DNA from: Rhizobium sp. 007
GTDB lineage: Bacteria > Pseudomonadota > Alphaproteobacteria > Rhizobiales > Rhizobiaceae
Assembly: GCF_015353075.1 (NCBI RefSeq)
Contig: NZ_CP064187.1
Coordinates: forward strand, 2,914,001 to 2,978,000
DNA: 64,000 nt
Direction: 5' to 3'
Shown: in pieces, positions 1 through 64,000 of the stretch
How the letters are laid out: each line of letters opens with the position of its first letter
Numbering within the stretch: the first letter of the stretch is position 1
Program-made: the position numbers and the translations under genes
Notes under the pieces: generated by a model
The model's input: only the letters and a program-made list of their open reading frames with translations
Databases searched by the model: none
What the model was told of the DNA's origin: nothing

Positions 1-463
1 AAGGTCGTCCGCCCTTATGCGGCCGACGACTATCCAGACTTCTTCGAGGCCCCCCGACACCAGCGTTACCGTCCTATCCGCCCGGCGTACCTTCTGGGAA
101 AAGGCCACAGCGCTCCATGCGGAAGCACATCGTCCGGCTGAGTCGCCAACGCCGCAATATTTCTCGCGGCACTATTACGACCTCGCGATGCTGCTCAACA
201 CCGAGGGAGGCAAAGCCGCTGCGACGGATTTCGATCTGCTCGCACAGGTCGCCAAGCACAAGACGACGTTCTTTCGTTCTGGTTGGTCGAGCTACGACAC
301 CGCCAAGCCGGGCAGCCTGCGGCTGATGCCGGACGAAGCGCGCATAAAGGATCTTCGCGTCGATTATCGGGATACGGCGCCTATGATGTTTGACGAACGG
401 CCCCCGACCTTCGACGACATACTTGCGAGGATCAAGGAAGTCCAAGAAGCGATCAATAAATAG
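1..463 (+). pseudogene. AbiEii/AbiGii-type nucleotidyltransferase toxin, 3' part, frameshifted
   Basis: This is the C-terminal part of a nucleotidyltransferase of the AbiEii/AbiGii toxin family, the toxin half of AbiE-type abortive-infection modules. The motifs SVTVLSARRTFWEKATALHA and SRHYYDLAMLL are typical of its C-terminal region. The 5' end lies outside the window. The upstream family sequence (RPYAADDYPDFFEA) is in frame 1, while the rest is in frame 2. The two join cleanly if one C is removed from the six-C run at 50-55, so as given the gene is broken. It ends at the TAG at 461-463. No antitoxin gene is visible because upstream sequence is missing. The family call is from remembered motifs, not a search. 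Confidence 0.75.
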
Positions 464-493
464 ATCAATGCCAGTCCATGGGGAGGACAGTTC

Positions 494-1368
494 ATTAGCT
501 CGATACGGTCCATCGATCTGCGTCTTGTAGGTGACCTCGTTGACTTCGTCCGGGGGCCGGGCTTCGTGTTCGACTTTTCCGACAAGAGCTTCGCGGATTT
601 CTTCGCCTCCGAGCTGAACGTCAATATCGACGATCCTAAATACGCGGCAAACGGCGGCCCCAAGGGGAAGAGGCTGCGCTATTTTCTGCAGAATTGCGAC
701 GACGCCATTGCCGTCCGCACGCTTGCGGCGCTCTGGGAGCACCGGTCCGAATACCTCGCCCGCAGCGGCGGAAAGGACCCGGTGATCGATGTACAGTCGC
801 GCTATCAAAGCTTGATCGATCGTCTCTCCGGCGGTGCGGCTCCAAAGCCAGCCAAGCCAGCATCCGCGCCTGTTGTCGATCGTCAGAAGATCGCGGCCAT
901 CAAGCCGAGCTGCTGCAAGTCTCCTCGCTCAGCGCGCAGGCACGCGGCTTCGCCTTCGAGGGATTCCTCAAGGGTCTATTCGATGCGTACGGCCTTGCCG
1001 CCCAGGAGCCGTTCCGGCTGCGCGGCGAGCAGATCGGCGGCAGCTTCCAGCTCGGCAGCGACATCTATCTGCTGGAAGCCAAATGGCACGGCCAGCCAAT
1101 CGGCGTTGCCGATCTCCACACCTTCCACGTCAAGATCGAACAGAAGGCAGCCTGGACGCGAGGTCTGTTCGTGAGCAACAGCGGCTTCTCCGAAGACGGC
1201 CTCGTCGCCTTTGGCCGAGGCAAGCGCGTCATCTGCATGGACGGCCTCGACCTCTACGAGATGCTCGACCGAGAGATACCGCTCAACCAGGTTCTGGAGC
1301 GCAAGGTGCGCAGGGCAGCCGAAACCGGCATGCCCTTCCTTCGTGTTCGCGACCTCTTCCCGGGCTGA
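494..1368 (+). pseudogene. Mrr-like restriction endonuclease homologue, frameshifted
   Basis: The N-terminal part (LRLVGDLVDFVRGPG, then FDFSDKSFADFFASELNV) is in frame 2. The C-terminal part (ARGFAFEGFLKGLFDAYGL, GSDIYLLEAKWHGQPIG, TRGLFVSNSGFS, RVRDLFPG) is in frame 1. The C-terminal half resembles the PD-(D/E)xK Mrr-type nuclease fold, with D and ExK in the YLLEAKW segment as likely catalytic residues. Frames rejoin if one base, probably a G, is restored near 904, giving IAAIKAELLQ. The start is uncertain: there is no ATG, GTG or TTG in frame before 566, but GGAGGA at 482-487 lies just before an ATT at 494. Its role as a nuclease next to an AbiEii relic suggests a former defence cassette. 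Confidence 0.65.
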
Positions 1369-1424
1369 GGAGAGGCCCATGGTGCAGTTCAACGATTGGT
1401 GCGACTCGGCGGACACGCCCCTAG

Positions 1425-2865
1425 CACTACTTTGGCACTTTAGGCTGTGCGATATCGGCAAGGAGCATGTCACAGTGAGGACATCGTCGGGGTGGAGGTC
1501 GTGCGAAGAGGTCGAGTATCGCTTGCCTGATGGCCGGCATGCTTGGCTGTGGCGGCGGCGCCGAGACTCTTTTTTCCGTCCCGCTGCTTTGAGGCGGCGG
1601 GCTTGAAGGAAGGCGTAGGCGATCATCGTCATCAACGCATGTCGATGTAATCCCGTCCAGGATCTACCTTCGAAGTGGTCGAGCCCAAGCTCCTCCTTGA
1701 GCTGCTGGTGGGCCTGTTCACAGACCCATCTGGCCTTGATCGTGGCAGCGAGCGTCTTGATGGTGGCATCGGCTGGCAGGTTCGACACATAGTATTTTTG
1801 CTCCCCGGTCGACCGCCACTCGCCGACGAGCCAAACCTCGTCGCCAGGCATGCATTGCATGCGGTTATCGAGCATCCGGTGCTTATGGCCATCCGCAACA
1901 CGGACACGGCGGGCCGCGAAGAGACATGTCAGCCGACCCTTGGTGCCCCGCCGCCAGCTGACCTTTTGCCATTTCCCTCCGGCCAACAACGTTTCAGCAG
2001 AGACCGGGGGCTGATCAGGGATGTGGTATTTGCGGGGCTTTCCGGCCTTCGCGACGGGGAAGATCAGGGCAACGTCGGCGGGATAGACGTTCTGACGTCG
2101 CGACAGACCCACTGCCCACAGTAGACCGCGCTCGCTCAAAGCCTGACGGAAAGGTCCGCTGGAGCCGTACCCTGAATCGGCAAGCACACAGCCGAAACGC
2201 GCACCGGAGGCGATGACGCGGTCGATCTCCTCGATCGCAATCTCCGGCTTTGTCAGAGCAGTCTGTCTATCCTTCGGCACACGGGCCCGCGCCATACGCT
2301 CAGGATCATCTGTCCAGCTCTCGGGCAGGAATTGCCGCAGGCCCACCATCACCGGCACCTTCGCGTGACGCCAACGTACCGAGACCAGCGACTGGCAATT
2401 GGCCGTCTTTCCGAGCGACGAGGCATATTGTGGCGCGACGCCAACCGAGTGACGTCCCTTCTTGGGCAACGCCGTGTCATCGATGACAAGAAAACCCGCC
2501 TCATCGCCAACCAGGCCATCTGCCTCCTTCAGCAGGGCAGCCTCGAGTGGAGCACTGTCCCAAACTCCGGCAGCGACGAAATGATGAAGCTGATCGTAGC
2601 CGACCTCGCCAGCGCGCGCCGCCATCGGCTGAACGCTCTTGCGGTCTCCTGGACCAATCAAACCCGCGACATAGAGAGGGCACATCCGCGCCCGCGTCTT
2701 GTGCCCTAGCGCCGCGACAAACGGCGCAAGCCAGCGATCGAGATCGGTTTGCCAGTCCACGTCCATTGATCGGCCCTCCATAAGCCGACCTCTCATGAAT
2801 CACGCAAACCCTCTCCTGGGAATCCCAAAAATCGCCCGCTCGCTTAAAAATCTGCCAAAGTAGTG
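1425..2865 (-). mobile_element. IS701-family insertion sequence, complete, with CTAG target duplication
   Basis: The ends carry a 13-bp perfect inverted repeat: CACTACTTTGGCA at 1425-1437 and its complement ending at 2865. The flanks are CTAG on both sides (1421-1424 and 2866-2869), matching the YTAR-type 4-bp target duplication known for the IS701 family. The element is 1441 bp and holds one transposase gene on the minus strand whose stop codon lies inside the left inverted repeat. It interrupts a small ORF. Intact ends and intact duplication indicate a fairly recent insertion. Confidence 0.88.
1427..2766 (-). pseudogene. IS701-family DDE transposase, frameshifted near its C-terminus
   Basis: This is the transposase of the surrounding IS. 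The start MDVDWQTDLDRWLAPF is chosen because GGAGGG lies 8 nt upstream. DDE landmarks are VIDDTALPKKGRHSVGV, VLADSGYG and KEELGLDHFEGRSW. At the six-T run 1570-1575 (AAA AAA on the coding strand) the frame leaves the expected C-terminus and would read out of the IS into the neighbouring gene. Moving back one base restores PPPQPSMPAI, ARPPPRRCPHC and a stop at 1427-1429, which is the usual family ending. So either one A is missing or the protein relies on a -1 slip at the A run. The rest is intact and full length for the family. Confidence 0.8.
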
Positions 2866-2946
2866 CTAGTTGCGGCCATCATGGTCCTGGCAGGCGGGCT
2901 GACTTTGCTCCCGATCGCCGCCGACAGGAAACAGCACGCTCGGTAG

Positions 2947-3247
2947 GCTTCGATGCGAAGTGCAGGAAGTCGCACTGGCGATATTTTTCATGACCTAGCC
3001 TACCGTATATCTATACCCCTTTAAATGATGTTCAGAGGCCTCGTGGAGCATGCGGACCGTTCCTCGCGGCTTCTGCCCTACGCGATTTGCCGAAATAGGC
3101 GGCAGTGGCACCGGCGGTCAGCCGCACCAGCGTTCGGCGGCCACAAAGCGACCGTTGCGCATCTCACGGCGGCAAATTGATCGTTGCAAATAAAGTGCAT
3201 GGCCTTAAGATGATTCAAGGGAAGACGTCGCACCGTCAGGCGGGAGA
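2947..3247. other. Intergenic region with no recognised feature
   Basis: About 300 bp between the IS-interrupted ORF and the MHYT gene. I see no convincing coding sequence. A GGGAGA ribosome-binding site lies just before the ATG at 3248. An AT-rich patch near 3000-3025 could hold the promoter of the MHYT gene, but no clear -35/-10 pair was identified. Confidence 0.4.
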
Positions 3248-4447
3248 ATGTTCGCAGGGCACGACCCCCTCCTGGTCGCGCTTTCGGTGGTGATCGCCAT
3301 CCTGGGGGGATATACAGGATTCGGGGTTACGGCCCGTGTGCGGGGCACCGGCAGTGCCGACCGGAGGCTGTTGCTTGCCTGCGCGGCTTTCTTCCTTGCG
3401 GTCGGCGTCTGGACCATGCATTTCGTCGCCATGTTGGCAGCGCCAATCCCGCTCGATGCCACCTATCTTGTCCTGCCAACGGTCGTATCCTTTCTTATCT
3501 GCGCCCTTGTCATGGGGATTTCGCTATTCTTCGTCTCACTCGGCGAGCCTTCAAATGCGCGGGTGGTCCTCTCGGCGTTGCTGCTCGGCCTGGGCATCGC
3601 ATCGATGCACTATGTCGGCATCCATGGTCTTGCCGGCACCTTCCATATCGAGCATCAGCATGCAATGGTTGTGGCTTCCGTCGTGATCGCCGTGTGCGCG
3701 GCCTTTGGCGGTCTGCGTATCTTTCTCGCCCGGCATGGCGGCATGCGGCTGGCGCTAAGCGCCACGGCGTTCGGAGTCGCCGTCTCCGGCATGCATTTTA
3801 CGGCCATGTACGGCATGCGCTTCGTTCCGGGAAGTCCCGTCCACCACGCGGCGAACGGACTGGCTGTCTCCCGGGAGGCTTTAGCCCTAATAGTATCGCC
3901 TTTGTGTTTTCTGATTATCTTCGGCTTTCTGCTGCTCCTCGTACCCGAATCACGGTCCCGCTCGCTGAATTCAGCGCCCGCCAGCCAATCCGATACTATG
4001 GATGGTGAGGCGTCGGCGTTTGACCGGAATGGTTTGGGTTCCGCCGACGCGCAGACACAACAAACGCAGCGCCCTGTCGGACAGCCGGGTGTCGCCGTAG
4101 TGACACGGGTGCCTGTCGAGGGCGCCGACGGAACGCGTTTCGTCGAGACCGGACGGATCCGCAGCATAAAGGCAAACGCCCACTATACACTCGTTCACGA
4201 TGGCAGCCGAGAACGCATGTGTCCATGGGCAATCTCGCAAGCCGAGGCGCGACTCGATCCTGCCACTTTCATGCGCGTCCACCGCAGCCATATCGTGTCC
4301 ATTCCCCTCGTTTCGTTGATCCGCAAGGAAGGCAATGGTGCCGTGGTCGAGTTAGACGGGGAGGTGCCGCATCTGGTTCCAGTAAGCCGCGACAAAATTG
4401 CCGAACTTAGGGCGCGCCTAGGGTTGGCCAGGCGCGGCGATTCATAA
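3248..4447 (+). CDS. MHYT-LytTR membrane-bound transcriptional regulator
   Basis: Predicted one-component regulator of 399 aa. Residues 1-235 form a multi-pass membrane MHYT domain with the three signature motifs WTMHFVAM, SMHYVGIHG and GMHFTAMYGM. The motif's Met/His residues are proposed in the literature to bind copper and sense O2, CO or NO. A linker of about 50 residues leads to a LytTR DNA-binding domain at about 285-392 (RIRSIKANAHYTLVHDG, FMRVHRSHIVSIPLV). The same architecture occurs in CoxC and CoxH of CO-oxidising Oligotropha. No cox genes are present here, so the regulon is unknown. The ATG follows GGGAGA. The downstream neighbour is a broken EAL-domain gene, not obviously co-transcribed. 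Confidence 0.88.
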   Translation: MFAGHDPLLVALSVVIAILGGYTGFGVTARVRGTGSADRRLLLACAAFFLAVGVWTMHFVAMLAAPIPLDATYLVLPTVVSFLICALVMGISLFFVSLGEPSNARVVLSALLLGLGIASMHYVGIHGLAGTFHIEHQHAMVVASVVIAVCAAFGGLRIFLARHGGMRLALSATAFGVAVSGMHFTAMYGMRFVPGSPVHHAANGLAVSREALALIVSPLCFLIIFGFLLLLVPESRSRSLNSAPASQSDTMDGEASAFDRNGLGSADAQTQQTQRPVGQPGVAVVTRVPVEGADGTRFVETGRIRSIKANAHYTLVHDGSRERMCPWAISQAEARLDPATFMRVHRSHIVSIPLVSLIRKEGNGAVVELDGEVPHLVPVSRDKIAELRARLGLARRGDS

Positions 4448-4746
4448 TTACAGTGCATAGATTACAATAGCTGACGCAATTCGTGCTGGTTGGACCCCAT
4501 TCTGTGCGATTTCCGACGCTTCGTGCCGCGGTTGGCTTGGCCATCTTGCGAGTATTGGCTGTCAGTAACAGCTTGCCGCCGCAATCTCCTGAGAGTGGTG
4601 ATCCTCAACGATCCCCACCGGGAAAGATATGTGGGTAGGATGTGAGCCGTAATTCTTCACGAGCCGCCGGCTGGGGCCGCGGTAGCACGCAACGCTTGGG
4701 CATGAAAAGCAATCTCGCGGCAGATCCTTCGCGCCGGGAGGATTGC

Positions 4747-5280
4747 ATGGTTGATCTCGATTTGCTCGATGAGCGGCACGTGTCCATTGTCCAGGAAGCG
4801 ATTGCGGAAGATCGTATCGGCTTCATCGTCCAGAGCATACATGCCATTGATGATCCGGCCCAGGTTCTATACGGCGAGTGCTTGCCTCACCTTACTGACC
4901 AAGACGGGATAGAACACGCCGACGCCGTGTTTGTTCCCGCACTGGAGGCTTTGGGAGAAGCGCCGGTCCTGGACCGGCATATGCTCAAGCTTGTCCTGGA
5001 TGCGCTTGAATCCAATTCTCTGTCGGTTCTCGGATATAGTCTCTCAGGGGACAACATTTCCGATCCTGGGAGTTGGGCTCATATTCGCGACCAGATTGCC
5101 GCTCGACCTGAATTGGCCTCGCGGCTTGTTCTCAAGTTTACCGGAATTCAGCCCTTTGCCGACGCTGCGCTGGCGATTAATTCCCTTTCAGAGGCAAGAG
5201 ATCTAGGGTGCCGGATTGCGATTGACCCCTACCTGTCGTGGACTGGACCTGTGCTCACGCAAAGACCGGATAATCGGTGA
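4747..5280 (+). pseudogene. Truncated, degenerate EAL-domain protein
   Basis: The chosen start (MVDLDLLDERHVSIV) follows GGGAGG at 4736-4741; an upstream ATG at 4702 is also in frame. The product resembles the N-terminal half of an EAL c-di-GMP phosphodiesterase domain: GFIVQSIHAIDDP, LYGECLPHL in the position of the EAL motif, a middle with SLSVLGYSLSGDNI, then RLVLKFTGIQ and LGCRIAIDP. The E-A-L signature reads E-C-L and the family sequence stops after AIDP, where the catalytic DDFG region should follow. With about 178 aa and half the barrel missing, it cannot be a normal phosphodiesterase. It may be a relic or a short EAL-like adaptor. Confidence 0.65.
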
Positions 5281-5731
5281 AATGCAGTGAGTTGACAGCA
5301 GCCACATCAATCAGCCGGAAGTAGCCTGCAGCAGGGCCAGATGTTTTTCCGTAAAGGGCGATGTCTTGATGTCGAGATCGACGAGCAATCGTTTTCGAAG
5401 TGGAGGTGGACCGGCTCCCGTCGGCGCCATCGCCACCCTCCGCAACATGCCCCAAGCACGCGCTGATCGCCGCCCTTTTGCCAAACGGTGTATGAAAGCA
5501 GATGATGCCGAGTGCGGCTTCGCCTCAAACTCCCAGCAAGTCGCGGTTCAGCATGACTGACAACATCTTTGTCAATGACAATGGTGGAGATATCGCGACA
5601 TCTACGAAGAACGCCAAAGTAACCATAGTGGCCTCTTTTTGTCCTGACACACTCTGGGCAGTGTCGAGCGGCGCCGGCCACCGTAAACTTGTGTGGCAAA
5701 TCGGAAACATCTGTTATCACGTCACGTGGTG
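5281..5731. other. Intergenic region, no recognised gene
   Basis: About 450 bp after the truncated EAL gene. The short ORFs on both strands show no family resemblance. The missing C-terminal half of the EAL domain could not be found here in any frame. Confidence 0.4.
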
Positions 5732-5816
5732 CCGGATTTTTCTGAAAGAATCCGGAATTTTCCGAAATACATCCATCGCCCGATGTGGCCATCGTCATAT
5801 GACGACAATCGATCGG
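5732..5816 (+). promoter_or_regulatory. Direct-repeat element, copy A, upstream of AraC regulator 1
   Basis: This segment contains CCGGAT at 5732 and CCGGAA at 5752, in the same orientation 20 bp apart, followed by AATTTTCCGAAATAC. A clearly related segment lies at 7180-7266 just before the adhesin operon. Two direct half-sites about 21 bp apart are the classic layout for an AraC-family dimer. It lies about 215-300 bp upstream of the AraC gene at 6030. Binding is inferred. Confidence 0.5.
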
Positions 5817-6029
5817 TCATCATATCTATGACTCCAATAAAGCACTGAGGGAACTTCCAATATCCATGCTGCTTTGGGCCGGTTCGGTCGCCAATAGGCG
5901 GCGCGGCACGACTTTGAGACCTACGAATTCTGCAATCGAGACCTCGACCGATGCCACAGGCAGACCGTCACTGCCTGTGCGCTGAACCAACGGTTTCGAC
6001 CGATCAACGATACTGAGGTTAGGCCTGGG

Positions 6030-6941
6030 ATGCTGGGAAGAAGTGAAGTCGCAGAACGCCATTCTCCGATCGAATGGCCAAAAGCAAATACACACATCTT
6101 CGATGAAATTCCGGAAAGCAAGAGGCTGTGCGTTATCACGGACCAAGGTGCTGCGGCTTATGTTGTTCGGCCACCCGGATCACATGCGCTCAGGGCTCGG
6201 GAACATTTGGCGACGGTGATGCTCGCACCTTCGCCTGGAATAAGGGTGTCTTTTGACGGTCACCTCGTGCACGAATACGATGGCGACGTCGGGATGATAT
6301 CCGTTACTCCTGCAAATACAGAACGCAACGTGACATGGTCTTCCACTTGCGAGAAAGTAATCGTTACTGTGCCGCCTCAACGCTTTCTGGAGCTGGCGGC
6401 GCATGAGTTCGGCGCGGGTCATACGGTACTTCAACCGCCCCGACTCGACGCCATAGACCTTCGGGCGCTGCATCTCGCGGAGATGTTGAAGGCGGAACTG
6501 GCACGCGAAGTTCCAAACAAGATCTATATAGAATCGCTAATCACCATTTTTGGTGTGCATATCGTCCGAAATTATACAGGCTTGGACAAATTGCCGTCGG
6601 GCCGAAAGAGAGGGGGCGGCCTGTCGAACCGCAGTACCGTGCGTGTTCGCGAGCTGTTGGAGTCAAGGTTTTCCAGCAAGATCACAGTGGCCGAGCTTGC
6701 GGCGGTCTCAGGCCTTTCTCCACGCCATTTCATCCAGGCCTTTACGAGCACCTTCGGCGAGCCTCCGCACAAATATGTTCTTCGACTGCGCCTCAATTTC
6801 GCTGAAAAACTCCTCGTCGAGAACGTACTGTCAATCGCCGAGATCGCCCATCTGAGCGGATTTTCAGACCAGAGCCATCTGACGGTGACCATGTCGAAAC
6901 ATAGAAACAGGACGCCCAGACAGGTAAGGCAGCAACGGTGA
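6030..6941 (+). CDS. AraC-family transcriptional regulator 1
   Basis: 303 aa. The N-terminal about 190 residues form a ligand or oligomerisation domain. The C-terminal about 100 residues hold the two helix-turn-helix motifs of AraC/XylS proteins (ITVAELAAVSGLSPRHFIQA, then LSIAEIAHLSGFSDQSHLT) ending in the typical RTPRQVRQ. It is a paralogue of the regulator at 16327-17247: both share HLAxMKAEL, YIESLITIFGVHIVRNY and FTSTFGEPPHKYVLRLRL. The gene lies directly upstream of the adhesin operon and between the two copies of the CCGGA direct-repeat element. It is therefore the best candidate for controlling the operon and its own expression (inference). Confidence 0.92.
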   Translation: MLGRSEVAERHSPIEWPKANTHIFDEIPESKRLCVITDQGAAAYVVRPPGSHALRAREHLATVMLAPSPGIRVSFDGHLVHEYDGDVGMISVTPANTERNVTWSSTCEKVIVTVPPQRFLELAAHEFGAGHTVLQPPRLDAIDLRALHLAEMLKAELAREVPNKIYIESLITIFGVHIVRNYTGLDKLPSGRKRGGGLSNRSTVRVRELLESRFSSKITVAELAAVSGLSPRHFIQAFTSTFGEPPHKYVLRLRLNFAEKLLVENVLSIAEIAHLSGFSDQSHLTVTMSKHRNRTPRQVRQQR

Positions 6942-7179
6942 TGTCCTGTCGCCGCGACGTCTTGATCTCGTGAATGAATCCGGTCGCGTTTTTCCAGGGA
7001 GAAGCATCAAGCCGAAGCCACGAGTTCGGGCCTCACGCAAATATACTTGGCTGATCCCACCGACCCTTTCATTTTTACTAGAAATCGACGCCGGTCGATA
7101 TTGCGTTTTGTCGCGACGGGAGTGTCTTTTCTGAGCTTTTACGACGGAATGGCCGCACTTACTGAAAGGCGAGTTCAGA

Positions 7180-7266
7180 CCGGATCTTTCTAAAAAGAAA
7201 CCGGAATTTCGCAAAATACGTGCGCCATCGACTGTGGCTATCCTCGCGACAACACAATCATTTGGT
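7180..7266 (+). promoter_or_regulatory. Direct-repeat element, copy B, upstream of the adhesin operon
   Basis: CCGGAT at 7180 and CCGGAA at 7201 stand in direct orientation 21 bp apart, followed by AATTTCGCAAAATACG. It aligns with copy A at 5732-5816 over about 85 bp with a few small gaps, including a shared TGTGGC and a GACAACA-like end. It ends a few bases before the GTG of the first operon gene at 7272. It is probably the activator site or promoter region of the adhesin operon. A short similar core, AATTTCGCGAAAT, lies on the minus strand at about 17390-17403 upstream of AraC regulator 2. Confidence 0.5.
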
Positions 7267-7271
7267 GCGCT

Positions 7272-7739
7272 GTGGAGCTTTCTGGCATTCAGTCGAAACG
7301 GTGTATCGGGGCGTCCGGGGACATTCAGTTTCCGGAGACTGAAGTCTTTGTGCCAAGGGTCGAAGCGGCCTGGAGTGCTCTGCAGCGCCAATATGGCGGT
7401 CAGATAAGCGAGGCGGAGATTGACTATTTCTTTGCTTGTTTCGTGTTTGGGCTGACCACACCGGCTTATACCAATCAGGACCCATCCCTCCATTTCGAGG
7501 TCTGCCGCGCTCTTGTGTTGATCAAGCTGCCGCCGGACCGGGCTGACGCTGCACTGTATTCAGTGCCAGCGCCTACTCAGGCAGGGGTGGAAAGTGCCCG
7601 CGAGCTGATCGAGAGCAAAGGGGTGAAGATGGGGCGTACCCTGCAAGACGAGAGGTCAGATCCAGAAATCTTTTCAACGGCCAAGGCGAGCTCCGCGGCA
7701 TCGGCGCGCCTGGGCAGCAACGAGGGAAATGCACAATGA
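7272..7739 (+). CDS. Hypothetical protein coupled to the adhesin gene
   Basis: 155 aa, GTG start. The sequence is soluble-looking, with no signal peptide or membrane segment, and contains the segment EIDYFFACFVFGLTTPAYTN. Its TGA overlaps the ATG of the adhesin gene (ATGA at 7736-7739), which indicates translational coupling. It lies directly downstream of the repeat element copy B and is the first gene of the adhesin/IalB run. I do not recognise a family. A cytoplasmic co-factor or regulator of adhesin production is conceivable, but nothing in the sequence proves it. Confidence 0.65.
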   Translation: MELSGIQSKRCIGASGDIQFPETEVFVPRVEAAWSALQRQYGGQISEAEIDYFFACFVFGLTTPAYTNQDPSLHFEVCRALVLIKLPPDRADAALYSVPAPTQAGVESARELIESKGVKMGRTLQDERSDPEIFSTAKASSAASARLGSNEGNAQ

Positions 7740-10700
7740 TTGAACGCATTGAAGGGCATACTCAGCGCATGTTCCGGTTCGGTTTCGCCAACGATCGTAT
7801 GGCCGGTGAAAGCGGCGACCGGTCACGTCGTCGGCGGCTGATGGCAGTCCTTCGCATGGCCCATCGTGTTCTTGGCTTTCGGCGCAAGGGTCTGGGACTT
7901 GGAACATTGGGCGCCGGCGGCGGACTGGCGGCGATCGCGATCGGCCTCGCGACGCCCGCCCATGCACAATATGCTGCCGGCGGCGGAACCGCGTCAGCCG
8001 CCAACGCCGTCGCCGTCGGTAACGGTACCCAAGCGAATGGCGCGAACAGCGTGGCGTTGGGCACCTCTAACAGCGCAACAGGCAACGCTTCGATCGCCAT
8101 CGGCTATTCGATGGGTGTCAATGGCCTCAATGCCATAGGCATAGGTGTCTTCGCGGGCGCGACCGGCGTCAACGCACTCGCCGTAGGCGGAAACGCCCAA
8201 GCCACTGCGGACGGAGCAAGCGCCATTGGCGTCAACTCGGTTGCACGCGCAGGCGCGGCCGCCTTTGGCCTCAACGCGCGTGCCGACGGAGTGAACTCGA
8301 CGGCGATCGGCTATGTTACCCGGGCGACCGGGCTGCGCGCCACCGCGCTCGGGTTTGGGGCAACAGCGTCCGGGCTGGATGCGATTGCCCAAGGTAATTC
8401 CGCCGTCGCAAGCAATCAGAATGCAATCGCGATCGGCTTCCAGGCGAACGCGACCGCGGTCAACGCCATCAATCTTGGCAACCGCACTGTTGCGGGAATG
8501 GGCGCCCTTCAAGAGAGCGCCATCGCCCTCGGCACGGACGTCCTGGCGTCTCAGGTCGACGCCATTGCGGTGGGGCGCCAGAGCCGGGCGACTGCAGGAA
8601 GCGCGGTGGCTCTCGGCGTGAATGCGGCGGCTTCAGGCGCCGCCTCGATGGCGCTGGGGTCCGGCTCGGTCGCGAACAACACCAACGCTGTCGCGCTCGG
8701 CGCCGCTACCCAGGCCACTGGAGCCGGTTCGGTCGCCGTGGGCACCTTCAGCGTTGCTTCGGGAGCGAATTCCGCTGCGGTGGGCAACGCCACGGCCAGT
8801 GGCGCCCGTTCGTTTGCCGGTGGCCGTGTTGCCAACGCCGCCGGCACCGAATCTGCCGCCGTCGGCTTCTCGTCCAACGCTGCAGGGATTAGCTCGTCAG
8901 CGTTCGGTCCCGTGGCCAATGCCTCGGCAGATTTCTCGCTCGCCCTGGGCAATCAGTCCGTGTCGAGCGGTTTCGGCTCGGTCGCGGCGGGGTCGGGAGC
9001 CCAGGCCACGCAGGTCGGCACCATAGCGGTCGGCAACAACGCCCTTGCGACCGCCGCACGCGCAACCGCGCTGGGAGTTAGCGCTTCAACGAGCGGGCAG
9101 AGCGCGCTGGCCATCGGCGACACCGCGAACGCGAGCGCCCAGAATGCGATCTCCGCCGGAACGAACGCGATCGCGTCCGGGGTAAACTCCATCTATCTCG
9201 GCTCGCGCAATCCTTTGGGCAACGCGGGCGCCCTTGGCTTGGACTCCATCGCCGTCGGCACAGAAGTGAGAGCAACCCAGACCGACACCACCGCAATCGG
9301 CCACGTCGCAATGGCTTTGGGAGTGCGCGCCACCGCCATCGGCTCGAACGCGTTGGCTACCGAAACGAACGCGACTGCGCTGGGGTACAATTCCTTTGCG
9401 GGCGGGTCCGACGCCATTGCGATGGGCACAAGCGCGGCGGCGGAGACCGCCGACTCCGTCGCCATCGGCACCGGCGCGAACGCCCTCGGCGGCAAGGCTG
9501 TCGCCATCGGCGCCGGCAACGTCGCTTATGGCGACGGCGCGGTCTCGATCGGCGACCCGAGCTATGCCAGCGGCACCGGCGCCTTTACCGGCGGCGCGAA
9601 CAACATCGCCAATGCCGACGGCACGGCGAGCGCCACGGCAGCCAATGCCGCCAATGGCGCGGTCGCGATCGGCAACAACAACGTCGCGATCGGCCAGGGC
9701 TCGGTCGCGCTCGGCAATTTCAGTCGTGCGGGCGCTGCAGGCGCGGTCGCCTTCGGTGACGCCGCCGTCGCCAACAATGCCGACGATGTGGCATTGGGTT
9801 CGGGCTCGGTCACGGCAGCGGCGGTGGGCACGGCGAACACCACGATCAACGGCACGGTCTATACCTTCGCCGGCACGGCGACGCCGGCCTCCACAGTGAG
9901 CGTCGGCGCAGCGGGTGCCGAGCGTACCATCACCAATGTCGCGGCAGGCCGGATTAACGGCGGCTCGACCGACGCGATCAACGGCTCGCAGCTCTTCGCC
10001 ACCAACCAGGCGGTCGACAGCCTCGCCACCACCGTCAACAACATCAACACTGGCGGCGGCATCAAGTACTTCCACGCCAATTCGGCCCTGCCGGATTCGC
10101 AGGCGCTGGGGACCGACTCGGTAGCGATCGGGCCGAATGCGGTTGCCAACAATGCCGGCGACGTCGCCATCGGCCTCAATTCGGTGTCGGGCACGACGAC
10201 GGCCGTCGGCGGGGCGACGATCGGCAGCACGGCCTACACCTTTGCCGGCGCGACGCCGGCCGGCGCGTTCTCGGTCGGTGCGCTGGGTGCCGAGCGCCAG
10301 ATCCAGAACGTCGCGGCAGGGCAGCTCTCGGGCAGCTCGACTGACGCGGTGAATGGATCGCAGCTCTTCGCGACCAATCAGCAGGTCACCCAGAACACCA
10401 CCGACATCGCCAATCTCGGCAATACCATTGGCGATATCGGTACTACGATCAACAACATCGCCGGCGACACGTCGACAATCTTCACCGACGCAAATGGTGA
10501 CGGCATCCGGTATGTGCGCACCAATGACAGGACGCTTCCTGTCAGCGATTCCTCCGCTCAAGGCATCGGCTCCACCGCGGTCGGATATGACGCCGCCGCC
10601 ATTGCGGACAATTCGCTCGCGTTGGGCCGGGACAGCCAGGCGACGATCGATGGCGGGATAGCGCTCGGCTCTGGATCGATCTCCGACCGGGCGCTCGCGC

Positions 10701-12487
10701 CCGCCACCGGCCAGATCGCGGCCGGCCCGACCAACTTCATCGAATACAACACGACCGACAAGACGCTGCTTGGCGCGGTCTCGGTGGGCACGGCGACCTC
10801 GTACCGGCAGATCACCAATGTCGCGGACGGCACGAACGCCCAGGACGCGGTAACCATTCGCCAGCTCCAGGGCGCCATCGCCTCGGTTGCAGCCACGCCG
10901 AGCATGTATTTCCATGCCAATTCGACTGCTGGCGATTCGCTCGCTGTGGGGGCCGAATCGATTGCCGTCGGTCCGACGACAGTGGTCAACGGTGATAACG
11001 GCATCGGCATCGGCAATGGCGCGATCGTCGACCAGGTAGCGCCTGGCGGAACGGCGATCGGTCAGAACGCGCATGTCATGTTGGCCGACGGTATCGCGCT
11101 TGGCACGAATTCGACGGCGGCGGGCGTTCAGTCCGTTGCGCTCGGTGCGGGCGCGACGAGCAACCACATCAACAGCGTCGCCCTCGGTGCGCAATCGATC
11201 ACCACGGTAGGCGCGCAGGCGAACTACGCCGGCTTTGGCCTTGCCGCCTTGCAGAACTCGGCCGGCGAGGTGTCCTTCGGCTCGGCCGGCTCGGAACGCA
11301 AGCTGACGAATCTTGCAGCCGGTTCGGCCGATACGGATGGCGTGAATGTCAGCCAGTTGAAAGGCCTCGGCACCCAGATCACCAACCAGTTTGGCGGCGG
11401 ATCGGTCCTCAACCCGGACGGCACCATCACCGGACCGACCTACAATATTCAGGGCGGCAGCTATACGACCGTCTACGACGGGTTCACCGCCGTGGATGCG
11501 AGCCTTACCAATCTCACCAATCAGATCAATGGCGGCGGCATCAAATACTTCCATGCCAATTCCACGTTGGCCGATTCCTCCGCGACCGGCACGGATAGCG
11601 TCGCGATCGGCCCGCAAAGCGTAGCCAGCGGCACGGACAGCCTGGCTGCCGGCCACGGCGCAACCGCCGCCGGTCAAGGCGCCGTCGCTCTCGGTGAAGG
11701 AGCACAGGCAAACAATGCCAACGATGTCGCCCTCGGTTCGGGTTCCGTGACGGAGGCGGCCGTCGGTACGTCAGGGACCACAATTCGGGGCACCCGGTAC
11801 GACTTTGCGGGAACCGCGCCCGTCGGGACCGTCAGTGTTGGCGCCGATGGCGCGGAAAGGACCGTGACAAACGTTGCGGCCGGGCGCATTTCCGCCGATA
11901 GCACCGACGCCATCAATGGTTCCCAGCTCCACGCGACCAATACGGCAATCGAGGATTTGCAAGGCGGCATTGGCAATATCAACGACAGTGCGGTTTTCTA
12001 TGACGTCAACCCGGATGGCAGCAAGAAGAACAGCATCACCCTGCAGGGCGGTGACGTAAATGCACCGGTCGTCATCTCGAATGTCGGCAGGGGCGTTGCC
12101 AACACCGATGCGGTCAATGTCGCTCAATTGAACCAGAGCTTCACCGAGGCAAAGTCCTACACCGACAATCGCGTGAATTATGCCATTGAATCGGCCAACA
12201 GTTATACCGACCAGAAGTTCGGCCAGTTGAACCGGGAGATGGGCAACATCCGCTCGGAGGCCAGGGCGGCGGCCGCAATTGGACTTGCAGCAGCTTCCCT
12301 CCGCTATGACGATCGCCCAGGCAAGCTGAGCGTGGCGATGGGCGGCGGTTTCTGGAAGGGCGAAGGCGCGCTTGCCTTCGGTGCCGGCTACACCAGCGAA
12401 GACGGACGCGTTCGAGCCAACCTTTCCGGCACGGTCGCCGACGGTGATGTCGGTGTGGGTGCGGGTCTCAGCTTCACCTTGAACTGA
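7736..12487 (+). CDS. Trimeric autotransporter adhesin (YadA/Hia-like)
   Basis: 1583 aa surface adhesin, type Vc secretion. An extended N-region of about 45 residues precedes a hydrophobic signal sequence ending PAHA at about residue 77. Residues 80-720 form a long YadA-like head of 14-residue repeats (SVALG, AIAIG, AVALG motifs). Neck/connector motifs such as ITNVAAGRI, IQNVAAGQL, LTNLAAGSA, VTNVAAGRI and ISNVGRGVA occur near residues 732, 855, 1189, 1378 and 1447, with DAINGSQL or DAVNVxQL partners. The module YFHANS then DSxAxGTDSVAIGP occurs three times with variation. The last about 90 residues are the YadA beta-barrel anchor (RSEARAAAAIGLAAASLRYD, LSVAMGGGFWKGEGALAFG). The product should trimerise and mediate attachment to a surface or host. 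Confidence 0.95.
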   Translation: MIERIEGHTQRMFRFGFANDRMAGESGDRSRRRRLMAVLRMAHRVLGFRRKGLGLGTLGAGGGLAAIAIGLATPAHAQYAAGGGTASAANAVAVGNGTQANGANSVALGTSNSATGNASIAIGYSMGVNGLNAIGIGVFAGATGVNALAVGGNAQATADGASAIGVNSVARAGAAAFGLNARADGVNSTAIGYVTRATGLRATALGFGATASGLDAIAQGNSAVASNQNAIAIGFQANATAVNAINLGNRTVAGMGALQESAIALGTDVLASQVDAIAVGRQSRATAGSAVALGVNAAASGAASMALGSGSVANNTNAVALGAATQATGAGSVAVGTFSVASGANSAAVGNATASGARSFAGGRVANAAGTESAAVGFSSNAAGISSSAFGPVANASADFSLALGNQSVSSGFGSVAAGSGAQATQVGTIAVGNNALATAARATALGVSASTSGQSALAIGDTANASAQNAISAGTNAIASGVNSIYLGSRNPLGNAGALGLDSIAVGTEVRATQTDTTAIGHVAMALGVRATAIGSNALATETNATALGYNSFAGGSDAIAMGTSAAAETADSVAIGTGANALGGKAVAIGAGNVAYGDGAVSIGDPSYASGTGAFTGGANNIANADGTASATAANAANGAVAIGNNNVAIGQGSVALGNFSRAGAAGAVAFGDAAVANNADDVALGSGSVTAAAVGTANTTINGTVYTFAGTATPASTVSVGAAGAERTITNVAAGRINGGSTDAINGSQLFATNQAVDSLATTVNNINTGGGIKYFHANSALPDSQALGTDSVAIGPNAVANNAGDVAIGLNSVSGTTTAVGGATIGSTAYTFAGATPAGAFSVGALGAERQIQNVAAGQLSGSSTDAVNGSQLFATNQQVTQNTTDIANLGNTIGDIGTTINNIAGDTSTIFTDANGDGIRYVRTNDRTLPVSDSSAQGIGSTAVGYDAAAIADNSLALGRDSQATIDGGIALGSGSISDRALAPATGQIAAGPTNFIEYNTTDKTLLGAVSVGTATSYRQITNVADGTNAQDAVTIRQLQGAIASVAATPSMYFHANSTAGDSLAVGAESIAVGPTTVVNGDNGIGIGNGAIVDQVAPGGTAIGQNAHVMLADGIALGTNSTAAGVQSVALGAGATSNHINSVALGAQSITTVGAQANYAGFGLAALQNSAGEVSFGSAGSERKLTNLAAGSADTDGVNVSQLKGLGTQITNQFGGGSVLNPDGTITGPTYNIQGGSYTTVYDGFTAVDASLTNLTNQINGGGIKYFHANSTLADSSATGTDSVAIGPQSVASGTDSLAAGHGATAAGQGAVALGEGAQANNANDVALGSGSVTEAAVGTSGTTIRGTRYDFAGTAPVGTVSVGADGAERTVTNVAAGRISADSTDAINGSQLHATNTAIEDLQGGIGNINDSAVFYDVNPDGSKKNSITLQGGDVNAPVVISNVGRGVANTDAVNVAQLNQSFTEAKSYTDNRVNYAIESANSYTDQKFGQLNREMGNIRSEARAAAAIGLAAASLRYDDRPGKLSVAMGGGFWKGEGALAFGAGYTSEDGRVRANLSGTVADGDVGVGAGLSFTLN

Positions 12488-12494
12488 GGCCGGC

Positions 12495-13070
12495 ATGTTG
12501 AAGAGAGCGGGTTCTGGCTCCTCGGTTTTCATTGCATGCCTTTTCCTGTCCGGCCCACAGGCGGCCGGACAGGAGGCAGCTTCCTCAGGTTATCGAATCA
12601 GGCCGCCCGAGGTCGCGGTCCCTGGTGACGTAACTCTCGGCCAATACCAGAGAATGATCAGACCGTTCGAGAATTGGACGCTGATCTGCGACGAAAATCT
12701 GAAAGCCCGCCAAAGGGTCTGCAACGTCACTCAGACGATTGAAAACCAGGCAGGACAGCTCGCATTCAGTTGGTCACTTGCCGCCACGCCGGAGGGCAAG
12801 CCCTACATGATCTTGCGGACCGCACCGGTCGCCAAGAGCGACGGCCTTGTCTCGCTGAAATTCGAGGGTCGGAAAGAGCCGGTAAACGTCCAGCTCGACG
12901 GATGCAATCAGGCGGTCTGCATCGGAATGCTGCCGGTCGGCCCCATTATGCGCGAGCAGATCTCGAAGAACTCGGCATCGACGGTGTCCTATTCGATAAG
13001 AGACGGGAGAACCGTCAGCGTAACCGCAACCCTCAGGGGCCTTTCCAAAGCCGTTGAGGCGATCAATTAA
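12495..13070 (+). CDS. Invasion-associated locus B (IalB) family protein 1
   Basis: 191 aa. A signal peptide (SSVFIACLFLSGPQAAGQ) is followed by an IalB domain: ENWTLICDENLKARQRVCNV, a central beta-rich part, then LDGCNQAVCIGMLPV and LRGLSKAVEAI at the C-terminus. The two cysteine pairs are typical of periplasmic IalB proteins, named for Bartonella invasion locus B. The molecular function of the family is unknown. It starts 8 bp after the adhesin stop and is very likely co-transcribed. A second, diverged IalB protein ends the same run at 14276-15004. A role in adhesin export, stability or host contact is inferred only from position. Confidence 0.88.
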   Translation: MLKRAGSGSSVFIACLFLSGPQAAGQEAASSGYRIRPPEVAVPGDVTLGQYQRMIRPFENWTLICDENLKARQRVCNVTQTIENQAGQLAFSWSLAATPEGKPYMILRTAPVAKSDGLVSLKFEGRKEPVNVQLDGCNQAVCIGMLPVGPIMREQISKNSASTVSYSIRDGRTVSVTATLRGLSKAVEAIN

Positions 13071-13085
13071 CGGAGACATTTCACG

Positions 13086-13778
13086 ATGGACCAGCAATCG
13101 ATTCATGATCGGATAATGTCTCGCAAGAGCAGTGATGTTGTTCCGAATCAAGCCGATGATCGGAATAGACCGCGACGGAACTGGCTGAAAACAACGGCCT
13201 TGTCACTGCTCGGTATCGTTGCCGTCGGTGCCGCCGGATACGTTGCAGGGCGCTATGAGGTAATCGGGAATTTCCTATCGCAGCCGGCAATCGCAGAAAC
13301 GAATGAAGCCGCTTCGACGCCGGCCGATACGCCATTTCGTCAGCACGCCAAACAGGCAGGTTTGCAAGCTTGCGCCAACATCTTTCCAGGCTTGGGAGCA
13401 ATGTTGACGAACGGCTCGCAATACAGCGTTCAGTCGACCTGGAACATCGAAACCCCGGACAAGCACGCGGTGCAGGCCCTTGTCGGCATGAACTACGCCA
13501 CCGAAGGATACAGCGGTACGGCTGCGGGTGTTGTGGTTGCGGCACCTACCGGTTCTCTTTGTGAAGGGTCGATGGTCCGAGTGGCACCATTTACAACTTC
13601 ATGCGCCGATATGCCGGCCCTGCTTCCGAAGGGAAGCAAGCTTACCAACAATCTCGCACAGATCAGTGTCTACGAGCTCCCCAATAACGGCGGCAACGCG
13701 ATGCTTCTGCCGACCGGCGACGGCTGTGCCGTTGTTTCCGTGGCTTCGGCAACAGGAACACAAGGAGGTGGGAAATGA
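13086..13778 (+). CDS. Membrane-anchored hypothetical protein of the adhesin operon
   Basis: 230 aa. An N-terminal cytoplasmic segment of about 30 residues rich in R, D and N precedes one membrane helix (TTALSLLGIVAVGAAGYVAG). The remaining about 165 residues are predicted periplasmic, with cysteines in LQACANIFPG, GSLCEGSM, TTSCADMP and DGCAVVSV that could form two disulfides. The segment WNIETPDKHAVQALVGMNY looks folded but is not recognised. The TGA overlaps the next ATG by 4 bp, so the gene is coupled to the DUF4189 gene. A type II anchored accessory protein of the adhesin system is a reasonable guess. Confidence 0.7.
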   Translation: MDQQSIHDRIMSRKSSDVVPNQADDRNRPRRNWLKTTALSLLGIVAVGAAGYVAGRYEVIGNFLSQPAIAETNEAASTPADTPFRQHAKQAGLQACANIFPGLGAMLTNGSQYSVQSTWNIETPDKHAVQALVGMNYATEGYSGTAAGVVVAAPTGSLCEGSMVRVAPFTTSCADMPALLPKGSKLTNNLAQISVYELPNNGGNAMLLPTGDGCAVVSVASATGTQGGGK

Positions 13779-14251
13779 GATTAGGTTTTGCCCTTGGCGC
13801 CATCTGCATGGCGTTGCTCCCGACAGCGCATCTGGGGGCGGCTGATTTTCCCATAACTGCGGATGTACCCGTTCCACCACCTCAAGAAGAGCGCGGCATA
13901 TGGGGAGCAATCGCCTATTCAGAGACCGACGAAAAGCACGGTTTCTTTTGGGGTGCCGATAAGCGGCAGGAGGCGATGGATATCGCGCTCGAGCATTGTG
14001 AGAATGCCGACGGCAAGGGATGCGTTGTTGTCGAGGTGTTTCGCAACCACCGGCATTGGGACGATGATGACAATACCGGTTTTCCCTATCACCATTGCGG
14101 CGCGCTCGCGATCGGCGAGGAAAAGGCAAGCCGCGTCACGCCCTGGAGCGCAAAATCCGCACCAACCCGTGACGAAGCGGAGGACATGGCTATCCAAGCT
14201 TGCGAGGCCTCAGGGACACAATGCAAGGTGCGCGAATGGGTATGCACATGA
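13775..14251 (+). CDS. DUF4189 family secreted protein
   Basis: 158 aa with a signal peptide (LGFALGAICMALLPTAHLGA). The mature part has the DUF4189 pattern: GIWGAIAYSETDEKHGFFWG, then two A..AxxxALxxC-like helices with paired cysteines (IALEHCENADGKGCVVVEVF and IQACEASGTQCKVREWVC). This small cysteine-paired fold occurs in many secreted proteobacterial and actinobacterial proteins and has no established activity. It overlaps the preceding membrane-anchored gene by 4 bp and precedes the second IalB gene, so it belongs to the adhesin operon. The acidic HWDDDDN segment could bind a metal; this is speculative. Confidence 0.8.
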   Translation: MRLGFALGAICMALLPTAHLGAADFPITADVPVPPPQEERGIWGAIAYSETDEKHGFFWGADKRQEAMDIALEHCENADGKGCVVVEVFRNHRHWDDDDNTGFPYHHCGALAIGEEKASRVTPWSAKSAPTRDEAEDMAIQACEASGTQCKVREWVCT

Positions 14252-14275
14252 TTCTCCAAGCATAAGGGCGGAACT

Positions 14276-15004
14276 ATGCAGCCAGTCAATTGCGCCGTTC
14301 GCCAACCAATTGAAGAAAAGCAGCATCGTGTCGACGAGATGCGACCGATCTCAAACAGAAAGATTGCACCCTTGCCAATCGCGATATCCAATTTAGTTGA
14401 GGTCGAGCACCCGGGCGGTCCGCAGCGCCGAAACCGCGGCGCCACCGGATTTAGGCTCCTGGAAAGCACCACGGCGAAACTTCGTCTGGTGGGCACCCTC
14501 CTTTGCGCGGCCTTTGCGGTCTCACTCATACCCCCTGCGTTGGCCCAACAGCAAGCAGCTCTCCCGAACGGCGCCTCGTCACTGCAGGAAACCTATCAGG
14601 ATTGGCAGTTGTCCTGCACGATTCGCGACAACGCACGGGCATGCGTAATCTTACAGGACCAGTCGCAGCAAAATGGGCAAAGACTTCTCGCCGTCGAGTT
14701 TGGCATGCGTTCGGACGGTGCGGTGGCCACGTTGCTTCTTCCGTTCGGCATTCTTCTCGACCCCGGAATCGCGCCGCAGATCGACGATCAGCCGCCATTG
14801 CCGGCTTTGCATTTCCGGACATGCCTGCCAACCGGATGCGTTGCCGTGTTTCCGATCGACGCGGAAACGCTCCGAAAGCTGCGTACAGGCTCGGTGCTGA
14901 AACTGAAAGTCACGACTGCGGCGCAAACCGAGCTTACGTTTCCGGTCTCCCTCAAGGGCTTGACCGCGGCGGTCGATCGTCTCGGTGCGCTGGGCGGCAG
15001 TTAG
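14276..15004 (+). CDS. IalB-family protein 2
   Basis: 242 aa. The C-terminal about 150 residues form an IalB-type domain: ETYQDWQLSCTIRDNARACV, GRLLAVEFG-like centre, FRTCLPTGCVAVFPID and FPVSLKGLTAAVDRLGAL. A hydrophobic signal segment (LVGTLLCAAFAVSLIPPALA) begins about 70 residues in, so either the protein has an unusually long N-region or translation starts downstream of the ATG at 14276; ATG 14339 is one option. The cysteine spacing matches IalB protein 1 although the sequences are diverged. It is the last gene of the adhesin/IalB run. A transposase relic follows and may have cut off further genes. Confidence 0.8.
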   Translation: MQPVNCAVRQPIEEKQHRVDEMRPISNRKIAPLPIAISNLVEVEHPGGPQRRNRGATGFRLLESTTAKLRLVGTLLCAAFAVSLIPPALAQQQAALPNGASSLQETYQDWQLSCTIRDNARACVILQDQSQQNGQRLLAVEFGMRSDGAVATLLLPFGILLDPGIAPQIDDQPPLPALHFRTCLPTGCVAVFPIDAETLRKLRTGSVLKLKVTTAAQTELTFPVSLKGLTAAVDRLGALGGS

Positions 15005-15120
15005 GGAAAAGCTGAGGTATGCCTGAAGCAGGCCGCGCCAAAATGTGCGGCGGTTTGCGAAAACGGCGTGCGCAGAACAGTGACCTAGGGCGTGAAGCGA
15101 ATCCGAAGGATCGCAACACG

Positions 15121-16326
15121 CTTTAATACTACAGTTGCATTAGTGCTCGTTTCACGAGAGAAACGTGTTCAACGTTCATTGACGGCCTTTTGTCTGGAAT
15201 AGAACGCAAGACCGGGTGGCTGATGGCCGAACAGGCAGGCTTTTCCAGGCCGTGGCGGACACAGGCGCTATTGGGTCGCTCGCATTGGGACGCGGACCGA
15301 ATGCGTGACATTGTTTTCGATTATGTTGTCGAGACGCTGGGCGATCCTTCGGGTGTTTTGGTGGTCGATGAGACCGGCTTTGTAAAAAAAGGTGAGCATT
15401 CTGTCGGTGTTTCGCGCCAGTATTCTGGAACGGCAGGCCGCATCGAGAACTGCCAGATTGGCGTTTTTATTACCTGTGCCAGCCGCTTCGGTCAGGCGCT
15501 GATTGACCGCAGGCTTTATTTGCCCGAGGCGTGGGCAACAGACGAGAAGCGCCGTAAGGACGCCTCGATTCCTAAGGAAACTGTTTTCGCCACCAAGCCG
15601 GCGATGGCGCGGGCGATGCTTGGTGAGGCGCTCGACAAGGGAGTACCATGTGCATGGGTTCTGGCCGATGCCGTCTATGGCAGTGATTATAAAACCCGCC
15701 GCATGCTTGAGGAACGCCAACAACCCTATGTCTTATCCGTTCGATCCAATCAAACATTGCGATTGCTGACAGAAGAAGGCCTGCTGCAAACCGATCCCCG
15801 AGACATGGCGGACGATTTACCCGATGACGCATGGCAGGCATTGCCGGCGAGTGAAGGTGCCAAAGGACTGCGGCTTTACGATTGGGCGCGCATATCCTTG
15901 CCGTACGTTGTCGCGCCTGGCTTTGCTCGCTACGTGCTGATCCGCAAAAGTCGCTCCAACCCAGATGCGGTGAGCTATTACCTGGTCTTTGCGCCTGCAG
16001 ACGCCACCCTTGCAGAGCTAGCGGGTGCGGCAGGTTTGCGCTGGACAATTGAGGAGTGTTTCCAGCGCGCGAAGGATGATCTCGGCCTCGACCACTGCGA
16101 AGCCAGATCCTGGCACGGCTGGCACCGCCATATGACGCTGGTCATGGCCGCGGCCGCATTCCTCACCACGCTCAGTGCTAATTTGCGTCGTTCCGCGTTT
16201 GGCAAACCGAACGAAAGGAAGAGCACGCCGCCACGTGGAATAGGTCGCGGCCCGTAACAGATCACGCCGCTGGCTGCGTTGCCACAAAGCTCGCCGCCGC
16301 AGTGCCGGCAAGGAGCGAGGCGGCGG
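15121..16326 (+). pseudogene. IS701-type transposase relic
   Basis: The main frame 15190-16257 (TTG start) encodes 355 aa with DDE transposase landmarks: LVVDETGFVKKGEHSVGVSR, WVLADAVYGSDYKTRRMLE and AKDDLGLDHCEARSWHGWHR. The family sequence can be followed upstream in frame to about 15127 (SARFTRETCSTFIDGLLSGI), but a TAA lies at 15124-15126, so the first about 30 residues are lost. At the other end the frame stops at 16257 while the expected tail (RSRRWLRCHKARRRSAGK) continues in another frame to about 16326. It is distinct from the IS at 1425-2865. No clean inverted repeats were found. It sits between the IalB genes and the convergent AraC gene. Confidence 0.75.
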
Positions 16327-17247
16327 CTATGCGCGTTTGAGTAGACGAAATTGATTCGGAGTATTTTGCCGCAATTTGCGCATAACCGATGTCAGATGGC
16401 TCTGGCTTGAGAAGCCGGACAAGTAGGCAACTTCTGCTACGCTCACATCTTCATTTGAGAGTAGGCGTTCAGCGCAATCCAGGCGAAGATTGAGAACGTA
16501 TTGGTGCGGCGGTTGCCCGAACGTATTTGTAAATGCTTGAATAAAATGGCTCTTTGATAATTTTGCGACGCCCGCAAGCTCGGCGATCGAGAGCTTTCGA
16601 CTGAAATTGTCGCCCAAATAATCCTGCACCCGTCTTGCGGCAAGTATAGACAGCCGCCCCCCCCTGCGCGCAGGCGCTTCAATGGCCACGCCATAGTTTC
16701 GAAGCAAATGAATGCCGAAAATGGTGATCAGCGAATCGAGATAGAGGTCATTACCGGAATCCTTTCGAGACAGCTCCGCCTTCATGAGCCTTGCCAAATG
16801 TAAGGCATGGGCATCTGGTTGCCTGGATGGTCCTGGGCGTAGTTCCAACGAGGAGCCGGGAATTTCGCTTTGTGCGAGCTCCTGCAAGCTGGAAGGAGGG
16901 ATCGAGACCGTTATCGTTTCGCGCGGATGTGACCAGATCAGGCGACAGTCGATGTCCGCCGGACTAACCGTGACCGTACCGGCCGATGCGCTAAGCGTTA
17001 GAAATTCATCGGTTCCAAGCGCGAAGTCGATTCCTCTCGACGGGGCGAGATAAATAGCCGTCACGTAACTGTTCGGCCGATAGGTATGAGAGCCGGATTC
17101 AGTCCGCCTCTCATACACAACAGCACCGCGAAACGTTGACGCCCGTGGACCGGCAGATTCAGGGATAATCTGAAACACATTGTGTTTTGCACCCAGATGA
17201 TCATCGTCAACCGAATGGCTGCTGTTGACGTCGGCACATTCAAACAT
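16327..17247 (-). CDS. AraC-family transcriptional regulator 2
   Basis: 306 aa and a full-length paralogue of the regulator at 6030-6941. The two HTH motifs are LSIAELAGVAKLSKSHFIQA and VSVAEVAYLSGFSSQSHLTS, and the C-terminus is NTPNQFRLLKRA. The N-terminal part (YVTAIYLAPSRGIDFAL, GTVTVSPADIDCRLIWSHP) matches the fold of the partner. It is transcribed toward the adhesin run, so the two paralogues bracket the island. Upstream of it, on the coding strand, are CCGGATTGTCGCGA about 40 bp from the start and AATTTCGCGAAAT further out, both reminiscent of the repeated element near regulator 1. Cross-regulation of the adhesin genes is inferred. Confidence 0.9.
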   Translation of the reverse strand: MFECADVNSSHSVDDDHLGAKHNVFQIIPESAGPRASTFRGAVVYERRTESGSHTYRPNSYVTAIYLAPSRGIDFALGTDEFLTLSASAGTVTVSPADIDCRLIWSHPRETITVSIPPSSLQELAQSEIPGSSLELRPGPSRQPDAHALHLARLMKAELSRKDSGNDLYLDSLITIFGIHLLRNYGVAIEAPARRGGRLSILAARRVQDYLGDNFSRKLSIAELAGVAKLSKSHFIQAFTNTFGQPPHQYVLNLRLDCAERLLSNEDVSVAEVAYLSGFSSQSHLTSVMRKLRQNTPNQFRLLKRA

Positions 17248-17599
17248 CGCCTCGCTTACCCCTCAGCTCTGCCCAAGTTATCGCGACAATCCGGTCCAGT
17301 TCCCCACGCGGTGTAATCGTAAAATGCCAGCTCCAAGTTCCGCGCAATGGATGAGAGCCAACAGAAAATGTCAACGTAAGATTACAGTTTTTTGGACATT
17401 TCGCGAAATTGCGATCAGAGCTCGCATAGGCACCGGCGAAGCTTGCACGATGTCGCTTGCGCAAAAGACATCAAGGGACTGAATCTAAATTGGTTCATGC
17501 CGCAGAGACAAAAAAGCAACTAATATCAATCAAATCACCTCTTTGGAGAAGAGACGGCTTGCCGTTAGATCGGCCACCGTCAGAGCGACGCGGCTTAGC

Positions 17600-17824
17600 A
17601 CCGGCCCGGCCGATCTTGCCGCCGACATGGGGTTACCTCGGCAAGCCGGGCGCGCCGCAAATGCAGGCCAAAGTGGAGAAGGCGCTCCTGAAGATCCAGT
17701 CGCACGGCAAGGCTGCCGGCATCCTGATGGCGACCTTGCGCTCGCCCGGCACTATGTCGAATTCGCCGCGACCTTCGTCTCCATCGGCAACGACGTGGCC
17801 GTGTTCGCAAATGCCGCAGCCTAG
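17600..17824 (+). pseudogene. HpcH/HpaI aldolase, 3' relic
   Basis: The sequence reads GPADLAADMG in frame 2, then YLGKPGAPQMQAKVEKALL and HGKAAGILMA in frame 3, then DLALARHYVEFAATFVSIGN in frame 2 again, ending at a TAG. This is the C-terminal third of a class II 2-oxo-acid aldolase of the HpcH/HpaI family. An extra T near 17633 and a missing G near 17731 shift the frame and then restore it. The metal-binding and catalytic N-terminal part is absent, so it is non-functional. Confidence 0.7.
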
Positions 17825-17878
17825 CGAGCGTCTGCGCTCCACCTCTGACGGCGGTGCCAGGCGTGCTTTGCTACTAGT

Positions 17879-17895
17879 GTAGTTAATATAACTAC
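17879..17895. promoter_or_regulatory. Palindromic operator of the Phd/PIN toxin-antitoxin operon
   Basis: GTAGTTA and TAACTAC form a perfect inverted repeat with a 3-nt ATA spacer, 15 bp upstream of the antitoxin start at 17911. Toxin-antitoxin operons of this kind are usually autorepressed by the antitoxin and complex at such a palindrome. It also overlaps the most AT-rich stretch, where the promoter is expected. Confidence 0.65.
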
Positions 17896-17910
17896 TTTAT
17901 GGAGGCGACA

Positions 17911-18156
17911 ATGGAGGAAGCTGTTTCGGCAGCCGATGCAAATCGCAAATTCTCTCTCATCCTGCGCAGCGTCAGGGAAGGGCATAGTTATGTCGTTACA
18001 AGTCATGGACGACCCGTGGCACGGATCATTCCTGCGGACAGGCGCGAAAATGTGGCGACTGGTGCTCGCAATGCTCTTTTGTCCCGTCTTGAACGGCAGT
18101 CAGTTGTGAATGCCGAACCGTGGACACGAGATGAACTGTATGAGGATGATCGGTGA
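17911..18156 (+). CDS. Phd/YefM-type antitoxin
   Basis: About 81 aa from the ATG at 17911, preceded by GGAGG; an upstream ATG at 17899 is also in frame but badly spaced. The N-terminal half is a Phd/YefM DNA-binding domain (EAVSAADANRKFSLILRSVR, then SYVVTSHGRPVARIIPA). The C-terminal tail, with WTRDELYEDDR, is the likely toxin-wrapping segment. The stop codon overlaps the GTG of the PIN toxin gene by 4 bp, so the two are translationally coupled. The protein should bind the palindrome directly upstream and neutralise the toxin. Homologues stabilise plasmids and islands, which fits this mosaic region. Confidence 0.88.
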   Translation: MEEAVSAADANRKFSLILRSVREGHSYVVTSHGRPVARIIPADRRENVATGARNALLSRLERQSVVNAEPWTRDELYEDDR

Positions 18157-18608
18157 AGGTCGCGCTCGATACCAATCTTCTCGCTTACGCGGAAGGCGTG
18201 AATGGAGCGGACAGGCAGGATATGGCCCTTTCCCTTTTGAGGCGCTTACCGGCGGATGCCACCGTTATACCGGTTCAGGTGCTCGGGGAGCTTTTCAACG
18301 TCCTTGTGCGTAAGGCGGGCAGGTCAAGGGACGAGGCGCGTGAAGCCTTGCTCAGCTGGCGTGACGCATTCTCCGTCGTCGAGACATCCGGAGAGGTCAT
18401 GCAAACGGCCGTTGATCTGGCGACGTCTCACAGATTCGGTATTTGGGACGCGGTGATCTTATCGGCGTCTTCGCAAGCGGGGTCCCGACTGCTTCTTTCG
18501 GAAGACATGCAGGAAGGCTTCACCTGGGGCGGTGTAACGGTGGTCAATCCATTCGCGGAAGTCCGGCATATGTTGCTGGATGCCTTGCTGGACGATTCGG
18601 ACAGGTAA
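18153..18608 (+). CDS. PIN-domain toxin (VapC-like ribonuclease)
   Basis: 151 aa, GTG start overlapping the antitoxin stop. The PIN fold's acidic active site is visible: ALDTNLLAYAEG with the first Asp, VLGELFNVLVRK with the Glu, and FGIWDAVILSAS with the second Asp, followed by LLLSEDMQEGF with the last acidic residues. VapC-type toxins are magnesium-dependent endoribonucleases, often cutting tRNA. All catalytic positions look present, so it may be active. Together with the Phd-like antitoxin it forms an apparently intact type II module in a region otherwise full of relics. Confidence 0.9.
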   Translation: MKVALDTNLLAYAEGVNGADRQDMALSLLRRLPADATVIPVQVLGELFNVLVRKAGRSRDEAREALLSWRDAFSVVETSGEVMQTAVDLATSHRFGIWDAVILSASSQAGSRLLLSEDMQEGFTWGGVTVVNPFAEVRHMLLDALLDDSDR

Positions 18609-19043
18609 GAGCGATCCGCGGGCCATGGGTGACTAACAGCAGGAATCGTTGGTTGCGAGCCCCCTGTACCTTTTTCATGTCGGCGCGTTGGTGTGAGTTG
18701 TTGACTGGCGTGACCGGGCCATCCCGTCGGGAGCAACCCAAAGCCCCCTGTGCTGCGAGCACCTGTTGCGGACCGGTGCCCCGGCGGGACGGCCGCGACA
18801 GGTGTCCGGTGGGAGGTTGCGCCGTCGAGCGCCAGTACAGGGAACGACGTATGTCGCGATGTATGAGACGATGGCGGAAGCGGCGTAAAATATTCCGAGA
18901 GCGGATGAAGGAACTTCCGGCAAAGTCCTGGTCAGAACGGAATAAATCCCCAAAGAGCCGCCGCGACGCCGATCAGCGAGAGATAGAATGTCGCTCCCAC
19001 TGAAAAGGACGCCTCGCTGCCAGCATCGACCATGTGATTACGC
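18609..19043. other. Stretch without a recognised gene
   Basis: About 435 bp between the toxin gene and the IS630 relic. Overlapping short ORFs on both strands show no family resemblance. On the minus strand, an ATG near 19033 opens a possible 32-residue peptide with one hydrophobic stretch (VGATFYLSLIGVAAALWGFI), but the support is weak. Confidence 0.35.
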
Positions 19044-19543
19044 CTGCTAGCTCGGATAGGGCAGAAGAACAAGATCACCCGGCGATGGGCAGGCAAAGGG
19101 CACAAGGCCTTCGGCACCACTCGATCAACGCACGATGTGGACCTATATCTTCGGAGCCATCTGCCCCAAGAAGGGCAAAGCTGCGGGCCTTGTTCTTCCC
19201 TGCTGCGACACCGACGCCATGAACCAGCATTTGCTCGAAATCAGCCAGGCCGTCGATGAAGGTGCTCATGCCGTGCTGATCGTTGATCAGGCTGGATGGC
19301 ACGTCACGCCGAAACTCAAAGTACCCCGACAACATCACGCTGCTGTTCCTGCCACCGCGGTCGCCCGAATTGAACCCTGTCGAGAACCTGTGGCAATTTA
19401 TGAGGGAGAACTGGTTGTCCAACCGGATATTCAAAGACTACGAGGACATCGTTTCCCGTTGCTGTGACGCATGGAACAAGCTGGTCGCACAGCCGTCGAA
19501 GATCATGTCGATTGGAATGCGTGATTGGGCGCACCGGTTTTGA
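19044..19543 (+). pseudogene. IS630-family transposase, 3' relic with frameshifts
   Basis: Three pieces in different frames rebuild the C-terminal half of an IS630-type DDE transposase: LARIGQKNKITRRWA, then GTRPSAPLDQRTMWTYIFGA through VLIVDQAGWHVTPKLKV, then PDNITLLFLPPRSPELNPVE through SIGMRDWAHRF. Shifts occur near 19090 and at the CCCC run 19324-19327, where three Cs would keep the frame. The DDE residues of this half (D in VDQAGWH, E in ELNPVENLW) are still visible. The 5' half is missing and no inverted repeats were found. Confidence 0.8.
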
Positions 19544-19821
19544 TTAGCGCTCGTTGGTAATAACGCTAGAATGACGGCATTATTACCCTCTCTTGAAAAT
19601 AATCTGGTTAACCAGGTCAAAAGTTTTGACGTTACCGAAGTACAGAAAGAAATAAAATTTGTGCCGCTTGAATTGACCCATATCGCTGGTTTCGAGCTTC
19701 AAAACGCACTTGTACTATTAATGCACTCAATGTGGTGCTTAGCCCTAACAATTGTTCGAAGGACTTGTTGTTTTGAGCTGCAGGATCTAAGCAAGCCATT
19801 AATTGGACTGGGAGGGCGGCA
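19544..19821. other. AT-richer stretch without a confident gene
   Basis: A 100-codon ORF spans 19571-19873, but its codon use and composition look unlike the neighbours and no family is recognised. The stretch is visibly lower in GC than its surroundings. It may hold the promoter for the small CxxC protein that follows. Confidence 0.35.
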
Positions 19822-20022
19822 ATGGAGCCACTGTCGACATGGGCCTGCGATGGATGCGGCGAAAAAAGAGTAGATGTATTAGCAGATCTATGGAAGATGC
19901 TGCGCGTCTCTATAACCAGACACAATGGGAAGTCTTTGTTTGACGGCACGGTAAACCTTTGCCCTACTTGCCAACGCCAGCTTCTTCATCAGATCAAATC
20001 GCATAAGTTGTTCAGCCGTTAA
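19822..20022 (+). CDS. Small CxxC...CxxC protein, possible zinc ribbon
   Basis: 66 aa, beginning MEPLSTWACDGCGEKRVDVL. GGGAGGG lies 7-8 nt upstream of the ATG. Two Cys pairs, CDGC near residue 9 and CPTC near residue 47, are spaced as in small zinc ribbons. The middle holds LWKMLRVSITRHNGKSLFDG. No signal peptide or membrane segment is present. I do not recognise a named family. The good ribosome-binding site and metal-ligand pattern make it more believable than the surrounding short ORFs. It could be a small nucleic-acid-binding or regulatory protein; function unknown. Confidence 0.5.
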   Translation: MEPLSTWACDGCGEKRVDVLADLWKMLRVSITRHNGKSLFDGTVNLCPTCQRQLLHQIKSHKLFSR

Positions 20023-20284
20023 TGATCTGGACTGTCGGGCGCACCATCTGCGAGCTCTTCGCCACGTCTCGCAGCCGGCTGGAATGTTCCATCGCGCTTT
20101 GCAAAGGAGGAGGCGAAGAACATAGGCGCTGTTGACGGTGTGAAAGACATCGGCGCCTCCAAACGAACATTCCGCCACCAGCAAAGAATATATGCCGATT
20201 ACTCAAGTCCGGAACTATGGTGGCTTTTGCTACCGAAGAGCGGACAACCGCCATACGACCAGTCGCCTTGACGTCGACATCTCT

Positions 20285-21109
20285 TCAATATTGCGCGATG
20301 TCGCCCGTTTCAGATTGCGCGAGCGTCAGGGGATAGCGCTCCGGATGATGCACAAGGGCCGTGAGGTTCACCGGCCGGTTGCGGTTGTCGAAGGCAATCT
20401 GATCGACGGTCAAGACAGCGGCCGGCGAATGCAAGCCAAGCATGTCGGCCTCGTCAGCAGACGCCAGACGCGCGCTCAAGGTTGTTTGCCCGCGCGACGG
20501 ATGGATGTGATGGTGCTGGCGCAGTTCCGCATAGAGCGAGCGGTTGCCCACCGTCCAATCCAGGTCCACAAGGCCAGGAACGCGCGCGGCCGGCAGCCAA
20601 TCCGTCTGAATGACAACCGGGATCTCATCGAGCAAGCGCAATCGGGAGAGCACGACGACATCGGCGCCGGGCGGCAGGAAAAGCGGCCGGCTGATCTCCA
20701 GCGGTGCACGAAGGACACGTGCCTCGATCAGGCGATGTCCAGGAACGCGGCCGTTCGAAATGGCTGTGGCGGTGAAGCTCTTGAGAACCTGCAGCTCGAA
20801 GCCGCCGCTATGCTCTGCCACATAAAGCCCTTTGCCCGGCTGGCTCGTCACCACGCCTTGCTGGACCAACTCGCGTATTGCGTGCCGAATGGTGATCCGA
20901 CTGACATCGAAAAGATCAACTAATTCGCGTTCCGAGGGCAATTTTCCCCGCAACGGCAGCTTGCCGTTCCGAATCGACGTCAAAAGCGCTTCATAGACTT
21001 GCTTGTGGAGCGGCCGGGGATCTTCGCGATCCACCAGACTCTGAGGCATAATGGAAAGCGGGCGCTCCTGACGCTTGTTCAAACCTTTTCCCCTTTCCTT
21101 TGCTGTCAT
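20285..21109 (-). CDS. GntR-family regulator, HutC subfamily (UTRA domain)
   Basis: 274 aa from the chosen ATG at 21109 (MTAKERGKGLNKRQ). A longer in-frame extension upstream crosses the promoter region and is not expected to be translated. The N-terminal winged helix is typical: PLHKQVYEALLTSIRNGKLP, LPSERELVDLFDVSRITIRH and LVQQGVVTSQPGKGLYVAE. The C-terminal UTRA domain (about 110-270) binds small ligands, often sugars or their phosphates. The gene is divergent from the ABC-transporter operon starting at 21243, and a 16-bp operator-like palindrome lies between them. It is therefore the likely repressor of the transporter genes, relieved by the transported sugar or a product. Confidence 0.92.
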   Translation of the reverse strand: MTAKERGKGLNKRQERPLSIMPQSLVDREDPRPLHKQVYEALLTSIRNGKLPLRGKLPSERELVDLFDVSRITIRHAIRELVQQGVVTSQPGKGLYVAEHSGGFELQVLKSFTATAISNGRVPGHRLIEARVLRAPLEISRPLFLPPGADVVVLSRLRLLDEIPVVIQTDWLPAARVPGLVDLDWTVGNRSLYAELRQHHHIHPSRGQTTLSARLASADEADMLGLHSPAAVLTVDQIAFDNRNRPVNLTALVHHPERYPLTLAQSETGDIAQY

Positions 21110-21157
21110 TTTGCAACCACTCTCCACGTAATTCTCGACAAAGTCCATATTGACATG

Positions 21158-21173
21158 ACTGGATATAACCAGT
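21158..21173. promoter_or_regulatory. GntR/HutC-type operator
   Basis: ACTGG and CCAGT form an inverted repeat with a 6-nt ATATAA centre, in the divergent spacer between the GntR gene and the first transporter gene. HutC-subfamily proteins typically bind A/T-centred palindromes with CTGG or TGGT arms. The site lies 49 bp from the GntR start and 70 bp from the binding-protein start, so it could control both. Confidence 0.7.
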
Positions 21174-21242
21174 CCTAATGTGTGCCCAGGAGCCATAGAG
21201 TTCCATAGATACCGAAGCGCTATCACAAAAAGGGAACAGTTC

Positions 21243-22499
21243 ATGTTGAAGAGAAGTCTTGCTGCTTTAGCCATCTCCGTCGGCATCTGGACCGGGAACG
21301 CCCATGCGGAAACCATTTCCGTATTCTGCTCGCCGACCGAGTTCGAGCTTTGTACGACGGTCGCCAATGCCTGGAAGGAAAAGACCGGCAACGAGGCGAA
21401 GATCAACAAGATGCCGGCTTTGCTGGATGATGCCATCCCGCTTTATCAGCAGCTGCTGGCGTCGAAATCCAAGGACATCGACGTCCTGTTCCTGGACGTC
21501 ATTTGGCTCGGCATGTTCAAAAACAACCTGCTCGACCTGAAGACCCTGGTGCCGCAGGCAGACCAGGACAAGCATTTCGCCTCGACGCTCGGCGCAGCCA
21601 AGCTTGACGGCAAGCTGGTCGCCATGCCCGCCTATATGGATGTCGGGCTGATGTATTATCGCAAGGATCTTCTGGAGAAATACGGCAAGCAGCCGCCGAA
21701 GACCTGGGACGAGCTTGCAGCCAGTGCAAAGGAAATCCAGGACAAGGAACGCGCCGCCGGCAATGGCGAGATGTGGGGCTATGCCTGGCAGGCCAAGAGC
21801 TACGAAGGTCTTACCTGCGACGCTATCGAACTGATCGCCTCAAATGGCGGCGGCACGATCATCTCGGACGATGGCAAGGTGACGATCGACAATCCGCAGG
21901 CAGCCGAAGCGATAGAGAAGGCCAAAGGCTGGATCGGCAGCATCAGCCCGGAAGGCGTTCTGAACTACGATGAGGAAGCCTCCCGCGCGATCTTCGAGTC
22001 CGGGAACGCGGTTTTCCATCGCAACTGGCCTTATGTTTGGGGAACGACCCACCAGAAAGGCAGTGCTGTCATCGACAAGGTCGGCGTGATGCCGCTTCCC
22101 GTCGGCAAGGAGGGCCAAAAGTCGAGCGGCTGCCTCGGCCCGATGTATTACGGCGTTTCAAAGTTCAGTGCCAAGCCCGAGGTTGCGGCCGATTTCGTCA
22201 ACTTCATCACCGCACCCGACATGCAGAAGATGCGGGCGATCGAGGCGGCCTACAACCCGTCGATCCAGGCGCTTTACAGCGATCCGGACGTGCTGGCAAA
22301 ATTGCCCTTCCTCAAGGACAACCAGCAGGCATTCGCCGATAGCGCAAGCCGTCCCTCAGGCTATACCGGCACGAGCTATAACCGCGTTTCGCAAGCCTTC
22401 TATCGCTCGGTCCACGACATGCTTTCAGGCGGCGGCGATATCAAGGCAGGGCTGAGCGCCCTTGCAGCGCGACTTGAGAAGCTGAAGGAGAGCCGTTGA
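21243..22499 (+). CDS. Sugar ABC transporter substrate-binding protein 1
   Basis: 418 aa from the ATG at 21243. A signal peptide (LKRSLAALAISVGIWTGNAHA) leads to a family 1 extracellular solute-binding protein resembling the trehalose/maltose-binding ThuE group: FCSPTEFELCTTVANAWKEK, DVLFLDVIWLGMF, MPAYMDVGLMYYRKDLLEKY and PPKTWDELAASAKEIQ. It captures a sugar in the periplasm and delivers it to the membrane complex encoded downstream. The stop is followed by a strong hairpin (22511-22556) before the ATPase gene, a usual device for higher expression of the binding protein. An oligosaccharide substrate of the trehalose/maltose type is likely but not certain. Confidence 0.92.
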   Translation: MLKRSLAALAISVGIWTGNAHAETISVFCSPTEFELCTTVANAWKEKTGNEAKINKMPALLDDAIPLYQQLLASKSKDIDVLFLDVIWLGMFKNNLLDLKTLVPQADQDKHFASTLGAAKLDGKLVAMPAYMDVGLMYYRKDLLEKYGKQPPKTWDELAASAKEIQDKERAAGNGEMWGYAWQAKSYEGLTCDAIELIASNGGGTIISDDGKVTIDNPQAAEAIEKAKGWIGSISPEGVLNYDEEASRAIFESGNAVFHRNWPYVWGTTHQKGSAVIDKVGVMPLPVGKEGQKSSGCLGPMYYGVSKFSAKPEVAADFVNFITAPDMQKMRAIEAAYNPSIQALYSDPDVLAKLPFLKDNQQAFADSASRPSGYTGTSYNRVSQAFYRSVHDMLSGGGDIKAGLSALAARLEKLKESR

Positions 22500-22510
22500 G
22501 GCTTTTCTGA

Positions 22511-22556
22511 CAAGCCGGCGCGAGCAGGACCCCTTGCTGCTCGCGCGGCCGGCTTG
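22511..22556 (+). promoter_or_regulatory. Intercistronic hairpin after binding-protein gene 1
   Basis: CAAGCCGG and CGCGAGCAG pair with CTGCTCGCG and CCGGCTTG across a short loop, with a 3-nt bulge. No T-run follows. Such hairpins between a binding-protein gene and the next cistron usually protect the upstream mRNA or attenuate transcription. A second small hairpin, CGGCCACT paired with AGTGGCCG at 22569-22586, follows and precedes a TTGCTTTT stretch. Confidence 0.7.
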
Positions 22557-22620
22557 CCTGCCGTGCAGCCGGCCACTGAAGTGGCCGTTGCTTTTCAGCA
22601 TAATCAAGTTCGGGTGTAAG

Positions 22621-23736
22621 ATGGCATCGGTTTCACTGGACTCCGTTTCAAAAAGCTATGGCACGCATTCCGTGATCGAAGATGTCGATCTCAGGATCAG
22701 GGACGGCGAGTTCATCGTCTTTGTCGGCCCGTCTGGTTGCGGCAAGTCTACCTTGCTGCGTATCGTCGCCGGTCTGGTGTCCCCGACAAAGGGCGCCGTC
22801 AGCATCGGCGGCGACGATGTCACCGACGTTCCGGCCTCCAAGAGGGGCGTTGCCTTTGTCTTCCAATCCTATGCGCTCTATCCGCATATGAGCGTTGCGC
22901 GCAATATCGGCTTTGCGCTGGAAACGCTCGGTCTTGCGCGGACCGCCATCAGCGACAAGGTGCTCGCCGTTGCAAGAATGCTCAAGGTCGATCATCTCCT
23001 GGATCGCCGTCCAAGAGAGTTGTCCGGCGGCCAACGCCAGCGTGTTGCGATCGGCCGGGCGCTGGTCCGTCAGCCGGAGATCTTTCTTTTCGACGAGCCG
23101 CTTTCGAACCTGGACTCCGATCTGCGCATGGAGATGCGCATGGAGATCGCCAAGCTTCACGACGAACTCAAGACGACGATGATCTATGTGACGCACGATC
23201 AGTCCGAAGCCATGACGCTCGCCGACAGGATCGTTGTTCTCAATCACGGGCGCATCGAGCAGGTGGGTACCCCGCAAACCCTTTACCACGCGCCGGACAA
23301 CCGCTTCGTGGCAAGCTTCATCGGAAGCCCACGGATGAACTTCCTGTCCGTTTCCATGCGAGATGCCGCCGGCGGCAAGAAGATTGCAGGCCCTGGTGGA
23401 CTTTCTGTTGACGCAGGATTTCTGGGCTCCGATGCAACGGCAGCGACCATCGGCGTGAGGCCCGAAGCCCTTACCATCGCAGCCGACGGCACCGGGCGCA
23501 TATCAGGCGTCCTGGAGCGTGTCGAGGACCTCGGGCATGAGCATTTTGCCTATTGCCGCATTACGGAAGAGGTCGTGTGGGTGATCCGGGTGAATGTTCC
23601 GCCTGCCAAGGAAATGATCGGCCTGCGGATCGGACTGAAGTTTGCTGACGAGGCGGTATTCGTCTTCGACGCGGCGGACCGGCGGATCCCGCAAAAAAGG
23701 GCGACTGCCAGCAATGTGAGGGCAGCAGAGCAATGA
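22621..23736 (+). CDS. Sugar ABC transporter ATP-binding protein 1 (MalK/UgpC type)
   Basis: 371 aa, start MASVSLDSVSKSYG. ABC ATPase motifs are complete: Walker A GPSGCGKST, signature LSGGQRQRVAIGRALV, Walker B IFLFDEPLSNLD and switch THDQ. The C-terminal about 120 residues form the OB-type regulatory domain of the MalK/UgpC/MsmK group (IGVRPEALTI). It energises import together with the two permeases that follow; its TGA overlaps the next ATG by 4 bp. An upstream in-frame ATG at 22534 lies inside the hairpin region and is unlikely. A paralogue at 30460-31593 serves the second transporter. Confidence 0.95.
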   Translation: MASVSLDSVSKSYGTHSVIEDVDLRIRDGEFIVFVGPSGCGKSTLLRIVAGLVSPTKGAVSIGGDDVTDVPASKRGVAFVFQSYALYPHMSVARNIGFALETLGLARTAISDKVLAVARMLKVDHLLDRRPRELSGGQRQRVAIGRALVRQPEIFLFDEPLSNLDSDLRMEMRMEIAKLHDELKTTMIYVTHDQSEAMTLADRIVVLNHGRIEQVGTPQTLYHAPDNRFVASFIGSPRMNFLSVSMRDAAGGKKIAGPGGLSVDAGFLGSDATAATIGVRPEALTIAADGTGRISGVLERVEDLGHEHFAYCRITEEVVWVIRVNVPPAKEMIGLRIGLKFADEAVFVFDAADRRIPQKRATASNVRAAEQ

Positions 23737-24632
23737 GCGCGCGTCTGGCACGCCGCGACCACATGGCCGCATGGCTTTTCCTCATCCCCGTCATCATCGT
23801 GATGCTGCTCGTCGCCGTCTGGCCTCTCGCGCGGACCTTCTTCTTTTCCTTCACTGATGCCTATCTTGATGATCCTTCCATCTATTCCATGGTTGGGATC
23901 GATAATTTTCTCGACGTGATCAACGACAGAAGCTGGTGGGTGGCGGTCAGGAACACGATCGTCTTCACGGTCATTTCCGTTGCGATCGAAACCGTTCTCG
24001 GCCTTGCAATTGCGCTTTTGATCAATGAGGCCATCCCGGGACGGGGGCTGGTGCGTGCTGCCATCCTCGTCCCTTGGGCGATCCCTGTCGTCGTTTCCGC
24101 AAAAATCTGGGAATGGATGCTGAACGACCAGTTCGGGGTGCTCAACAAGATCCTGATCGGACTGGGCTTTATCGATCACGGAATAGCCTGGACGGCGAGC
24201 AGCTCGCTGATCATGGGCGTCATCATTTTTGCCGACGTGTGGATGACGACGCCTTTCATGGTCCTGTTGATCCTTGCCGGACTGCAGCTGATTTCGCCGG
24301 AAATATTCGAAGCTGCGGAGGTGGACGGCATTCCGGCGTGGAAGCGCTTCTGGTCGATCACCTTGCCGATGCTTCGACCGGCGATCGGCGTGGCCGTGCT
24401 CTTTCGCGTGCTCGATGCCCTTCGGATGTTCGACCTTGCCTATGTCATGGCTGCCAGCAATGAGAATGTCATGACTGTGTCGATCTATGCGCGTGACAGG
24501 CTCATCAGCTTTCAGGAGCTGGGTGTCGGCTCGGCCGCATCGACATGGGTGTTCCTCTTGGTGGCGCTCGCCGCCATCATCATCATCGGCGCGCTGCGTC
24601 TCGATCGCGCAAGCGGGGAGCTGACGAAATGA
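23733..24632 (+). CDS. Sugar ABC transporter permease 1A (MalF type)
   Basis: 299 aa with about six membrane segments (WLFLIPVIIVMLLVAVWPLA at the start). The coupling loop EAA motif is present: EAAEVDGIPAWKRFWSITLP. This is the MalF-like permease of a CUT1 carbohydrate transporter. It overlaps the ATPase stop by 4 bp and its own TGA overlaps the start of the MalG-type gene by 4 bp. The lack of a large periplasmic loop is usual for rhizobial members such as ThuF. Confidence 0.95.
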   Translation: MSARLARRDHMAAWLFLIPVIIVMLLVAVWPLARTFFFSFTDAYLDDPSIYSMVGIDNFLDVINDRSWWVAVRNTIVFTVISVAIETVLGLAIALLINEAIPGRGLVRAAILVPWAIPVVVSAKIWEWMLNDQFGVLNKILIGLGFIDHGIAWTASSSLIMGVIIFADVWMTTPFMVLLILAGLQLISPEIFEAAEVDGIPAWKRFWSITLPMLRPAIGVAVLFRVLDALRMFDLAYVMAASNENVMTVSIYARDRLISFQELGVGSAASTWVFLLVALAAIIIIGALRLDRASGELTK

Positions 24633-25507
24633 CGGACGTTGCACTCTACAGAACGGTACGCAAACCTGCCGCCTACTACCGGGTGCGGCGACGCATCGTG
24701 AGGCTCTTTCAGTCCGCAGCACTCCTGCTCGTGCTGATCTACACGCTTTTCCCCTACTACTGGGCTTTCGTGTCTTCGACGAAGCAGGGCGCAGCGCTCT
24801 ACCGGGCTGCACTCGTTCCCGCGCTCGATTTCACCTACTACCGGCAGCTGATCGACAATCCGGTCTTCATGGGCTCGCTTCTCAATTCCGCCTATGTCGC
24901 GGTGGCGACGACGTTCTTGTCGCTTTTCATCGGCCTCAGTGCCGCTTATGCGCTCGGGCGGATCGATTTTCCGCAGCGCCGGACACTGCTGATGATCATT
25001 CTGATGATCTCGATCTTTCCACAGGTCGTCGTTCTCTCCGGCATGTTCGAGCTGATCAACTGGATGGGGTTGTTCAATCGTCCAAGCGCGCTGGTTCTGA
25101 CCTATCTTCTCTCGACAGTGCCGTTCACGACCTGGGTTCTCACGACCTTCATCCGGGAATTCCCGCGTGAGCTGGAAGAAGCGGCAATCATCGACGGATG
25201 CTCGCATTTTCGCATTCTGATGAAGATCCTGCTGCCGCTGATGGGCCCGTCGCTCGCCAGCACCGGCATTTTGGCCTTCATCCTGGCGTGGAACGAGTTC
25301 CTCTTCGCACTCACCTTCACTTTGACGGACGAGAACCGCACGGTGCCGGTTGCAATCGGCCTCATTGCCGGAAACAGCCGCTACGAATATCCCTTCGGCC
25401 AGATCATGGCGGCCTCGGTTACCGTCACCCTCCCCCTCATTTTGGTGGTGCTTTTCTTCCAGCGCCGCATCGTTGCGGGTCTGACGGCAGGCGCGGTCAA
25501 GGGATGA
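24629..25507 (+). CDS. Sugar ABC transporter permease 1B (MalG type)
   Basis: 292 aa from the ATG at 24629 that overlaps the previous stop. Six membrane segments are visible, and the EAA loop reads EEAAIIDGCSHFRILMKILL. The N-terminal LVLIYTLFPYYWAFVSSTKQ is the usual MalG-type start. It pairs with permease 1A to form the channel of the first transporter. It is followed after 18 bp by a GNAT gene, so the operon probably continues. Confidence 0.95.
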   Translation: MTDVALYRTVRKPAAYYRVRRRIVRLFQSAALLLVLIYTLFPYYWAFVSSTKQGAALYRAALVPALDFTYYRQLIDNPVFMGSLLNSAYVAVATTFLSLFIGLSAAYALGRIDFPQRRTLLMIILMISIFPQVVVLSGMFELINWMGLFNRPSALVLTYLLSTVPFTTWVLTTFIREFPRELEEAAIIDGCSHFRILMKILLPLMGPSLASTGILAFILAWNEFLFALTFTLTDENRTVPVAIGLIAGNSRYEYPFGQIMAASVTVTLPLILVVLFFQRRIVAGLTAGAVKG

Positions 25508-25525
25508 AAGACAAAGGACACAGTC

Positions 25526-26050
25526 ATGGACATGCTGGTAAAACTCTACGAACTTAAACCCGATCGCGCGCTGGAGAAGCGTTTGGCAGATCAGGACATC
25601 CTGATCCGCCGGGTGCTTGCACCCGAGCTCAAAGCGCTCACCTCGTGGATCGAGCCGCGCTTTGGCGCCGGATGGGCGTCGGAGGCGACCGTTGCCACAA
25701 TGCGCCAGCCGCCGTCGTGTTTTGTTGCTGTCAAAGACGGTGAGCTCATCGGCTTTGCTTGCCACGAGGCGACGGCCAAAGGCTTCTTTGGGCCGACAGG
25801 CGTGGATGTTTCAGCCCGCGGCCATGGCGTCGGTCAGGCCTTGCTGCTTGCCACCCTGCTCGACATGCACGCCCAGGGTTACGCCTATGGCATAATTGGC
25901 GGCGCCGGCCCGATGGAATTTTATCGCCGCAGCGTTGGCGCGATCCCGATCGAAGGTTCCGTTCCGGGAATTTATCGTGACATGCTTGCGATAGCCAATC
26001 CAAGCGAAGTCTCGGAATCTGAGAAACTGCCAACGGAAAAGCAGCGGTGA
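25526..26050 (+). CDS. GNAT-family N-acetyltransferase
   Basis: 174 aa. The acetyl-CoA binding signature is present as VDVSARGHGVGQALLLATL, following beta strand 4 (GFFGPTGVDV); the C-terminal EFYRRSVGAIPIEGSVPGIY completes the fold. It lies 18 bp after permease 1B, likely in the same operon. In sugar-transport clusters such enzymes often acetylate an amino sugar or an amine derived from the substrate, but the acceptor is unknown. A stretch of 131 bp with a strong palindrome follows before the dehydrogenase gene, so the operon may end here. Confidence 0.88.
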   Translation: MDMLVKLYELKPDRALEKRLADQDILIRRVLAPELKALTSWIEPRFGAGWASEATVATMRQPPSCFVAVKDGELIGFACHEATAKGFFGPTGVDVSARGHGVGQALLLATLLDMHAQGYAYGIIGGAGPMEFYRRSVGAIPIEGSVPGIYRDMLAIANPSEVSESEKLPTEKQR

Positions 26051-26071
26051 TATCGCGGTCCCACTTTCGGC

Positions 26072-26092
26072 TCATGAAAATCAATTTCATGA
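26072..26092. promoter_or_regulatory. Palindromic operator-like site before the second transporter set
   Basis: TCATGAAA and TTTCATGA form perfect 8-bp arms around a 5-nt spacer. The site lies 22 bp after the GNAT stop and 90 bp before the ATG of the dehydrogenase gene at 26182, where a second promoter would be expected. It differs from the ACTGG/CCAGT operator near the GntR gene, so another regulator may act here. Confidence 0.6.
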
Positions 26093-26181
26093 TTTCGGGA
26101 GAAGTCGCGTTAACAGTTGACGACTTGTAATTTTTGCCCCAACCTGAAGAAAATAAATTACGAAATGGGAACGACTTTAGC

Positions 26182-27339
26182 ATGAAAGTGGGAATCGTAG
26201 GGCTGGGATTCCGGCTCGGCTATCTTGGCTATGTTTTCAAGGCTATCGACAGCAGCTTCGAAATCGCAGGCTACGTCGATCCGGAGCCTGCCGGTCTTCC
26301 CGGCTTGACGGAAAAGGGTATTTCGGTCGGCAAGGCCTACGCGTCGCCTCAGGAGCTTCTTGCCGGCGAAAAGCTGGACCTCCTGATGATCGGCTCGCCC
26401 AACCACATGCATCTGGAACACATCCGGCTGGGCCTTGAGGCCGGCTTGAAAGTGTTTTGCGAAAAGCCGATCGTCACCACGATCGCCGAAAGCATCGAAC
26501 TCGCCAGGCTCATGGCAAAGTTCGGCCATGAACGGCTGATGGTCGGCCTGGTGCTGCGTTATTCGCCGCTCTACAAGGACCTTCGCGCCATCCAGGCAGC
26601 CGGCAAGCTCGGCCAGATCGTCTCGATCGAGGCATCCGAACATATCGAACCCTATCACGGCGCGTTCTTCATGCGCGACTGGAGACGTTACGAGCGGTAT
26701 TCCGGCAGTTTCATGCTGGAAAAATGCTGCCATGACCTCGACCTCTATAACGGTGTGGTTGGCGCCAGGGCGGAACGCGTCGCAAGTTTCGGCGGACGCA
26801 AGAGCTTCATTCCTGCAAATGATCCAGCGCGTGAAGGGATCAACGACCTCGAACTCTTTCACCGCAAGCCCAGCGGCTGGATGGGATCGGACAGGGTCTT
26901 CGACAGCGATGCCGACATCATCGACTATCAGGTCGCGATCGTCGAATATGCAAATGGCGTCGGCATGAATTTCCATACCAATCTCAACGTTCCGGATCAG
27001 TTCCGCCGCTTTGCCATCATGGGTTCGCGCGGGATGGCGGAAGGCGATTTCGTCCGCGGCTATCTCGACGTGCACGAGCAGCTGACCGGCAAGAAGATCG
27101 TTGAGACCAGGTATGCCGCAACCGAACTTTCCCAGCATTACGGCGCAGACGAACAGATGGCCGCCGACCTGCTCGACAGCGTCCGCACCGGCACCGAACT
27201 CCCCGTCTCGACACTGAATGCGCTCGAGGCAGGCATCCTTGCGTTAGCGATGGACGAAGCACGGATGAAGAGGACAGTCGTCGATCTGCGGCCCGTGTGG
27301 GATCGCTTCGACGAGGCGCTCCACGCCAGAGCGGCTTGA
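26182..27339 (+). CDS. Gfo/Idh/MocA-family oxidoreductase
   Basis: 385 aa from the ATG at 26182; the in-frame extension upstream is not expected to be used. The N-terminal Rossmann segment is MKVGIVGLGFRLGYLG, the family motif is VFCEKPIVTT, and a C-terminal alpha/beta domain with SGSFMLEKCCHDLDLYNGVV and a conserved H follows. Members oxidise or reduce sugars and inositols with NAD(P). Position between two sugar transporters and only 13 bp before permease 2A suggests it acts on the imported sugar. No kinase or aldolase accompanies it, so downstream catabolism must use other genes. Confidence 0.92.
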   Translation: MKVGIVGLGFRLGYLGYVFKAIDSSFEIAGYVDPEPAGLPGLTEKGISVGKAYASPQELLAGEKLDLLMIGSPNHMHLEHIRLGLEAGLKVFCEKPIVTTIAESIELARLMAKFGHERLMVGLVLRYSPLYKDLRAIQAAGKLGQIVSIEASEHIEPYHGAFFMRDWRRYERYSGSFMLEKCCHDLDLYNGVVGARAERVASFGGRKSFIPANDPAREGINDLELFHRKPSGWMGSDRVFDSDADIIDYQVAIVEYANGVGMNFHTNLNVPDQFRRFAIMGSRGMAEGDFVRGYLDVHEQLTGKKIVETRYAATELSQHYGADEQMAADLLDSVRTGTELPVSTLNALEAGILALAMDEARMKRTVVDLRPVWDRFDEALHARAA

Positions 27340-27352
27340 GGAGGATGGCAGG

Positions 27353-28237
27353 ATGAGTGTTCAAAAAAGCACCGTCATCTTCGCCTGGATCCTTCTCCTG
27401 CCAGCTGTCCTTTACGTCATGGCGATCGTCGCCTATCCGCTGGTCGATACGTTCATTCTTTCCTTCACCGACGCATCGCTCAGGAAGACGACGAACTGGG
27501 TCGGCTGGATCAATTACGAGAAGATCTTCAACGCCACATTTGCGGAAGTCATCCTCCGCACCTTCATATGGACGTTCTTTTCGGTATCGATCAAAATGAT
27601 CATCGGCACCTTCGGCGCGACCATGCTCAACGCTGCCGTGCCCGGCCGCTCGCTTTTCCGCCTGCTCACCATGCCGCCATGGATCGTGCCGATGGCGATC
27701 GGCATCTTTATGTGGGGGTGGATGTACAACGGACAATTCGGGATGATCTCCGGCCTTCTGCAGCGCTTCGGCCTGACCGACGGACCGGTGGCATTCCTGG
27801 CTTACGGAAGCACTGCCTTCTGGGCAACGATCATCACCGACGTCTGGATCGGCGTTCCGCTGGTCACCATCTATTTTCTGGCCGCGATCCAATCCATTCC
27901 GAAGGACCTCTACGAGGCGGCCTGGACAGATGGCGCCGGCCGATTTTATCGTTTCCGCCGCATCACGCTGCCGCTGATGGTCCCGGCGATCATTACGATG
28001 TCGATGCTGTCTTTGATCGCCACGTTCAATTCCTTCGATATCATCTGGATTCTGACCCAGGGCGGTCCGAGCGGTCAAACGACCACAATGATCATCGATA
28101 CCTATCAGACTGCCATCGGCTCCAAGAAATACGGTGAAGGCGCTGCACGTGCGGTGCTGATCTGCATCTTCCTGTCGCTCTTCTGCTTTGCCTATTTTCG
28201 TGTCACCCGCCGTCTCAACCCGGAGAAGCGCGCATGA
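27353..28237 (+). CDS. Sugar ABC transporter permease 2A (MalF type)
   Basis: 294 aa, about six membrane segments. The first is STVIFAWILLLPAVLYVMAI, and the EAA coupling loop reads YEAAWTDGAGRFYRFRRITL. FDIIWILTQGGPSGQTTTM near the C-terminus is a hallmark of CUT1 permeases. It follows the oxidoreductase gene closely and overlaps the next permease gene by 4 bp (ATGA). Confidence 0.95.
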   Translation: MSVQKSTVIFAWILLLPAVLYVMAIVAYPLVDTFILSFTDASLRKTTNWVGWINYEKIFNATFAEVILRTFIWTFFSVSIKMIIGTFGATMLNAAVPGRSLFRLLTMPPWIVPMAIGIFMWGWMYNGQFGMISGLLQRFGLTDGPVAFLAYGSTAFWATIITDVWIGVPLVTIYFLAAIQSIPKDLYEAAWTDGAGRFYRFRRITLPLMVPAIITMSMLSLIATFNSFDIIWILTQGGPSGQTTTMIIDTYQTAIGSKKYGEGAARAVLICIFLSLFCFAYFRVTRRLNPEKRA

Positions 28238-29091
28238 GCAGCCCCGCTATGATCGATCGCTACAGCTGGTGGGAACTCGTGCTGATCTATTGCGGCATCG
28301 CGCTGTTTCTGGCCTTCGTTCTTTCGCCCTTCGTCGAAGGCTTTCTGGTTTCGCTGAAACCGTTGAGCCAGCTCTTTTCCTCGCCTTATCGGTTCTGGCC
28401 GGAGAACGGCTCCTTCGAGGCCTACCGAACGATGTGGGTCAGCGTTCCAGGTTTCGGGCGCTATATTTTCAATTCGTTCTTCATATCGATCATCGTCACG
28501 ATAATCGTTCTGTGTCTCGTCATCCCGGCGTCCTACGCCTTTGCACGGTTCGAGTTCAGGGGCATGGGCATCCTTCTCGGCGCCTTCCTGACGGTCAACA
28601 TGTTCTCCGGCGCGGTACTCCTGATCCCTCTCTTCCGGCTGATGCGCAGCATGGGCGTCCTCAACACCTATCTCGCCATGATCGTGCCGGGCGTGGCCTT
28701 CCTCATTCCATCGGCGATCTGGCTTCTCAGGACCTATATGATCCGCATTCCCCAGGAATTGAATGAAGCCGCGTATATGGATGGCGCCAGCCATTTCTAC
28801 ACGCTTCGCCGCGTGATCCTGCCGATCGCCATGCCCGGGATCATCGTCGTGGCGATCACCACTTTCATCGGCGCCTATGCGCAGCAATTCATCTTCGCGC
28901 TGACCTTCAACTCGAAGACCGAATACATGCCTCTGCCGGTGGGACTCTTTGCTTATTTCGGTAAGCAGGAGGTCATCTGGAACGAACTGATGGCGGCCTC
29001 CTTCGTCGGCATCCTGCCGGCGATGGTCGTCATCTTCTTCCTGCAACGATATCTCGTCGGCGGGCTGACCGCCGGTGCGGTGAAACAATAA
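28234..29091 (+). CDS. Sugar ABC transporter permease 2B (MalG type)
   Basis: 285 aa. The EAA loop NEAAYMDGASHFYTLRRVIL and the C-terminal VIFFLQRYLVGGLTAGAVK are standard for MalG-type permeases. It starts on the ATGA overlap with permease 2A. With permease 2A, binding protein 2 and ATPase 2 it forms a complete second importer. The gene order dehydrogenase-permease-permease-binding protein-ATPase differs from the first set (binding protein-ATPase-permease-permease), so the sets were probably acquired separately rather than duplicated in place. Confidence 0.95.
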   Translation: MSSPAMIDRYSWWELVLIYCGIALFLAFVLSPFVEGFLVSLKPLSQLFSSPYRFWPENGSFEAYRTMWVSVPGFGRYIFNSFFISIIVTIIVLCLVIPASYAFARFEFRGMGILLGAFLTVNMFSGAVLLIPLFRLMRSMGVLNTYLAMIVPGVAFLIPSAIWLLRTYMIRIPQELNEAAYMDGASHFYTLRRVILPIAMPGIIVVAITTFIGAYAQQFIFALTFNSKTEYMPLPVGLFAYFGKQEVIWNELMAASFVGILPAMVVIFFLQRYLVGGLTAGAVKQ

Positions 29092-29138
29092 GACCAAGAA
29101 AACGAGTGAACAGCTAACACAAGAATGGGAGTCACAAC

Positions 29139-30371
29139 GTGAGTATTACCATCAGAACAGGCCTCATGGCGCTCGCCCTGCTCGGTTCGACGGCGTTGAC
29201 CGCTGTCACGGCCCAAGCCGCCGACCAGGAGATCAGCTGGATTTATTGCGGCGACAAGCTCGACGATATCCATGCGAAGTACATCAAGCAGTGGGAAGAA
29301 AAAAACACCGGCTGGAAGATCGCGCCGGAAGTCGTTGGCTGGGCCCAGTGCCAGGACAAGGCAACGACGCTTGCTGCGGCTGGCACGCCAGTCGCAATGG
29401 CCTATGTCGGTTCGCGTACCCTCAAGGAATTTGCCCAAAACGACCTGATCGTCGAGGTCCCGATGACGGATGAGGAAAAGAAGGCCTACTATCCGCACAT
29501 CGTCGACACCGTCACCTTCGACGGCACGCAATGGGGCGTTCCGATCGCTTTCTCGACAAAGGCGCTTTACTGGAACAAGGATCTCTTCAAGCAGGCTGGC
29601 CTTGATCCCGAGAAGCCGCCGAAGACCTGGGACGAGGAAATCGAATATGCCAAGATCATCAAGGAGAAAACCGGAATCCCCGGCTTCGGCCTTTCGGCCA
29701 AGACCTTCGACAACACAATGCATCAGTTCATGCACTGGGTTTACACCAACAACGGCACGGTGACGGACGCGGAAGGTAAAATTACCCTCGATAGCCCCGA
29801 AGTGCTGAAAGCGCTGGAGGCCTATAAGAGCATTGTGCCCTATTCCGAAGAAGGCCCGACGGCCTACGAGCAGAACGAAGTCCGCGCCATCTTCCTCGAC
29901 GGCAAGGTCGCGATGATCCAGGCAGGCTCCGGTGCTGCCTACCGCCTGAAGGATACCAAGATCGACTGGGGCATCACGACCCTGCCGCTTGGCCCGCAGG
30001 CCAAGGGACCGGGCACTCTGCTCATCACCGACAGTCTTGCGATCTTCAAGGGTTCGGGCGTCGAAGATAAGGCAATCGAATTCGCCAAGTTCATCACCTC
30101 TCCCGGTCCCCAGGAGGAATATGAGCTCAACGGCGAATCCGGTCTGACGCCACTTCGTCCGTCGCCGAATATCGACAAGCTGGTGACTGAAAAGCCTTAC
30201 TGGAAGCCGTTGATCGACGGCATCAGCTACGGTGGTCCGGAACCCCTGTTCACCGACTATAAGGGCTTCCAGAACTCGATGATTGCGATGGTGCAATCCG
30301 TCGTGACCGGTCAGGCTCAGCCGGCCGACGCACTCAAGAAGGCTGCTGGCGAAATCGAGGCGTTCAAGTAG
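29139..30371 (+). CDS. Sugar ABC transporter substrate-binding protein 2
   Basis: 410 aa, GTG start with GGGAG 7 nt upstream. The signal peptide is TGLMALALLGSTALTAVTAQA. It is a family 1 solute-binding protein: MAYVGSRTLKEFAQNDLIVE, WGVPIAFSTKALYWNKDLFK, PPKTWDEEIEYAKII and PSPNIDKLVTEKPYWKPLID. It is clearly different from binding protein 1, so it probably binds a different carbohydrate. A 10-bp perfect hairpin follows the stop before the ATPase gene. Confidence 0.93.
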   Translation: MSITIRTGLMALALLGSTALTAVTAQAADQEISWIYCGDKLDDIHAKYIKQWEEKNTGWKIAPEVVGWAQCQDKATTLAAAGTPVAMAYVGSRTLKEFAQNDLIVEVPMTDEEKKAYYPHIVDTVTFDGTQWGVPIAFSTKALYWNKDLFKQAGLDPEKPPKTWDEEIEYAKIIKEKTGIPGFGLSAKTFDNTMHQFMHWVYTNNGTVTDAEGKITLDSPEVLKALEAYKSIVPYSEEGPTAYEQNEVRAIFLDGKVAMIQAGSGAAYRLKDTKIDWGITTLPLGPQAKGPGTLLITDSLAIFKGSGVEDKAIEFAKFITSPGPQEEYELNGESGLTPLRPSPNIDKLVTEKPYWKPLIDGISYGGPEPLFTDYKGFQNSMIAMVQSVVTGQAQPADALKKAAGEIEAFK

Positions 30372-30380
30372 CCTTCATGG

Positions 30381-30409
30381 GGATCGCGGGGAGCAACAAC
30401 CCGCGATCC
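30381..30409 (+). promoter_or_regulatory. Intercistronic hairpin after binding-protein gene 2
   Basis: GGATCGCGGG pairs perfectly with CCCGCGATCC across a 9-nt loop. No clear T-run follows. It sits exactly like the hairpin after binding-protein gene 1, between the binding protein and the ATPase. It probably raises the binding-protein mRNA level relative to the ATPase, by stabilisation or partial termination. Confidence 0.8.
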
Positions 30410-30459
30410 TTCCTGATTGTGCAGACAATTGCTGCTACAGCGGCGACCGGAGACAGGTT

Positions 30460-31593
30460 TTGGGACAGCTTTTTCTCAATAAGGTGCAGAAATTCTACGG
30501 CGACTACGAAGTTCTGAAGGGCGTGCAGCTCGATGTGAAGAACGGCGAATTCGTTGTCTTCGTCGGTCCCTCAGGCTGCGGCAAATCCACCCTCCTGCGC
30601 ATGATCGCCGGTCTCGATGCGACAACTGCCGGCGACATCGTCATCGACGGTATCCGGGTCAACGACCTGCCGCCGGTCAAACGCGGCATTGCCATGGTGT
30701 TCCAGTCCTACGCGCTTTATCCGCATATGACTGTTTTCGAGAACATCGCCTTTCCGCTTCGCGTCGAGAAGATGGAGGAGTCAAAGCTTAAGGCAAAGGT
30801 CGAGAATGCGGCGCGTATTCTCCATCTCGATCAGCGCTTGCAGCAGAAGCCCGGCATGCTCTCCGGCGGCCAGCGCCAGCGTGTCGCAATCGGCCGCGCC
30901 ATCGTTCGCGAGCCGAAGATATTCCTCTTCGACGAACCGCTGTCGAACCTCGATGCGGCCCTGCGCGCCGATATGCGCATCGAGCTTGCAAAACTGCATC
31001 GCCAGTTGAAGGCCACAATGATTTATGTGACGCACGACCAGGTGGAAGCCATGACCATGGCCGACCGCATCGTCGTGCTGGATGCCGGCGATATCTCGCA
31101 GACCGGTGCGCCTCTGGAACTCTATCACAAGCCGGCCAATCTCTTTGTTGCCGGTTTCATCGGAAATCCGAAAATGAACTTCCTGCCGGTTACCTGCAAA
31201 GGCCTCAGCGATGCCGGCGTGGAGGTGGACCATAGCGGGCAGACCGCCACCTTGCCGGTTGCTCCGCGCGATGGCATGATCGGCAAGACGCTTACGCTCG
31301 GCATTCGGCCGGAGCATGTGCAGCTTGGATCCGGCGACATCTCGCTGACCGTTACGCCGACCGTTATCGAGCGGCTTGGCGCCCATACGGTCGCCTATGC
31401 CGCGCTTAATGGCGAGGGCGAGAACTTCTGCGCGATGCTTCCCGGCAGTGTCGGGATTCGCGCCGATACGCCTGTCGTCACGGGGATCAACGCCACCGAT
31501 TGCCACCTCTTCGACGAGGCCGGCATTGCCTTCGAGCGCCGCGTGGAACTCACGGAAATCGACATGACCGTGCTTGATCCGACAGCGGCCTAG
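30460..31593 (+). CDS. Sugar ABC transporter ATP-binding protein 2 (MalK/UgpC type)
   Basis: 377 aa with a TTG start (TTG GGA CAG CTT), preceded by GGAGA at a normal distance. Walker A GPSGCGKST, signature LSGGQRQRVAIGRAIV, Walker B IFLFDEPLSNLD and the switch THDQ are intact, and the C-terminal regulatory domain has LGIRPEHVQLG. It is the ATPase of the second transporter and the last gene of the sugar block. It resembles ATPase 1 but is not a close copy. The rare start codon may lower its translation. Confidence 0.94.
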   Translation: MGQLFLNKVQKFYGDYEVLKGVQLDVKNGEFVVFVGPSGCGKSTLLRMIAGLDATTAGDIVIDGIRVNDLPPVKRGIAMVFQSYALYPHMTVFENIAFPLRVEKMEESKLKAKVENAARILHLDQRLQQKPGMLSGGQRQRVAIGRAIVREPKIFLFDEPLSNLDAALRADMRIELAKLHRQLKATMIYVTHDQVEAMTMADRIVVLDAGDISQTGAPLELYHKPANLFVAGFIGNPKMNFLPVTCKGLSDAGVEVDHSGQTATLPVAPRDGMIGKTLTLGIRPEHVQLGSGDISLTVTPTVIERLGAHTVAYAALNGEGENFCAMLPGSVGIRADTPVVTGINATDCHLFDEAGIAFERRVELTEIDMTVLDPTAA

Positions 31594-32067
31594 TGACCGC
31601 ATATATGGGCGAATCGACTATCTCGGAATGTGGCGACCATCGGATGCGCTTCGACTGACCCATGAGGCTGTCGCCGACTGCGCGGTTCGGGCAATTTGAC
31701 GGGCGCCTGCTCCGCCTGGGCTTTGCCTGACGACATTTTTCCCCGCGGGTTGGCTTTTTGTTTTTTGGATATTGCGGGCCAAACGCAAATGGCGCCTGTT
31801 TAGCGGTCTGAGTTTCCTCGGAGCCTTTGATATTGCTCGTAAGCGTTGGTTGCGGGGGCCTGATTTTACCGAGCCTTTTATGGTGCACAGCGCGGGGTGC
31901 GATCTAGCCAGGTCGCGACTTGCCGCTTGGCTGTTAACCGGATCGCAACCGTGGGCAATCCGAAAGCCAGCCGTAACATACCCTATGCTACTCTGGTGCA
32001 GGCGTATTTTACTGCCTTAGCGCCTTCAATCGCCCTATCATCTCCTCAAACTTTGGAGGACATGGCG
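31594..32067. other. Intergenic region, no recognised gene
   Basis: About 470 bp after the sugar-transport block. Short ORFs on both strands show no family resemblance. GGAGGA at 32055-32060 is the ribosome-binding site for the ATG at 32068. I saw no convincing terminator. Confidence 0.4.
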
Positions 32068-32375
32068 ATGACTGCAAGTGAGACGACCCCTCAGTCGATG
32101 GCCAGCGCGGAGGAGCTGCGCAAACAGGCCCTTGAACTTCAGCTTCTGGAGATGGAGCGCGAAGACAAGATAAAGGCCCGCAAGGCGGAAAAACATACAA
32201 CAACCTGCCCGGTTGGCAAAATACCCTGCAAGGCAAGGCAAAGGAGCTTTACGATCTCTTTCAAGAAAGAGCAAAGCCCCAGGGCTACGGCCACAAAGCC
32301 GCGATCATCAATTTCCCGGGAGGGATCCCCGGCGACGTCGGCTTCTTCCTGACCTGGGAGCCGCCCGTCACATAA
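32068..32375 (+). pseudogene. Small conserved hypothetical gene, frameshifted
   Basis: GGAGGA is placed 7 nt before the ATG at 32068, better than for the ATG at 32062. The first half reads TASETTPQSMASAEELRKQA and LQLLEMEREDKIKARKAEKH in frame 1. The second half, in another frame, reads LPGWQNTLQGKAKELYDLFQ, then RAKPQGYGHKAAIINFPGG and VGFFLTWEPPVT, ending at the TAA 32373-32375. The halves join if one base is restored near 32195. The restored product of about 102 aa has a charged helix and a compact C-terminal domain. No function is known to me. Confidence 0.6.
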
Positions 32376-32527
32376 CCCGAGCAGGCGGCTGCTCCGTCCT
32401 CGATTGACGCTCACAGAGCGGGAGGATGGTCGTTACAGGCGCCCAGCAATACTCCAATCGCGCGATGGCCGCACGTCGCTGTGCGGCCGCGAGCGCTTCT
32501 GCCCCCGCACAAACGTACCTCGCAGAA

Positions 32528-33463
32528 CTAGTCGCGGACGATCGTCCAGTTGGAACCAGGATTGAAGTCTTTGATCGCCGCGGCCCGCTCTTCCGTCTTC
32601 GGCCCAAGGTCGAGCTGGTAGATGTCGCTCAATCCATTGATGATAAATGTCTGCACGCCGGTCACCCGATATTTGACTGGCCAGGCGAGCAACGCAAAGC
32701 CCGCAGTCATGTGACCGTTGACGATATAGCTTTGTTTGCCGCCGAGCACGTTATCTCCCTGTCCCGTCAGGATGCGATAGCGATATCCAAAGTAACCTTC
32801 GCCGCGCTTGGCTTTATCGAAGGCGGCGCTTTCGACCAGAGCGCTTGCCGGACTTTCTTCACCATAGTCGCTCGGATCCCAGTACAGACCGTCCACCTTA
32901 CCGGGACCGCTGATCAGACGCTGGGCATATTCGTAAATGCCATCCCCGTCGCGATCCTCAGACGCATATTCACGCTGGGCCGTGACATAGTCGTGCATGG
33001 TCTCGATCGTTGCGAGTTCATTCGCGCCGATGCGACGGTTGACGATTTCCTGTAGTCCGACCTCAGTATCGAATGCCCACTTGCCGTCCTTGTCCTGCGA
33101 CAGAGGGAAGGGCAACGGCCACAAAACGTCTCCCACTTGAACGATCTGGCGATCTCCGAGAGCCTGAAGACGCAATTGCCGCGCAGCACCCTCGCGGATG
33201 AGACCATAGCTTATCATGGCCTCGTTGCTGGATCGCAGCTTGGCAGCGTCCAGGCCAAGGAGATTTGCCAAACCGTCGAGATCGTTAGCGCTTAGTACGG
33301 TCTTGAACCGCTCAAGAGCCGCCGATGGATCGTCGAACGATGGCGGGGTTCCAGTCGCGAACTCCGAAAGGTCCGTCTGCATCTGGGCCGTGGCCGGGGC
33401 TGCGAAAGCAAGGGAGAGAGCCGTTCCAAGCAGCAGCGGGATCAATCTCAGCTGTAGTCTCAT
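32528..33463 (-). CDS. DUF2950 family secreted protein
   Basis: 311 aa with a signal peptide ending in PATAQ. Family features include ALERFKTVLSANDLDGLANL, GDVLWPLPFPLSQDKDGKWA, NRRIGANELATIETMHDYV and QREYASEDRDGDGIYEYAQR, plus the C-terminal half with YFGYRYRILTGQGDN. It is full length for DUF2950. The gene lies 33 bp downstream of the DUF3300 gene on the same strand; the pair is commonly found together in proteobacteria. Biochemical role unknown; location is probably the periplasm or outer envelope. The DRDGDG segment could bind calcium (speculative). Confidence 0.9.
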   Translation of the reverse strand: MRLQLRLIPLLLGTALSLAFAAPATAQMQTDLSEFATGTPPSFDDPSAALERFKTVLSANDLDGLANLLGLDAAKLRSSNEAMISYGLIREGAARQLRLQALGDRQIVQVGDVLWPLPFPLSQDKDGKWAFDTEVGLQEIVNRRIGANELATIETMHDYVTAQREYASEDRDGDGIYEYAQRLISGPGKVDGLYWDPSDYGEESPASALVESAAFDKAKRGEGYFGYRYRILTGQGDNVLGGKQSYIVNGHMTAGFALLAWPVKYRVTGVQTFIINGLSDIYQLDLGPKTEERAAAIKDFNPGSNWTIVRD

Positions 33464-33496
33464 GGTTTGTCTCCGGTGATCTGAAATGCAGCCAAG

Positions 33497-34918
33497 CTAC
33501 CGTCTACCGCCGCGACCGCCACCGCCGCGACCGCCGCCGCGGCCGCCGCCGCCGTGCATCCTCGGGGGCGGACGATTTTGGACAACGCGAGGCGCACCGC
33601 GATGCCCCCCTCCCATGCTCTGTCCTCCTCTCCTGGAAGCAACCGCTTCGCGGCGGCCGGACTGCACGTTGCCGAGGGCGCTTTGCTGACGTGAACGATT
33701 GTCAGGCCGTGCTGCCATCTTCGGTGCGCTTGGCTTCTTCTTTGCTTTCGCAGTCGGCTTTGATGGACGGCTCGCCGCAGCACCCGCCCGATTGGTCGCA
33801 TTGCCTGGACGGGCTTCCGCCCGGGAGGCGCCCGGTCGATTGGCGGCGACATTGCCCGGTTGCGATCTCGGATTTGCCTTCAAGCCTTCGACCGTGCCCT
33901 TGCGGATGTCGTCAGCCCGAGCGCCGATGTTTCTGGTGCCCAGCCCGATGTTACTTTGCCTGTTGTTGACCTTGTTCTTCAGCTGGTTGCGGCTGTCCGA
34001 CTGCAGGCTGGACTTGATCGCCGAACGATCAAGGTTGGCGATCTGATCCTTTCCGATGCTTAGCTTGCTCCGGTCCACCTTGGTCCAGTCGATGTCGTTC
34101 CACTTGACCTTGCCGTTGAAGTCTCGATCGTTGAAGCATTTGTTGCAGTCGATGTCGATGTCGCCATCCCAATCGCCACCCCAGACACCCCAGTCGTCCC
34201 AGTTGACGATGGCCCCCCATGCGATCCCGGTGATCGCACCGGCGAAGAATGCGGCGCCCGGGTAGTAGTAGCTATCGTAGGAATCGGGATAGTAGGAGAT
34301 CGGCTCGACTGCATAGCCTGGTTCATAGAACATTTCGGGTGGATATTGCGGGATGTAGACCTTCTCCGGATTGGTCGGCCGGATGACGATGTTTTCGTTC
34401 TCCGTCACCACAGTGATCTTGTCGTCGGTCTTAATAACGTTCTTCGACACCGCCTCGTCGCGAAGCTGCTGAATGGCGATCAGCACGTCCTTTTGCTGAT
34501 TGGTAAGGGCTTCCGCCAGCGACTGCGTCCAATCGAGGTCGTCGCTCATCATCTTGACAACGTCCGGGTAGTTCAGCAACGAGATGACGCTTCCGTCCCA
34601 ATCGTCCTTTGGCTTGAGATTGGCGTTCTTTTCTTTGGCCTCCAGGAAGCGAGCTGCCTCGACGATCTGTAGCGGAAACAGCGACGCCGCGGAGATCGCG
34701 CCGACAAGTTCATCCGGATAAAGCGCGATGCGAGCCACAAGGACCTCAAGCTCGTCCTCCGAAAGCAGGCCGGTTTCGGTCTCGGCCGCGGCAATCTGCG
34801 CGGACGCTGGTCTGGGCGTAGGTGTTGGTGTCTGGGAGTAGGCCAGCGGGCACGGTTGCAACGAAGTGAGTGCGAGGGCCGACAGTCCGCCGAGCAGCCT
34901 GCGGGAAATTGCTTTCAT
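33497..34918 (-). CDS. DUF3300 family secreted protein with Gly/Arg-rich tail
   Basis: 473 aa. The signal peptide is SRRLLGGLSALALTSLQPCP. The DUF3300 domain (about 50-290) shows EDELEVLVARIALYPDELVG, PLQIVEAARFLE, WDGSVISLLNYPDVVKMMSD and YIPQYPPEMFYEPGY. A central acidic stretch DGDIDIDCNKCFNDRDFNGK is followed by a long low-complexity basic tail rich in Arg, Ala, Pro and finally Gly-Gly-Arg repeats. The gene starts on an ATGA overlap with the upstream regulator-like ORF, and DUF2950 follows. The function is unknown; the tail suggests binding to an anionic surface polymer or nucleic acid. Confidence 0.9.
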   Translation of the reverse strand: MKAISRRLLGGLSALALTSLQPCPLAYSQTPTPTPRPASAQIAAAETETGLLSEDELEVLVARIALYPDELVGAISAASLFPLQIVEAARFLEAKEKNANLKPKDDWDGSVISLLNYPDVVKMMSDDLDWTQSLAEALTNQQKDVLIAIQQLRDEAVSKNVIKTDDKITVVTENENIVIRPTNPEKVYIPQYPPEMFYEPGYAVEPISYYPDSYDSYYYPGAAFFAGAITGIAWGAIVNWDDWGVWGGDWDGDIDIDCNKCFNDRDFNGKVKWNDIDWTKVDRSKLSIGKDQIANLDRSAIKSSLQSDSRNQLKNKVNNRQSNIGLGTRNIGARADDIRKGTVEGLKANPRSQPGNVAANRPGASRAEARPGNATNRAGAAASRPSKPTAKAKKKPSAPKMAARPDNRSRQQSALGNVQSGRREAVASRRGGQSMGGGHRGAPRVVQNRPPPRMHGGGGRGGGRGGGGRGGRR

Positions 34919-35250
34919 CGCGCGTCGATCTCCTCTGAATCAAACCAATTCCCGGCGACGAGATAATAACGCTCGAGTGCCCTTCGTATTCGCCCGGCTT
35001 CGATCCGGACGGCAGGATCATTCTGCGGATCGAATGAAACCTCCCGACCGAAGACCTCATTTGCAATCGTGAACGCCTTCAAGAACTCTGATCGCCCTGC
35101 CAGGGTCTCGCTTATAATGAATTGCAGGAACATTCGACCCCGTTTCGGCCGGTGGAATTCCTCGCTTGAAAGGATCCGTTCGAGTTGCCGGCAGACTTCT
35201 TCAGCTGTCGGTGCGGGGTTGGTGACGGGATTGACTTTTGCGCTGCTCAT
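34915..35250 (-). CDS. Stand-alone N-terminal domain of a TPR/cyclase-like regulator
   Basis: 111 aa. EEVCRQLERILSSEEFHRPK, GRMFLQFIISETLAGRSEFL and FDPQNDPAVRIEAGRIRRAL form the N-terminal winged-helix-like module that normally begins large TPR or adenylate-cyclase-like regulators in rhizobia. Here the protein stops right after RYYLVAG with a short different tail (NWFDSEEIDAR), and its TGA overlaps the DUF3300 ATG by 4 bp. A matching C-terminal part of such a regulator survives as a pseudogene at 36205-37671. It may be a functional short version coupled to DUF3300 or the truncated first part of a broken gene. Confidence 0.7.
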   Translation of the reverse strand: MSSAKVNPVTNPAPTAEEVCRQLERILSSEEFHRPKRGRMFLQFIISETLAGRSEFLKAFTIANEVFGREVSFDPQNDPAVRIEAGRIRRALERYYLVAGNWFDSEEIDAR

Positions 35251-35509
35251 GATCGTCCCCAGGCAAAGTCACGTAAAAGCTTTTTTTCTAAGTCTTTTCC
35301 AACGCATCATATCTCAGAGCTACGAGCGGTTGCAACAGTTATGGCTAATATATGTCCGCAGGGGTTCGCGGCGAGACGGACATCGTTGTGAGCGGTTGCA
35401 CAACCCGCCAACAGTTGTGGGACCATGCGCATGAGTTCTGCCAAGGTTGCGCGCTCCCATCTTGCCCATCACGGTCTCTGGCGCGGACAGCAACGCAAAA
35501 GTCGTCTGC

Positions 35510-35770
35510 CCTCAGCTTATCGACAAGCGCGTGGATCGCATCTGCAAAACTGATGACGACAAGCGCCAATGGCGCAATAATGAGAACGAGGCAGGCCACA
35601 ATAATGACAGTGGCGACAATGACTGGCCGGTTTCCGAGAAGTCTTGAGGGCGCCTCGAACATCGGAAAGAGCGCTACCGCAAGGATGGTCGACCAGACGA
35701 CGATGAGCGCGCGAAGGGAGCGATAAGAAGCAGGTCCAATAGGCGAAAAGCGCGATACTGCTCAATCTGA
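35510..35770 (-). pseudogene. AI-2E-type transporter, N-terminal relic
   Basis: On the minus strand, RLSSIALFAYWTCFLSLP in one frame continues as ALIVVWSTILAVALFPMFEA and PSRLLGNRPVIVATVIIVAC in another, with LIIAPLALVVISFADAIHAL and VDKLRADDF following. This is the N-terminal part of a membrane protein of the AI-2E (PerM/YdiK) transporter family. A frameshift near 35727 and loss of everything after about residue 95 make it non-functional. Confidence 0.6.
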
Positions 35771-35888
35771 CAAAATCGCTTACTTTTGGCTCTATGGAAA
35801 TCTGACCGGCGTCGGATCTTTGCGCCGTCGTATCGCTTGCCTGCTCTATTGTCGCATTCCGTCCTCCGCATTCCCGGTTCGCGCCCGT

Positions 35889-36204
35889 TTATAGTGTCAT
35901 GTCGGGCACGACGTGCCGGATACTGTGGTCCTCGATATAGTCCGACGGCCGCTTTTGCCGTTTGCCGAGATCCGGTGCCCCAAACTTCACGCGCTCGTAG
36001 GGGATCGACTGCAGGATATGTGAGATGCAGTTTATCCGGGCGCGCTCCTTGTCGTCGGAAGGTACGATCCACCACGGCGCGTGATTGCTGTCCGTCATTC
36101 GCAGCATCTCGTCATAGGCACGCGTGTAGTCCCACCAGCGCTGATAGGACTCGACATCCATGGGACTGAGCTTCCACTGCCTGACCGGGTCATCGATCCG
36201 GCTG
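35889..36204 (-). pseudogene. Polyphosphate kinase 2 (PPK2), C-terminal relic
   Basis: RIDDPVRQWKLSPMDVESYQ, RWWDYTRAYDEMLRMTDSNH, APWWIVPSDDKERARINCIS and KRPSDYIEDHSIRHVVPD are the last about 105 residues of PPK2, the enzyme that makes nucleoside triphosphates from polyphosphate. The catalytic Walker A and B regions are missing. The fragment begins at about 36204, where the sequence switches abruptly to the opposite-strand C-terminal part of a TPR regulator. The junction is thus a rearrangement breakpoint. The ORF continues upstream on paper only because it reads through the antisense of that fragment. Confidence 0.75.
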
Positions 36205-37671
36205 ACGAGGTAATAATCACGGTGCCCAAGGGCGGATACGTGCCGCACTTCGAATACGCTCATGGCTTGCGATTGCCGGCAACACCAGGACAAGGACCCG
36301 ATGTTGCCGAAGGCGTCGAACCCACCAGCCATGAGCGCGTAGTTCCCGGCTCTCGTCGTTTGTTATTCCTGACGGCGCTAGTCCTCGGGACCGTTCTGGT
36401 GATCGTCGCAGCTTTTCTCTACATCGCTCTCGCGCCCGCTTCGCGAGCCCCCTTTCCGGGGCATCGCCAGCGGAAGCATCTCACCCTTGAGTTGTCGTAG
36501 GAGTTTTCGCGGACACTGGTGCATCGGTTGCGATCTCAGACATCGCGCACGGCTTGAGGGACGAAATTATCAGACAGCTCGCGAAGTTCGATGACATCGT
36601 CGTCGTCTCTGATCCATTGAGAACCGATCATGCCGCCGCGGCCAGCTACACGCTGCAGGGCAATGTCCAACTTGATGGAGACAGGCTGCGTTCCGTCGCC
36701 CGACTGGTGCGTCAATTCGATGGCGCCGTGATCTGGGCCAACAGCTATGATGCGAATCTTAAGGCTCAGAGCAAACTTGCGATTCAGGCCGACGTCGGAC
36801 AGCAGATCGCCGGCGCCGTCGCTGAGAGCCATATGGCGCCATTTTCCAAACCGACGCCGATACGATCGCTCGCCAGCCCCAGGGCGGAGGTTGGGACGCC
36901 CATGCCTGTACCCTGGCCTACTACAGCTATCACCGGTCGATGAACGCTCAGAGTCACAACACGGCACGCGATTGCCTGGAACGAGCAACGCAGCGATTTC
37001 CCAAGAGCGCCACGTCTTGGGCGCTTCTGTCTCTGACCTATCTGGATGAGATGAGATTCCGCTATAAGCTGGGCGTATCGTCCACGGTTCAGCCGCTCGA
37101 ACTTGCAGCCAGCGCCGCAGAGCGGGCGGCAGCCCTTGCCCCCAACAATGCACGCGTCCTCCAGGCCCTCATGCTGGTGAGCTTCTTCAAGGATGAGATC
37201 GATAAAGCCTTGCAAGCCGGCGCCGCCGCCTATGCCACGAACCCCAACGACACAGAAGTCGCAGGTGAGTACGGCTTGCGGCTAGCAATGTCCGGAAGGT
37301 GGCAATCGGGCTGCGAGCTGGTTTCCAGCGCCGTCAACAAGAACGCCGGCCCCAAGGGATATTACGAAGTCGGCATGGCATTGTGCGCCCTCATGAGGAA
37401 CGATATTCAGGCCGCAGAACTGTGGTCCCGCATGTCTGATCTGCAAGATAATCCCATGCATCGCCTCGTGCTCCTGTCGATCCTTGGCGCGGTCGGGAAA
37501 ACGGCCGAGGCCAAGCAGGAAAAGGTTTGGCTGGATGTCCACGCACCTGAAATGATGAACAATATCCGCCGGGAGGTCTCCCTACGCCTGCAACGGCCGG
37601 AAGACCAGGAGAGGTTCTTCAGCGGACTGCGAGCCTTGGGCCTCGCCATTGAGCCCACGCGAGGAAAGTAA
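36205..37671 (+). pseudogene. TPR-type regulator, C-terminal relic with frameshifts
   Basis: The fragment starts abruptly with ADEVIITVPKGGYVPHFEY, then a membrane segment (LLFLTALVLGTVLVIVAAFL). It changes frame near 36488 to VVVGVFADTGASVAISDIAH, LRDEIIRQLAKFDDIVVV and YTLQGNVQLDGDRLRSVARL. It changes again near 36850 to DADTIARQPQGGGWDAHACT and a TPR-rich part (36940-37671: AERAAALAPNNARVLQALML). One base restored at each of the last two sites would give a continuous protein. These are the middle and end of a regulator whose N-terminal domain type is seen at 34915-35250. As given it cannot be made intact. Confidence 0.75.
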
Positions 37672-37795
37672 AGGCCGTATACCGGGGCGGAATACTCCCT
37701 GGCGAAGGTGGCATACGATCAGGCACTTGCAGCGCAGCTATCGGCAGGCTCCGCGCCGCTGATTTCGCGATCCGTTGCCATGTCCTTGTCGATTT

Positions 37796-38005
37796 GAGTG
37801 GCGACCTCAAAGCGCATTGAAAAACGCGTTTGCAGCCTTCGTCCGGGAGATTGCAGAACGTCATGCCGGAGAACCTGAATTTGACATGGCGATGTCACGC
37901 AGTGACATCGCCCACTATCTTGGCCTCATAATCGAAACCGTCGCACGCTCCTTGACCAAGCTACGCGAAAGACGCATCATTCGCCTTAACGGCAAACTGC
38001 AGTGA
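37796..38005 (+). pseudogene. Crp/Fnr-family regulator, C-terminal relic
   Basis: FAAFVREIAERHAGEPEFDM, SRSDIAHYLGLIIETVARSL and KLRERRIIRLNGK form the HTH domain of an FnrN/FixK-type regulator. The cyclic-nucleotide-like sensory domain is absent and the C-terminus ends early (GKLQ). The HTH substitution LTIETVSR to LIIETVAR also points to decay. It implies that an oxygen-responsive regulator once lay close to the phosphoketolase module. Confidence 0.7.
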
Positions 38006-38160
38006 TCGGTTCGATTGCTGGACCCGAACACGCTCATGGCCCCAACGAACTAGCGGTCGAAGCAGGCGAGATCTCGAATCTGGACGGCTTCGGCCAAGGA
38101 CAAATGGCCGTCGGCGCTTTTTTTGGAAATTCATCTGAATCGCACACAGGGGATTTGATT

Positions 38161-38520
38161 ATGACATACGCATCCCGCCGCGGGTCAAATGGATCGCTGA
38201 AATTGATCGTCGCAGTGGTCGCCGGTGCCTGCGCATGGCTTCCACTTTCTAATGCCACCGAAGTTCGCGCCGAAGATAGTCCTTTCGCTCAGTTTCCGAT
38301 GGTCATCCATTGCAAGTACAAGGACACCTATCACGCCTTCTATGTCTCGAGGGTCTCGCCAGATGGTGTGGCAACCTATGTGGCATCGGATCGAATCGCC
38401 GGTAATGTCACATTGGACGGCCAGGCAAAGGCGACTGGTGGCGAGGAGGCCGGCAGTTGCGTAGGCAAGACACTTGAAGAACTCCGCGCATCTGGCCAAG
38501 CGTGGGACCTGAAGCGGTAG
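38161..38520 (+). CDS. Small secreted hypothetical protein
   Basis: 119 aa from the ATG at 38161. A signal sequence (LKLIVAVVAGACAWLPLSNA) precedes a mature part of about 85 residues with VIHCKYKDTYHAFYVSRVSP, YVASDRIAGNVTLDG and GSCVGKTLEELRASGQAWDL. The two cysteines may form a disulfide. The AT-rich GGGGATTT just upstream could be a weak ribosome-binding site. The protein looks like a conserved rhizobial periplasmic protein, but I cannot name a family or function. It lies between an Fnr relic and the convergent cyclase gene. Confidence 0.65.
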   Translation: MTYASRRGSNGSLKLIVAVVAGACAWLPLSNATEVRAEDSPFAQFPMVIHCKYKDTYHAFYVSRVSPDGVATYVASDRIAGNVTLDGQAKATGGEEAGSCVGKTLEELRASGQAWDLKR

Positions 38521-38751
38521 TCGCAGCTCGGGACATCGAACACCCTGCTGCGAAGATGCTGTGCCCGTCGACAGCATCATACGGAAGCGTAGCCCTTCTG
38601 GGCAGCACAGAAGGCATCTTCTTTGAGGAATTCAAGTTTCGGTGGTTGGAGCAGTATCAGCCGTCCGGGCGTTAAAAACAGTTCGCTGGACCACAAAGGC
38701 CAGAAACCCATCTTCGGCGAGTTGATGCGAAGAGCTGGCTTGAGCAGGTTC

Positions 38752-40692
38752 TTAAGCTCTAAGCTCGAAGAGTTCCGTCTGGCCCGTTCGTCCTTTGACG
38801 CTGACAATTCCGACAGCAACGAGTTCAAACGTCTCGCCAACTGCATCGCGGACCGCGCCGCTGACGAGGATAGTGGTCCCATACTGTCGGTTGAGGCCCT
38901 CGAGACGTGAAGCGATGTTTACGGTATCTCCGATGGCGGTATATTGCCGGCGTGTTTCTGCACCAACACTGCCCACCACGGCTTGGCCGGTGTGAAGGCC
39001 GAAGCGTGTGATGAGGACAGGCCGCCCATCCGCATTGTTTGCGGCGTTCATGGCGTCGATCGCAGCCTTCATCGCAAGGGCACAGGAGCAAGCATTTTCG
39101 ACATGATGGAGGTCGTGCAAGGGAGCGTTCCACATTGCAAGGACGCCATCCCCCAAATATTGCACGATGGTGCCGCCGTGACGCTCGACAATCTCGTTGA
39201 GGGCTTCAAAATAGCCCGAGAGCAGGGCCACGACCTCCTCAGGTGAGTTCTCTTCGGAAATGGTGGTGAAGTCGCGTATGTCTGTGAAAAGCACGGTAAT
39301 GTCCTGCCGGACGGCAGCGCCAACGGCCGCTTGGCCCGCAATGACAATTCTCCGCACGAGTTCTCGGGGCACATAAACCGAAAACGTCCTGATGGCATGG
39401 CGCGCAGAACTCAATGCCTTCGCGAGGGCGTTGACCTCCGAAATCCAGGAATGGGAAACGCCGCTTTCGCCGAATTCAAGCTTACCCATATGCGCTGCTT
39501 CGTCGGCGAGCAGATATAGCGATCGACTGACCAGCCGGGAGATGACGATTGCCGTTAGGATGCCTAAGGCAAGACAGGCAGCGGCGATCGCCAGATTGCG
39601 CTTCAGTCTCTGTTCGACCGGCGCGACAAGCTCTTCAAGCGGCGCGGCTATGACGACCGTATATACGCTGCTAAGATCGGCGACTGCTTCGCGAAAAATC
39701 TGTGCCAGGTGGTCACGTCCCTTTACCTGAAAATGGACAACTGTACCTGACCCCATATTGCCGCCTGCCGTGAGCAGGTTCGTGACTGCCGGAAGTGCTG
39801 GATCTGCCTGCGCCAGCTCTGCCGTAGACACTTCTCGGCCGCGGCGAAGCCGACTCCTGACTTCACTCATGAGAGTCTTGTCGGAGTGGACGATCAAATC
39901 ACCTTCTTGATCAAAGACATATCCACGGGCATGTTCCGAAAGCGCGCTCACGTCGATAAGCTCTCCGAGCGTCACCAACATTACGTCCGCGCCGATCACC
40001 ACGCGATGGTTAGGTCCCGCGGGTGTCGCAATTGTCATGGTCAAGAAATGAGTCGATGCCGAGACGTAGGGTCCGACAGACACTGTCTCGCCCTCGCCAA
40101 CCGCCGCAAGGTACCAGGGCCGAATGCGTGGGTCGAAGAGGTCATCACGATCGGCGCGGCGAACCAGCAGACGCATTTCCGTGTCATAGAAGGCCCAGGT
40201 AGTGCTGGAGGCACCGTAGACCGTGCTGACGACCCGCATGGCGTATGCGGCCTCTGGTGGTGCTCTCAAGCTGGCGCGCGTTTCGGGATTGGTCGCCACG
40301 TCGACCGCTTGAATGAAGCCACCATCGGCATATCCTGCATATACACCATCGACGCGAAAGGAAGACTGCAAGAGTTTTAATAAAAAGTTTTGCTTGGCTT
40401 GCACGTCATTGGGAGGTGCGGTCAGCATCTCGGAAACGGCCGATGCGGTAACAACCGCTGAGTATCCACCGTGGAAGACGTTGCGATAATCCTCGATCGC
40501 CCGAAGCCCAAGCTGACGCATTTGGGCTTCGCCGGTCGACAGGGCCGCAAATTTGCCCTGCGTGTAAGTAATCCATATGAGCGGAAGCGAGGTGCAAGCC
40601 AATAGCGCTAAGATTATCACGCTCAGATGCAATCGCAGCGGCACAGCCCAGGTGGCGGGGGTGCCTTTGATCATGCTCCATTGGGTCTGCAT
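38752..40692 (-). CDS. Class III adenylate cyclase with periplasmic sensor domain
   Basis: 646 aa from the ATG at 40692 (MQTQWSMIKG). A first membrane helix (LSVIILALLACTSLPLIWI), a large Cache-type periplasmic domain with FDPRIRPWYLAAVGEGETVS and FDQEGDLIVHSDKTLMSEVR, a second helix (NLAIAAACLALGILTAIVIS) and a short linker lead to the catalytic domain at about 455-640. Metal-binding aspartates are in VLFTDIRDFTTISE, with VQYLGDGVLAMWNAP, RFGLHTGQAVVGSVG and YTAIGDTVNIASRLEGL. It should make cAMP in response to an external small molecule. The neighbouring Crp/Fnr HTH is only a relic, so its effector is elsewhere. Confidence 0.93.
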   Translation of the reverse strand: MQTQWSMIKGTPATWAVPLRLHLSVIILALLACTSLPLIWITYTQGKFAALSTGEAQMRQLGLRAIEDYRNVFHGGYSAVVTASAVSEMLTAPPNDVQAKQNFLLKLLQSSFRVDGVYAGYADGGFIQAVDVATNPETRASLRAPPEAAYAMRVVSTVYGASSTTWAFYDTEMRLLVRRADRDDLFDPRIRPWYLAAVGEGETVSVGPYVSASTHFLTMTIATPAGPNHRVVIGADVMLVTLGELIDVSALSEHARGYVFDQEGDLIVHSDKTLMSEVRSRLRRGREVSTAELAQADPALPAVTNLLTAGGNMGSGTVVHFQVKGRDHLAQIFREAVADLSSVYTVVIAAPLEELVAPVEQRLKRNLAIAAACLALGILTAIVISRLVSRSLYLLADEAAHMGKLEFGESGVSHSWISEVNALAKALSSARHAIRTFSVYVPRELVRRIVIAGQAAVGAAVRQDITVLFTDIRDFTTISEENSPEEVVALLSGYFEALNEIVERHGGTIVQYLGDGVLAMWNAPLHDLHHVENACSCALAMKAAIDAMNAANNADGRPVLITRFGLHTGQAVVGSVGAETRRQYTAIGDTVNIASRLEGLNRQYGTTILVSGAVRDAVGETFELVAVGIVSVKGRTGQTELFELRA

Positions 40693-40757
40693 TGCATGCC
40701 CTCTCGTGCTCAGCCATACAATACCACTGCTATCGCGAATCGGAACCAGCATCGCTG

Positions 40758-41200
40758 CGAGCAAAGCTACGCGAGTTGGCCGATGAGCGGCGACGCTTCG
40801 GTGATAGACGGTTTCATATTGCTCGGCGGACGGAGAACCGTCCGGGTCAATCGCATCTACCGGCTGTATCGAGAGGAAGGGCTTTCCGATCGCACTCGGA
40901 AAGCCAGACGCCGTCCTGTCGGCACGCGTGCACCGATCGTGATCGAAGCGAGGCCCAATGCCGCTGATCGCTGGACTTCGTGCATGACCAGTTTGCCTGC
41001 GGCAGACGCTTTCGCGTCCTCAATGTCGGCGATGACGTGACGCGTGAATGCCTGGCAGCAATCCCCGACACCTCGATCTCCGGCCGTCGTGCTGCTCGCA
41101 AGCTGACAACGCTGATCGAGCCGCGTGGCAAGCCCGCCATGATCGTCTCCACCACGAGACGGGTTCACCTCGAACGAACTCGACATACATCTGATTTCAC
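40758..41200 (+). pseudogene. IS3-family transposase (orfB) relic
   Basis: Pieces in several frames give SKLRELADERRRFGDRRFHI, VNRIYRLYREEGLSDRTRKA, RRPVGTRAPIVIEARPNA, DRW, FVHDQFACGRRFRVLNVGDD, VTRECLAAIPDTSISGRRAA and KLTTLIEPRGKPAMIVS. This is the middle of an IS3-type integrase-core transposase with at least three indels. Neither end of the IS is recognisable. The CBS-BON gene follows. Confidence 0.75.
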
Positions 41201-41344
41201 TCTTGGAGTGCGGTGAAGATGGCGAGTGGACGTGGACGGAGCCTGACGCGCTGGCGCTGCGACGCAGGTGAATCAGTTGTCGAAGGCTCGCAACAGGTTT
41301 ATTTTGTCCGCTCTTCGGTGCCCACGGGGGAAGGTGGTGCAGAG

Positions 41345-42013
41345 ATGCTGGTTAAAGACGTAATGATCACGAAGGTTGTCGGAGTATCGCCGGACAACAG
41401 TGTTCGGCGAGCCGCCGAGATCATGCTCGCCAATCACGTCAGTGGTGTTCCAGTTATTGACGATGCCGGTCAGCTCGTCGGGATCATCAGCGAGGGCGAT
41501 CTGTTACGGAGAACCGAGTTGGGCCGGGGAGCCATTGCCGACCTTGGGGACGAGGTCATTTCCGCCGAGGAGAGAGCCAAGGCTTACGTTAAAAGCAATG
41601 CTTGGAGGGTGGCCGACGTAATGAGCCGCAACCCGGTCGTCGTGGAAGAGGACGCGTCTCTGGTGAGCGTCTCTGGGTTGATGCAAGAGCATGGCGTCAA
41701 GCGCATTCCGGTTATGAAAGGCGGCGCGTTGATCGGCATCGTCAGTCGTGCGGACCTTCTGAAAGCAATTGTTACGGCGCACCACGATGAAACCGCGCCG
41801 GGTGACGAGGCCATCCGTCGCAGCATTTCGATCCGCCTCAGCGAAAATACGGGCCTCGAAGGAAAAGACATGACCGTGACCGTCATCGACGGTGTCGCTC
41901 ACCTATGGGGAAACGTTGATACAGCAGAGTGCAGGAAGGCAGCGCGTGTAGCGGCCGAGAGTGTCCGCGGCGTGAGAGGAGTGGTTGAGCATTTTCCCGA
42001 AGACGGTCCGTGA
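41345..42013 (+). CDS. CBS-domain pair with BON domain
   Basis: 222 aa from the ATG at 41345 with GGTGCAGAG upstream; a longer in-frame version starting at 41213 is less likely. CBS 1 (about 1-58) includes MLVKDVMITKVVGVSPDNSV and GVPVIDDAGQLVGIISEGDL. CBS 2 (about 88-142) includes VADVMSRNPVVVEEDASLV and VKRIPVMKGGALIGIVSRAD. The C-terminal BON domain (about 155-220) has MTVTVIDGVAHLWGNVDTAE. CBS pairs bind adenosine nucleotides and act as energy sensors. In rhizobia such proteins are often made under low oxygen together with phosphoketolase, which lies next here. Confidence 0.9.
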   Translation: MLVKDVMITKVVGVSPDNSVRRAAEIMLANHVSGVPVIDDAGQLVGIISEGDLLRRTELGRGAIADLGDEVISAEERAKAYVKSNAWRVADVMSRNPVVVEEDASLVSVSGLMQEHGVKRIPVMKGGALIGIVSRADLLKAIVTAHHDETAPGDEAIRRSISIRLSENTGLEGKDMTVTVIDGVAHLWGNVDTAECRKAARVAAESVRGVRGVVEHFPEDGP

Positions 42014-42115
42014 CAGGCAGAATGGGATCTGCGCCACCAGTTCGCCGCCAATACCTTCCGTCTCGGATCACATCTCCGGTGCTTTCGAATTTAACTGTGC
42101 TTCGGATGCTTTTTG

Positions 42116-42137
42116 TGCGAATATTAGATCATTCGCA
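42116..42137. promoter_or_regulatory. Palindrome upstream of the phosphoketolase gene
   Basis: TGCGAAT and ATTCGCA form perfect 7-bp arms around an 8-nt centre, in the 415-bp gap before the phosphoketolase start at 42429. The surrounding sequence is AT-rich compared with its flanks. The arms do not match the Fnr/FixK consensus (TTGA and TCAA), which I looked for and did not find in this gap. It is a candidate operator for the carbon module. Confidence 0.45.
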
Positions 42138-42428
42138 TATTACTAGCTTGGCACGAAGAATGGACTTGACGGCAGGGCTATACATACCTGAGTCAGAGGT
42201 ATGGATGACGGTCACCGGCCTTGAATGAGGGCCGGCCAGCGTCTCAACTGAAAATGAGCCGCATGCGGCAGACCATCAATACCGATCGCATTGCAGACTG
42301 TGCCCTGCCCCCAGCATCCCTCCGCTAAGCCATGCAACGCTCGCTCGAATCGCGGGCATGTAGCAAATTCGACGATTCTCAACTTGGGATCTTAGCGCAG
42401 CAATCTGGGCTCAGAGGAGGAGGCACCC

Positions 42429-44894
42429 ATGGTTTCGCTTAAGACGGCAGGAAAAGCAAAGGTCGCCAGAAACGAGAAAATAGCAACGGGCGACCCCCTT
42501 TCGGCGAAAGAATTGCAGTCGATGGACGCCTATTGGCGCGCATCGAACTATCTGTCCGTGGGGCAGATCTATCTTCTCGACAATCCACTTCTGAAAGAAC
42601 CGTTAAAGCGCGAGCACATAAAGCCAAGGCTGCTTGGTCACTGGGGCACGTCGCCAGGTTTGAACATGCTCTACGCCCACCTCAATCGCGTTATCAAACG
42701 CGACGATCTCAACATGATCTACGTCATCGGGCCGGGACATGGCGGACCATCGTTGGTCGCACACGCCTACCTAGAAGGCACCTACAGCGAAGTTTATCCC
42801 AATATTGGCCAAGACGCGGAGGGCATGAGGAGGCTGTTCAAACAGTTCAGCTTCCCTGGCGGCATCCCGAGCCACGTTGCTCCGGAAACACCCGGCAGCA
42901 TCCACGAGGGCGGCGAACTGGGCTACGCCCTCAGCCACGCCTACGGGGCGGCGTTCGATAACCCGGATCTGATCGTCGCCTGCGTTGTCGGCGACGGAGA
43001 AGCCGAAACGGGGCCGCTTGCAACAGGCTGGCAAAGCAACAAGTTCCTAAATCCTGCTCGCGACGGCTGCGTGCTGCCTATCCTGCACTTAAACGGCTAC
43101 AAGATCGCCAATCCGTGCTTCCTAGCCCGCATTCCCCGCGACGAGCTGCGGAAATTTTTCGAAGGCATGGGCTACACGCCGTATTTCGTCGAGGGTGAAG
43201 ACCCCACGTACGTGCACCAACAATTAGCCGGCGCACTCGATACCGCAATGGCGGATATCCAGGAAATCTGGGCAGATGCCCGCGACAGGGGCAATGTGAA
43301 ACGTCCCATGTGGCCGATGATCGTTTTCCGCACACCCAAGGGCTGGACCTGCCCGCCTAAGATAGACGGCAAGAAATCCGAGGGCTACTGGCGGTCGCAC
43401 CAGGTGCCGATGGGCGACATGGACAAGCCGGAGCACATCCGTATTCTCGAAGGATGGATGAAGAGCTACCGCCCCGAAGAACTGTTTGACGACGGTGGCC
43501 GGTTCAAACCGGAGCTGGCAGCGCTTGCTCCTGCGGGGCATCGCCGAATGAGCGACAACCCGCATGCCAACGGCGGCTTGCTGCTGCGAGACCTGAAGAT
43601 GCCCGACTTCCAGGATTACGCGGTCTCCGTGCCGCGCCCTGGGGCAACCATCGCCGAGTCTGCGCGGACGATGGGCGCGTTTCTTCGTGATATCATGAAG
43701 ATGAACATGGAGAGCAAGAACTTCCGCCTGTTCAGTCCTGATGAAAACAACTCGAATCGCTGGCAGGATGTGCTGGAAGTCACCAACCGCTGCTACATGG
43801 CGGATATCTATCCGGATGATGATCATCTGGCGCCGGACGGTCGGGTGATGGAGGTGCTCAGCGAGCATCAATGCCAGGGCTGGCTGGAAGGCTACCTGGT
43901 AACCGGCCGGCATGGCTTCTTTTCCTGCTATGAAGCCTTCATCCACATCATCGATTCCATGTTCAACCAGCACGCCAAATGGCTGAAGGTGTGCAATCAC
44001 ATTCCATGGCGGCGACCGATCGCCTCGCTTAACTACTTCCTGAGCTCCCATGTCTGGCGGCAAGACCACAATGGCTTCAGCCATCAAGACCCGGGGTTCA
44101 TCGATCACGTGGTCAACAAGAAGGCAGACGTCGTGCGGATATATCTGCCGCCGGATGCCAATACACTTCTCTCGGTAACCGATCACTGCCTGCGCAGCCG
44201 CAACTACATCAACGTCGTTGTCGCCGGCAAGCAGCCTGCCCCGCAGTGGCTCACAATGGATCAGGCCATCAAGCATTGCTATGAGGGCCTTGGTATCTGG
44301 GAATGGGCGAGCAACGACAAAGGTGCCGAACCTGACGTCGTGATGGCATGTTGCGGCGACGTTCCAACGCTCGAGACACTCGCGGCAGTCGAGCTGATCC
44401 GGGAGCATCTGCCCGAGCTGAAAGTCCGCGTCATCAATGTGGTGAACCTGATGAAGCTCCAGCCGCCATCCGAGCATCCGCACGGGCTGCCGGATCGCGA
44501 TTTTGATGCCCTCTTCACCAAGAACAAGCCGATCATCTTCGCTTTCCATGGCTATCCATGGCTTATCCACCGGCTCACCTACCGCCGCACCAATCACGGC
44601 AATCTGCACGTCCGCGGCTACAAGGAAGAGGGAACGACGACGACGCCGTTCGACATGGTAGTCCTGAATGATATGGACCGCTTCCATCTGGTCGAGGACG
44701 TAATCGACCGGCTGCCGCAACTCGGCGCACGCGCGGCCTATTTCAAACAGGCAATTCACGAAAAGCTGGTCGAACATAGACAATATATCGAGAAGTACGG
44801 CGACGACATGCCCGCAATAAGCGGCTGGAAGTGGGGCGCGAAAGGTAAGTCAGGAGCCCGCACTAGAACCTCGACTGAAGGGGACAATGCTTGA
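42429..44894 (+). CDS. xfp: Phosphoketolase (xylulose-5-P/fructose-6-P)
   Basis: 821 aa, full length. GAGGAGGAGG lies before the ATG. It splits xylulose 5-phosphate or fructose 6-phosphate with inorganic phosphate to give acetyl phosphate plus glyceraldehyde 3-phosphate or erythrose 4-phosphate, using thiamine diphosphate. Landmarks are [58 protein letters not shown], the ThDP/Mg motif [20 protein letters not shown] and [20 protein letters not shown]. Acetyl phosphate can be used by the acetate kinase and phosphotransacetylase encoded 6-8 kb downstream. The GH94 gene follows after 30 bp, so the two are probably co-transcribed. Confidence 0.97.
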
Positions 44895-44924
44895 GCGACG
44901 GCATCTAACCGAACGGAGGTTCCA

Positions 44925-47900
44925 GTGGCAGCGAGAGCGCCCGAGGCAGCACGACAAAATAGCGTCGCGGAGTTGGCGTATCCGGGCTCCGCGGTCGCGT
45001 TGTTTTCCAACGATCGGTACAGTGTCCTGGTCACAGCCGCCGGGGCGGGTTATGGAACGTGGCAAGGCCTCGACATTACACGGTGGCGCGAGGACAGCAG
45101 CCGTGATTGCTGGGGCCAATTTTGTTACGTTCGGGATCTAACCGGGAACGACCTCTGGTCCATCGGAAAGCAGCCATTATTTCGGCCTTCAATTGTCTAC
45201 GAGCACGCCTTTCACGGAGACAGGGCCGAGTTCCGCTGTCATGCCGGTGACATCGAAATCGTCTGGAAAATCTGTGTCGCGCCCGATGTGGACGCGGAAG
45301 TGCGTATGCTCACGGTCACGAATAATGGGGCGCGGGAGCGAACCCTCGAACTGACAAGCTATGCCGAAGTCTGCCTGAACAATCGTCGTGCGGACATGGC
45401 GCATCCGGGTTTTGCCAAGCTTTTTGTCGAAACACGGTACGACGGGGCGACAGGCGCCCTATTTGCGCGCCGCAGGCCCCGTGCCGCTGCGGAAAAGGCC
45501 ACTTGGGCAGTTCACGTTTCCTCATCGAACCTGCCGCCTTCCCAAGAGGTCCAATATGAAACTGATCGGCTGAGATTTCTTGGCCGGGGCCGAACGACAG
45601 CCAGCCCCGTGATATTCGACGCGGGTGGGTCGCTTTCCGGGACGACCGGCCCGGTCCTCGACCCGATTTTCTGTTTGCGACGGACGGTTCATCTGACCCC
45701 AGGCACCGAAGCGCGCGTCGCCTTCGTCACAGGCGCTGCGCACGACCAGCCAGCCGTGCAGCTCATCGCCGAAAGATACGCCAATATCGATGCGGCCGAA
45801 CGAGCGTTCTCCGAAGCATCGGATAGGTATCAAAGCGAGCTTCAGACGTTGAGCCTTACGCCTGATGATGTCTCGCTGTTCAATCGGCTGGCCGGGAGTG
45901 TCGTATTTGCGAACCCGGCCACGCGGCAAGTGACTGCGCTGGAGAGCGATCGATTGGATCGGGCGGCTTTGTGGGCTCATGGTATCTCCGGCGACCTCCC
46001 GATCGTGCTGGTCCGCGCGAATGGCGACAGGGATCATACCCTCATTCGTCAGGTAATGATGGGCCACGACTTCGCTCGTCGGAAAGGCTTGGGATTTGAC
46101 CTCGTCCTGCTTGACGAGGGCGGCGCAGCCAGCGCCAAGCGACTAGTCGAAGAGCTGCAATCTGGCCCGCAGGCCGAAGTGATTGGTACGCCCGGCGGGA
46201 TCTTTGTCCTTTCCGAGCCCGATACCGAAAGCGATCACTTGAGGACCATCGCTGCGGCGGCGCGCATAGTCCTGCTGGGAAGCGGCGGCGAACTTGTCGA
46301 TCAGCTCAACCGGCCCTTCCCCGTCCCGTTACCTCCTTCGCAGGCTTTAGCCGCACGGGTAAGCGAGCGACCCAAGGCCCGCCGTCCTTACTCGGTCGAG
46401 GATTTGCAGCACTGGAACGAATTCGGAGGCTTCACACCCGACGGACGCGAGTATGTCGTGCTCGTGGACGCGATCAGACCACAAGCCCCCGTGCTGCCGC
46501 CGGCGCCTTGGACCAACGTGATCGCAAACCCTGACTTTGGCTGTCTTACGACTGAAGCCGGTCTTGGCTACACTTGGTCGGAAAACAGCCAGATGAACCG
46601 GCTGACGCCGTGGTCGAACGATCCGGTTACGGATGCGCCGGGCGAGGTCGTTTATTTGCGCGACGAGGAAACCGGAGATGTCTGGACGCCGACGCCGCTG
46701 CCTCTCGGTCCCGGTGCGGTGGTGACTGTTCGTCACGGCCAAGGTTACAGCCGGTATGCAAGCCACAGCCGCCATCTCAATCAGGAGCTGACGGTATCGG
46801 TTCCGCCTAGTGATCCGGTCAAGATCATGCATCTCAGGCTTAGCAACGACGGCACCCGAGCTCGGCACGTGACCGCAACCTATTTCGCCGAGTGGGTGCT
46901 TGGGACCCACCGCGAAGAGACAGCAACACGGATCGTCTGCGAGCGGGATGCCAGATCGGGTGCAATCATGGCCAAGAACCCCTGGGCCGGAGATTTTGCC
47001 GGGAAGCTGGCTTTTGCAGCCGCCAGTCAGCCGACGAGGTCGGCAACGTCCGACCGCACGGAGTTTCTGGGCAAATACGGTTCGGTTTTTCAGCCCTTAG
47101 CGTTGGGGCGAACCAATCTGGCAGAACGTTTTGGCCCGTTGCTGGATCCCTGCGCCGCGTTGATGGTGGATATCTCCCTGCCCCCCGGCGAAAGCAGGGA
47201 GGTTGTCTTTGTACTTGGAGAGGCTGCCGGCCCCGATGAAGTCAGCAGGCTCGTTCATGAGTATACCGACCGCGAACGCGCGGCCGCAAGCCTGTCGGCG
47301 ATCTCCCGCCAGTGGGATAACATTCTGAACTCGATCCAGGTCTCGACGCCGGACGCAGGCTTGAACTTGATGATGAATCGCTGGTTGCTGTACCAGGTCC
47401 TGGCATGCCGCGTCTGGGCGCGCACGTCCAATTATCAGTCCGGCGGTGCTTACGGTTTCAGGGATCAGCTTCAGGACGTGATGGCACTGGTCTATAGTAC
47501 ACCGAACGAGACCCGCTCCCACATCCTGCGATCGGCAGCACGCCAATTTGAGGAGGGGGACGTCCAGCACTGGTGGCATCCTCCATCCGGCATCGGCGTG
47601 CGCACCCGGATCACCGACGACTTGTATTTCCTGCCGCTTGTCGTTCACCACTACGTGTCCACGACAGGCGACCTTCAACTGCTTGACGAGATGGTGCCCT
47701 ACATCACGTCACCGCTGCTGAAGGACGACCAGGAGGAAGACTTCAACCAGCCGGCGCCCAGCGAGCAGTCCGGCACCGTCTATGAGCACTGCGTCCGTGC
47801 GCTGGAGCGTGGTTACCGCTTGGGCAGTCACGGTCTTCCCCTGATGGGAACAGGCGACTGGAACGACGGCATGAACAAGGTCGGCGCGGAAGGCAGGGGA

Positions 47901-48818
47901 GAAAGCGTCTGGAACGGCTGGTTCTTTCTCACGGTCCTCAAATCATTTGCCACGATTTCAGCGTCACGGGGAGATCAAAGCCGTGCCGGCTGGTGCCGTG
48001 AACGGGCCGAAGCTTTGCGCACAGCTCTTGAAGCCAACGCCTGGGACGGTGGCTGGTATCGCCGCGCCTATTTTGACGATGGCACGCCGCTCGGGTCGTC
48101 CCTGAACGACGAATGCCAGATCGACGCCATCCCGCAGGCCTGGGCTGTCATTTCGGGCAAAGCCGATGCTGGACGAGCTTCAAAAGCGATGCGTGCGGTC
48201 TACGACCGGCTGGTACGCCAGGAGGACGGGCTGATCAAACTCTTCGACCCGCCTTTTGACGAAGGCTTGCTGCAGCCGGGCTACATCAAGGGCTATGTCC
48301 CCGGCATCCGTGAAAATGGCGGCCAATACACGCATGCGGCAACCTGGATTGTCTGGGCGACGGCTTTGCAGGGCGACGGCGATCTCGCCTTAAAGCTTTG
48401 GAACCTGATCAATCCGATTTGTCATAGCGCGACGAGAGGTCAAGTCGAACGCTACAAAGTGGAACCATATGCGGTCAGCGCCGATATCTATGGCGCGCCC
48501 CCACACACCGGGCGCGGTGGATGGACCTGGTACACCGGATCGGCCAGTTGGTTCTACCGCGTCGCGCTCGAGGCGATCCTCGGCTTTCGCCAGCAAGGGC
48601 CGTCTCTGCGGTTCGAGCCGTGCGTTCCGGCGGGCTGGCCGGCCTATGAAATCGCATACCAATATGGATCAGCGACCTACCGCATCCAATTCGACAACAC
48701 GAAGGGCATCGGCCGAGGCGTGCACTCCGTCACGCTGGACGGTGAACCAGTCGCGAACGAAACCGTTCCGCTTGTGGAAGACGGACGTACGCATGACGTC
48801 CACATTATAGTTGGTTAG
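44925..48818 (+). CDS. GH94-type protein, NdvB/ChvB C-terminal-like (glucan phosphorylase-like)
   Basis: 1297 aa, GTG start with GGAGG 5 nt upstream. It contains a beta-sandwich GH94 N-terminal module at about 15-270, a linker region (PIVLVRANGDRDHTLIRQVM), a second sandwich at about 530-790 (WSENSQMNRLTPWSNDPV) and an (alpha/alpha)6 catalytic domain at about 800-1250. The general-acid motif is GTGDWNDGMNKVG, with RDQLQDVMALVYS and TWYTGSASWFYRVAL as further conserved parts. This equals the C-terminal half of cyclic beta-1,2-glucan synthase without its membrane glycosyltransferase. In Brucella Cgs this domain phosphorolyses beta-1,2-glucooligosaccharides. A free phosphorylase releasing glucose 1-phosphate is the likely role; no signal peptide is seen. 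Confidence 0.88.
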   Translation: MAARAPEAARQNSVAELAYPGSAVALFSNDRYSVLVTAAGAGYGTWQGLDITRWREDSSRDCWGQFCYVRDLTGNDLWSIGKQPLFRPSIVYEHAFHGDRAEFRCHAGDIEIVWKICVAPDVDAEVRMLTVTNNGARERTLELTSYAEVCLNNRRADMAHPGFAKLFVETRYDGATGALFARRRPRAAAEKATWAVHVSSSNLPPSQEVQYETDRLRFLGRGRTTASPVIFDAGGSLSGTTGPVLDPIFCLRRTVHLTPGTEARVAFVTGAAHDQPAVQLIAERYANIDAAERAFSEASDRYQSELQTLSLTPDDVSLFNRLAGSVVFANPATRQVTALESDRLDRAALWAHGISGDLPIVLVRANGDRDHTLIRQVMMGHDFARRKGLGFDLVLLDEGGAASAKRLVEELQSGPQAEVIGTPGGIFVLSEPDTESDHLRTIAAAARIVLLGSGGELVDQLNRPFPVPLPPSQALAARVSERPKARRPYSVEDLQHWNEFGGFTPDGREYVVLVDAIRPQAPVLPPAPWTNVIANPDFGCLTTEAGLGYTWSENSQMNRLTPWSNDPVTDAPGEVVYLRDEETGDVWTPTPLPLGPGAVVTVRHGQGYSRYASHSRHLNQELTVSVPPSDPVKIMHLRLSNDGTRARHVTATYFAEWVLGTHREETATRIVCERDARSGAIMAKNPWAGDFAGKLAFAAASQPTRSATSDRTEFLGKYGSVFQPLALGRTNLAERFGPLLDPCAALMVDISLPPGESREVVFVLGEAAGPDEVSRLVHEYTDRERAAASLSAISRQWDNILNSIQVSTPDAGLNLMMNRWLLYQVLACRVWARTSNYQSGGAYGFRDQLQDVMALVYSTPNETRSHILRSAARQFEEGDVQHWWHPPSGIGVRTRITDDLYFLPLVVHHYVSTTGDLQLLDEMVPYITSPLLKDDQEEDFNQPAPSEQSGTVYEHCVRALERGYRLGSHGLPLMGTGDWNDGMNKVGAEGRGESVWNGWFFLTVLKSFATISASRGDQSRAGWCRERAEALRTALEANAWDGGWYRRAYFDDGTPLGSSLNDECQIDAIPQAWAVISGKADAGRASKAMRAVYDRLVRQEDGLIKLFDPPFDEGLLQPGYIKGYVPGIRENGGQYTHAATWIVWATALQGDGDLALKLWNLINPICHSATRGQVERYKVEPYAVSADIYGAPPHTGRGGWTWYTGSASWFYRVALEAILGFRQQGPSLRFEPCVPAGWPAYEIAYQYGSATYRIQFDNTKGIGRGVHSVTLDGEPVANETVPLVEDGRTHDVHIIVG

Positions 48819-48823
48819 CGGCC

Positions 48824-50143
48824 ATGCCCGTAACGCTCTCGACGGACGCTGCTCTCGACCGCATCCCAACGGACCAGGACCTCGCTCGGCTGCAATTTAC
48901 GACACTGTTGTACTATCTCCAATGCACGAACCCGGACAACGGTCTGGTTCGCGACAAAACCGAACCGAATGCCCCGGCAAGCATCGCGGCAATTGGCATG
49001 GCCCTGGCGACAATCCCCGTTGTTGTCGAGCGCGGGGTAATCATCCGCGAATTCGCTGCAAAGATCACCCGCAAGCGAATGCGGTTTTTGATGGAATGCC
49101 CGCAGGGGCCAGAGCCCGATGCATCCGGGTACATGGGCTTTTTTTATCATTTTCTGGACATCGAAACGGGCCGCCGGGCCTGGCAATGCGAATTGTCCAC
49201 CATCGATTCGGCTTTCCTGTTCGCCGGAGCCCTGACCGCAGCGACCTATTTTGATGGCGATACGGCCGATGAGGCAGAAATCCGCCAGCTTGCGACGGCG
49301 CTTTACGAGCGAGCCGACTGGATGTGGGCTTGCGATGGCGGCCCCACTTTGACGCATGGCTGGCACCCGGAAAGCGGGTTTATTCCCTATCGTTGGCGCG
49401 GTTACGATGAGGGTCTGCTGCTGTATATTCTCGGGTTGGGATCGCCAACCCATCCACTGCCTCCGGAGAGTTACGCCGCCTACACCGCGAGCTATGAATG
49501 GAGAAACATCTATGGTCGCGAATTGCTTTATTCGGGGCCGCTTTTTACCCACCAGTTGTCGCACATGTGGGTAGACTTTCGAGGCATTCGTGACGAGTTC
49601 ATGCGCCAGCACCACAGCGACTACTTTGAAAACAGCCGGCAGGCATCATTCGTGCAGCAGGAATATGCAATTCGCAACCCAATGCGTTTTGCGGGCTACG
49701 GGGAATATTGTTGGGGGTTTACCGCCTGCGACGGACCAGGTTGGGGTAAGCGGGCGATCAATGGCGTCGACCGGGAGTTCTTCGACTACATCGCCCGTGG
49801 CGCGCCCTTCGGACCTGACGATGGCACCGTCGCGCCATGGGCCGTTGTCGCCTCGCTGCCGTTCGCGCCGGAGATCGTCGTGCCGACAGTCCTCAACTTT
49901 GCGCGAATGAAGCTCGGCATGACGCGCCTTTACGGTTTCAAACCGTCGTTCAACCAGACCTATGCCGTGGAAAACAGTCCGACCGGATGGTGGGTGAGTC
50001 CCTATCACTTTGGCATTGACCAAGGCCCGGTGGTGCTGATGATCGAAAACTACCGAACCGGTTTGCTCTGGAACATCATGCGTCGATGCAAGCCTCTGGT
50101 GATCGGATTGCGTCGCGCCGGATTTTCAGGGGGGTGGCTTTAG
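48824..50143 (+). CDS. GH144-like endo-beta-1,2-glucanase (glycoamylase-domain protein)
   Basis: 439 aa. It starts only 6 bp after the GH94 gene and is surely in the same operon. The fold is the glycoamylase-like (alpha/alpha)6 barrel (PF10091 type): FTTLLYYLQCTNPDNGLVRD, SIAAIGMALATIPVVVERG, GYMGFFYHFLDIETGRRAWQ, ELSTIDSAFLFAGAL, YRWRGYDEGLLLYILGLGSP, YSGPLFTHQLSHMWVDFRGI and DGTVAPWAVVASLPFAPEIV. GH144 endo-beta-1,2-glucanases belong here, and the acidic residues in these motifs are candidates for catalysis. It lacks a visible signal peptide, so action on internal or periplasmic glucan depends on unseen export. The pairing with GH94 points to beta-1,2-glucan as substrate. Confidence 0.85.
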   Translation: MPVTLSTDAALDRIPTDQDLARLQFTTLLYYLQCTNPDNGLVRDKTEPNAPASIAAIGMALATIPVVVERGVIIREFAAKITRKRMRFLMECPQGPEPDASGYMGFFYHFLDIETGRRAWQCELSTIDSAFLFAGALTAATYFDGDTADEAEIRQLATALYERADWMWACDGGPTLTHGWHPESGFIPYRWRGYDEGLLLYILGLGSPTHPLPPESYAAYTASYEWRNIYGRELLYSGPLFTHQLSHMWVDFRGIRDEFMRQHHSDYFENSRQASFVQQEYAIRNPMRFAGYGEYCWGFTACDGPGWGKRAINGVDREFFDYIARGAPFGPDDGTVAPWAVVASLPFAPEIVVPTVLNFARMKLGMTRLYGFKPSFNQTYAVENSPTGWWVSPYHFGIDQGPVVLMIENYRTGLLWNIMRRCKPLVIGLRRAGFSGGWL

Positions 50144-50292
50144 GTTGGATGCCGCTTGGCTTCTATCGTCTTACGCCCGCAGATGCCGACTCCCGCCTTT
50201 TTTGTCAATTGGTATCTTCCGGGATGCGAAGGAGGGGTGGGTACTTCAACTTGGCGGGATGGGTGCCGGCGGCTGCTTTGTTCGCCGCATGC
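50144..50292. other. Non-coding stretch between the glucanase gene and a fabI-like tail
   Basis: About 150 bp downstream of the glucanase stop; no gene or clear terminator was seen. Transcription of the two operons converges in the 330-bp region 50144-50476. Confidence 0.35.
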
Positions 50293-50370
50293 TCAGACGA
50301 CAATATGATAGCTGCCGTCCACATAGAGCACCTGCCCGGTGAACAGGCACGCCGTCGTGGGCGACGAAAA
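50293..50370 (-). pseudogene. C-terminal tail relic of an SDR/enoyl-ACP reductase
   Basis: On the minus strand, ACLFTGQVLYVDGSYHIVV ends at a stop (50293-50295). TGQVLYVDGGYHI is the usual C-terminus of FabI-type enoyl-ACP reductases and some SDRs. The upstream part of the reading frame is not recognisable. In several rhizobia a fabI-like gene follows the phosphotransacetylase-acetate kinase pair, so this is probably what remains of it downstream of ackA. Confidence 0.55.
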
Positions 50371-50476
50371 AAGGGGGTGGCAACGCTTCCGTGCCGTCAT
50401 CAATGACGCAGCTTCTTGGGCCGAAAGGGTTGATCGTGTGCTCACATTGGGTTGCTTCTCCTGTGAGACAGGGGTT

Positions 50477-51655
50477 TCAGGATGCCATTATGAGTGCAAG
50501 CGTGTGGCGGGCGATCATCAGTTCCTCATCCGTCGGCAGGACGTAGAGCGCGACGCGGCTCGCAGGAGTGGAAATGAGCACCGCGCCCGCCTCGTTGGCC
50601 GCGGGATCGAGTTCGGCTCCCAGCCAGGCAAGCCGTTCGGCGATGCGGGCGCGGATTGGCGGCGAATTCTCCCCGACGCCCGCCGTAAAGACGAAAGCGT
50701 CGAGACCTCCAAGCGCGGCGGCAAGCGTGCCGGCGCTGAGCGCACAGCGATGGACGAAGTGATCGATCGCGAATGCCGCACGTGGGTCATCGCTGACAAG
50801 AAGATCGCGCATGTCGCCGGAAATGCCTGACAGTCCCTTCAGACCGGACGCCCTGTAGAGAAGGTCCGTAACCTCTCCCGTAGTCATGCCTCTGTGGTCG
50901 AGCAGATACAGCACGACGCCGGGATCCATCTGGCCCGGCCGGGTGCTCATCGGCAAGCCATCGAGTGCCGTGAATCCCATCGTTGTTTCGAGGCTGCGTC
51001 CGGCCTTCAGCGCGCACATAGACGCGCCGCTGCCTAGATGGGCAACGATGATGCGTCCACCGGCGATACCGGGCGCGACTTCGGCCAACTGCTCGGCAAT
51101 GTATTCGTAGGACAGGCCATGAAAGCCGTATCGACGCACTCCATGCTCGTAGTAGTGCCAGGGCAAGGCGTAGCAATCCGTATGTGGGGCGTGGCCGCGA
51201 TGGAAAGCGGTGTCGAAACAGGCGACCTGCGGCACATCCGGATTGATTTCCATCGCCAGGCGGATCGGCGCGAGGTTGTTCGGCTGGTGCAGCGGAGCAA
51301 GCTCCTGGAAAGTCGCAAGCTTGTCGAGCGTGTCGCGGTCAATGAGGATCGGTTTCGCATAGTCAGGGCCGCCATGGACGACGCGATGACCAGTAGCGCG
51401 GAGCGTGAAACCCTTAAGGGTCAGCAACCACGCACGGGTTTCAGCAATTGCCGCCGGCAGGTGGTCGACTACCTCTGGCGCATATCGGCGATCAACCAGG
51501 ACCGTTCCGTCGGCGGCGCTCGCCGCTAGACGAGGCCGTACTCCGATGCCATCGATCTGACCGCGAATGCAGCGTTTGGGGCCAGTGTCGGCGATCTCGA
51601 GGATCTGGAATTTCAGGCTTGACGAGCCGGCGTTGACGACAAGGATCGCGTCCAT
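50477..51655 (-). CDS. ackA: Acetate kinase
   Basis: 392 aa, full length. It interconverts acetyl phosphate plus ADP and acetate plus ATP. ASKHA-fold landmarks are [103 protein letters not shown] and [18 protein letters not shown]. The start lies 3 bp after the stop of the phosphotransacetylase gene (TGAACCATG), so the two form an operon. With phosphoketolase upstream on the other strand it can turn acetyl phosphate into ATP. Confidence 0.97.
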
Positions 51656-51658
51656 GGT

Positions 51659-52615
51659 TCAGGCCGCCACTTGTGTCGCACGCGGCCGGGCGGCGGCGGA
51701 GAGCGTAGCGACCGCGCACGAAGCCAGACGGCTGCGCACCGAGTCGGCACGCGAGGTCAGCACGATGGGCACACGCGCGCCAAGCACGATTCCCGCGGCA
51801 TCCGCATGGGCGAGGAATGTCAAGTTCTTGGCCAGCATGTTCCCCGCCTCAAGGTCGGGCACGACGAGGATCTGTGCCCGGCCAGCGACGGGCGACGTGA
51901 GCCCTTTGATGCGAGCGGCCTCCGGGCTGATCGCATTGTCGAATGCGAGCGGGCCATCGAGCACGCCGCCGGTGATCTGGCCGCGTTCAGCCATCTTGCA
52001 TAGCGCTGCGGCTTCGATGGTCGACGGTATTTTTGTCGTCACGGTCTCGACGGCGGAAAGGATCGCCACACGAGGCAGACCGAGCCCGACCGTCGTCCAG
52101 AGGTCGATTGCGTTTTGCACGATGTCACGTTTGACATCAAGGTCGGGAGAGATGTTGATCGCCGCGTCGGTGATGAAGAGCGTGTCGGCGTGGCCAGGCA
52201 CATCCATCACGAAGACATGGCTGACGCGGCGTTCTGTGCGCAGGCCGGTGGCGGAGGCCGTAACATCGCGCATCAGTTCGTCCGTATGCAGGCTGCCCTT
52301 CATGAGGAGCACGCCCTTTCCCTCTCGTAGCAGGACGACAGCCTTCGCCGCAGCGGCGTGGCTATGTGGAACGTCGACGATTTCGTAGTCTTTCAGATCA
52401 AGCCCGTTCTCCGCGGCCACCGCCTGAATTTTTGCGGCGGGGCCTACCAGGACAGGTACGATCAGTCTGTTCTCGGCGGCTTCAAGCGCGCCCCGCAAGG
52501 ACGTCTCGTCGCAGGGATGCGCCACGATCGTGACGGCAGGCGCAACCTCCCGCGCAGCGGAAATCAGCCCGTCGTACTTTGACTGCTCAGGTTTGGATGT
52601 GGAAAGGTCGATCAC
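51659..52615 (-). CDS. Phosphate acetyltransferase (Pta/Ptb family)
   Basis: 318 aa from the GTG at 52613-52615 (VIDLSTSKPEQSKYDGLISA), chosen because AGGGAG lies 7 nt upstream; the in-frame extension further upstream runs through an opposite-strand oxidase relic. Landmarks are IVAHPCDETSLRGALEAAEN, LLMKGSLHTDELMRDVTA, RVSHVFVMDVPGHADTLFIT, DAAINISPDLDVKRDIVQNA and DGPLAFDNAISPEAARIKG. It interconverts acetyl phosphate and acetyl-CoA. It is the short form without the N-terminal MaoC-like domain. Directly upstream of ackA, it links phosphoketolase output to acetyl-CoA, a precursor of lipids and polyhydroxybutyrate. Confidence 0.92.
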   Translation of the reverse strand: MIDLSTSKPEQSKYDGLISAAREVAPAVTIVAHPCDETSLRGALEAAENRLIVPVLVGPAAKIQAVAAENGLDLKDYEIVDVPHSHAAAAKAVVLLREGKGVLLMKGSLHTDELMRDVTASATGLRTERRVSHVFVMDVPGHADTLFITDAAINISPDLDVKRDIVQNAIDLWTTVGLGLPRVAILSAVETVTTKIPSTIEAAALCKMAERGQITGGVLDGPLAFDNAISPEAARIKGLTSPVAGRAQILVVPDLEAGNMLAKNLTFLAHADAAGIVLGARVPIVLTSRADSVRSRLASCAVATLSAAARPRATQVAA

Positions 52616-52629
52616 TGGCGAGCTCCCTC

Positions 52630-52835
52630 TGCTTCGATCTTCGATCTGATCAACACCTCGAACCACTCCCACCCGATCCAATTGCACGGCTATTCCTTCA
52701 GGGCGCTGGATGTCGAGCGCCTGAACCTGCCGCAGCACCATCCAGATAAGGCGCCGACAATCCGGGCGACTGGATGCTCTATTGCCACCTCCTCAAGCCT
52801 CAGGAGGCATGATAGGCTATGTGAGGGCCGCCTTA
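52630..52835 (+). pseudogene. Multicopper oxidase, C-terminal relic
   Basis: FDLINTSNHSHPIQLHGYSF and RALDVERLNLPQHHPDK match the copper-binding HPxHLHG motif region of multicopper oxidases, with one H replaced by Q. After a frameshift near 52755 the sequence continues NPGDWMLYCHLLKPQE, the HCHIxxHxxxGM motif region with its first and last His lost. A second shift near 52808 gives MIGYVRA. It overlaps the promoter region of the phosphotransacetylase gene on the other strand. No longer functional. Confidence 0.65.
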
Positions 52836-52923
52836 GGGAAGCCTGCCGGTACTCTCAGCGGGACAAGCGCATCCGGCCGTCGCTACCGCGCGGAAGCGAG
52901 CGATGCACGCTTGCCTTGATGCG

Positions 52924-53298
52924 CTACTGCAGGGTCCCGTCGCCGCCCCGATCGGCGGCCTTGAAGTCCGTCATCACCCTGTTCAGGAACTCGTTCCGGC
53001 TGGCCTTGCCGTCGCCGTTAGCGTCGATGGCACCGAATTGCTGGACAGTCAGAACTCGGGAAACTTCGTCGGAATTCAGGCTTCCATCCCTGTTCTTGTC
53101 CATGCTCGCGAAGGCCTGCGTCATGAAGGCCTGATATTCGGATCGCTCGACCGCTCCGTTCTTGTCGCGGTCGAGGCGATCCATTTGGCCTTGGTTCATG
53201 GCCGTCGGTTGATTCTGCGCGACAGCCGCCATGGTGGTGAAAAAGACGAATCCTGTCAGTAGCGCTACTCTTTTCATCATCCCGGCCTTTCGCGTCAT
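52924..53298 (-). CDS. Secreted EF-hand calcium-binding protein
   Basis: 124 aa. The chosen start at 53298 overlaps the stop of the preceding lipoprotein gene (TAATG); ATG 53280 and 53277 are alternatives. The signal peptide is MKRVALLTGFVFFTTMAAVA. Four EF-hand-like loops follow: DRDKNGAVERSEY, DKNRDGSLNSDEV, DANGDGKASRNEF and DRGGDGTLQ, the last cut short by the C-terminus. The protein should bind calcium in the periplasm or outside the cell. It is translationally coupled to a glycine-zipper lipoprotein, so both may serve the outer envelope. Specific function unknown. Confidence 0.85.
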   Translation of the reverse strand: MTRKAGMMKRVALLTGFVFFTTMAAVAQNQPTAMNQGQMDRLDRDKNGAVERSEYQAFMTQAFASMDKNRDGSLNSDEVSRVLTVQQFGAIDANGDGKASRNEFLNRVMTDFKAADRGGDGTLQ

Positions 53299-53537
53299 TA
53301 ACAGGTCAAGGCACTGCCGCCCGCAGCGCCCAGCGTGGCGCCGCCGCCAACAGCCCAAAGTTGCCCGGTCCCCGAGCCAATGGTCGCGCCGACTAGACCG
53401 CCGACGACCGCGCCGCCGACCGTACCGGCGATGCAGCCGAACTCGCTACTACGTCCTCCTTGCGACGTTGCAGCAGATTGGCAGCCAGACAAGGCAAGGC
53501 AGCCTATAAGAGTAAGACTTATCGTGGACTTGGTCAT
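53298..53537 (-). CDS. Glycine-zipper lipoprotein
   Basis: 79 aa from the ATG at 53537 (MTKSTISLTLIGCLALSGCQ). The lipobox LALSGC marks a lipoprotein. The mature part contains a glycine-zipper helix: GTVGGAVVGGLVGATIGSGT and VGGGATLGAAGG. Such small rhizobial lipoproteins sit in the envelope and may form oligomers. The TAA overlaps the ATG of the EF-hand gene, giving a two-gene operon. A run TTTTTTCC on the plus strand just beyond the start reflects the A-rich, GGAGG-containing leader. Confidence 0.85.
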   Translation of the reverse strand: MTKSTISLTLIGCLALSGCQSAATSQGGRSSEFGCIAGTVGGAVVGGLVGATIGSGTGQLWAVGGGATLGAAGGSALTC

Positions 53538-53549
53538 TTTTTCCTCCAA

Positions 53550-54169
53550 GCATTTCCGTTCACGTTTAAGACAGACGGCGGAGGCGCCAATGAGTGGCGT
53601 CGGACGAAGATAAGCTTCTGAGTACGTCCCTCAACGTGAGAGATTCTTCTGCTGATCAGAAGGAACTCACAGATAAACATGCAGCGCGCGCGCTGAAGCT
53701 TCAACGTTGCTGGCGAATACTACCACTGCACATGGACGAAGACAACACTCGGGCACCTGTCTCGACCGCTTGATGTCTTGCCGAAGCGAGATCAGGTCGC
53801 TGGGTTCAGAGCTCCAAGAGGACATAGATGGGTCCCGCTCCTGCCTTGTTTAAAGCGATCGTGGATCCTTGCGCTCGCGAAGCGCTTCCTTGACGGCCCT
53901 CGATCGCCACCGACAGCCTGATCTGGTTGCGATATCGGAAGCAGTATTTGCCTGAGCGGTTGCAGGATAATGAGATCCCTCGTTGAGTTGACAGCGCTTT
54001 CGAAATGGTAAATGGCACAGGAGGCCCGAAACCATAGTGGCTTAGCACGATTTGGCGGGAATTATTCCGCGTTGCGGCCGCTCATTTTTGGCCGCATGAC
54101 CGGATTGGGTGGTCTCTGGCTTTTGAAGTAGGCGCAGCTTCCGTCAGCCACGTCGCTTTTTTTGCGAAC
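53550..54169. other. Intergenic region, nothing recognised
   Basis: About 620 bp. Short ORFs on both strands show no family resemblance. The region before 54170 may hold further decayed parts of the MFS gene that follows, but I cannot trace them. Confidence 0.4.
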
Positions 54170-54490
54170 TCTCAAGCCTTGCAGCCGGTGTTCCTGCTCT
54201 ACGCCGCCCCGGGACTTGCGTCGTTTCTGGTGTATCGGCGCGTGCCAAGGCCGACATCAAGACATCCCCCGCTCAGCCGCTTCACAAGTCGAGGACGCTC
54301 GTCCTGACGCTCGCCGCCCTCTTCAGCCTCGACGCCTTTGCCGGCGGCCTGATCGTGCAGTCGCTTCTGGCCCTATGACTTTATCATCGTTTCGGATTAT
54401 CTCTTGCGGCGACAGGAGCGATCTTCTTCTGGTCCGGAGTTTTTTCGGCCGCCTCCTATCTGGTCGCGAGAACCGCTCCGAATGACGGCG
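54170..54490 (+). pseudogene. MFS transporter relic with frameshift and nonsense codon
   Basis: LQPVFLLYAAPGLASFLVYR in one frame continues as ADIKTSPAQPLHKSRTLVLT and LAALFSLDAFAGGLIVQSLL in the next (shift near 54245). An in-frame TGA at 54376-54378 stands where the family has Trp. After it the sequence goes on as LYHRFGLSLAATGAIFFWSG and VFSAASYLVA. This is the centre of a 12-helix MFS efflux-type protein. Both ends are missing. Confidence 0.7.
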
Positions 54491-54655
54491 CTGGAGACCT
54501 CCAGAAACCCGTCACGGGACCCGGTCCGCACTCTCACTCTAAAGGGGCTTTGCGGGTCTCCTCGCAGGGGTGCCGGCGACCGCAGCGCCGGCCAGGGGGA
54601 AGACCTTCCTTCTTTATCTGAAAATCGGCCTGTCCTTCGCACCGAGCACCGAGGC

Positions 54656-54880
54656 TCAAGAGATTGACGCGGCGATGTCGGCGATCGAGCGGAACAGGAC
54701 CAACTGGTCATCCTTGGAGGGCGTGAAACCTCGCCGCCCCCAGAATCCAGCGGCCTCCTCGTCGACAGCATTGACCATCAAGGCACGCCCGCCGATCAGC
54801 GCGGCAGCCTGAACACAGCGCTGGAGGGCGTGTTTCACGAGACCTGTGCCAATGCCGCCGACGCTATCCAGGCTCATCAC
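54656..54880 (-). pseudogene. GNAT acetyltransferase, C-terminal relic
   Basis: LVKHALQRCVQAAALIGGRA, LMVNAVDEEAAGFWGRRGFT and PSKDDQLVLFRSIADIAASI are the end of a GNAT protein of the type found in DUF1778-GNAT toxin-antitoxin pairs. The acetyl-CoA loop is only partly present (GGIGTGLVK) and the N-terminal two thirds are absent. No antitoxin gene is visible next to it. Confidence 0.6.
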
Positions 54881-54962
54881 CTCAGCGTCGGCCCTCGACA
54901 CCTCGCTTCGCGCCGCCTTCCGTGGTGAGCGCTGTCGCTCAGCCATCAATCGCAGACTGGAT

Positions 54963-55808
54963 TTATCGCTTCTTGACGACGACTTCGAGATATTCGCTCG
55001 GCACGACCATCGTTCCGTCCCCGCTACGGTTGAAGCGCTCAATCAGGTCGAAGAGATCACGTTCGAGATTAGCCTGTTGCGCGTCCGGCAGGGCAGCAAA
55101 AGCCTTGTGCACAGGACCGTACCAGGTACGGAATACATCCAGCCAATGGGTGGGCGAGCGGTAGCGGAACACGAAGGATCTGGGAATCGCTTCAACTGTG
55201 CCGCCGGCCGAAAACATCTCCTCCAATCTCGCCTCGTTGCCCCAAAGAGATGGCGACCGGACGCCTGCTGGCGGCGGGGTATGTTTTCCGATGGTCTTGA
55301 ACAACTGCCCGATGAAACCTTCAGGGGTCCAGTTGGCCATCCCGATGGTGCCGCCCGGCTTGCAGACCCGGAGCATTTCGCTTGCGGCGAGATCCTGGTT
55401 TGGCGTGAACATCACGCCGAAGGTGGAGAGAACCACATCGAACTGGTCGTCTTTAAAAGGCAGCGCTTCGGCATCGGCGGGCTGGAAGGTTATGGAAAGA
55501 CCTTCCGCCTCGGCTCGTGCCTTGCCTTTTGCCAGTAGGGCCGGCACATAGTCGGTGGACGTCACCTCGCACCAGCGCCGGGCAGCGGCGAGCGTGGCGT
55601 TTCCATTGCCAGCGGCTACGTCCAGTACGCTCTGCCCGGCACGGAGATCGAGCGTCTCGCAGAGGGATTCGCCAACAATCTGCAGTGTCGTGCCGACGAC
55701 GGCGTAGTCTCCTGACGCCCATGCCCCCTGCTGGCGCGCCTTGAGTGCGGCGAGATCTGTTTCGGCGGACGTGGTGAGGTGCAGTGAGCTCACAGAATCA
55801 TTTTGCAT
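54963..55808 (-). CDS. Class I SAM-dependent methyltransferase
   Basis: 281 aa from the ATG at 55808 (MQNDSVSSLHLTTSAETDLA), preceded by GAAGGAAAG; a longer upstream extension is not credible. The SAM-binding motif I is VLDVAAGNGNATLAAARRW, followed by DYVPALLAKGKARAEAEGL, LPFKDDQFDVVLSTFGVMFT and PGGTIGMANWTPEGFIGQLF. It belongs to the UbiE/Methyltransf_11 group. The substrate is unknown. It lies downstream of, and in the same direction as, an HxlR regulator gene, which may control it. Confidence 0.88.
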   Translation of the reverse strand: MQNDSVSSLHLTTSAETDLAALKARQQGAWASGDYAVVGTTLQIVGESLCETLDLRAGQSVLDVAAGNGNATLAAARRWCEVTSTDYVPALLAKGKARAEAEGLSITFQPADAEALPFKDDQFDVVLSTFGVMFTPNQDLAASEMLRVCKPGGTIGMANWTPEGFIGQLFKTIGKHTPPPAGVRSPSLWGNEARLEEMFSAGGTVEAIPRSFVFRYRSPTHWLDVFRTWYGPVHKAFAALPDAQQANLERDLFDLIERFNRSGDGTMVVPSEYLEVVVKKR

Positions 55809-56019
55809 TGTCTTTCCTTCTCTTGAGAACGGGCCGAAAGCAACTCGGCCTTTGGCGCCGGGCATCCGCAATGTCCGGTGAATGAAGCGTCTTCGTTTGC
55901 ATGGGCTTGCGATATGCATTGACCGGATTTTGGTCGGAAGGGAGCGCTCGGTGCCAGTGTAGAAAGCGTAGTGGCCGTGGTACACTTAATGGAGCAAGTG
56001 AGCCGTAAGCGGCCGAGGG

Positions 56020-56703
56020 CTATACGGTCGCGTAGGAGCTGCGCACCATCCAACTGCCGATGGTGGCGGCAATCACCGTGTCGCCAACAAGGGATATTTT
56101 GTCACGAGAGATTTCGGTCTGGAGGCTGGACAGGCCGATCCACGCCGACGTCATCGCCTTTAAATCGGCGGTGACGAAAAGGTCGACGTCGTGTCCAGGA
56201 TCGGTCAAACACAGGTCGACGGGCGTGCCGGGCCTTGAGATCAGCCAGTATTTCTGTTCGTCCCTCGGCAGTTCAGGATAGATAAACTCGATCACGCTGC
56301 GCCGGGCCGGAGGCAACGCGACGGGATCGATCTTGCGACGCATGTTCCACATCAAAAGCCTTGCATCGAGGTTCTCCAACGTCACGTCTGCGTCGATATT
56401 CCTGTGCGCCCATTTGCCCAGAGCCTTGACGATCGGTTCGAGTTCGTCGGCGATCTTCGTCGTTCTGTAATTTATGCCACTCTTCGATTTGTTCTCCGAA
56501 CGGGTGATGAGGCCGCTTTCTTCCATCTGCCGGAGCCGCTTCGACATGAGGGTCGGCGACATGCCCGGTACGCCGCGGCGGATTTCATTGAACCGTGTTG
56601 ACCCCGACCACATTTCACACAACAGAAGGAGCGTCCAACGCGGCTCCAGCACCTCGCATGCCTTCGCTACCGGGCAAAATTGGTTGTAGCCATCGTTTGC
56701 CAT
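56020..56703 (-). CDS. HxlR-family transcriptional regulator with C-terminal SCP2-like domain
   Basis: 227 aa. The N-terminal winged helix has the HxlR pattern: FCPVAKACEVLEPRWTLLLL, FNEIRRGVPGMSPTLMSKRL, MEESGLITRSE and IVKALGKWAHRN. The HxlR-type redox Cys is near residue 10. The C-terminal 100 residues (LPRDEQKYWLISRPGTPVD, LFVTADLKAMTSAWIGLSS) resemble a sterol-carrier-like ligand-binding domain found in longer family members. It probably senses a reactive or hydrophobic compound and regulates neighbouring genes such as the methyltransferase. Confidence 0.9.
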   Translation of the reverse strand: MANDGYNQFCPVAKACEVLEPRWTLLLLCEMWSGSTRFNEIRRGVPGMSPTLMSKRLRQMEESGLITRSENKSKSGINYRTTKIADELEPIVKALGKWAHRNIDADVTLENLDARLLMWNMRRKIDPVALPPARRSVIEFIYPELPRDEQKYWLISRPGTPVDLCLTDPGHDVDLFVTADLKAMTSAWIGLSSLQTEISRDKISLVGDTVIAATIGSWMVRSSYATV

Positions 56704-57125
56704 GGGTGACCTCCAAAAACGCCACCACTATGGTTTCAGACGGGATGCGTGTCCAGTACAGATAGTGTAGCAATGGGATCCGGCGTGGCACCGCTTCCAA
56801 TGTAGCTTCCGGACGAACAAGTCGCTTCTCGGTCGCATAATTGACGTGCCACAATACAGCCGCTGCTGTCGGTGCTCATCAGCCATCTGAGGTTCCTCGG
56901 CATCGGAGCGCTTTCCCTTTGCGGTCCTCTGGATCACTTCGATGCGGGTCCGCTTTGCGCCGCCACATCCGGACCTTCGCTAATGAAGTCCAAGGTCCGC
57001 GTATCGATCCATTGCGGCCACTGGGGTTTGCTCGCGCTTTGGTGCAAATGGACTGCATTCCGGTCATTCCTGAGTTTGATCACAAAGCTGTCTGGGAATA
57101 AACTGGCTGAGGAAAGCCCGTGATC
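56704..57125. other. Divergent promoter region between hxlR-type and pcm genes
   Basis: About 420 bp. No gene with family resemblance was found; a 250-bp open frame on the plus strand (56872-57123) has no recognisable motif. GAGGAAAG at 57109-57116 is the ribosome-binding site of the pcm gene. The space probably holds promoters for both divergent genes. Confidence 0.4.
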
Positions 57126-57800
57126 ATGAAACCAATGAATGAAGAGCACCTCGCGGTCCTGCGCAGGCACATGGTCGAGTTGATTGCAATCCATATTGAG
57201 CTTGCGAGCGAAGAGCTTGGCAGGGCGGCGCTCGATGAGCGGGTGATGGCTGCGATGCAGCGGGTGCCGCGGCATCTCTTCGTGCCAGCCCCGCTTGCGC
57301 CGTATGCCTACCAGGACATGCCGCTGCCGATCGGCTTCGATAAAACCATCTCGCAGCCCTTCATCGTCGCTCTCATGACCGATCTCCTCGCTCCCCAACC
57401 GCACGAGGCAGTGCTCGAGATCGGCACCGGCTTGGGCTACCAATCCGCAATCCTCGCGGAGCTCGCCGGGCAGGTCTGGAGCGTCGAAATCATCGAGGAA
57501 TTCGCAAGCCGTGCCGAGGCTCTGCTGCCGGGCCTGGGCTTTATTAATGTCGGCATTCGTGTCGGAGACGGGTCCCGCGGCTGGCCTGAGCACGCCCCGT
57601 TCGACAAGATACTGGTCACGGTGGCGGCCGAGCGGTCGCCGCCGGCATTGCTTGAGCAGCTCAAGCCCGACGGACGCCTGGTTATGCCGTTGGGATCTGA
57701 AAAAGAACAGTTCCTGACTGTCATTGACAAAGATGCGGCAGGGAAACTCAAGATTCGCAAACTTATCCCGGTTCAGTTTAGTCTGCTCGAAACGGTCTAA
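57126..57800 (+). CDS. pcm: Protein-L-isoaspartate O-methyltransferase
   Basis: 224 aa from the ATG at 57126, with GAGGAAAG 9 nt upstream; the GTG at 57120 is too close. It methylates isoaspartyl residues in damaged proteins using SAM, starting their repair. Landmarks are RVPRHLFVPAPLAPYAYQDM, DKTISQPFIVALMTDLLAPQ, VLEIGTGLGYQSAILAELAG, VWSVEIIEEFASRAEALL and GDGSRGWPEHAPFDKILVTV. All catalytic motifs look intact. It is monocistronic and convergent with the LysR gene. Confidence 0.93.
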   Translation: MKPMNEEHLAVLRRHMVELIAIHIELASEELGRAALDERVMAAMQRVPRHLFVPAPLAPYAYQDMPLPIGFDKTISQPFIVALMTDLLAPQPHEAVLEIGTGLGYQSAILAELAGQVWSVEIIEEFASRAEALLPGLGFINVGIRVGDGSRGWPEHAPFDKILVTVAAERSPPALLEQLKPDGRLVMPLGSEKEQFLTVIDKDAAGKLKIRKLIPVQFSLLETV

Positions 57801-57841
57801 CACGACGTGCGGACATCAGGCGCGACCGCACAGCGCTGGTG

Positions 57842-58753
57842 TTACGCGCCAAGCCGCTCCCTCAGACGCGGGATCGAAAAATCCAGGAAGGCCCGGAGTT
57901 TCAGTGGCACCTGCCGTTGGCTGGGATAAATCAAGCTGACCGGTATAGGCGAGGGCTCATACGCCTCCAGCAATGTCACCAGTTGGCCCGAGTTCACCAA
58001 ATCGTCGATCTGGGATGACAACACGCGGGCAATTCCGGCCCCGGCGACTGCGGCGCTAACCGCCGCCTCGAGCGAGTTCACGACGAGCCGGTAGGGGATC
58101 GGGACAATCTCGAGAGTCCCTCCCGAACCGAATTCCCAATTTGTCCCGGTCAGGCCCTGCGGGATCACCACCCCTTCGTACGCCACACAGTCGTGCGAGG
58201 CTAGGTCAGTGGGTTTCTGCGGCAATTCCCGATCTTTCAGATAAGCAGGGCTGGCACAGAGCACCCGGCGTTGCCACCCAGCGCGCAAGGCAATCATGCT
58301 GCTGTCGGGCAGTTCGCGGGCGCGGAGCGCGAGATCGACATCCTCCTCGAGCAGGTTGACGTTCCGATCATTCAGCTGCACGCGGATGCGAATGTCCGGA
58401 TAGGTGCGCAGAAATTCCGCGACCACCGGCACGAGATGGATGCGCCCCATGACCTGAGGCGCGCTGATGGTCAGTTCCCCCCGGGGCGTCAGATATTCGC
58501 CGGCGGCAGTGCGTTCAGCCTCCGCAATGTCTTCCATGATCCGTCGGCATGAGGCGACGTAGCTGCGCCCAGCGTCGGTGAGCGCCAGTTTGCGGTGGCC
58601 ACGCAGCAGCAATCGGATTTTCAGGTGCTGCTCCAGCTCAGAGACCCGTCTGCTGACCGTCGTCAAGGGAAAGCGGAGCTGACGGCTGGCAGCGGAGAGG
58701 CTCCCCGTGTCAACCGCGGCAAGCAGAATGGTCATGGCTTCGAGACGGTCCAT
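57842..58753 (-). CDS. LysR-family transcriptional regulator
   Basis: 303 aa. The N-terminal HTH is MDRLEAMTILLAAVDTGSLS and QLRFPLTTVSRRVSELEQHL, followed by LLLRGHRKLALTDAGRSYVA. The C-terminal effector domain is of the common LysR substrate-binding type (ELTISAPQVMGRIHLVPVVA, LPDSSMIALRAGWQRRVLCA). It is divergent from the cluster of epoxide-hydrolase, DUF6130, AhpD-like and SDR genes, 130 bp away, and is the likely regulator of that cluster. Confidence 0.94.
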   Translation of the reverse strand: MDRLEAMTILLAAVDTGSLSAASRQLRFPLTTVSRRVSELEQHLKIRLLLRGHRKLALTDAGRSYVASCRRIMEDIAEAERTAAGEYLTPRGELTISAPQVMGRIHLVPVVAEFLRTYPDIRIRVQLNDRNVNLLEEDVDLALRARELPDSSMIALRAGWQRRVLCASPAYLKDRELPQKPTDLASHDCVAYEGVVIPQGLTGTNWEFGSGGTLEIVPIPYRLVVNSLEAAVSAAVAGAGIARVLSSQIDDLVNSGQLVTLLEAYEPSPIPVSLIYPSQRQVPLKLRAFLDFSIPRLRERLGA

Positions 58754-58882
58754 AGCCTTTCACCAGTGAAAGGATGCCTGCCAAGTTTACCGTCTAATCG
58801 CCGAAACTGGAACAGTCTATGTTCTTCGCGTCGGCTCCGAAAGCTCGGCAAATCCCAACGCTGCTCGAAAGGAGACAATGCA

Positions 58883-59098
58883 ATGACCATGCTCATGCAG
58901 ACGCTTGCCGCCGTCGGCATCGTGCTCGCCACCAGCGCCTTCGCCCACGCCGCTGTCTACAGCGTGAGGGAGATCCGCGGCGCACCATCCTGCCTCGCGA
59001 TCGTGGGCGGGTCCGCACACATGCTGAACTGGGATCCTCCGCCCCCTCGATTCCCTAGGCGCTGGCCGAGACCGCCCTCTGAAACCAGCACCGAGTAG
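58883..59098 (+). pseudogene. Truncated DUF6130-like secreted protein
   Basis: 71 aa. GGAG lies 8 nt before the ATG at 58883; ATG 58878 is out of frame. A signal peptide (QTLAAVGIVLATSAFAHAA) precedes VREIRGAPSCLAIVGGSA, which matches the start of the DUF6130 protein at 61649 (SAREIRGASPYVAIENE). After that the sequence diverges into a proline-rich end and stops, losing about 90 residues. It is probably a truncated duplicate. Confidence 0.55.
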
Positions 59099-59319
59099 AG
59101 AACGCGCCGATCGCACCCGTGTTAGTGGCGGCACCCTCCAGGAACCTAAAGTGTTGGAACCTGCCCATAACTGGCGACGACCTTCCCTGGCGGTGGGTCA
59201 CGGACATGGGAGAGGGTCTGCAACTAGTCCAGCAACGCTCGCAATAACCGACATGCAGCACCCGGTCTTCGTGGATCGAAGTCCGGGGCAAGGATCCCAT
59301 GAAAAAAGGAACCAACTCC

Positions 59320-60648
59320 ATGCGTAAGGAAATCATTGCCGCCGCTTTTGCGGCTCTGTCGTCTAGTGCCGTCTTTGCCCATGCCGAACACTTGTCTGCC
59401 GGGTCGCCGGATAACGGGACCGTCAACACCGCGCCGACCAGCAAAGCCGACGCAGTCATCCCCTTCCGCGTCCACGTGCCGGACGCGGACCTTGCCGACC
59501 TGAAGCGGCGCCTCGCGGCGACCCGCTGGCCTGACAAGGAGACGGTCGCCGATCAGTCGCAGGGCGCACAGCTCGCAAAGCTCCAGGAACTCGTCCGCTA
59601 TTGGGGCAGCGATTACGATTGGCGAAAGGCGGAGGCGAAATTGAACGCCTTCGCGCAGTTCAAGACGACCATCGACGGTGTGGACATCCACTTCATCCAC
59701 GTCCGCTCGCGCCACCCGAACGCGATGCCGCTGATCGTCACCCACGGTTGGCCCGGCTCGATCTTCGAGCAGATCAAGATCATCGGTCCGCTCACCGACC
59801 CAACCGCGTTCGGCAGCCGGGCCGAGGACGCCTTCGACGTGATAATTCCATCCCTGCCGGGCTACGGCTTCTCGTCTCGACCGACCGAGACCGGATGGAG
59901 CGTGGAGCGCATCGGTCGTGCTTGGGACGTGCTGATGAACCGGCTGGGGTATACGCGCTATGTCGCCCAGGGCGGCGATTGGGGAGCGGGCGTCGTCGAG
60001 GCGATGGCGCGGCAGGCGCCGACGGGACTGCTCGGGATCCATACCAACCTGCCGGCGGTGTTCCCGCCCGACGCTGCCGAGGCGATCGCTACCGGCGGGC
60101 CCGCGCCTGCGGGATTGGCCGCGAAGGAGCGCGCAGAATTCGATGCAATGCAGGGGTTTATCAAGAACGGGGGCTGGGGTTACCTGACGATGATGAGCGC
60201 GCGACCGCAGGCCGTCGGCTACGGCTTGACGGACTCCCCCGCCGGCCTGGCGGGATGGATGCTCGTGCACGGCGGGTTCGGAAAGTGGACGTACGGCAAG
60301 GATCCCGAACAGCGGCCAACACGGGACGAGGTGCTGGACAACTTCTCGATGCACTGGCTGACCAACACCGTATCCTCCGGGGCGAGGCTCTACTGGGAGA
60401 ACCGCGACCAAAACCTCATCAGCGCGGCCGCGCAAGAGACCGATAAAATCACGATCCCGGTGGCGATTACGACCTTCCCGGACGACGATCTCTTTCGAGC
60501 ACCGGAGACGTGGGCGCGCCGCGCCTTCCCGAGCTTGACCTACTTCCACGACGCCGAAAGGGGCGGCCACTTCCCCGCCTGGGAGGAGCCGATGATTTTC
60601 ACCCGCGAGCTCAGGGCAGCGTTCAAGCCGCTGCGTGAACTGAATTGA
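59320..60648 (+). CDS. Secreted epoxide hydrolase (EHN, alpha/beta-hydrolase)
   Basis: 442 aa from the ATG at 59320, which gives a good signal peptide (RKEIIAAAFAALSSSAVFAH) and has AAAGGA 9 nt upstream; ATG 59299 is an alternative. The N-terminal EHN domain has VPDADLADLKRRLAATRWPD and DYDWRKAEAKLNAFAQFKTT. The oxyanion motif is VTHGWPGSIFEQIKII, the nucleophile elbow VAQGGDWGAGVVEAMARQA with Asp, and the catalytic His in RGGHFPAWEEP. It opens epoxides with water, here probably in the periplasm. A 13-bp hairpin follows the stop. It belongs to the LysR-linked cluster. Confidence 0.92.
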   Translation: MRKEIIAAAFAALSSSAVFAHAEHLSAGSPDNGTVNTAPTSKADAVIPFRVHVPDADLADLKRRLAATRWPDKETVADQSQGAQLAKLQELVRYWGSDYDWRKAEAKLNAFAQFKTTIDGVDIHFIHVRSRHPNAMPLIVTHGWPGSIFEQIKIIGPLTDPTAFGSRAEDAFDVIIPSLPGYGFSSRPTETGWSVERIGRAWDVLMNRLGYTRYVAQGGDWGAGVVEAMARQAPTGLLGIHTNLPAVFPPDAAEAIATGGPAPAGLAAKERAEFDAMQGFIKNGGWGYLTMMSARPQAVGYGLTDSPAGLAGWMLVHGGFGKWTYGKDPEQRPTRDEVLDNFSMHWLTNTVSSGARLYWENRDQNLISAAAQETDKITIPVAITTFPDDDLFRAPETWARRAFPSLTYFHDAERGGHFPAWEEPMIFTRELRAAFKPLRELN

Positions 60649-60651
60649 GAC

Positions 60652-60685
60652 GAGTGCGGGGCGGATTGCTTGCCGCCCCGCACTC
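60652..60685 (+). terminator. Hairpin after the epoxide hydrolase gene
   Basis: GAGTGCGGGGCGG pairs perfectly over 13 bp with CCGCCCCGCACTC across an 8-nt loop (ATTGCTTG), starting 3 nt after the stop codon. No T-run follows, so it may act as an mRNA-stabilising or partial terminator element rather than a simple intrinsic terminator. Confidence 0.7.
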
Positions 60686-60840
60686 TCCCGAGAGGCAGTC
60701 CGAACATAAAACCAGAGGAGAATTCAATGACAACGCACACTGAGACGCCTGTCACTGTCGCGGCTGGCACGTCGCCCGCCACAAGCGGCGCAGCCCAGAG
60801 CGCGAGCCAGATCATCGGCGCCCCACCAGGAGGAGGATCC

Positions 60841-61507
60841 ATGTCAGCGCAGACTACTAATCTGTTCCTCCTCGAGGATCTCGAGGTCGTCAGTAGGACG
60901 AGAAAGCTCGCGGAAAAAGATCTAAATGCGCTTCATGCCGTCGCGGACTGGATCACGACTTTCGTGGGCAGGCCTCACAAGGATCTCGGCCGCGCTGGGC
61001 CCGTATGTCCCTTCGTGCCTCCGGCCTGGGAACGAAAGACACTATGGCTCGCTCCTGAGCGGATCGCCGACCTGAGCGTGCTCGACGTTGTTCAGCGCAT
61101 AAACGTCTACAAGAAACTGTTCCTGGACGCTCAGCCCGTTGACGGCGACGACGCGAACCACAAATCGATCGTCGTCGTTTTCACCGATTTGTCGGCGGAT
61201 CGTTCAAGGGACCTCTTTGACGACGTCCTACGGCATCTTGGAGTTCCATCTTATGTGGAGGATGGACTGGTGCTGGGAGGGTTCCACGAAACCAACGAGG
61301 GATCTGCGCTCTACAACCCCGACTTTCGGCCATTCAAAGCGCCCGTGCCTTTTTCTGCTGATGAGACACACGGTCATCAGCGACTGGAAGTTCTTCTTGG
61401 ACCAGGAGGACTGGCTCAACTTTTGGGCGCGTCGTTATGGTGAGTCCGCAGTCACGGCTCTTGCCGAGGAACTACGCCGCTTGCCGTGGCGAGCTAGGCT
61501 CGACTAG
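60841..61507 (+). pseudogene. DUF6875-type protein, frameshifted near its C-terminus
   Basis: The start at 60841 (MSAQTTNLFLLEDLEVV) follows AGGAGGAGG; an in-frame ATG at 60727 also has a good GAGGAG site. The body reads LHAVADWITTFVGRPHKDLG, AGPVCPFVPPAWERKTLWLA and SIVVVFTDLSADRSRDLFDD. After FKAPVP the frame changes: at the five-T run 61350-61354, one T fewer gives FLLMRHTVISDWKFFLDQED, WLNFWARRYGESAVTALAEE and LRRLPWRARLD with a stop at 61507. As given, translation ends at 61443 with an unrelated tail. Function of DUF6875 is unknown; the family name is from memory. Confidence 0.65.
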
Positions 61508-61553
61508 TTCGAAAGACGCGTTCCCGACGGTGGTCTGGAAACCGGCCACCAAC

Positions 61554-61619
61554 CACGTCCCCGACGCAAACGTTGCCGACCAAAGCGGCGCCTCGCGGAG
61601 ACCCGCTGGCCCGATAAGG
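61554..61619 (+). repeat. Partial duplicate of the epoxide-hydrolase 5' region
   Basis: This 66-bp stretch matches 59473-59539 inside the epoxide hydrolase gene at about 85 percent by eye, including a shared AAGCGGCGCCTCGCGG and ACCCGCTGGCC. One base is missing relative to the intact copy, so it cannot be translated in phase. It sits directly upstream of the DUF6130 gene and marks a past duplication or rearrangement in this cluster. Confidence 0.75.
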
Positions 61620-61648
61620 TCCTGCACTCATCAACGAAAGACAATGCC

Positions 61649-62119
61649 ATGACTTTCATCAAGACGCTTTCCGCAGCCGCGGCTGTCACCTTGCTCGCCA
61701 CCAGCGCCCTCGCCCAGAGCGCGAGGGAGATCCGCGGCGCTTCACCCTATGTTGCCATCGAGAACGAGCCCGAGCCCAGGCTGATCGTGGATCCGCCGCT
61801 TGCCGAAGGCCTGGCCCAGGGCGTCTTCTGGGCTCAATACCGGGTCGAGAATCTGCACATCGCTCCGGTGTTCGGGGCAGGCGCCCTCCACGTATCTCCG
61901 CGCCTCGGGCATCTGCACATCATTGTCGACGACCTGCCCTGGTGGTGGGCGGATGCGAGTGACAACAACACAGTCGACATAGCCGGGCTGCCGCCTGGTT
62001 CTCACAAGGTGACCATCTCATTGGTCGACGCTAATCACAACGTTATCCCCGGACAGGTTGTGACGGTGCCGTTCACCGTGCCCGAGTCGGCGAACCTGAC
62101 TCATAAGCATCAGAGGTGA
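61649..62119 (+). CDS. DUF6130 family secreted protein
   Basis: 156 aa with a signal peptide (LSAAAAVTLLATSALAQ). The mature part has REIRGASPYVAIENEPEPRL, a central HLHIIVDDLPWWWADASDNN and a C-terminal beta-rich part, LPPGSHKVTISLVDANHNVI, resembling a small immunoglobulin-like or DUF4399-type fold. Two HLHI motifs (ENLHIAPVF, LGHLHIIVDD) could bind a metal. It lies in the LysR-linked cluster with the epoxide hydrolase, AhpD-like and SDR genes. Function unknown. Confidence 0.75.
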   Translation: MTFIKTLSAAAAVTLLATSALAQSAREIRGASPYVAIENEPEPRLIVDPPLAEGLAQGVFWAQYRVENLHIAPVFGAGALHVSPRLGHLHIIVDDLPWWWADASDNNTVDIAGLPPGSHKVTISLVDANHNVIPGQVVTVPFTVPESANLTHKHQR

Positions 62120-62413
62120 CGTGCAGCATCTCGAGGCGGAAACAGGACGCTGCATGGCAGCGGATTGCCTCCCGGGCCGCCATGGACTGGTTCCGGTTTC
62201 CGCGTGATTGCCGTCGGCTGATTGTCGCGGCGACAGAAATCTTCGGGAGGCAAGCCCATGGCTGAAAACTGGATGGAATGAGCGTCTCTGGCTTCAAGGG
62301 GATCCCGAATGGATCCCCGCTGGAAATCATCAGCAACCAACTTCTCAGATCTGCAGCACGAAAGCTTTTAAGCCAGGACACCAACTGCAATCAGAGGACG
62401 AAAGGAGATTAAA
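62120..62413. other. Gap between DUF6130 and the AhpD-like gene
   Basis: About 295 bp without a recognised gene. AAAGGAG at 62400-62406 is the ribosome-binding site for the TTG start at 62414. The size of the gap suggests either a second promoter or a deleted gene. Confidence 0.35.
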
Positions 62414-62752
62414 TTGCTCGACTGGAAGAAGAAAATCCATGATGTGAATGAGCGACTCAAGGAGCTATCCGCGCCTACGCCCGATACACTGCGGGGCGCG
62501 GCGCTGATGGCCGGGGCCGGAGCGAAAACCAATCATCCCGATGCCAAGACGCGTGAACTGATTGCTTTAGCAGTTGCGGTGACGACGCGCTGCGACGGTT
62601 GCATCGCCTTTCATTCGGCCGAAGCCGTGAAACTCGGCGTAAGCGACGAAGAGATCGCAAAAGCACTGGGCGTAGCGATCAACCTCAATGCCGGCGCGGC
62701 CATGGTCTACAGCAGCCATGTGCTGGACGCCGTCAGCAGCCTCAAAGCCTAA
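62414..62752 (+). CDS. Carboxymuconolactone decarboxylase/AhpD-like protein
   Basis: 112 aa with a TTG start preceded by GGAG at 7 nt. The fold is of the CMD/AhpD family: DAKTRELIALAVAVTTRCDG, CIAFHSAEAVKLGVSDEEIA and ALGVAINLNAGAAMVYSSHV. The redox motif CDGC followed by H five residues later (CDGCIAFH) is the alkylhydroperoxidase signature, so it is probably a peroxide- or disulfide-reducing enzyme rather than a decarboxylase. It is followed by the SDR gene 20 bp downstream, so the two are co-transcribed. Confidence 0.92.
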   Translation: MLDWKKKIHDVNERLKELSAPTPDTLRGAALMAGAGAKTNHPDAKTRELIALAVAVTTRCDGCIAFHSAEAVKLGVSDEEIAKALGVAINLNAGAAMVYSSHVLDAVSSLKA

Positions 62753-62772
62753 CCCCAAGAAAGGAACGTAGA

Positions 62773-63534
62773 ATGCTTAACGGCAAGACAGCACTTATCA
62801 CCGGTGGGACCTCGGGCATTGGTCTCGCGACCGCCAAGCTCCTGCACCAAAACGGCGCGCGCGTTGCGATTAGCGGCCGCGATCGGGCCGCCCTTGAGCG
62901 GGCGCGGGAGACCATCGGGGAGAATGTCCTACTACTGCAGGCAGATGTGCTTTCCCGAGGCGCCTTGCAGAAGATGGCCACTGACGTTCAACAGGCCTTC
63001 GGCGCACTCGACGTCTTCTTTGCAAACGCGGGCGTCGCTTATGTAACGCCTCTGTCAACTACCGACGAAGCTCAATACGACCGTCTCATGGATACGAACG
63101 TCAAGTCCGTGTTCTTTTCCATCCAGGCGGTGGAGCCTATCATGAAGGAGGGGGGCTCGATCATCCTGAATACAGCCTGGCTCAACCATGTCGGCGTGCC
63201 TGGTCGAGCGATGCTTTCAGCATCGAAGGCGGCTGTGCGATCCCTCGCCCGCACGCTGTCGGCGGAATTGCTCAACCGGCGCATCCGCGTGAACGCCGTC
63301 AGTCCGGGCCTCATAGAGACGCCCATTCTTCGCGGCGTAGGCCAATCGGAGCATCCTGGGCAGACCGATGAGGAGTTTCGTGACTACCTCGCTGACGCAA
63401 GTAAATTGATTCCGATCGGGCGGCTTGGACAGCCCGAAGAAGTCGCTGCCGCCGTGTTGTTCCTTGCCAGCGACGCATCCAGCTACATGCTCGGATCCGA
63501 ATTGGTCGTCGACGGTGGGTTCGGCGAACTTTGA
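62773..63534 (+). CDS. Atypical short-chain dehydrogenase/reductase
   Basis: 253 aa from the ATG at 62773, with AAGGA upstream. The NAD(P)-binding motif is TGGTSGIG and the NAG motif is VFFANAGVAY. The C-terminal RIRVNAVSPGLIETPIL and YMLGSELVVDGGFGEL are standard. The catalytic positions are unusual: the usual Ser is Ala135 (NTAWL) and the usual Tyr of YxxxK is Leu148 (LSASK), with Lys152 kept. It may bind cofactor without classic catalysis, or belong to a divergent SDR group. A rho-independent terminator follows its stop codon. Confidence 0.9.
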   Translation: MLNGKTALITGGTSGIGLATAKLLHQNGARVAISGRDRAALERARETIGENVLLLQADVLSRGALQKMATDVQQAFGALDVFFANAGVAYVTPLSTTDEAQYDRLMDTNVKSVFFSIQAVEPIMKEGGSIILNTAWLNHVGVPGRAMLSASKAAVRSLARTLSAELLNRRIRVNAVSPGLIETPILRGVGQSEHPGQTDEEFRDYLADASKLIPIGRLGQPEEVAAAVLFLASDASSYMLGSELVVDGGFGEL

Positions 63535-63546
63535 ATGCAACTGCAG

Positions 63547-63571
63547 CCGGGGGCTTCGCCCTCGGTTTTTT
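63547..63571 (+). terminator. Rho-independent terminator of the AhpD-SDR operon
   Basis: CCGGGGG pairs with CCCTCGG (one G-T wobble) around a CTTCG loop, followed directly by six Ts. It begins 12 bp after the SDR stop codon, as expected for an intrinsic terminator of that operon. It also lies just upstream of the TetR relic. Confidence 0.85.
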
Positions 63572-63584
63572 CGCAGGTCAAATT

Positions 63585-63830
63585 CCTTCGAAGTTGCAGG
63601 TACTCACTAGGGAATTCTTTGACTTGCAGCTCAAATGGCTTACAAAAATTCTCGACGATGCAGTGGCGGCCGGTGAAGTGCCACCTAGCAGTGATACCCC
63701 GCAAAAAGCCTACCTCCTTTTGAGTTTAATGGAAGGCTTCAGCTTCATCGATTGGGCGATGCAGGACGGGCGTCGCCTCGATACGCCCGCCCTTTCGCAA
63801 CTTGCCCGGCTGCCTCTGCTGTCCCAATAG
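63585..63830 (+). pseudogene. TetR-family regulator, C-terminal relic
   Basis: LTREFFDLQLKWLTKILDDA, VAAGEVPPSSDTPQKAYLLL, SLMEGFSFIDWAMQDGRRLD and TPALSQLARLPLLSQ match the ligand-binding domain of a TetR/AcrR regulator. The N-terminal HTH half is missing; the preceding sequence is the terminator of the SDR operon. An open frame from 63531 would give a 99-aa protein without DNA-binding domain. Such TetR genes often lie next to SDR genes of this type, so the original regulator of the cluster may have been lost. Confidence 0.65.
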
Positions 63831-64000
63831 AGTGACAACTCGTTGCTTGATCCGCCGACCGTTCCGAAGGACGTCGCAACGGCGCTCCGACGCGGTGATC
63901 CGGCTCCGGCTGTCGCACGGCGACGGAAGGCCGCTTAGATTCGCTTAGGAACTTCTATACAAGGAGCACGGGCTGCTCCCGCCATGATGGTTACACGCCA
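63831..64000. other. Window end without a confident gene
   Basis: About 170 bp. A plus-strand frame ends DPAPAVARRRKAA at about 63939, possibly the tail of an unknown gene. ATGATG at 63984 could begin a gene that continues beyond the window. Confidence 0.3.

Follow-up and report, generated by a model that had tools for sequence, protein, structure and literature searches.

A phosphoketolase-linked gene unit of rhizobia encoding a stand-alone GH94 protein is predicted to phosphorolyse cytosolic beta-1,2-glucan

In Rhizobium sp. 007, phosphoketolase (xfp), a GH94 protein that is by sequence the C-terminal half of cyclic glucan synthase (CGS) and a GH144-like beta-1,2-glucanase are encoded in a row, and the linked arrangement of these genes among relatives is not chance. 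The unit probably specifies a cytosolic module in which beta-1,2-glucan would be phosphorolysed and the product passed into a phosphoketolase energy route. The window (the whole stretch of 64,000 nucleotides that was analysed) had been predicted to carry an xfp-GH94-GH144 operon convergent with pta and ackA; all five genes were found in place, with gaps of 30 and 5 nt between the three operon genes, which lie on the same strand. The features are as follows, numbered from the first letter of the window.

41213..42013, + strand: CBS-BON domain protein upstream of xfp, start codon uncertain (PF00571, PF04972)
42429..44894, + strand: xfp, phosphoketolase, 821 aa (Pfam XFP_N, XFP, XFP_C; NCBIfam PRK05261 subfamilies)
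44925..48818, + strand: stand-alone GH94, 1297 aa (Cgs alignment; Pfam supersandwich and catalytic domains)
46500..47219, + strand: GH94 supersandwich domain, residues 526-765 (PF06165, 497.1 bits)
47313..48584, + strand: GH94 catalytic domain, residues 797-1220 (PF17167, 409.8 bits)
47463..47465, + strand: codon of D847 (Cgs D2393; LpSOGP D631 via the conserved Arg-Asp motif), kept in 39/39 stand-alone and 63/63 CGS rows
47865..47867, + strand: codon of D981, predicted catalytic acid (Cgs D2528; LpSOGP D760 via the W-x-D motif), kept in 39/39 stand-alone and 63/63 CGS rows
48824..50143, + strand: GH144-like beta-1,2-glucanase, 439 aa (PF10091; best solved relative 8xul, XcSGL; hydropathy)
49205..49207, + strand: codon of D128 (CpSGL E142 position, candidate general base), D in 37/37 rows
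49409..49411, + strand: codon of E196 (XcSGL E239, proposed general acid position), E in 37/37 rows
50477..51655, - strand: ackA, acetate kinase, convergent with the operon (PF00871; TIGR00016, 349 bits against a cut-off of 293.4)
51659..52615, - strand: pta, phosphate acetyltransferase (PF01515; PRK11890, 520.5 against a cut-off of 413)

The xfp product has the three domains of a phosphoketolase and scored above cut-off for four of the six curated PRK05261 subfamilies. The pta start was placed at a GTG at 52615, within a longest frame that extends to 52741. Because the same-strand gaps are so short, the xfp, GH94 and GH144 genes are likely to be transcribed together. Scanning gave 3 sigma-70-like promoters against 3.9 expected, and 13 terminator-like sites against 8.3 expected, none of them between 50143 and 50477.

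Fetching relatives with the GH94 protein yielded 79: 34 with a stand-alone GH94 (one of these, L039, is doubtful, being a 1050-aa frame at a contig end with a stop within the match), 43 with CGS frames of >1900 aa and 2 truncated by the start of a contig. The fetched flanks reached 10 kb at most. Within them, and in a sample biased towards the query, phosphoketolase was encoded at 29 of the 34 stand-alone loci (at 3 of them seen only as a contig-edge piece), GH144 at 32, AckA at 13 and Pta at 12, while each was found at 0 of the 43 CGS genes, only 26 of which had at least 3 kb available on both sides. By these counts xfp, GH94 and GH144 are tightly linked, and Pta-AckA adjoins them often but less strictly. 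The CBS-BON gene also recurs, near 22/34 stand-alone GH94 loci versus 0/43 CGS loci. The linkage holds beyond close relatives, in Rhizobium, Phyllobacterium, Sinorhizobium/Ensifer, Mesorhizobium, Pseudaminobacter and Mycoplana, and also in a Syntrophaceae MAG (L083) and on a Variovorax plasmid, in other gene orders and, in Variovorax, on two strands.

A truncated CGS or an assembly artifact was rejected as the explanation of the stand-alone genes, since 33 of the 34 loci are closed frames of 1283-1367 aa; in L083, the longest GH94 frame overlaps the end of GH144. Class-wide sampling of 385 Alphaproteobacteria revealed no further stand-alone GH94 at the strict cut of E <= 1e-250; CGS-size frames from 13 other genomes did clear this cut. 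Two loci (L033 and L025, the latter with only a 67-residue match to GH144) carry GH94 and GH144 in flanks without xfp, and xfp was not found anywhere in the L031 genome. Among the best 60 of 174 plasmid records, GH94 was listed for Sinorhizobium meliloti Rm41, SM11, GR4, BL225C and RU11/001; pSymA of strain 1021, present in the collection, was not among the GH94 matches in these best 60. This may explain why the cassette has gone unnoticed, and it provides a natural strain comparison.

Residues 10-1247 of the GH94 protein align to residues 1527-2775 of Cgs (8rf9) with 1018.6 bits (E 0). Its identification as an SOGP was rejected, as 5h3z gave only E 8e-4 and Cgs is nearest along the whole length. 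Within the 1297 aa only GH94 domains were found, namely the supersandwich and the catalytic domain of a phosphorylase. R846, D847, W979, D981, E1130, Y1135 and H1137 are kept in 39/39 stand-alone rows and T1204 in 38/39, with Ser in one; these rows omit L030, L039, L126, L132 and L143, the last of which carries Glu at the acid position. In the Variovorax plasmid protein, which lies outside these rows, Glu replaces the catalytic Asp, an observation that counts against the proposed module. Rhizobium sp. 007 encodes its own CGS in a separate 2845-aa frame. In the available text of PMC10901819, phosphate addition shortened the products of Cgs, indicating that its GP domain phosphorolyses beta-1,2-glucan.

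The stand-alone genes do not share a single origin according to approximately unbiased (AU) tests, for which one aberrant row, probably a wrong-frame translation (L119), was dropped. A tree uniting the rhizobial and Acidobacteriota genes with L083 was rejected (14 rows; delta lnL 557, AU p 9e-48), as were a single group of all 16 stand-alone rows (p 3e-52) and a group of the rhizobial and Acidobacteriota rows with Variovorax (p 7e-11); these p values flatter the result, as the groups were named after a first tree of 104 rows. The Syntrophaceae and rhizobial GH94 genes derive from different CGS lineages, which makes two or more separate origins of the partnership probable. The stand-alone GH94 gene originated as the detached phosphorylase half of CGS, a split that probably took place at least twice beside xfp. 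That half a synthase was detached in lineages far apart, and that xfp and GH144 adjoin it in two of the three tree groups, is an unusual pointer from evolution to function.

The best solved relative of the GH144 protein was 8xul (373.8 bits), the beta-1,2-glucanase XcSGL of Xanthomonas; solved relatives are thus available for both glycoside enzymes. E196, F241, Y322 and an acidic residue at D128, as in the SGL clan, were present in 37/37 rows. In the part of PMC12102758 available, XcSGL hydrolyzed beta-1,2-glucan, whereas the five further polymers fully shown in the table were not hydrolyzed. A crude hydropathy test gave no evident signal peptide in either GH94 or GH144, which makes use of exported periplasmic glucan doubtful. 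The original prediction had named periplasmic glucan as the substrate; this is further weakened by the cytosolic position of the CGS phosphorylase domain (PMC10901819, in the part available) and by a three-gene unit that lacks an importer.

The route considered probable here would begin with GH144 opening or cutting cyclic or linear beta-1,2-glucan into oligosaccharides, as its family suggests. GH94, judging from its family and kept residues, would then use inorganic phosphate to release alpha-glucose 1-phosphate from the nonreducing end without ATP. Phosphoglucomutase and glucose-6-phosphate isomerase, steps of an established pathway that gene context elsewhere also suggests, would give fructose 6-phosphate; three PGM/PMM-family genes are located elsewhere in the Rhizobium sp. 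007 genome. By established pathway chemistry, phosphoketolase would convert fructose 6-phosphate to acetyl phosphate and erythrose 4-phosphate, acetate kinase would yield ATP or Pta acetyl-CoA, and transaldolase, transketolase and aldolase would recycle the leftover sugars. Of the glucan-to-acetyl-phosphate pathway first proposed, the glucanase and phosphorylase feeding phosphoketolase and acetate kinase stood, on homology, residues and conserved context; the periplasmic source was weakened, and control by low oxygen or phosphate was unsupported for this genome. Searches of the papers available listed none on the combined beta-1,2-glucan/phosphoketolase pathway.

This reading is strengthened by other loci, which add pgm, pgi, tal, tkt, rpiB, zwf, gnd or aldolase. 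In L083, GH144-GH94-HAD-AckA-PRC-Xfp-RpiB-class I aldolase-Pgi lie in a row on one strand (the aldolase was named through clustering with a scanned relative); a class I aldolase is nearby in 6/36 clustered loci, L083 among them. Plasmid 3 of Variovorax WDL1 carries a closed 1341-aa GH94, followed by gnd, zwf, GH15, HAD, tal, tkt, pgm, a second GH144, mercuric reductase, ackA, xfp, a universal stress protein and GH144, with ackA and xfp on the opposite strand and adhP upstream behind copper genes. In G1040, Tal-GH144-GH94 was found with GH94 in pieces across different frames. Polaromonas CJ2 has tal-pgm-xfp-ackA-tkt-HAD-gnd-aldolase-GH144, with HAD and gnd on the opposite strand, and the stretches read (42000-85671) contain no GH94. 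G1072, a 3.0-Mb genome from the order of L083, has Tal-GH144-PRC-Xfp-DUF2254-Pgi, and a GH94-family gene was not found genome-wide. On a Criblamydia plasmid, alpha-glucan phosphorylase (glgP) takes the place of GH94 beside GH144, ackA and xfp; xfp modules are therefore not confined to beta-1,2-glucan. In addition, 8 of the 11 plasmid GH144 contexts read were without xfp. Such variation in partners (G1072, Polaromonas, Criblamydia, L033, L025 and L031) counts against the module.

Four other explanations were weighed. The unit could serve glucan clearance and not energy, the pair lowering cytosolic cyclic or linear beta-1,2-glucan, as upon osmotic upshift, while phosphoketolase would simply remove sugar phosphate or be a source of acetyl units and erythrose 4-phosphate; this is unlikely, although it is the best placed of the four. 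CGS is also encoded in 32/33 genomes with a stand-alone GH94 (frames of 2570-2914 aa), but to our knowledge nearly all Rhizobiaceae make CGS, and this co-occurrence is therefore little informative. In the excerpt available of a k-mer genome-wide association study that examined 49 S. meliloti strains for NaCl tolerance, COG0406, COG2971, COG3957 and COG3459 share one table row (PMC12855168). COG0406, COG3957 and COG3459 correspond in kind to the histidine phosphatase, phosphoketolase and GH94 encoded side by side on S. meliloti plasmids, from which we infer that the row represents this cassette. However, the salt-sensitive RU11/001 of the same excerpt carries GH94 and GH144, so that presence alone gives no tolerance, which slightly lowered the standing of clearance, and the ackA, pgi, pgm, tal and tkt neighbors elsewhere resemble energy metabolism.

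Scavenging, in which cytosolic GH144 and GH94 would consume beta-1,2-glucooligosaccharides that other bacteria shed and the cell imports, is less probable still. It would suit G810 and G207. In both genomes a stand-alone CGS-type GH94 adjoins an F5/8-type C protein and is the sole GH94-family gene found; the G810 copy additionally has a TonB receptor and GH144 close by. The rhizobial three-gene unit, however, has no recurrent transporter; an ABC_membrane_2 protein, whatever its cargo, occurs in 9/36 loci, and a solute-binding protein gene at 21180-22499 of the window lies 20 kb off without a link to the operon. Slightly weaker again is a role as a synthesis helper, the detached phosphorylase trimming CGS chains or running in reverse from glucose 1-phosphate to glucan. 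As given in the excerpts available, GH94 reactions are reversible (PMC5309861), and inside Cgs the GH94 domain sets chain length as a trimming domain (PMC10901819). Yet the stand-alone GH94 adjoins glucanase and phosphoketolase, not CGS, near which xfp or GH144 was found at 0/43 loci. High cytosolic phosphate, moreover, favors phosphorolysis. That GH94 and GH144 act on another glucan, as glgP in the Criblamydia module might hint, is very improbable, given that Cgs is the closest match of GH94 over its length, with the subsite -1 residues intact, and XcSGL the closest solved chain to the glucanase.

As regards regulation of the module, the proposed low-oxygen or phosphate control is unsupported for this genome. 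Consensus scans upstream of xfp in 27 sequences gave scattered sites and no conserved FNR/FixK or Pho box: FNR-like TTGA-N6-TCAA was exact in two (L015 and L017) and had one mismatch in five, the window included, and Pho-like sites with at most 4/14 mismatches occurred in seven, the best with two (L027). No exact TTGA-N6-TCAA site is present in the window; some Sinorhizobium copies might be FNR controlled. Several expression records, in the parts of the sources available, concern enzymes of these kinds but are not tied to a cassette copy: AckA and Pta show a 118-228-fold increase in bacteroids of NGR234 (PMC3732241), phosphoketolase bll2518 of Bradyrhizobium diazoefficiens appears in a microoxia table (PMC6515984), RLV_1404 is listed higher in pea than in lentil bacteroids (PMC7950203) and Mesorhizobium huakuii xfp is listed with a value of 0.24 (PMC3973600).

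Cyclic beta-1,2-glucan is regarded as a factor of the envelope and of symbiosis, and the literature passages available name no rhizobial energy-yielding route for its breakdown. That the partnership also exists in unrelated bacteria suggests that the polymer may be usable as fuel, besides being an envelope component. More tentatively, and with the balance against it, beta-1,2-glucan could be a mobilizable cytosolic carbon and energy reserve comparable to glycogen, made by CGS and spent, when respiration or growth is limited, by GH144, phosphoketolase and a GH94 repeatedly freed from CGS, yielding acetyl phosphate and ATP. As many root-nodule bacteria possess this cassette, which pairs the phosphorylase half of the synthase itself with glucanase and phosphoketolase, the question of whether rhizobial beta-1,2-glucan is ever spent becomes directly testable.

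Compared with the GP (GH94) half of CGS (NdvB/ChvB/Cgs), the GH94 protein shares a 1238-residue alignment, including the RFL insert, and both acidic residues mutated in Cgs, but it lacks GT84, the cyclase and the membrane part and is encoded by its own gene adjoining xfp and GH144. With SOGP (Listeria Lin1839, LpSOGP) it shares the proposed reaction and, by motif spacing, the R/D, W/D, E and Y/H residues given in the excerpt of PMC5309861; it differs in the RFL insert and in a phosphoketolase context, where the Listeria cluster has beta-glucosidase (PMC4757417, in the part available). The GH144 protein has the SGL-clan E, F and Y and the acidic base position in common with CpSGL and XcSGL, but no evident signal peptide, whereas an N-terminal signal peptide was removed from XcSGL for cloning (PMC12102758, in the part available). 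The phosphoketolase or bifid shunt (xfp, ackA, tal, tkt) uses the same enzymes with a likely similar flux, and several of its genes are in the L083, Variovorax and Polaromonas loci; here, however, glucose 1-phosphate would derive from beta-1,2-glucan, and the operon in the window is without pgm, pgi, tal and tkt. Finally, GH144 and GH94 also occur together in beta-1,2-glucan utilization loci (sgl clusters), one of which L126 resembles, but the rhizobial pair is probably cytosolic and linked to acetyl phosphate metabolism.

The cassette lies on contig 1 (the window being positions 2914001 to 2978000) of a 7.6-Mb genome and comprises three genes separated by intergenic gaps of 30 and 5 nt:

42429-44894, + strand, phosphoketolase (xfp)
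44925-48818, + strand, GH94 protein
48824-50143, + strand, PF10091 protein (GH144)

Downstream of GH144 lie ackA and pta in convergent orientation, while the region 5' of xfp encodes a CBS-BON protein and, divergently, a protein that has an adenylate/guanylate cyclase domain and weakly matches Cache. The GH94 protein shares 95% identity with that of Rhizobium mongolense subsp. loessense. The genome encodes one cyclic glucan synthase (CGS; 2,845 aa) and one stand-alone GH94 protein, i.e., one without the synthase half; PF10091 was matched by the window gene and three further times, once within the CGS. A second GH144 copy (L086:8963-10724, contig 1 at ~215 to 217 kb), 98% identical to the window gene, is located behind a GH94 gene remnant (47% in an 83-column match) and has a LuxR-type response regulator nearby; this is apparently a second cassette that has decayed and whose GH144 was copied recently. 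The third stand-alone PF10091 gene (L087:8593-9924, contig 1 at ~3.727 Mb) is 46% identical, has by eye no signal peptide, and adjoins genes that by eye resemble an ABC transporter. A second phosphoketolase is present outside the cassette (contig 1, 1253956-1255038). Elsewhere in the window are a DDE-type transposase gene (976-2796) and a 1,583-aa YadA-type trimeric autotransporter followed by an IalB-family protein (7736-13070).

Residues 10 to 1247 of the GH94 protein align with residues 1527 to 2775 of Agrobacterium Cgs, corresponding to the phosphorylase half with its Rossmann-like insert (domain borders from PMC10901819). Disaccharide phosphorylases matched approximately the last 800 residues, and 1,2-beta-oligoglucan phosphorylase (LpSOGP, 5h3z) gave an E value of 8e-4. 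Cgs D2393 and D2528, both mutated in Cgs, correspond to D847 and D981. The glucose 1-phosphate-binding residues of LpSOGP named in PMC5309861 have R846, D847, W979, D981, E1130, and Y1135 as counterparts, a correspondence drawn from motif spacing and not superposition. These were kept in 39/39 stand-alone and 63/63 CGS rows of an alignment built without L030, L039, L126, L132, and L143; H1137 was found in 39/39 and 61/63 rows, and T1204 was replaced by Ser in one and three rows, respectively. Frames of 1,116 to 1,126 aa with a weak extra GH94 match occur in four Rhizobium genomes (G001, G004, G005, and G032); their length is close to that of LpSOGP (1,122), and they are possibly true 1,2-beta-oligoglucan phosphorylases. 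GH94/CGS-like plasmid matches with ~42% identity (H46 to H60) came from Escherichia coli, Salmonella, Serratia, Erwinia, Rahnella, and Pseudomonas.

The top solved-chain match of GH144 was the Xanthomonas beta-1,2-glucanase XcSGL (8xul; 373.8 bits). The SGL clan-defining residues E239 (Gln in the 8xul chain), F286, and Y367 of XcSGL correspond to E196, F241, and Y322, with D128 as a candidate base; all are present in 37/37 rows, a set that includes two repeats of the window gene (L001 and L004) and two same-genome paralogs (L003 and L005). In PMC12102758, XcSGL is active on beta-1,2-glucan and inactive on CM-cellulose, barley beta-glucan, glucomannan, xyloglucan, and lichenan. As GH144 also includes exo-acting enzymes (PMC11842490), endo action of the window protein is only a guess.

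From a scan of genome contigs, the best 80 of 344 GH94 relatives were kept, giving 79 loci: 34 with stand-alone GH94, 43 with CGS frames of >1,900 aa, and 2 cut at the contig start. XFP was found near 29 of the 34 stand-alone genes (as a contig-edge piece only in L007, L014, and L018), the loci lacking it being L008 and L039 (short contigs), L031 (11.9-kb contig), L025, and L033. GH144 was near 32 of the 34 (exceptions, L018 and L039), CBS-BON near 22, AckA near 13, and Pta near 12; each of these, and XFP, was found near none of the 43 CGS genes. L013 and L022 each carry a short XFP remnant upstream of GH94 (L013:9710-9949 and L022:9032-9298), with the full xfp 5.2 and 3.6 kb away, respectively; these remnants are traces of duplication within the cassette. 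The cassette is split in L015, L017, L018, L022, and L032, where a class I aldolase gene lies 5' of GH94 (with a histidine phosphatase in L015 and L022) and xfp stands apart, accompanied by GH144 except in L018 and on the opposite strand except in L022. An exact FNR-like TTGACTTCGATCAA site was seen 5' of xfp in two split Sinorhizobium/Ensifer loci, L015 and L017. Recurrent neighbors across 36 clustered loci, each cluster named from one scanned representative, were AdhP (n = 15), ABC_membrane_2 (n = 9), EutBC (n = 9), DUF3141 (n = 8), aldolase (n = 6), and histidine phosphatase (n = 6).

CGS is also encoded in 32 of the 33 genomes carrying stand-alone GH94; the exception is an Acidobacteriota MAG (G024, locus L031), in which a search for xfp found none. 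This co-occurrence and the gene set of the window's genome are compatible with recycling of the cell's own glucan, without proving it. By a crude test, N-terminal hydropathy maxima in the window were 0.91 for GH144, 1.45 for GH94, and 1.45 for AckA; values of 1.85 to 2.14 were obtained for three window proteins whose signal peptides can be recognized by eye, and relatives reached 1.97 (32 GH144 rows) and 1.89 (36 GH94 rows). The soluble domains of Cgs are all cytosolic, according to PMC10901819. Cytosolic glucan is thus the likely substrate. The periplasmic source put forward in the original prediction found no support, nor did the proposed triggers, low oxygen and phosphate stress.

Searches of open-access papers turned up the individual parts, but among the results listed none connects the breakdown of beta-1,2-glucan with phosphoketolase; among matches to one query, phosphoketolase appeared only in a Trichoderma paper. 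The sole item found in print that may bear on the cassette, though it does not name it as one, is a salt-tolerance GWAS (PMC12855168), a lead weakened because the salt-sensitive strain of that study, RU11/001, carries the GH94/GH144 genes too. As a hypothesis about gene content, the proposed route from glucan to phosphoketolase has good support, more than the window by itself provides, and we infer all biochemical statements on the cassette from family membership.

Outside rhizobia, a Syntrophaceae MAG locus (L083) has the gene row GH144, GH94, HAD, AckA, PRC, Xfp, RpiB, class I aldolase, and Pgi. Its type of GH144 was matched (E ≤ 1e-60) in 3 of the 149 genomes of its order, its own included. 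Of the other two, G1040 carries Tal-GH144-GH94 with GH94 in pieces, and G1072 carries Tal-GH144-PRC-Xfp-DUF2254-Pgi, with no GH94-family gene found. The L083 GH94 was matched (E ≤ 1e-60) in 45/297 genomes of its phylum, in frames nearly all of CGS size or contig-cut; the closed stand-alone gene followed there besides L083 was L114. In the phylum of L031, 44/247 genomes matched (E ≤ 1e-250), with stand-alone frames of ~1,300 aa in L031 itself and G810. An F5/8-type C protein adjoins both L114 and L126 (in G810), the latter additionally with GH144 and a TonB receptor; no further GH94-family gene was found in either genome, and xfp was located on another contig in the L114 genome and not found in G810. 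Both are GH94 enzymes of the cassette type, in a setting that resembles outside-glucan uptake and use.

GH144 relatives on plasmids numbered 110 records, 60 of them listed, and 11 chosen contexts were read besides the S. meliloti plasmids. xfp accompanied GH144 in three (Variovorax, Polaromonas, and Criblamydia) and was not found in the other eight stretches. The Variovorax plasmid encodes a closed 1,341-aa GH94 protein, absent from its gene table, with Glu at the catalytic acid position, and the Criblamydia module includes an alpha-glucan phosphorylase. Thymidine phosphorylase and ribose-phosphate pyrophosphokinase genes lie near GH144 on the Criblamydia plasmid (L136; alongside xfp, ackA, and glgP) and on Sinorhizobium M14 pSinB (L141), where the phosphorolysis of nucleosides may be another input to this phosphoketolase route.

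In a FastTree analysis of 104 rows, 37 stand-alone genes formed one clade. A tree built from 49 selected rows placed the rhizobial genes and L031 in one clade beside planctomycete CGS, L083 and Variovorax within a clade holding 10 CGS, and L114 and L126 in a third group. Grouping the rhizobial/L031 genes with L083 was rejected, costing 557 log units (AU P = 9e-48; LG+G4, quick search; groups named after a first tree). The stand-alone/CGS label needs three changes on the tree, a count from which alone the direction cannot be read. Because CGS surrounds the stand-alone genes on the tree, at least two lineages probably shed the synthase half of a CGS beside xfp.
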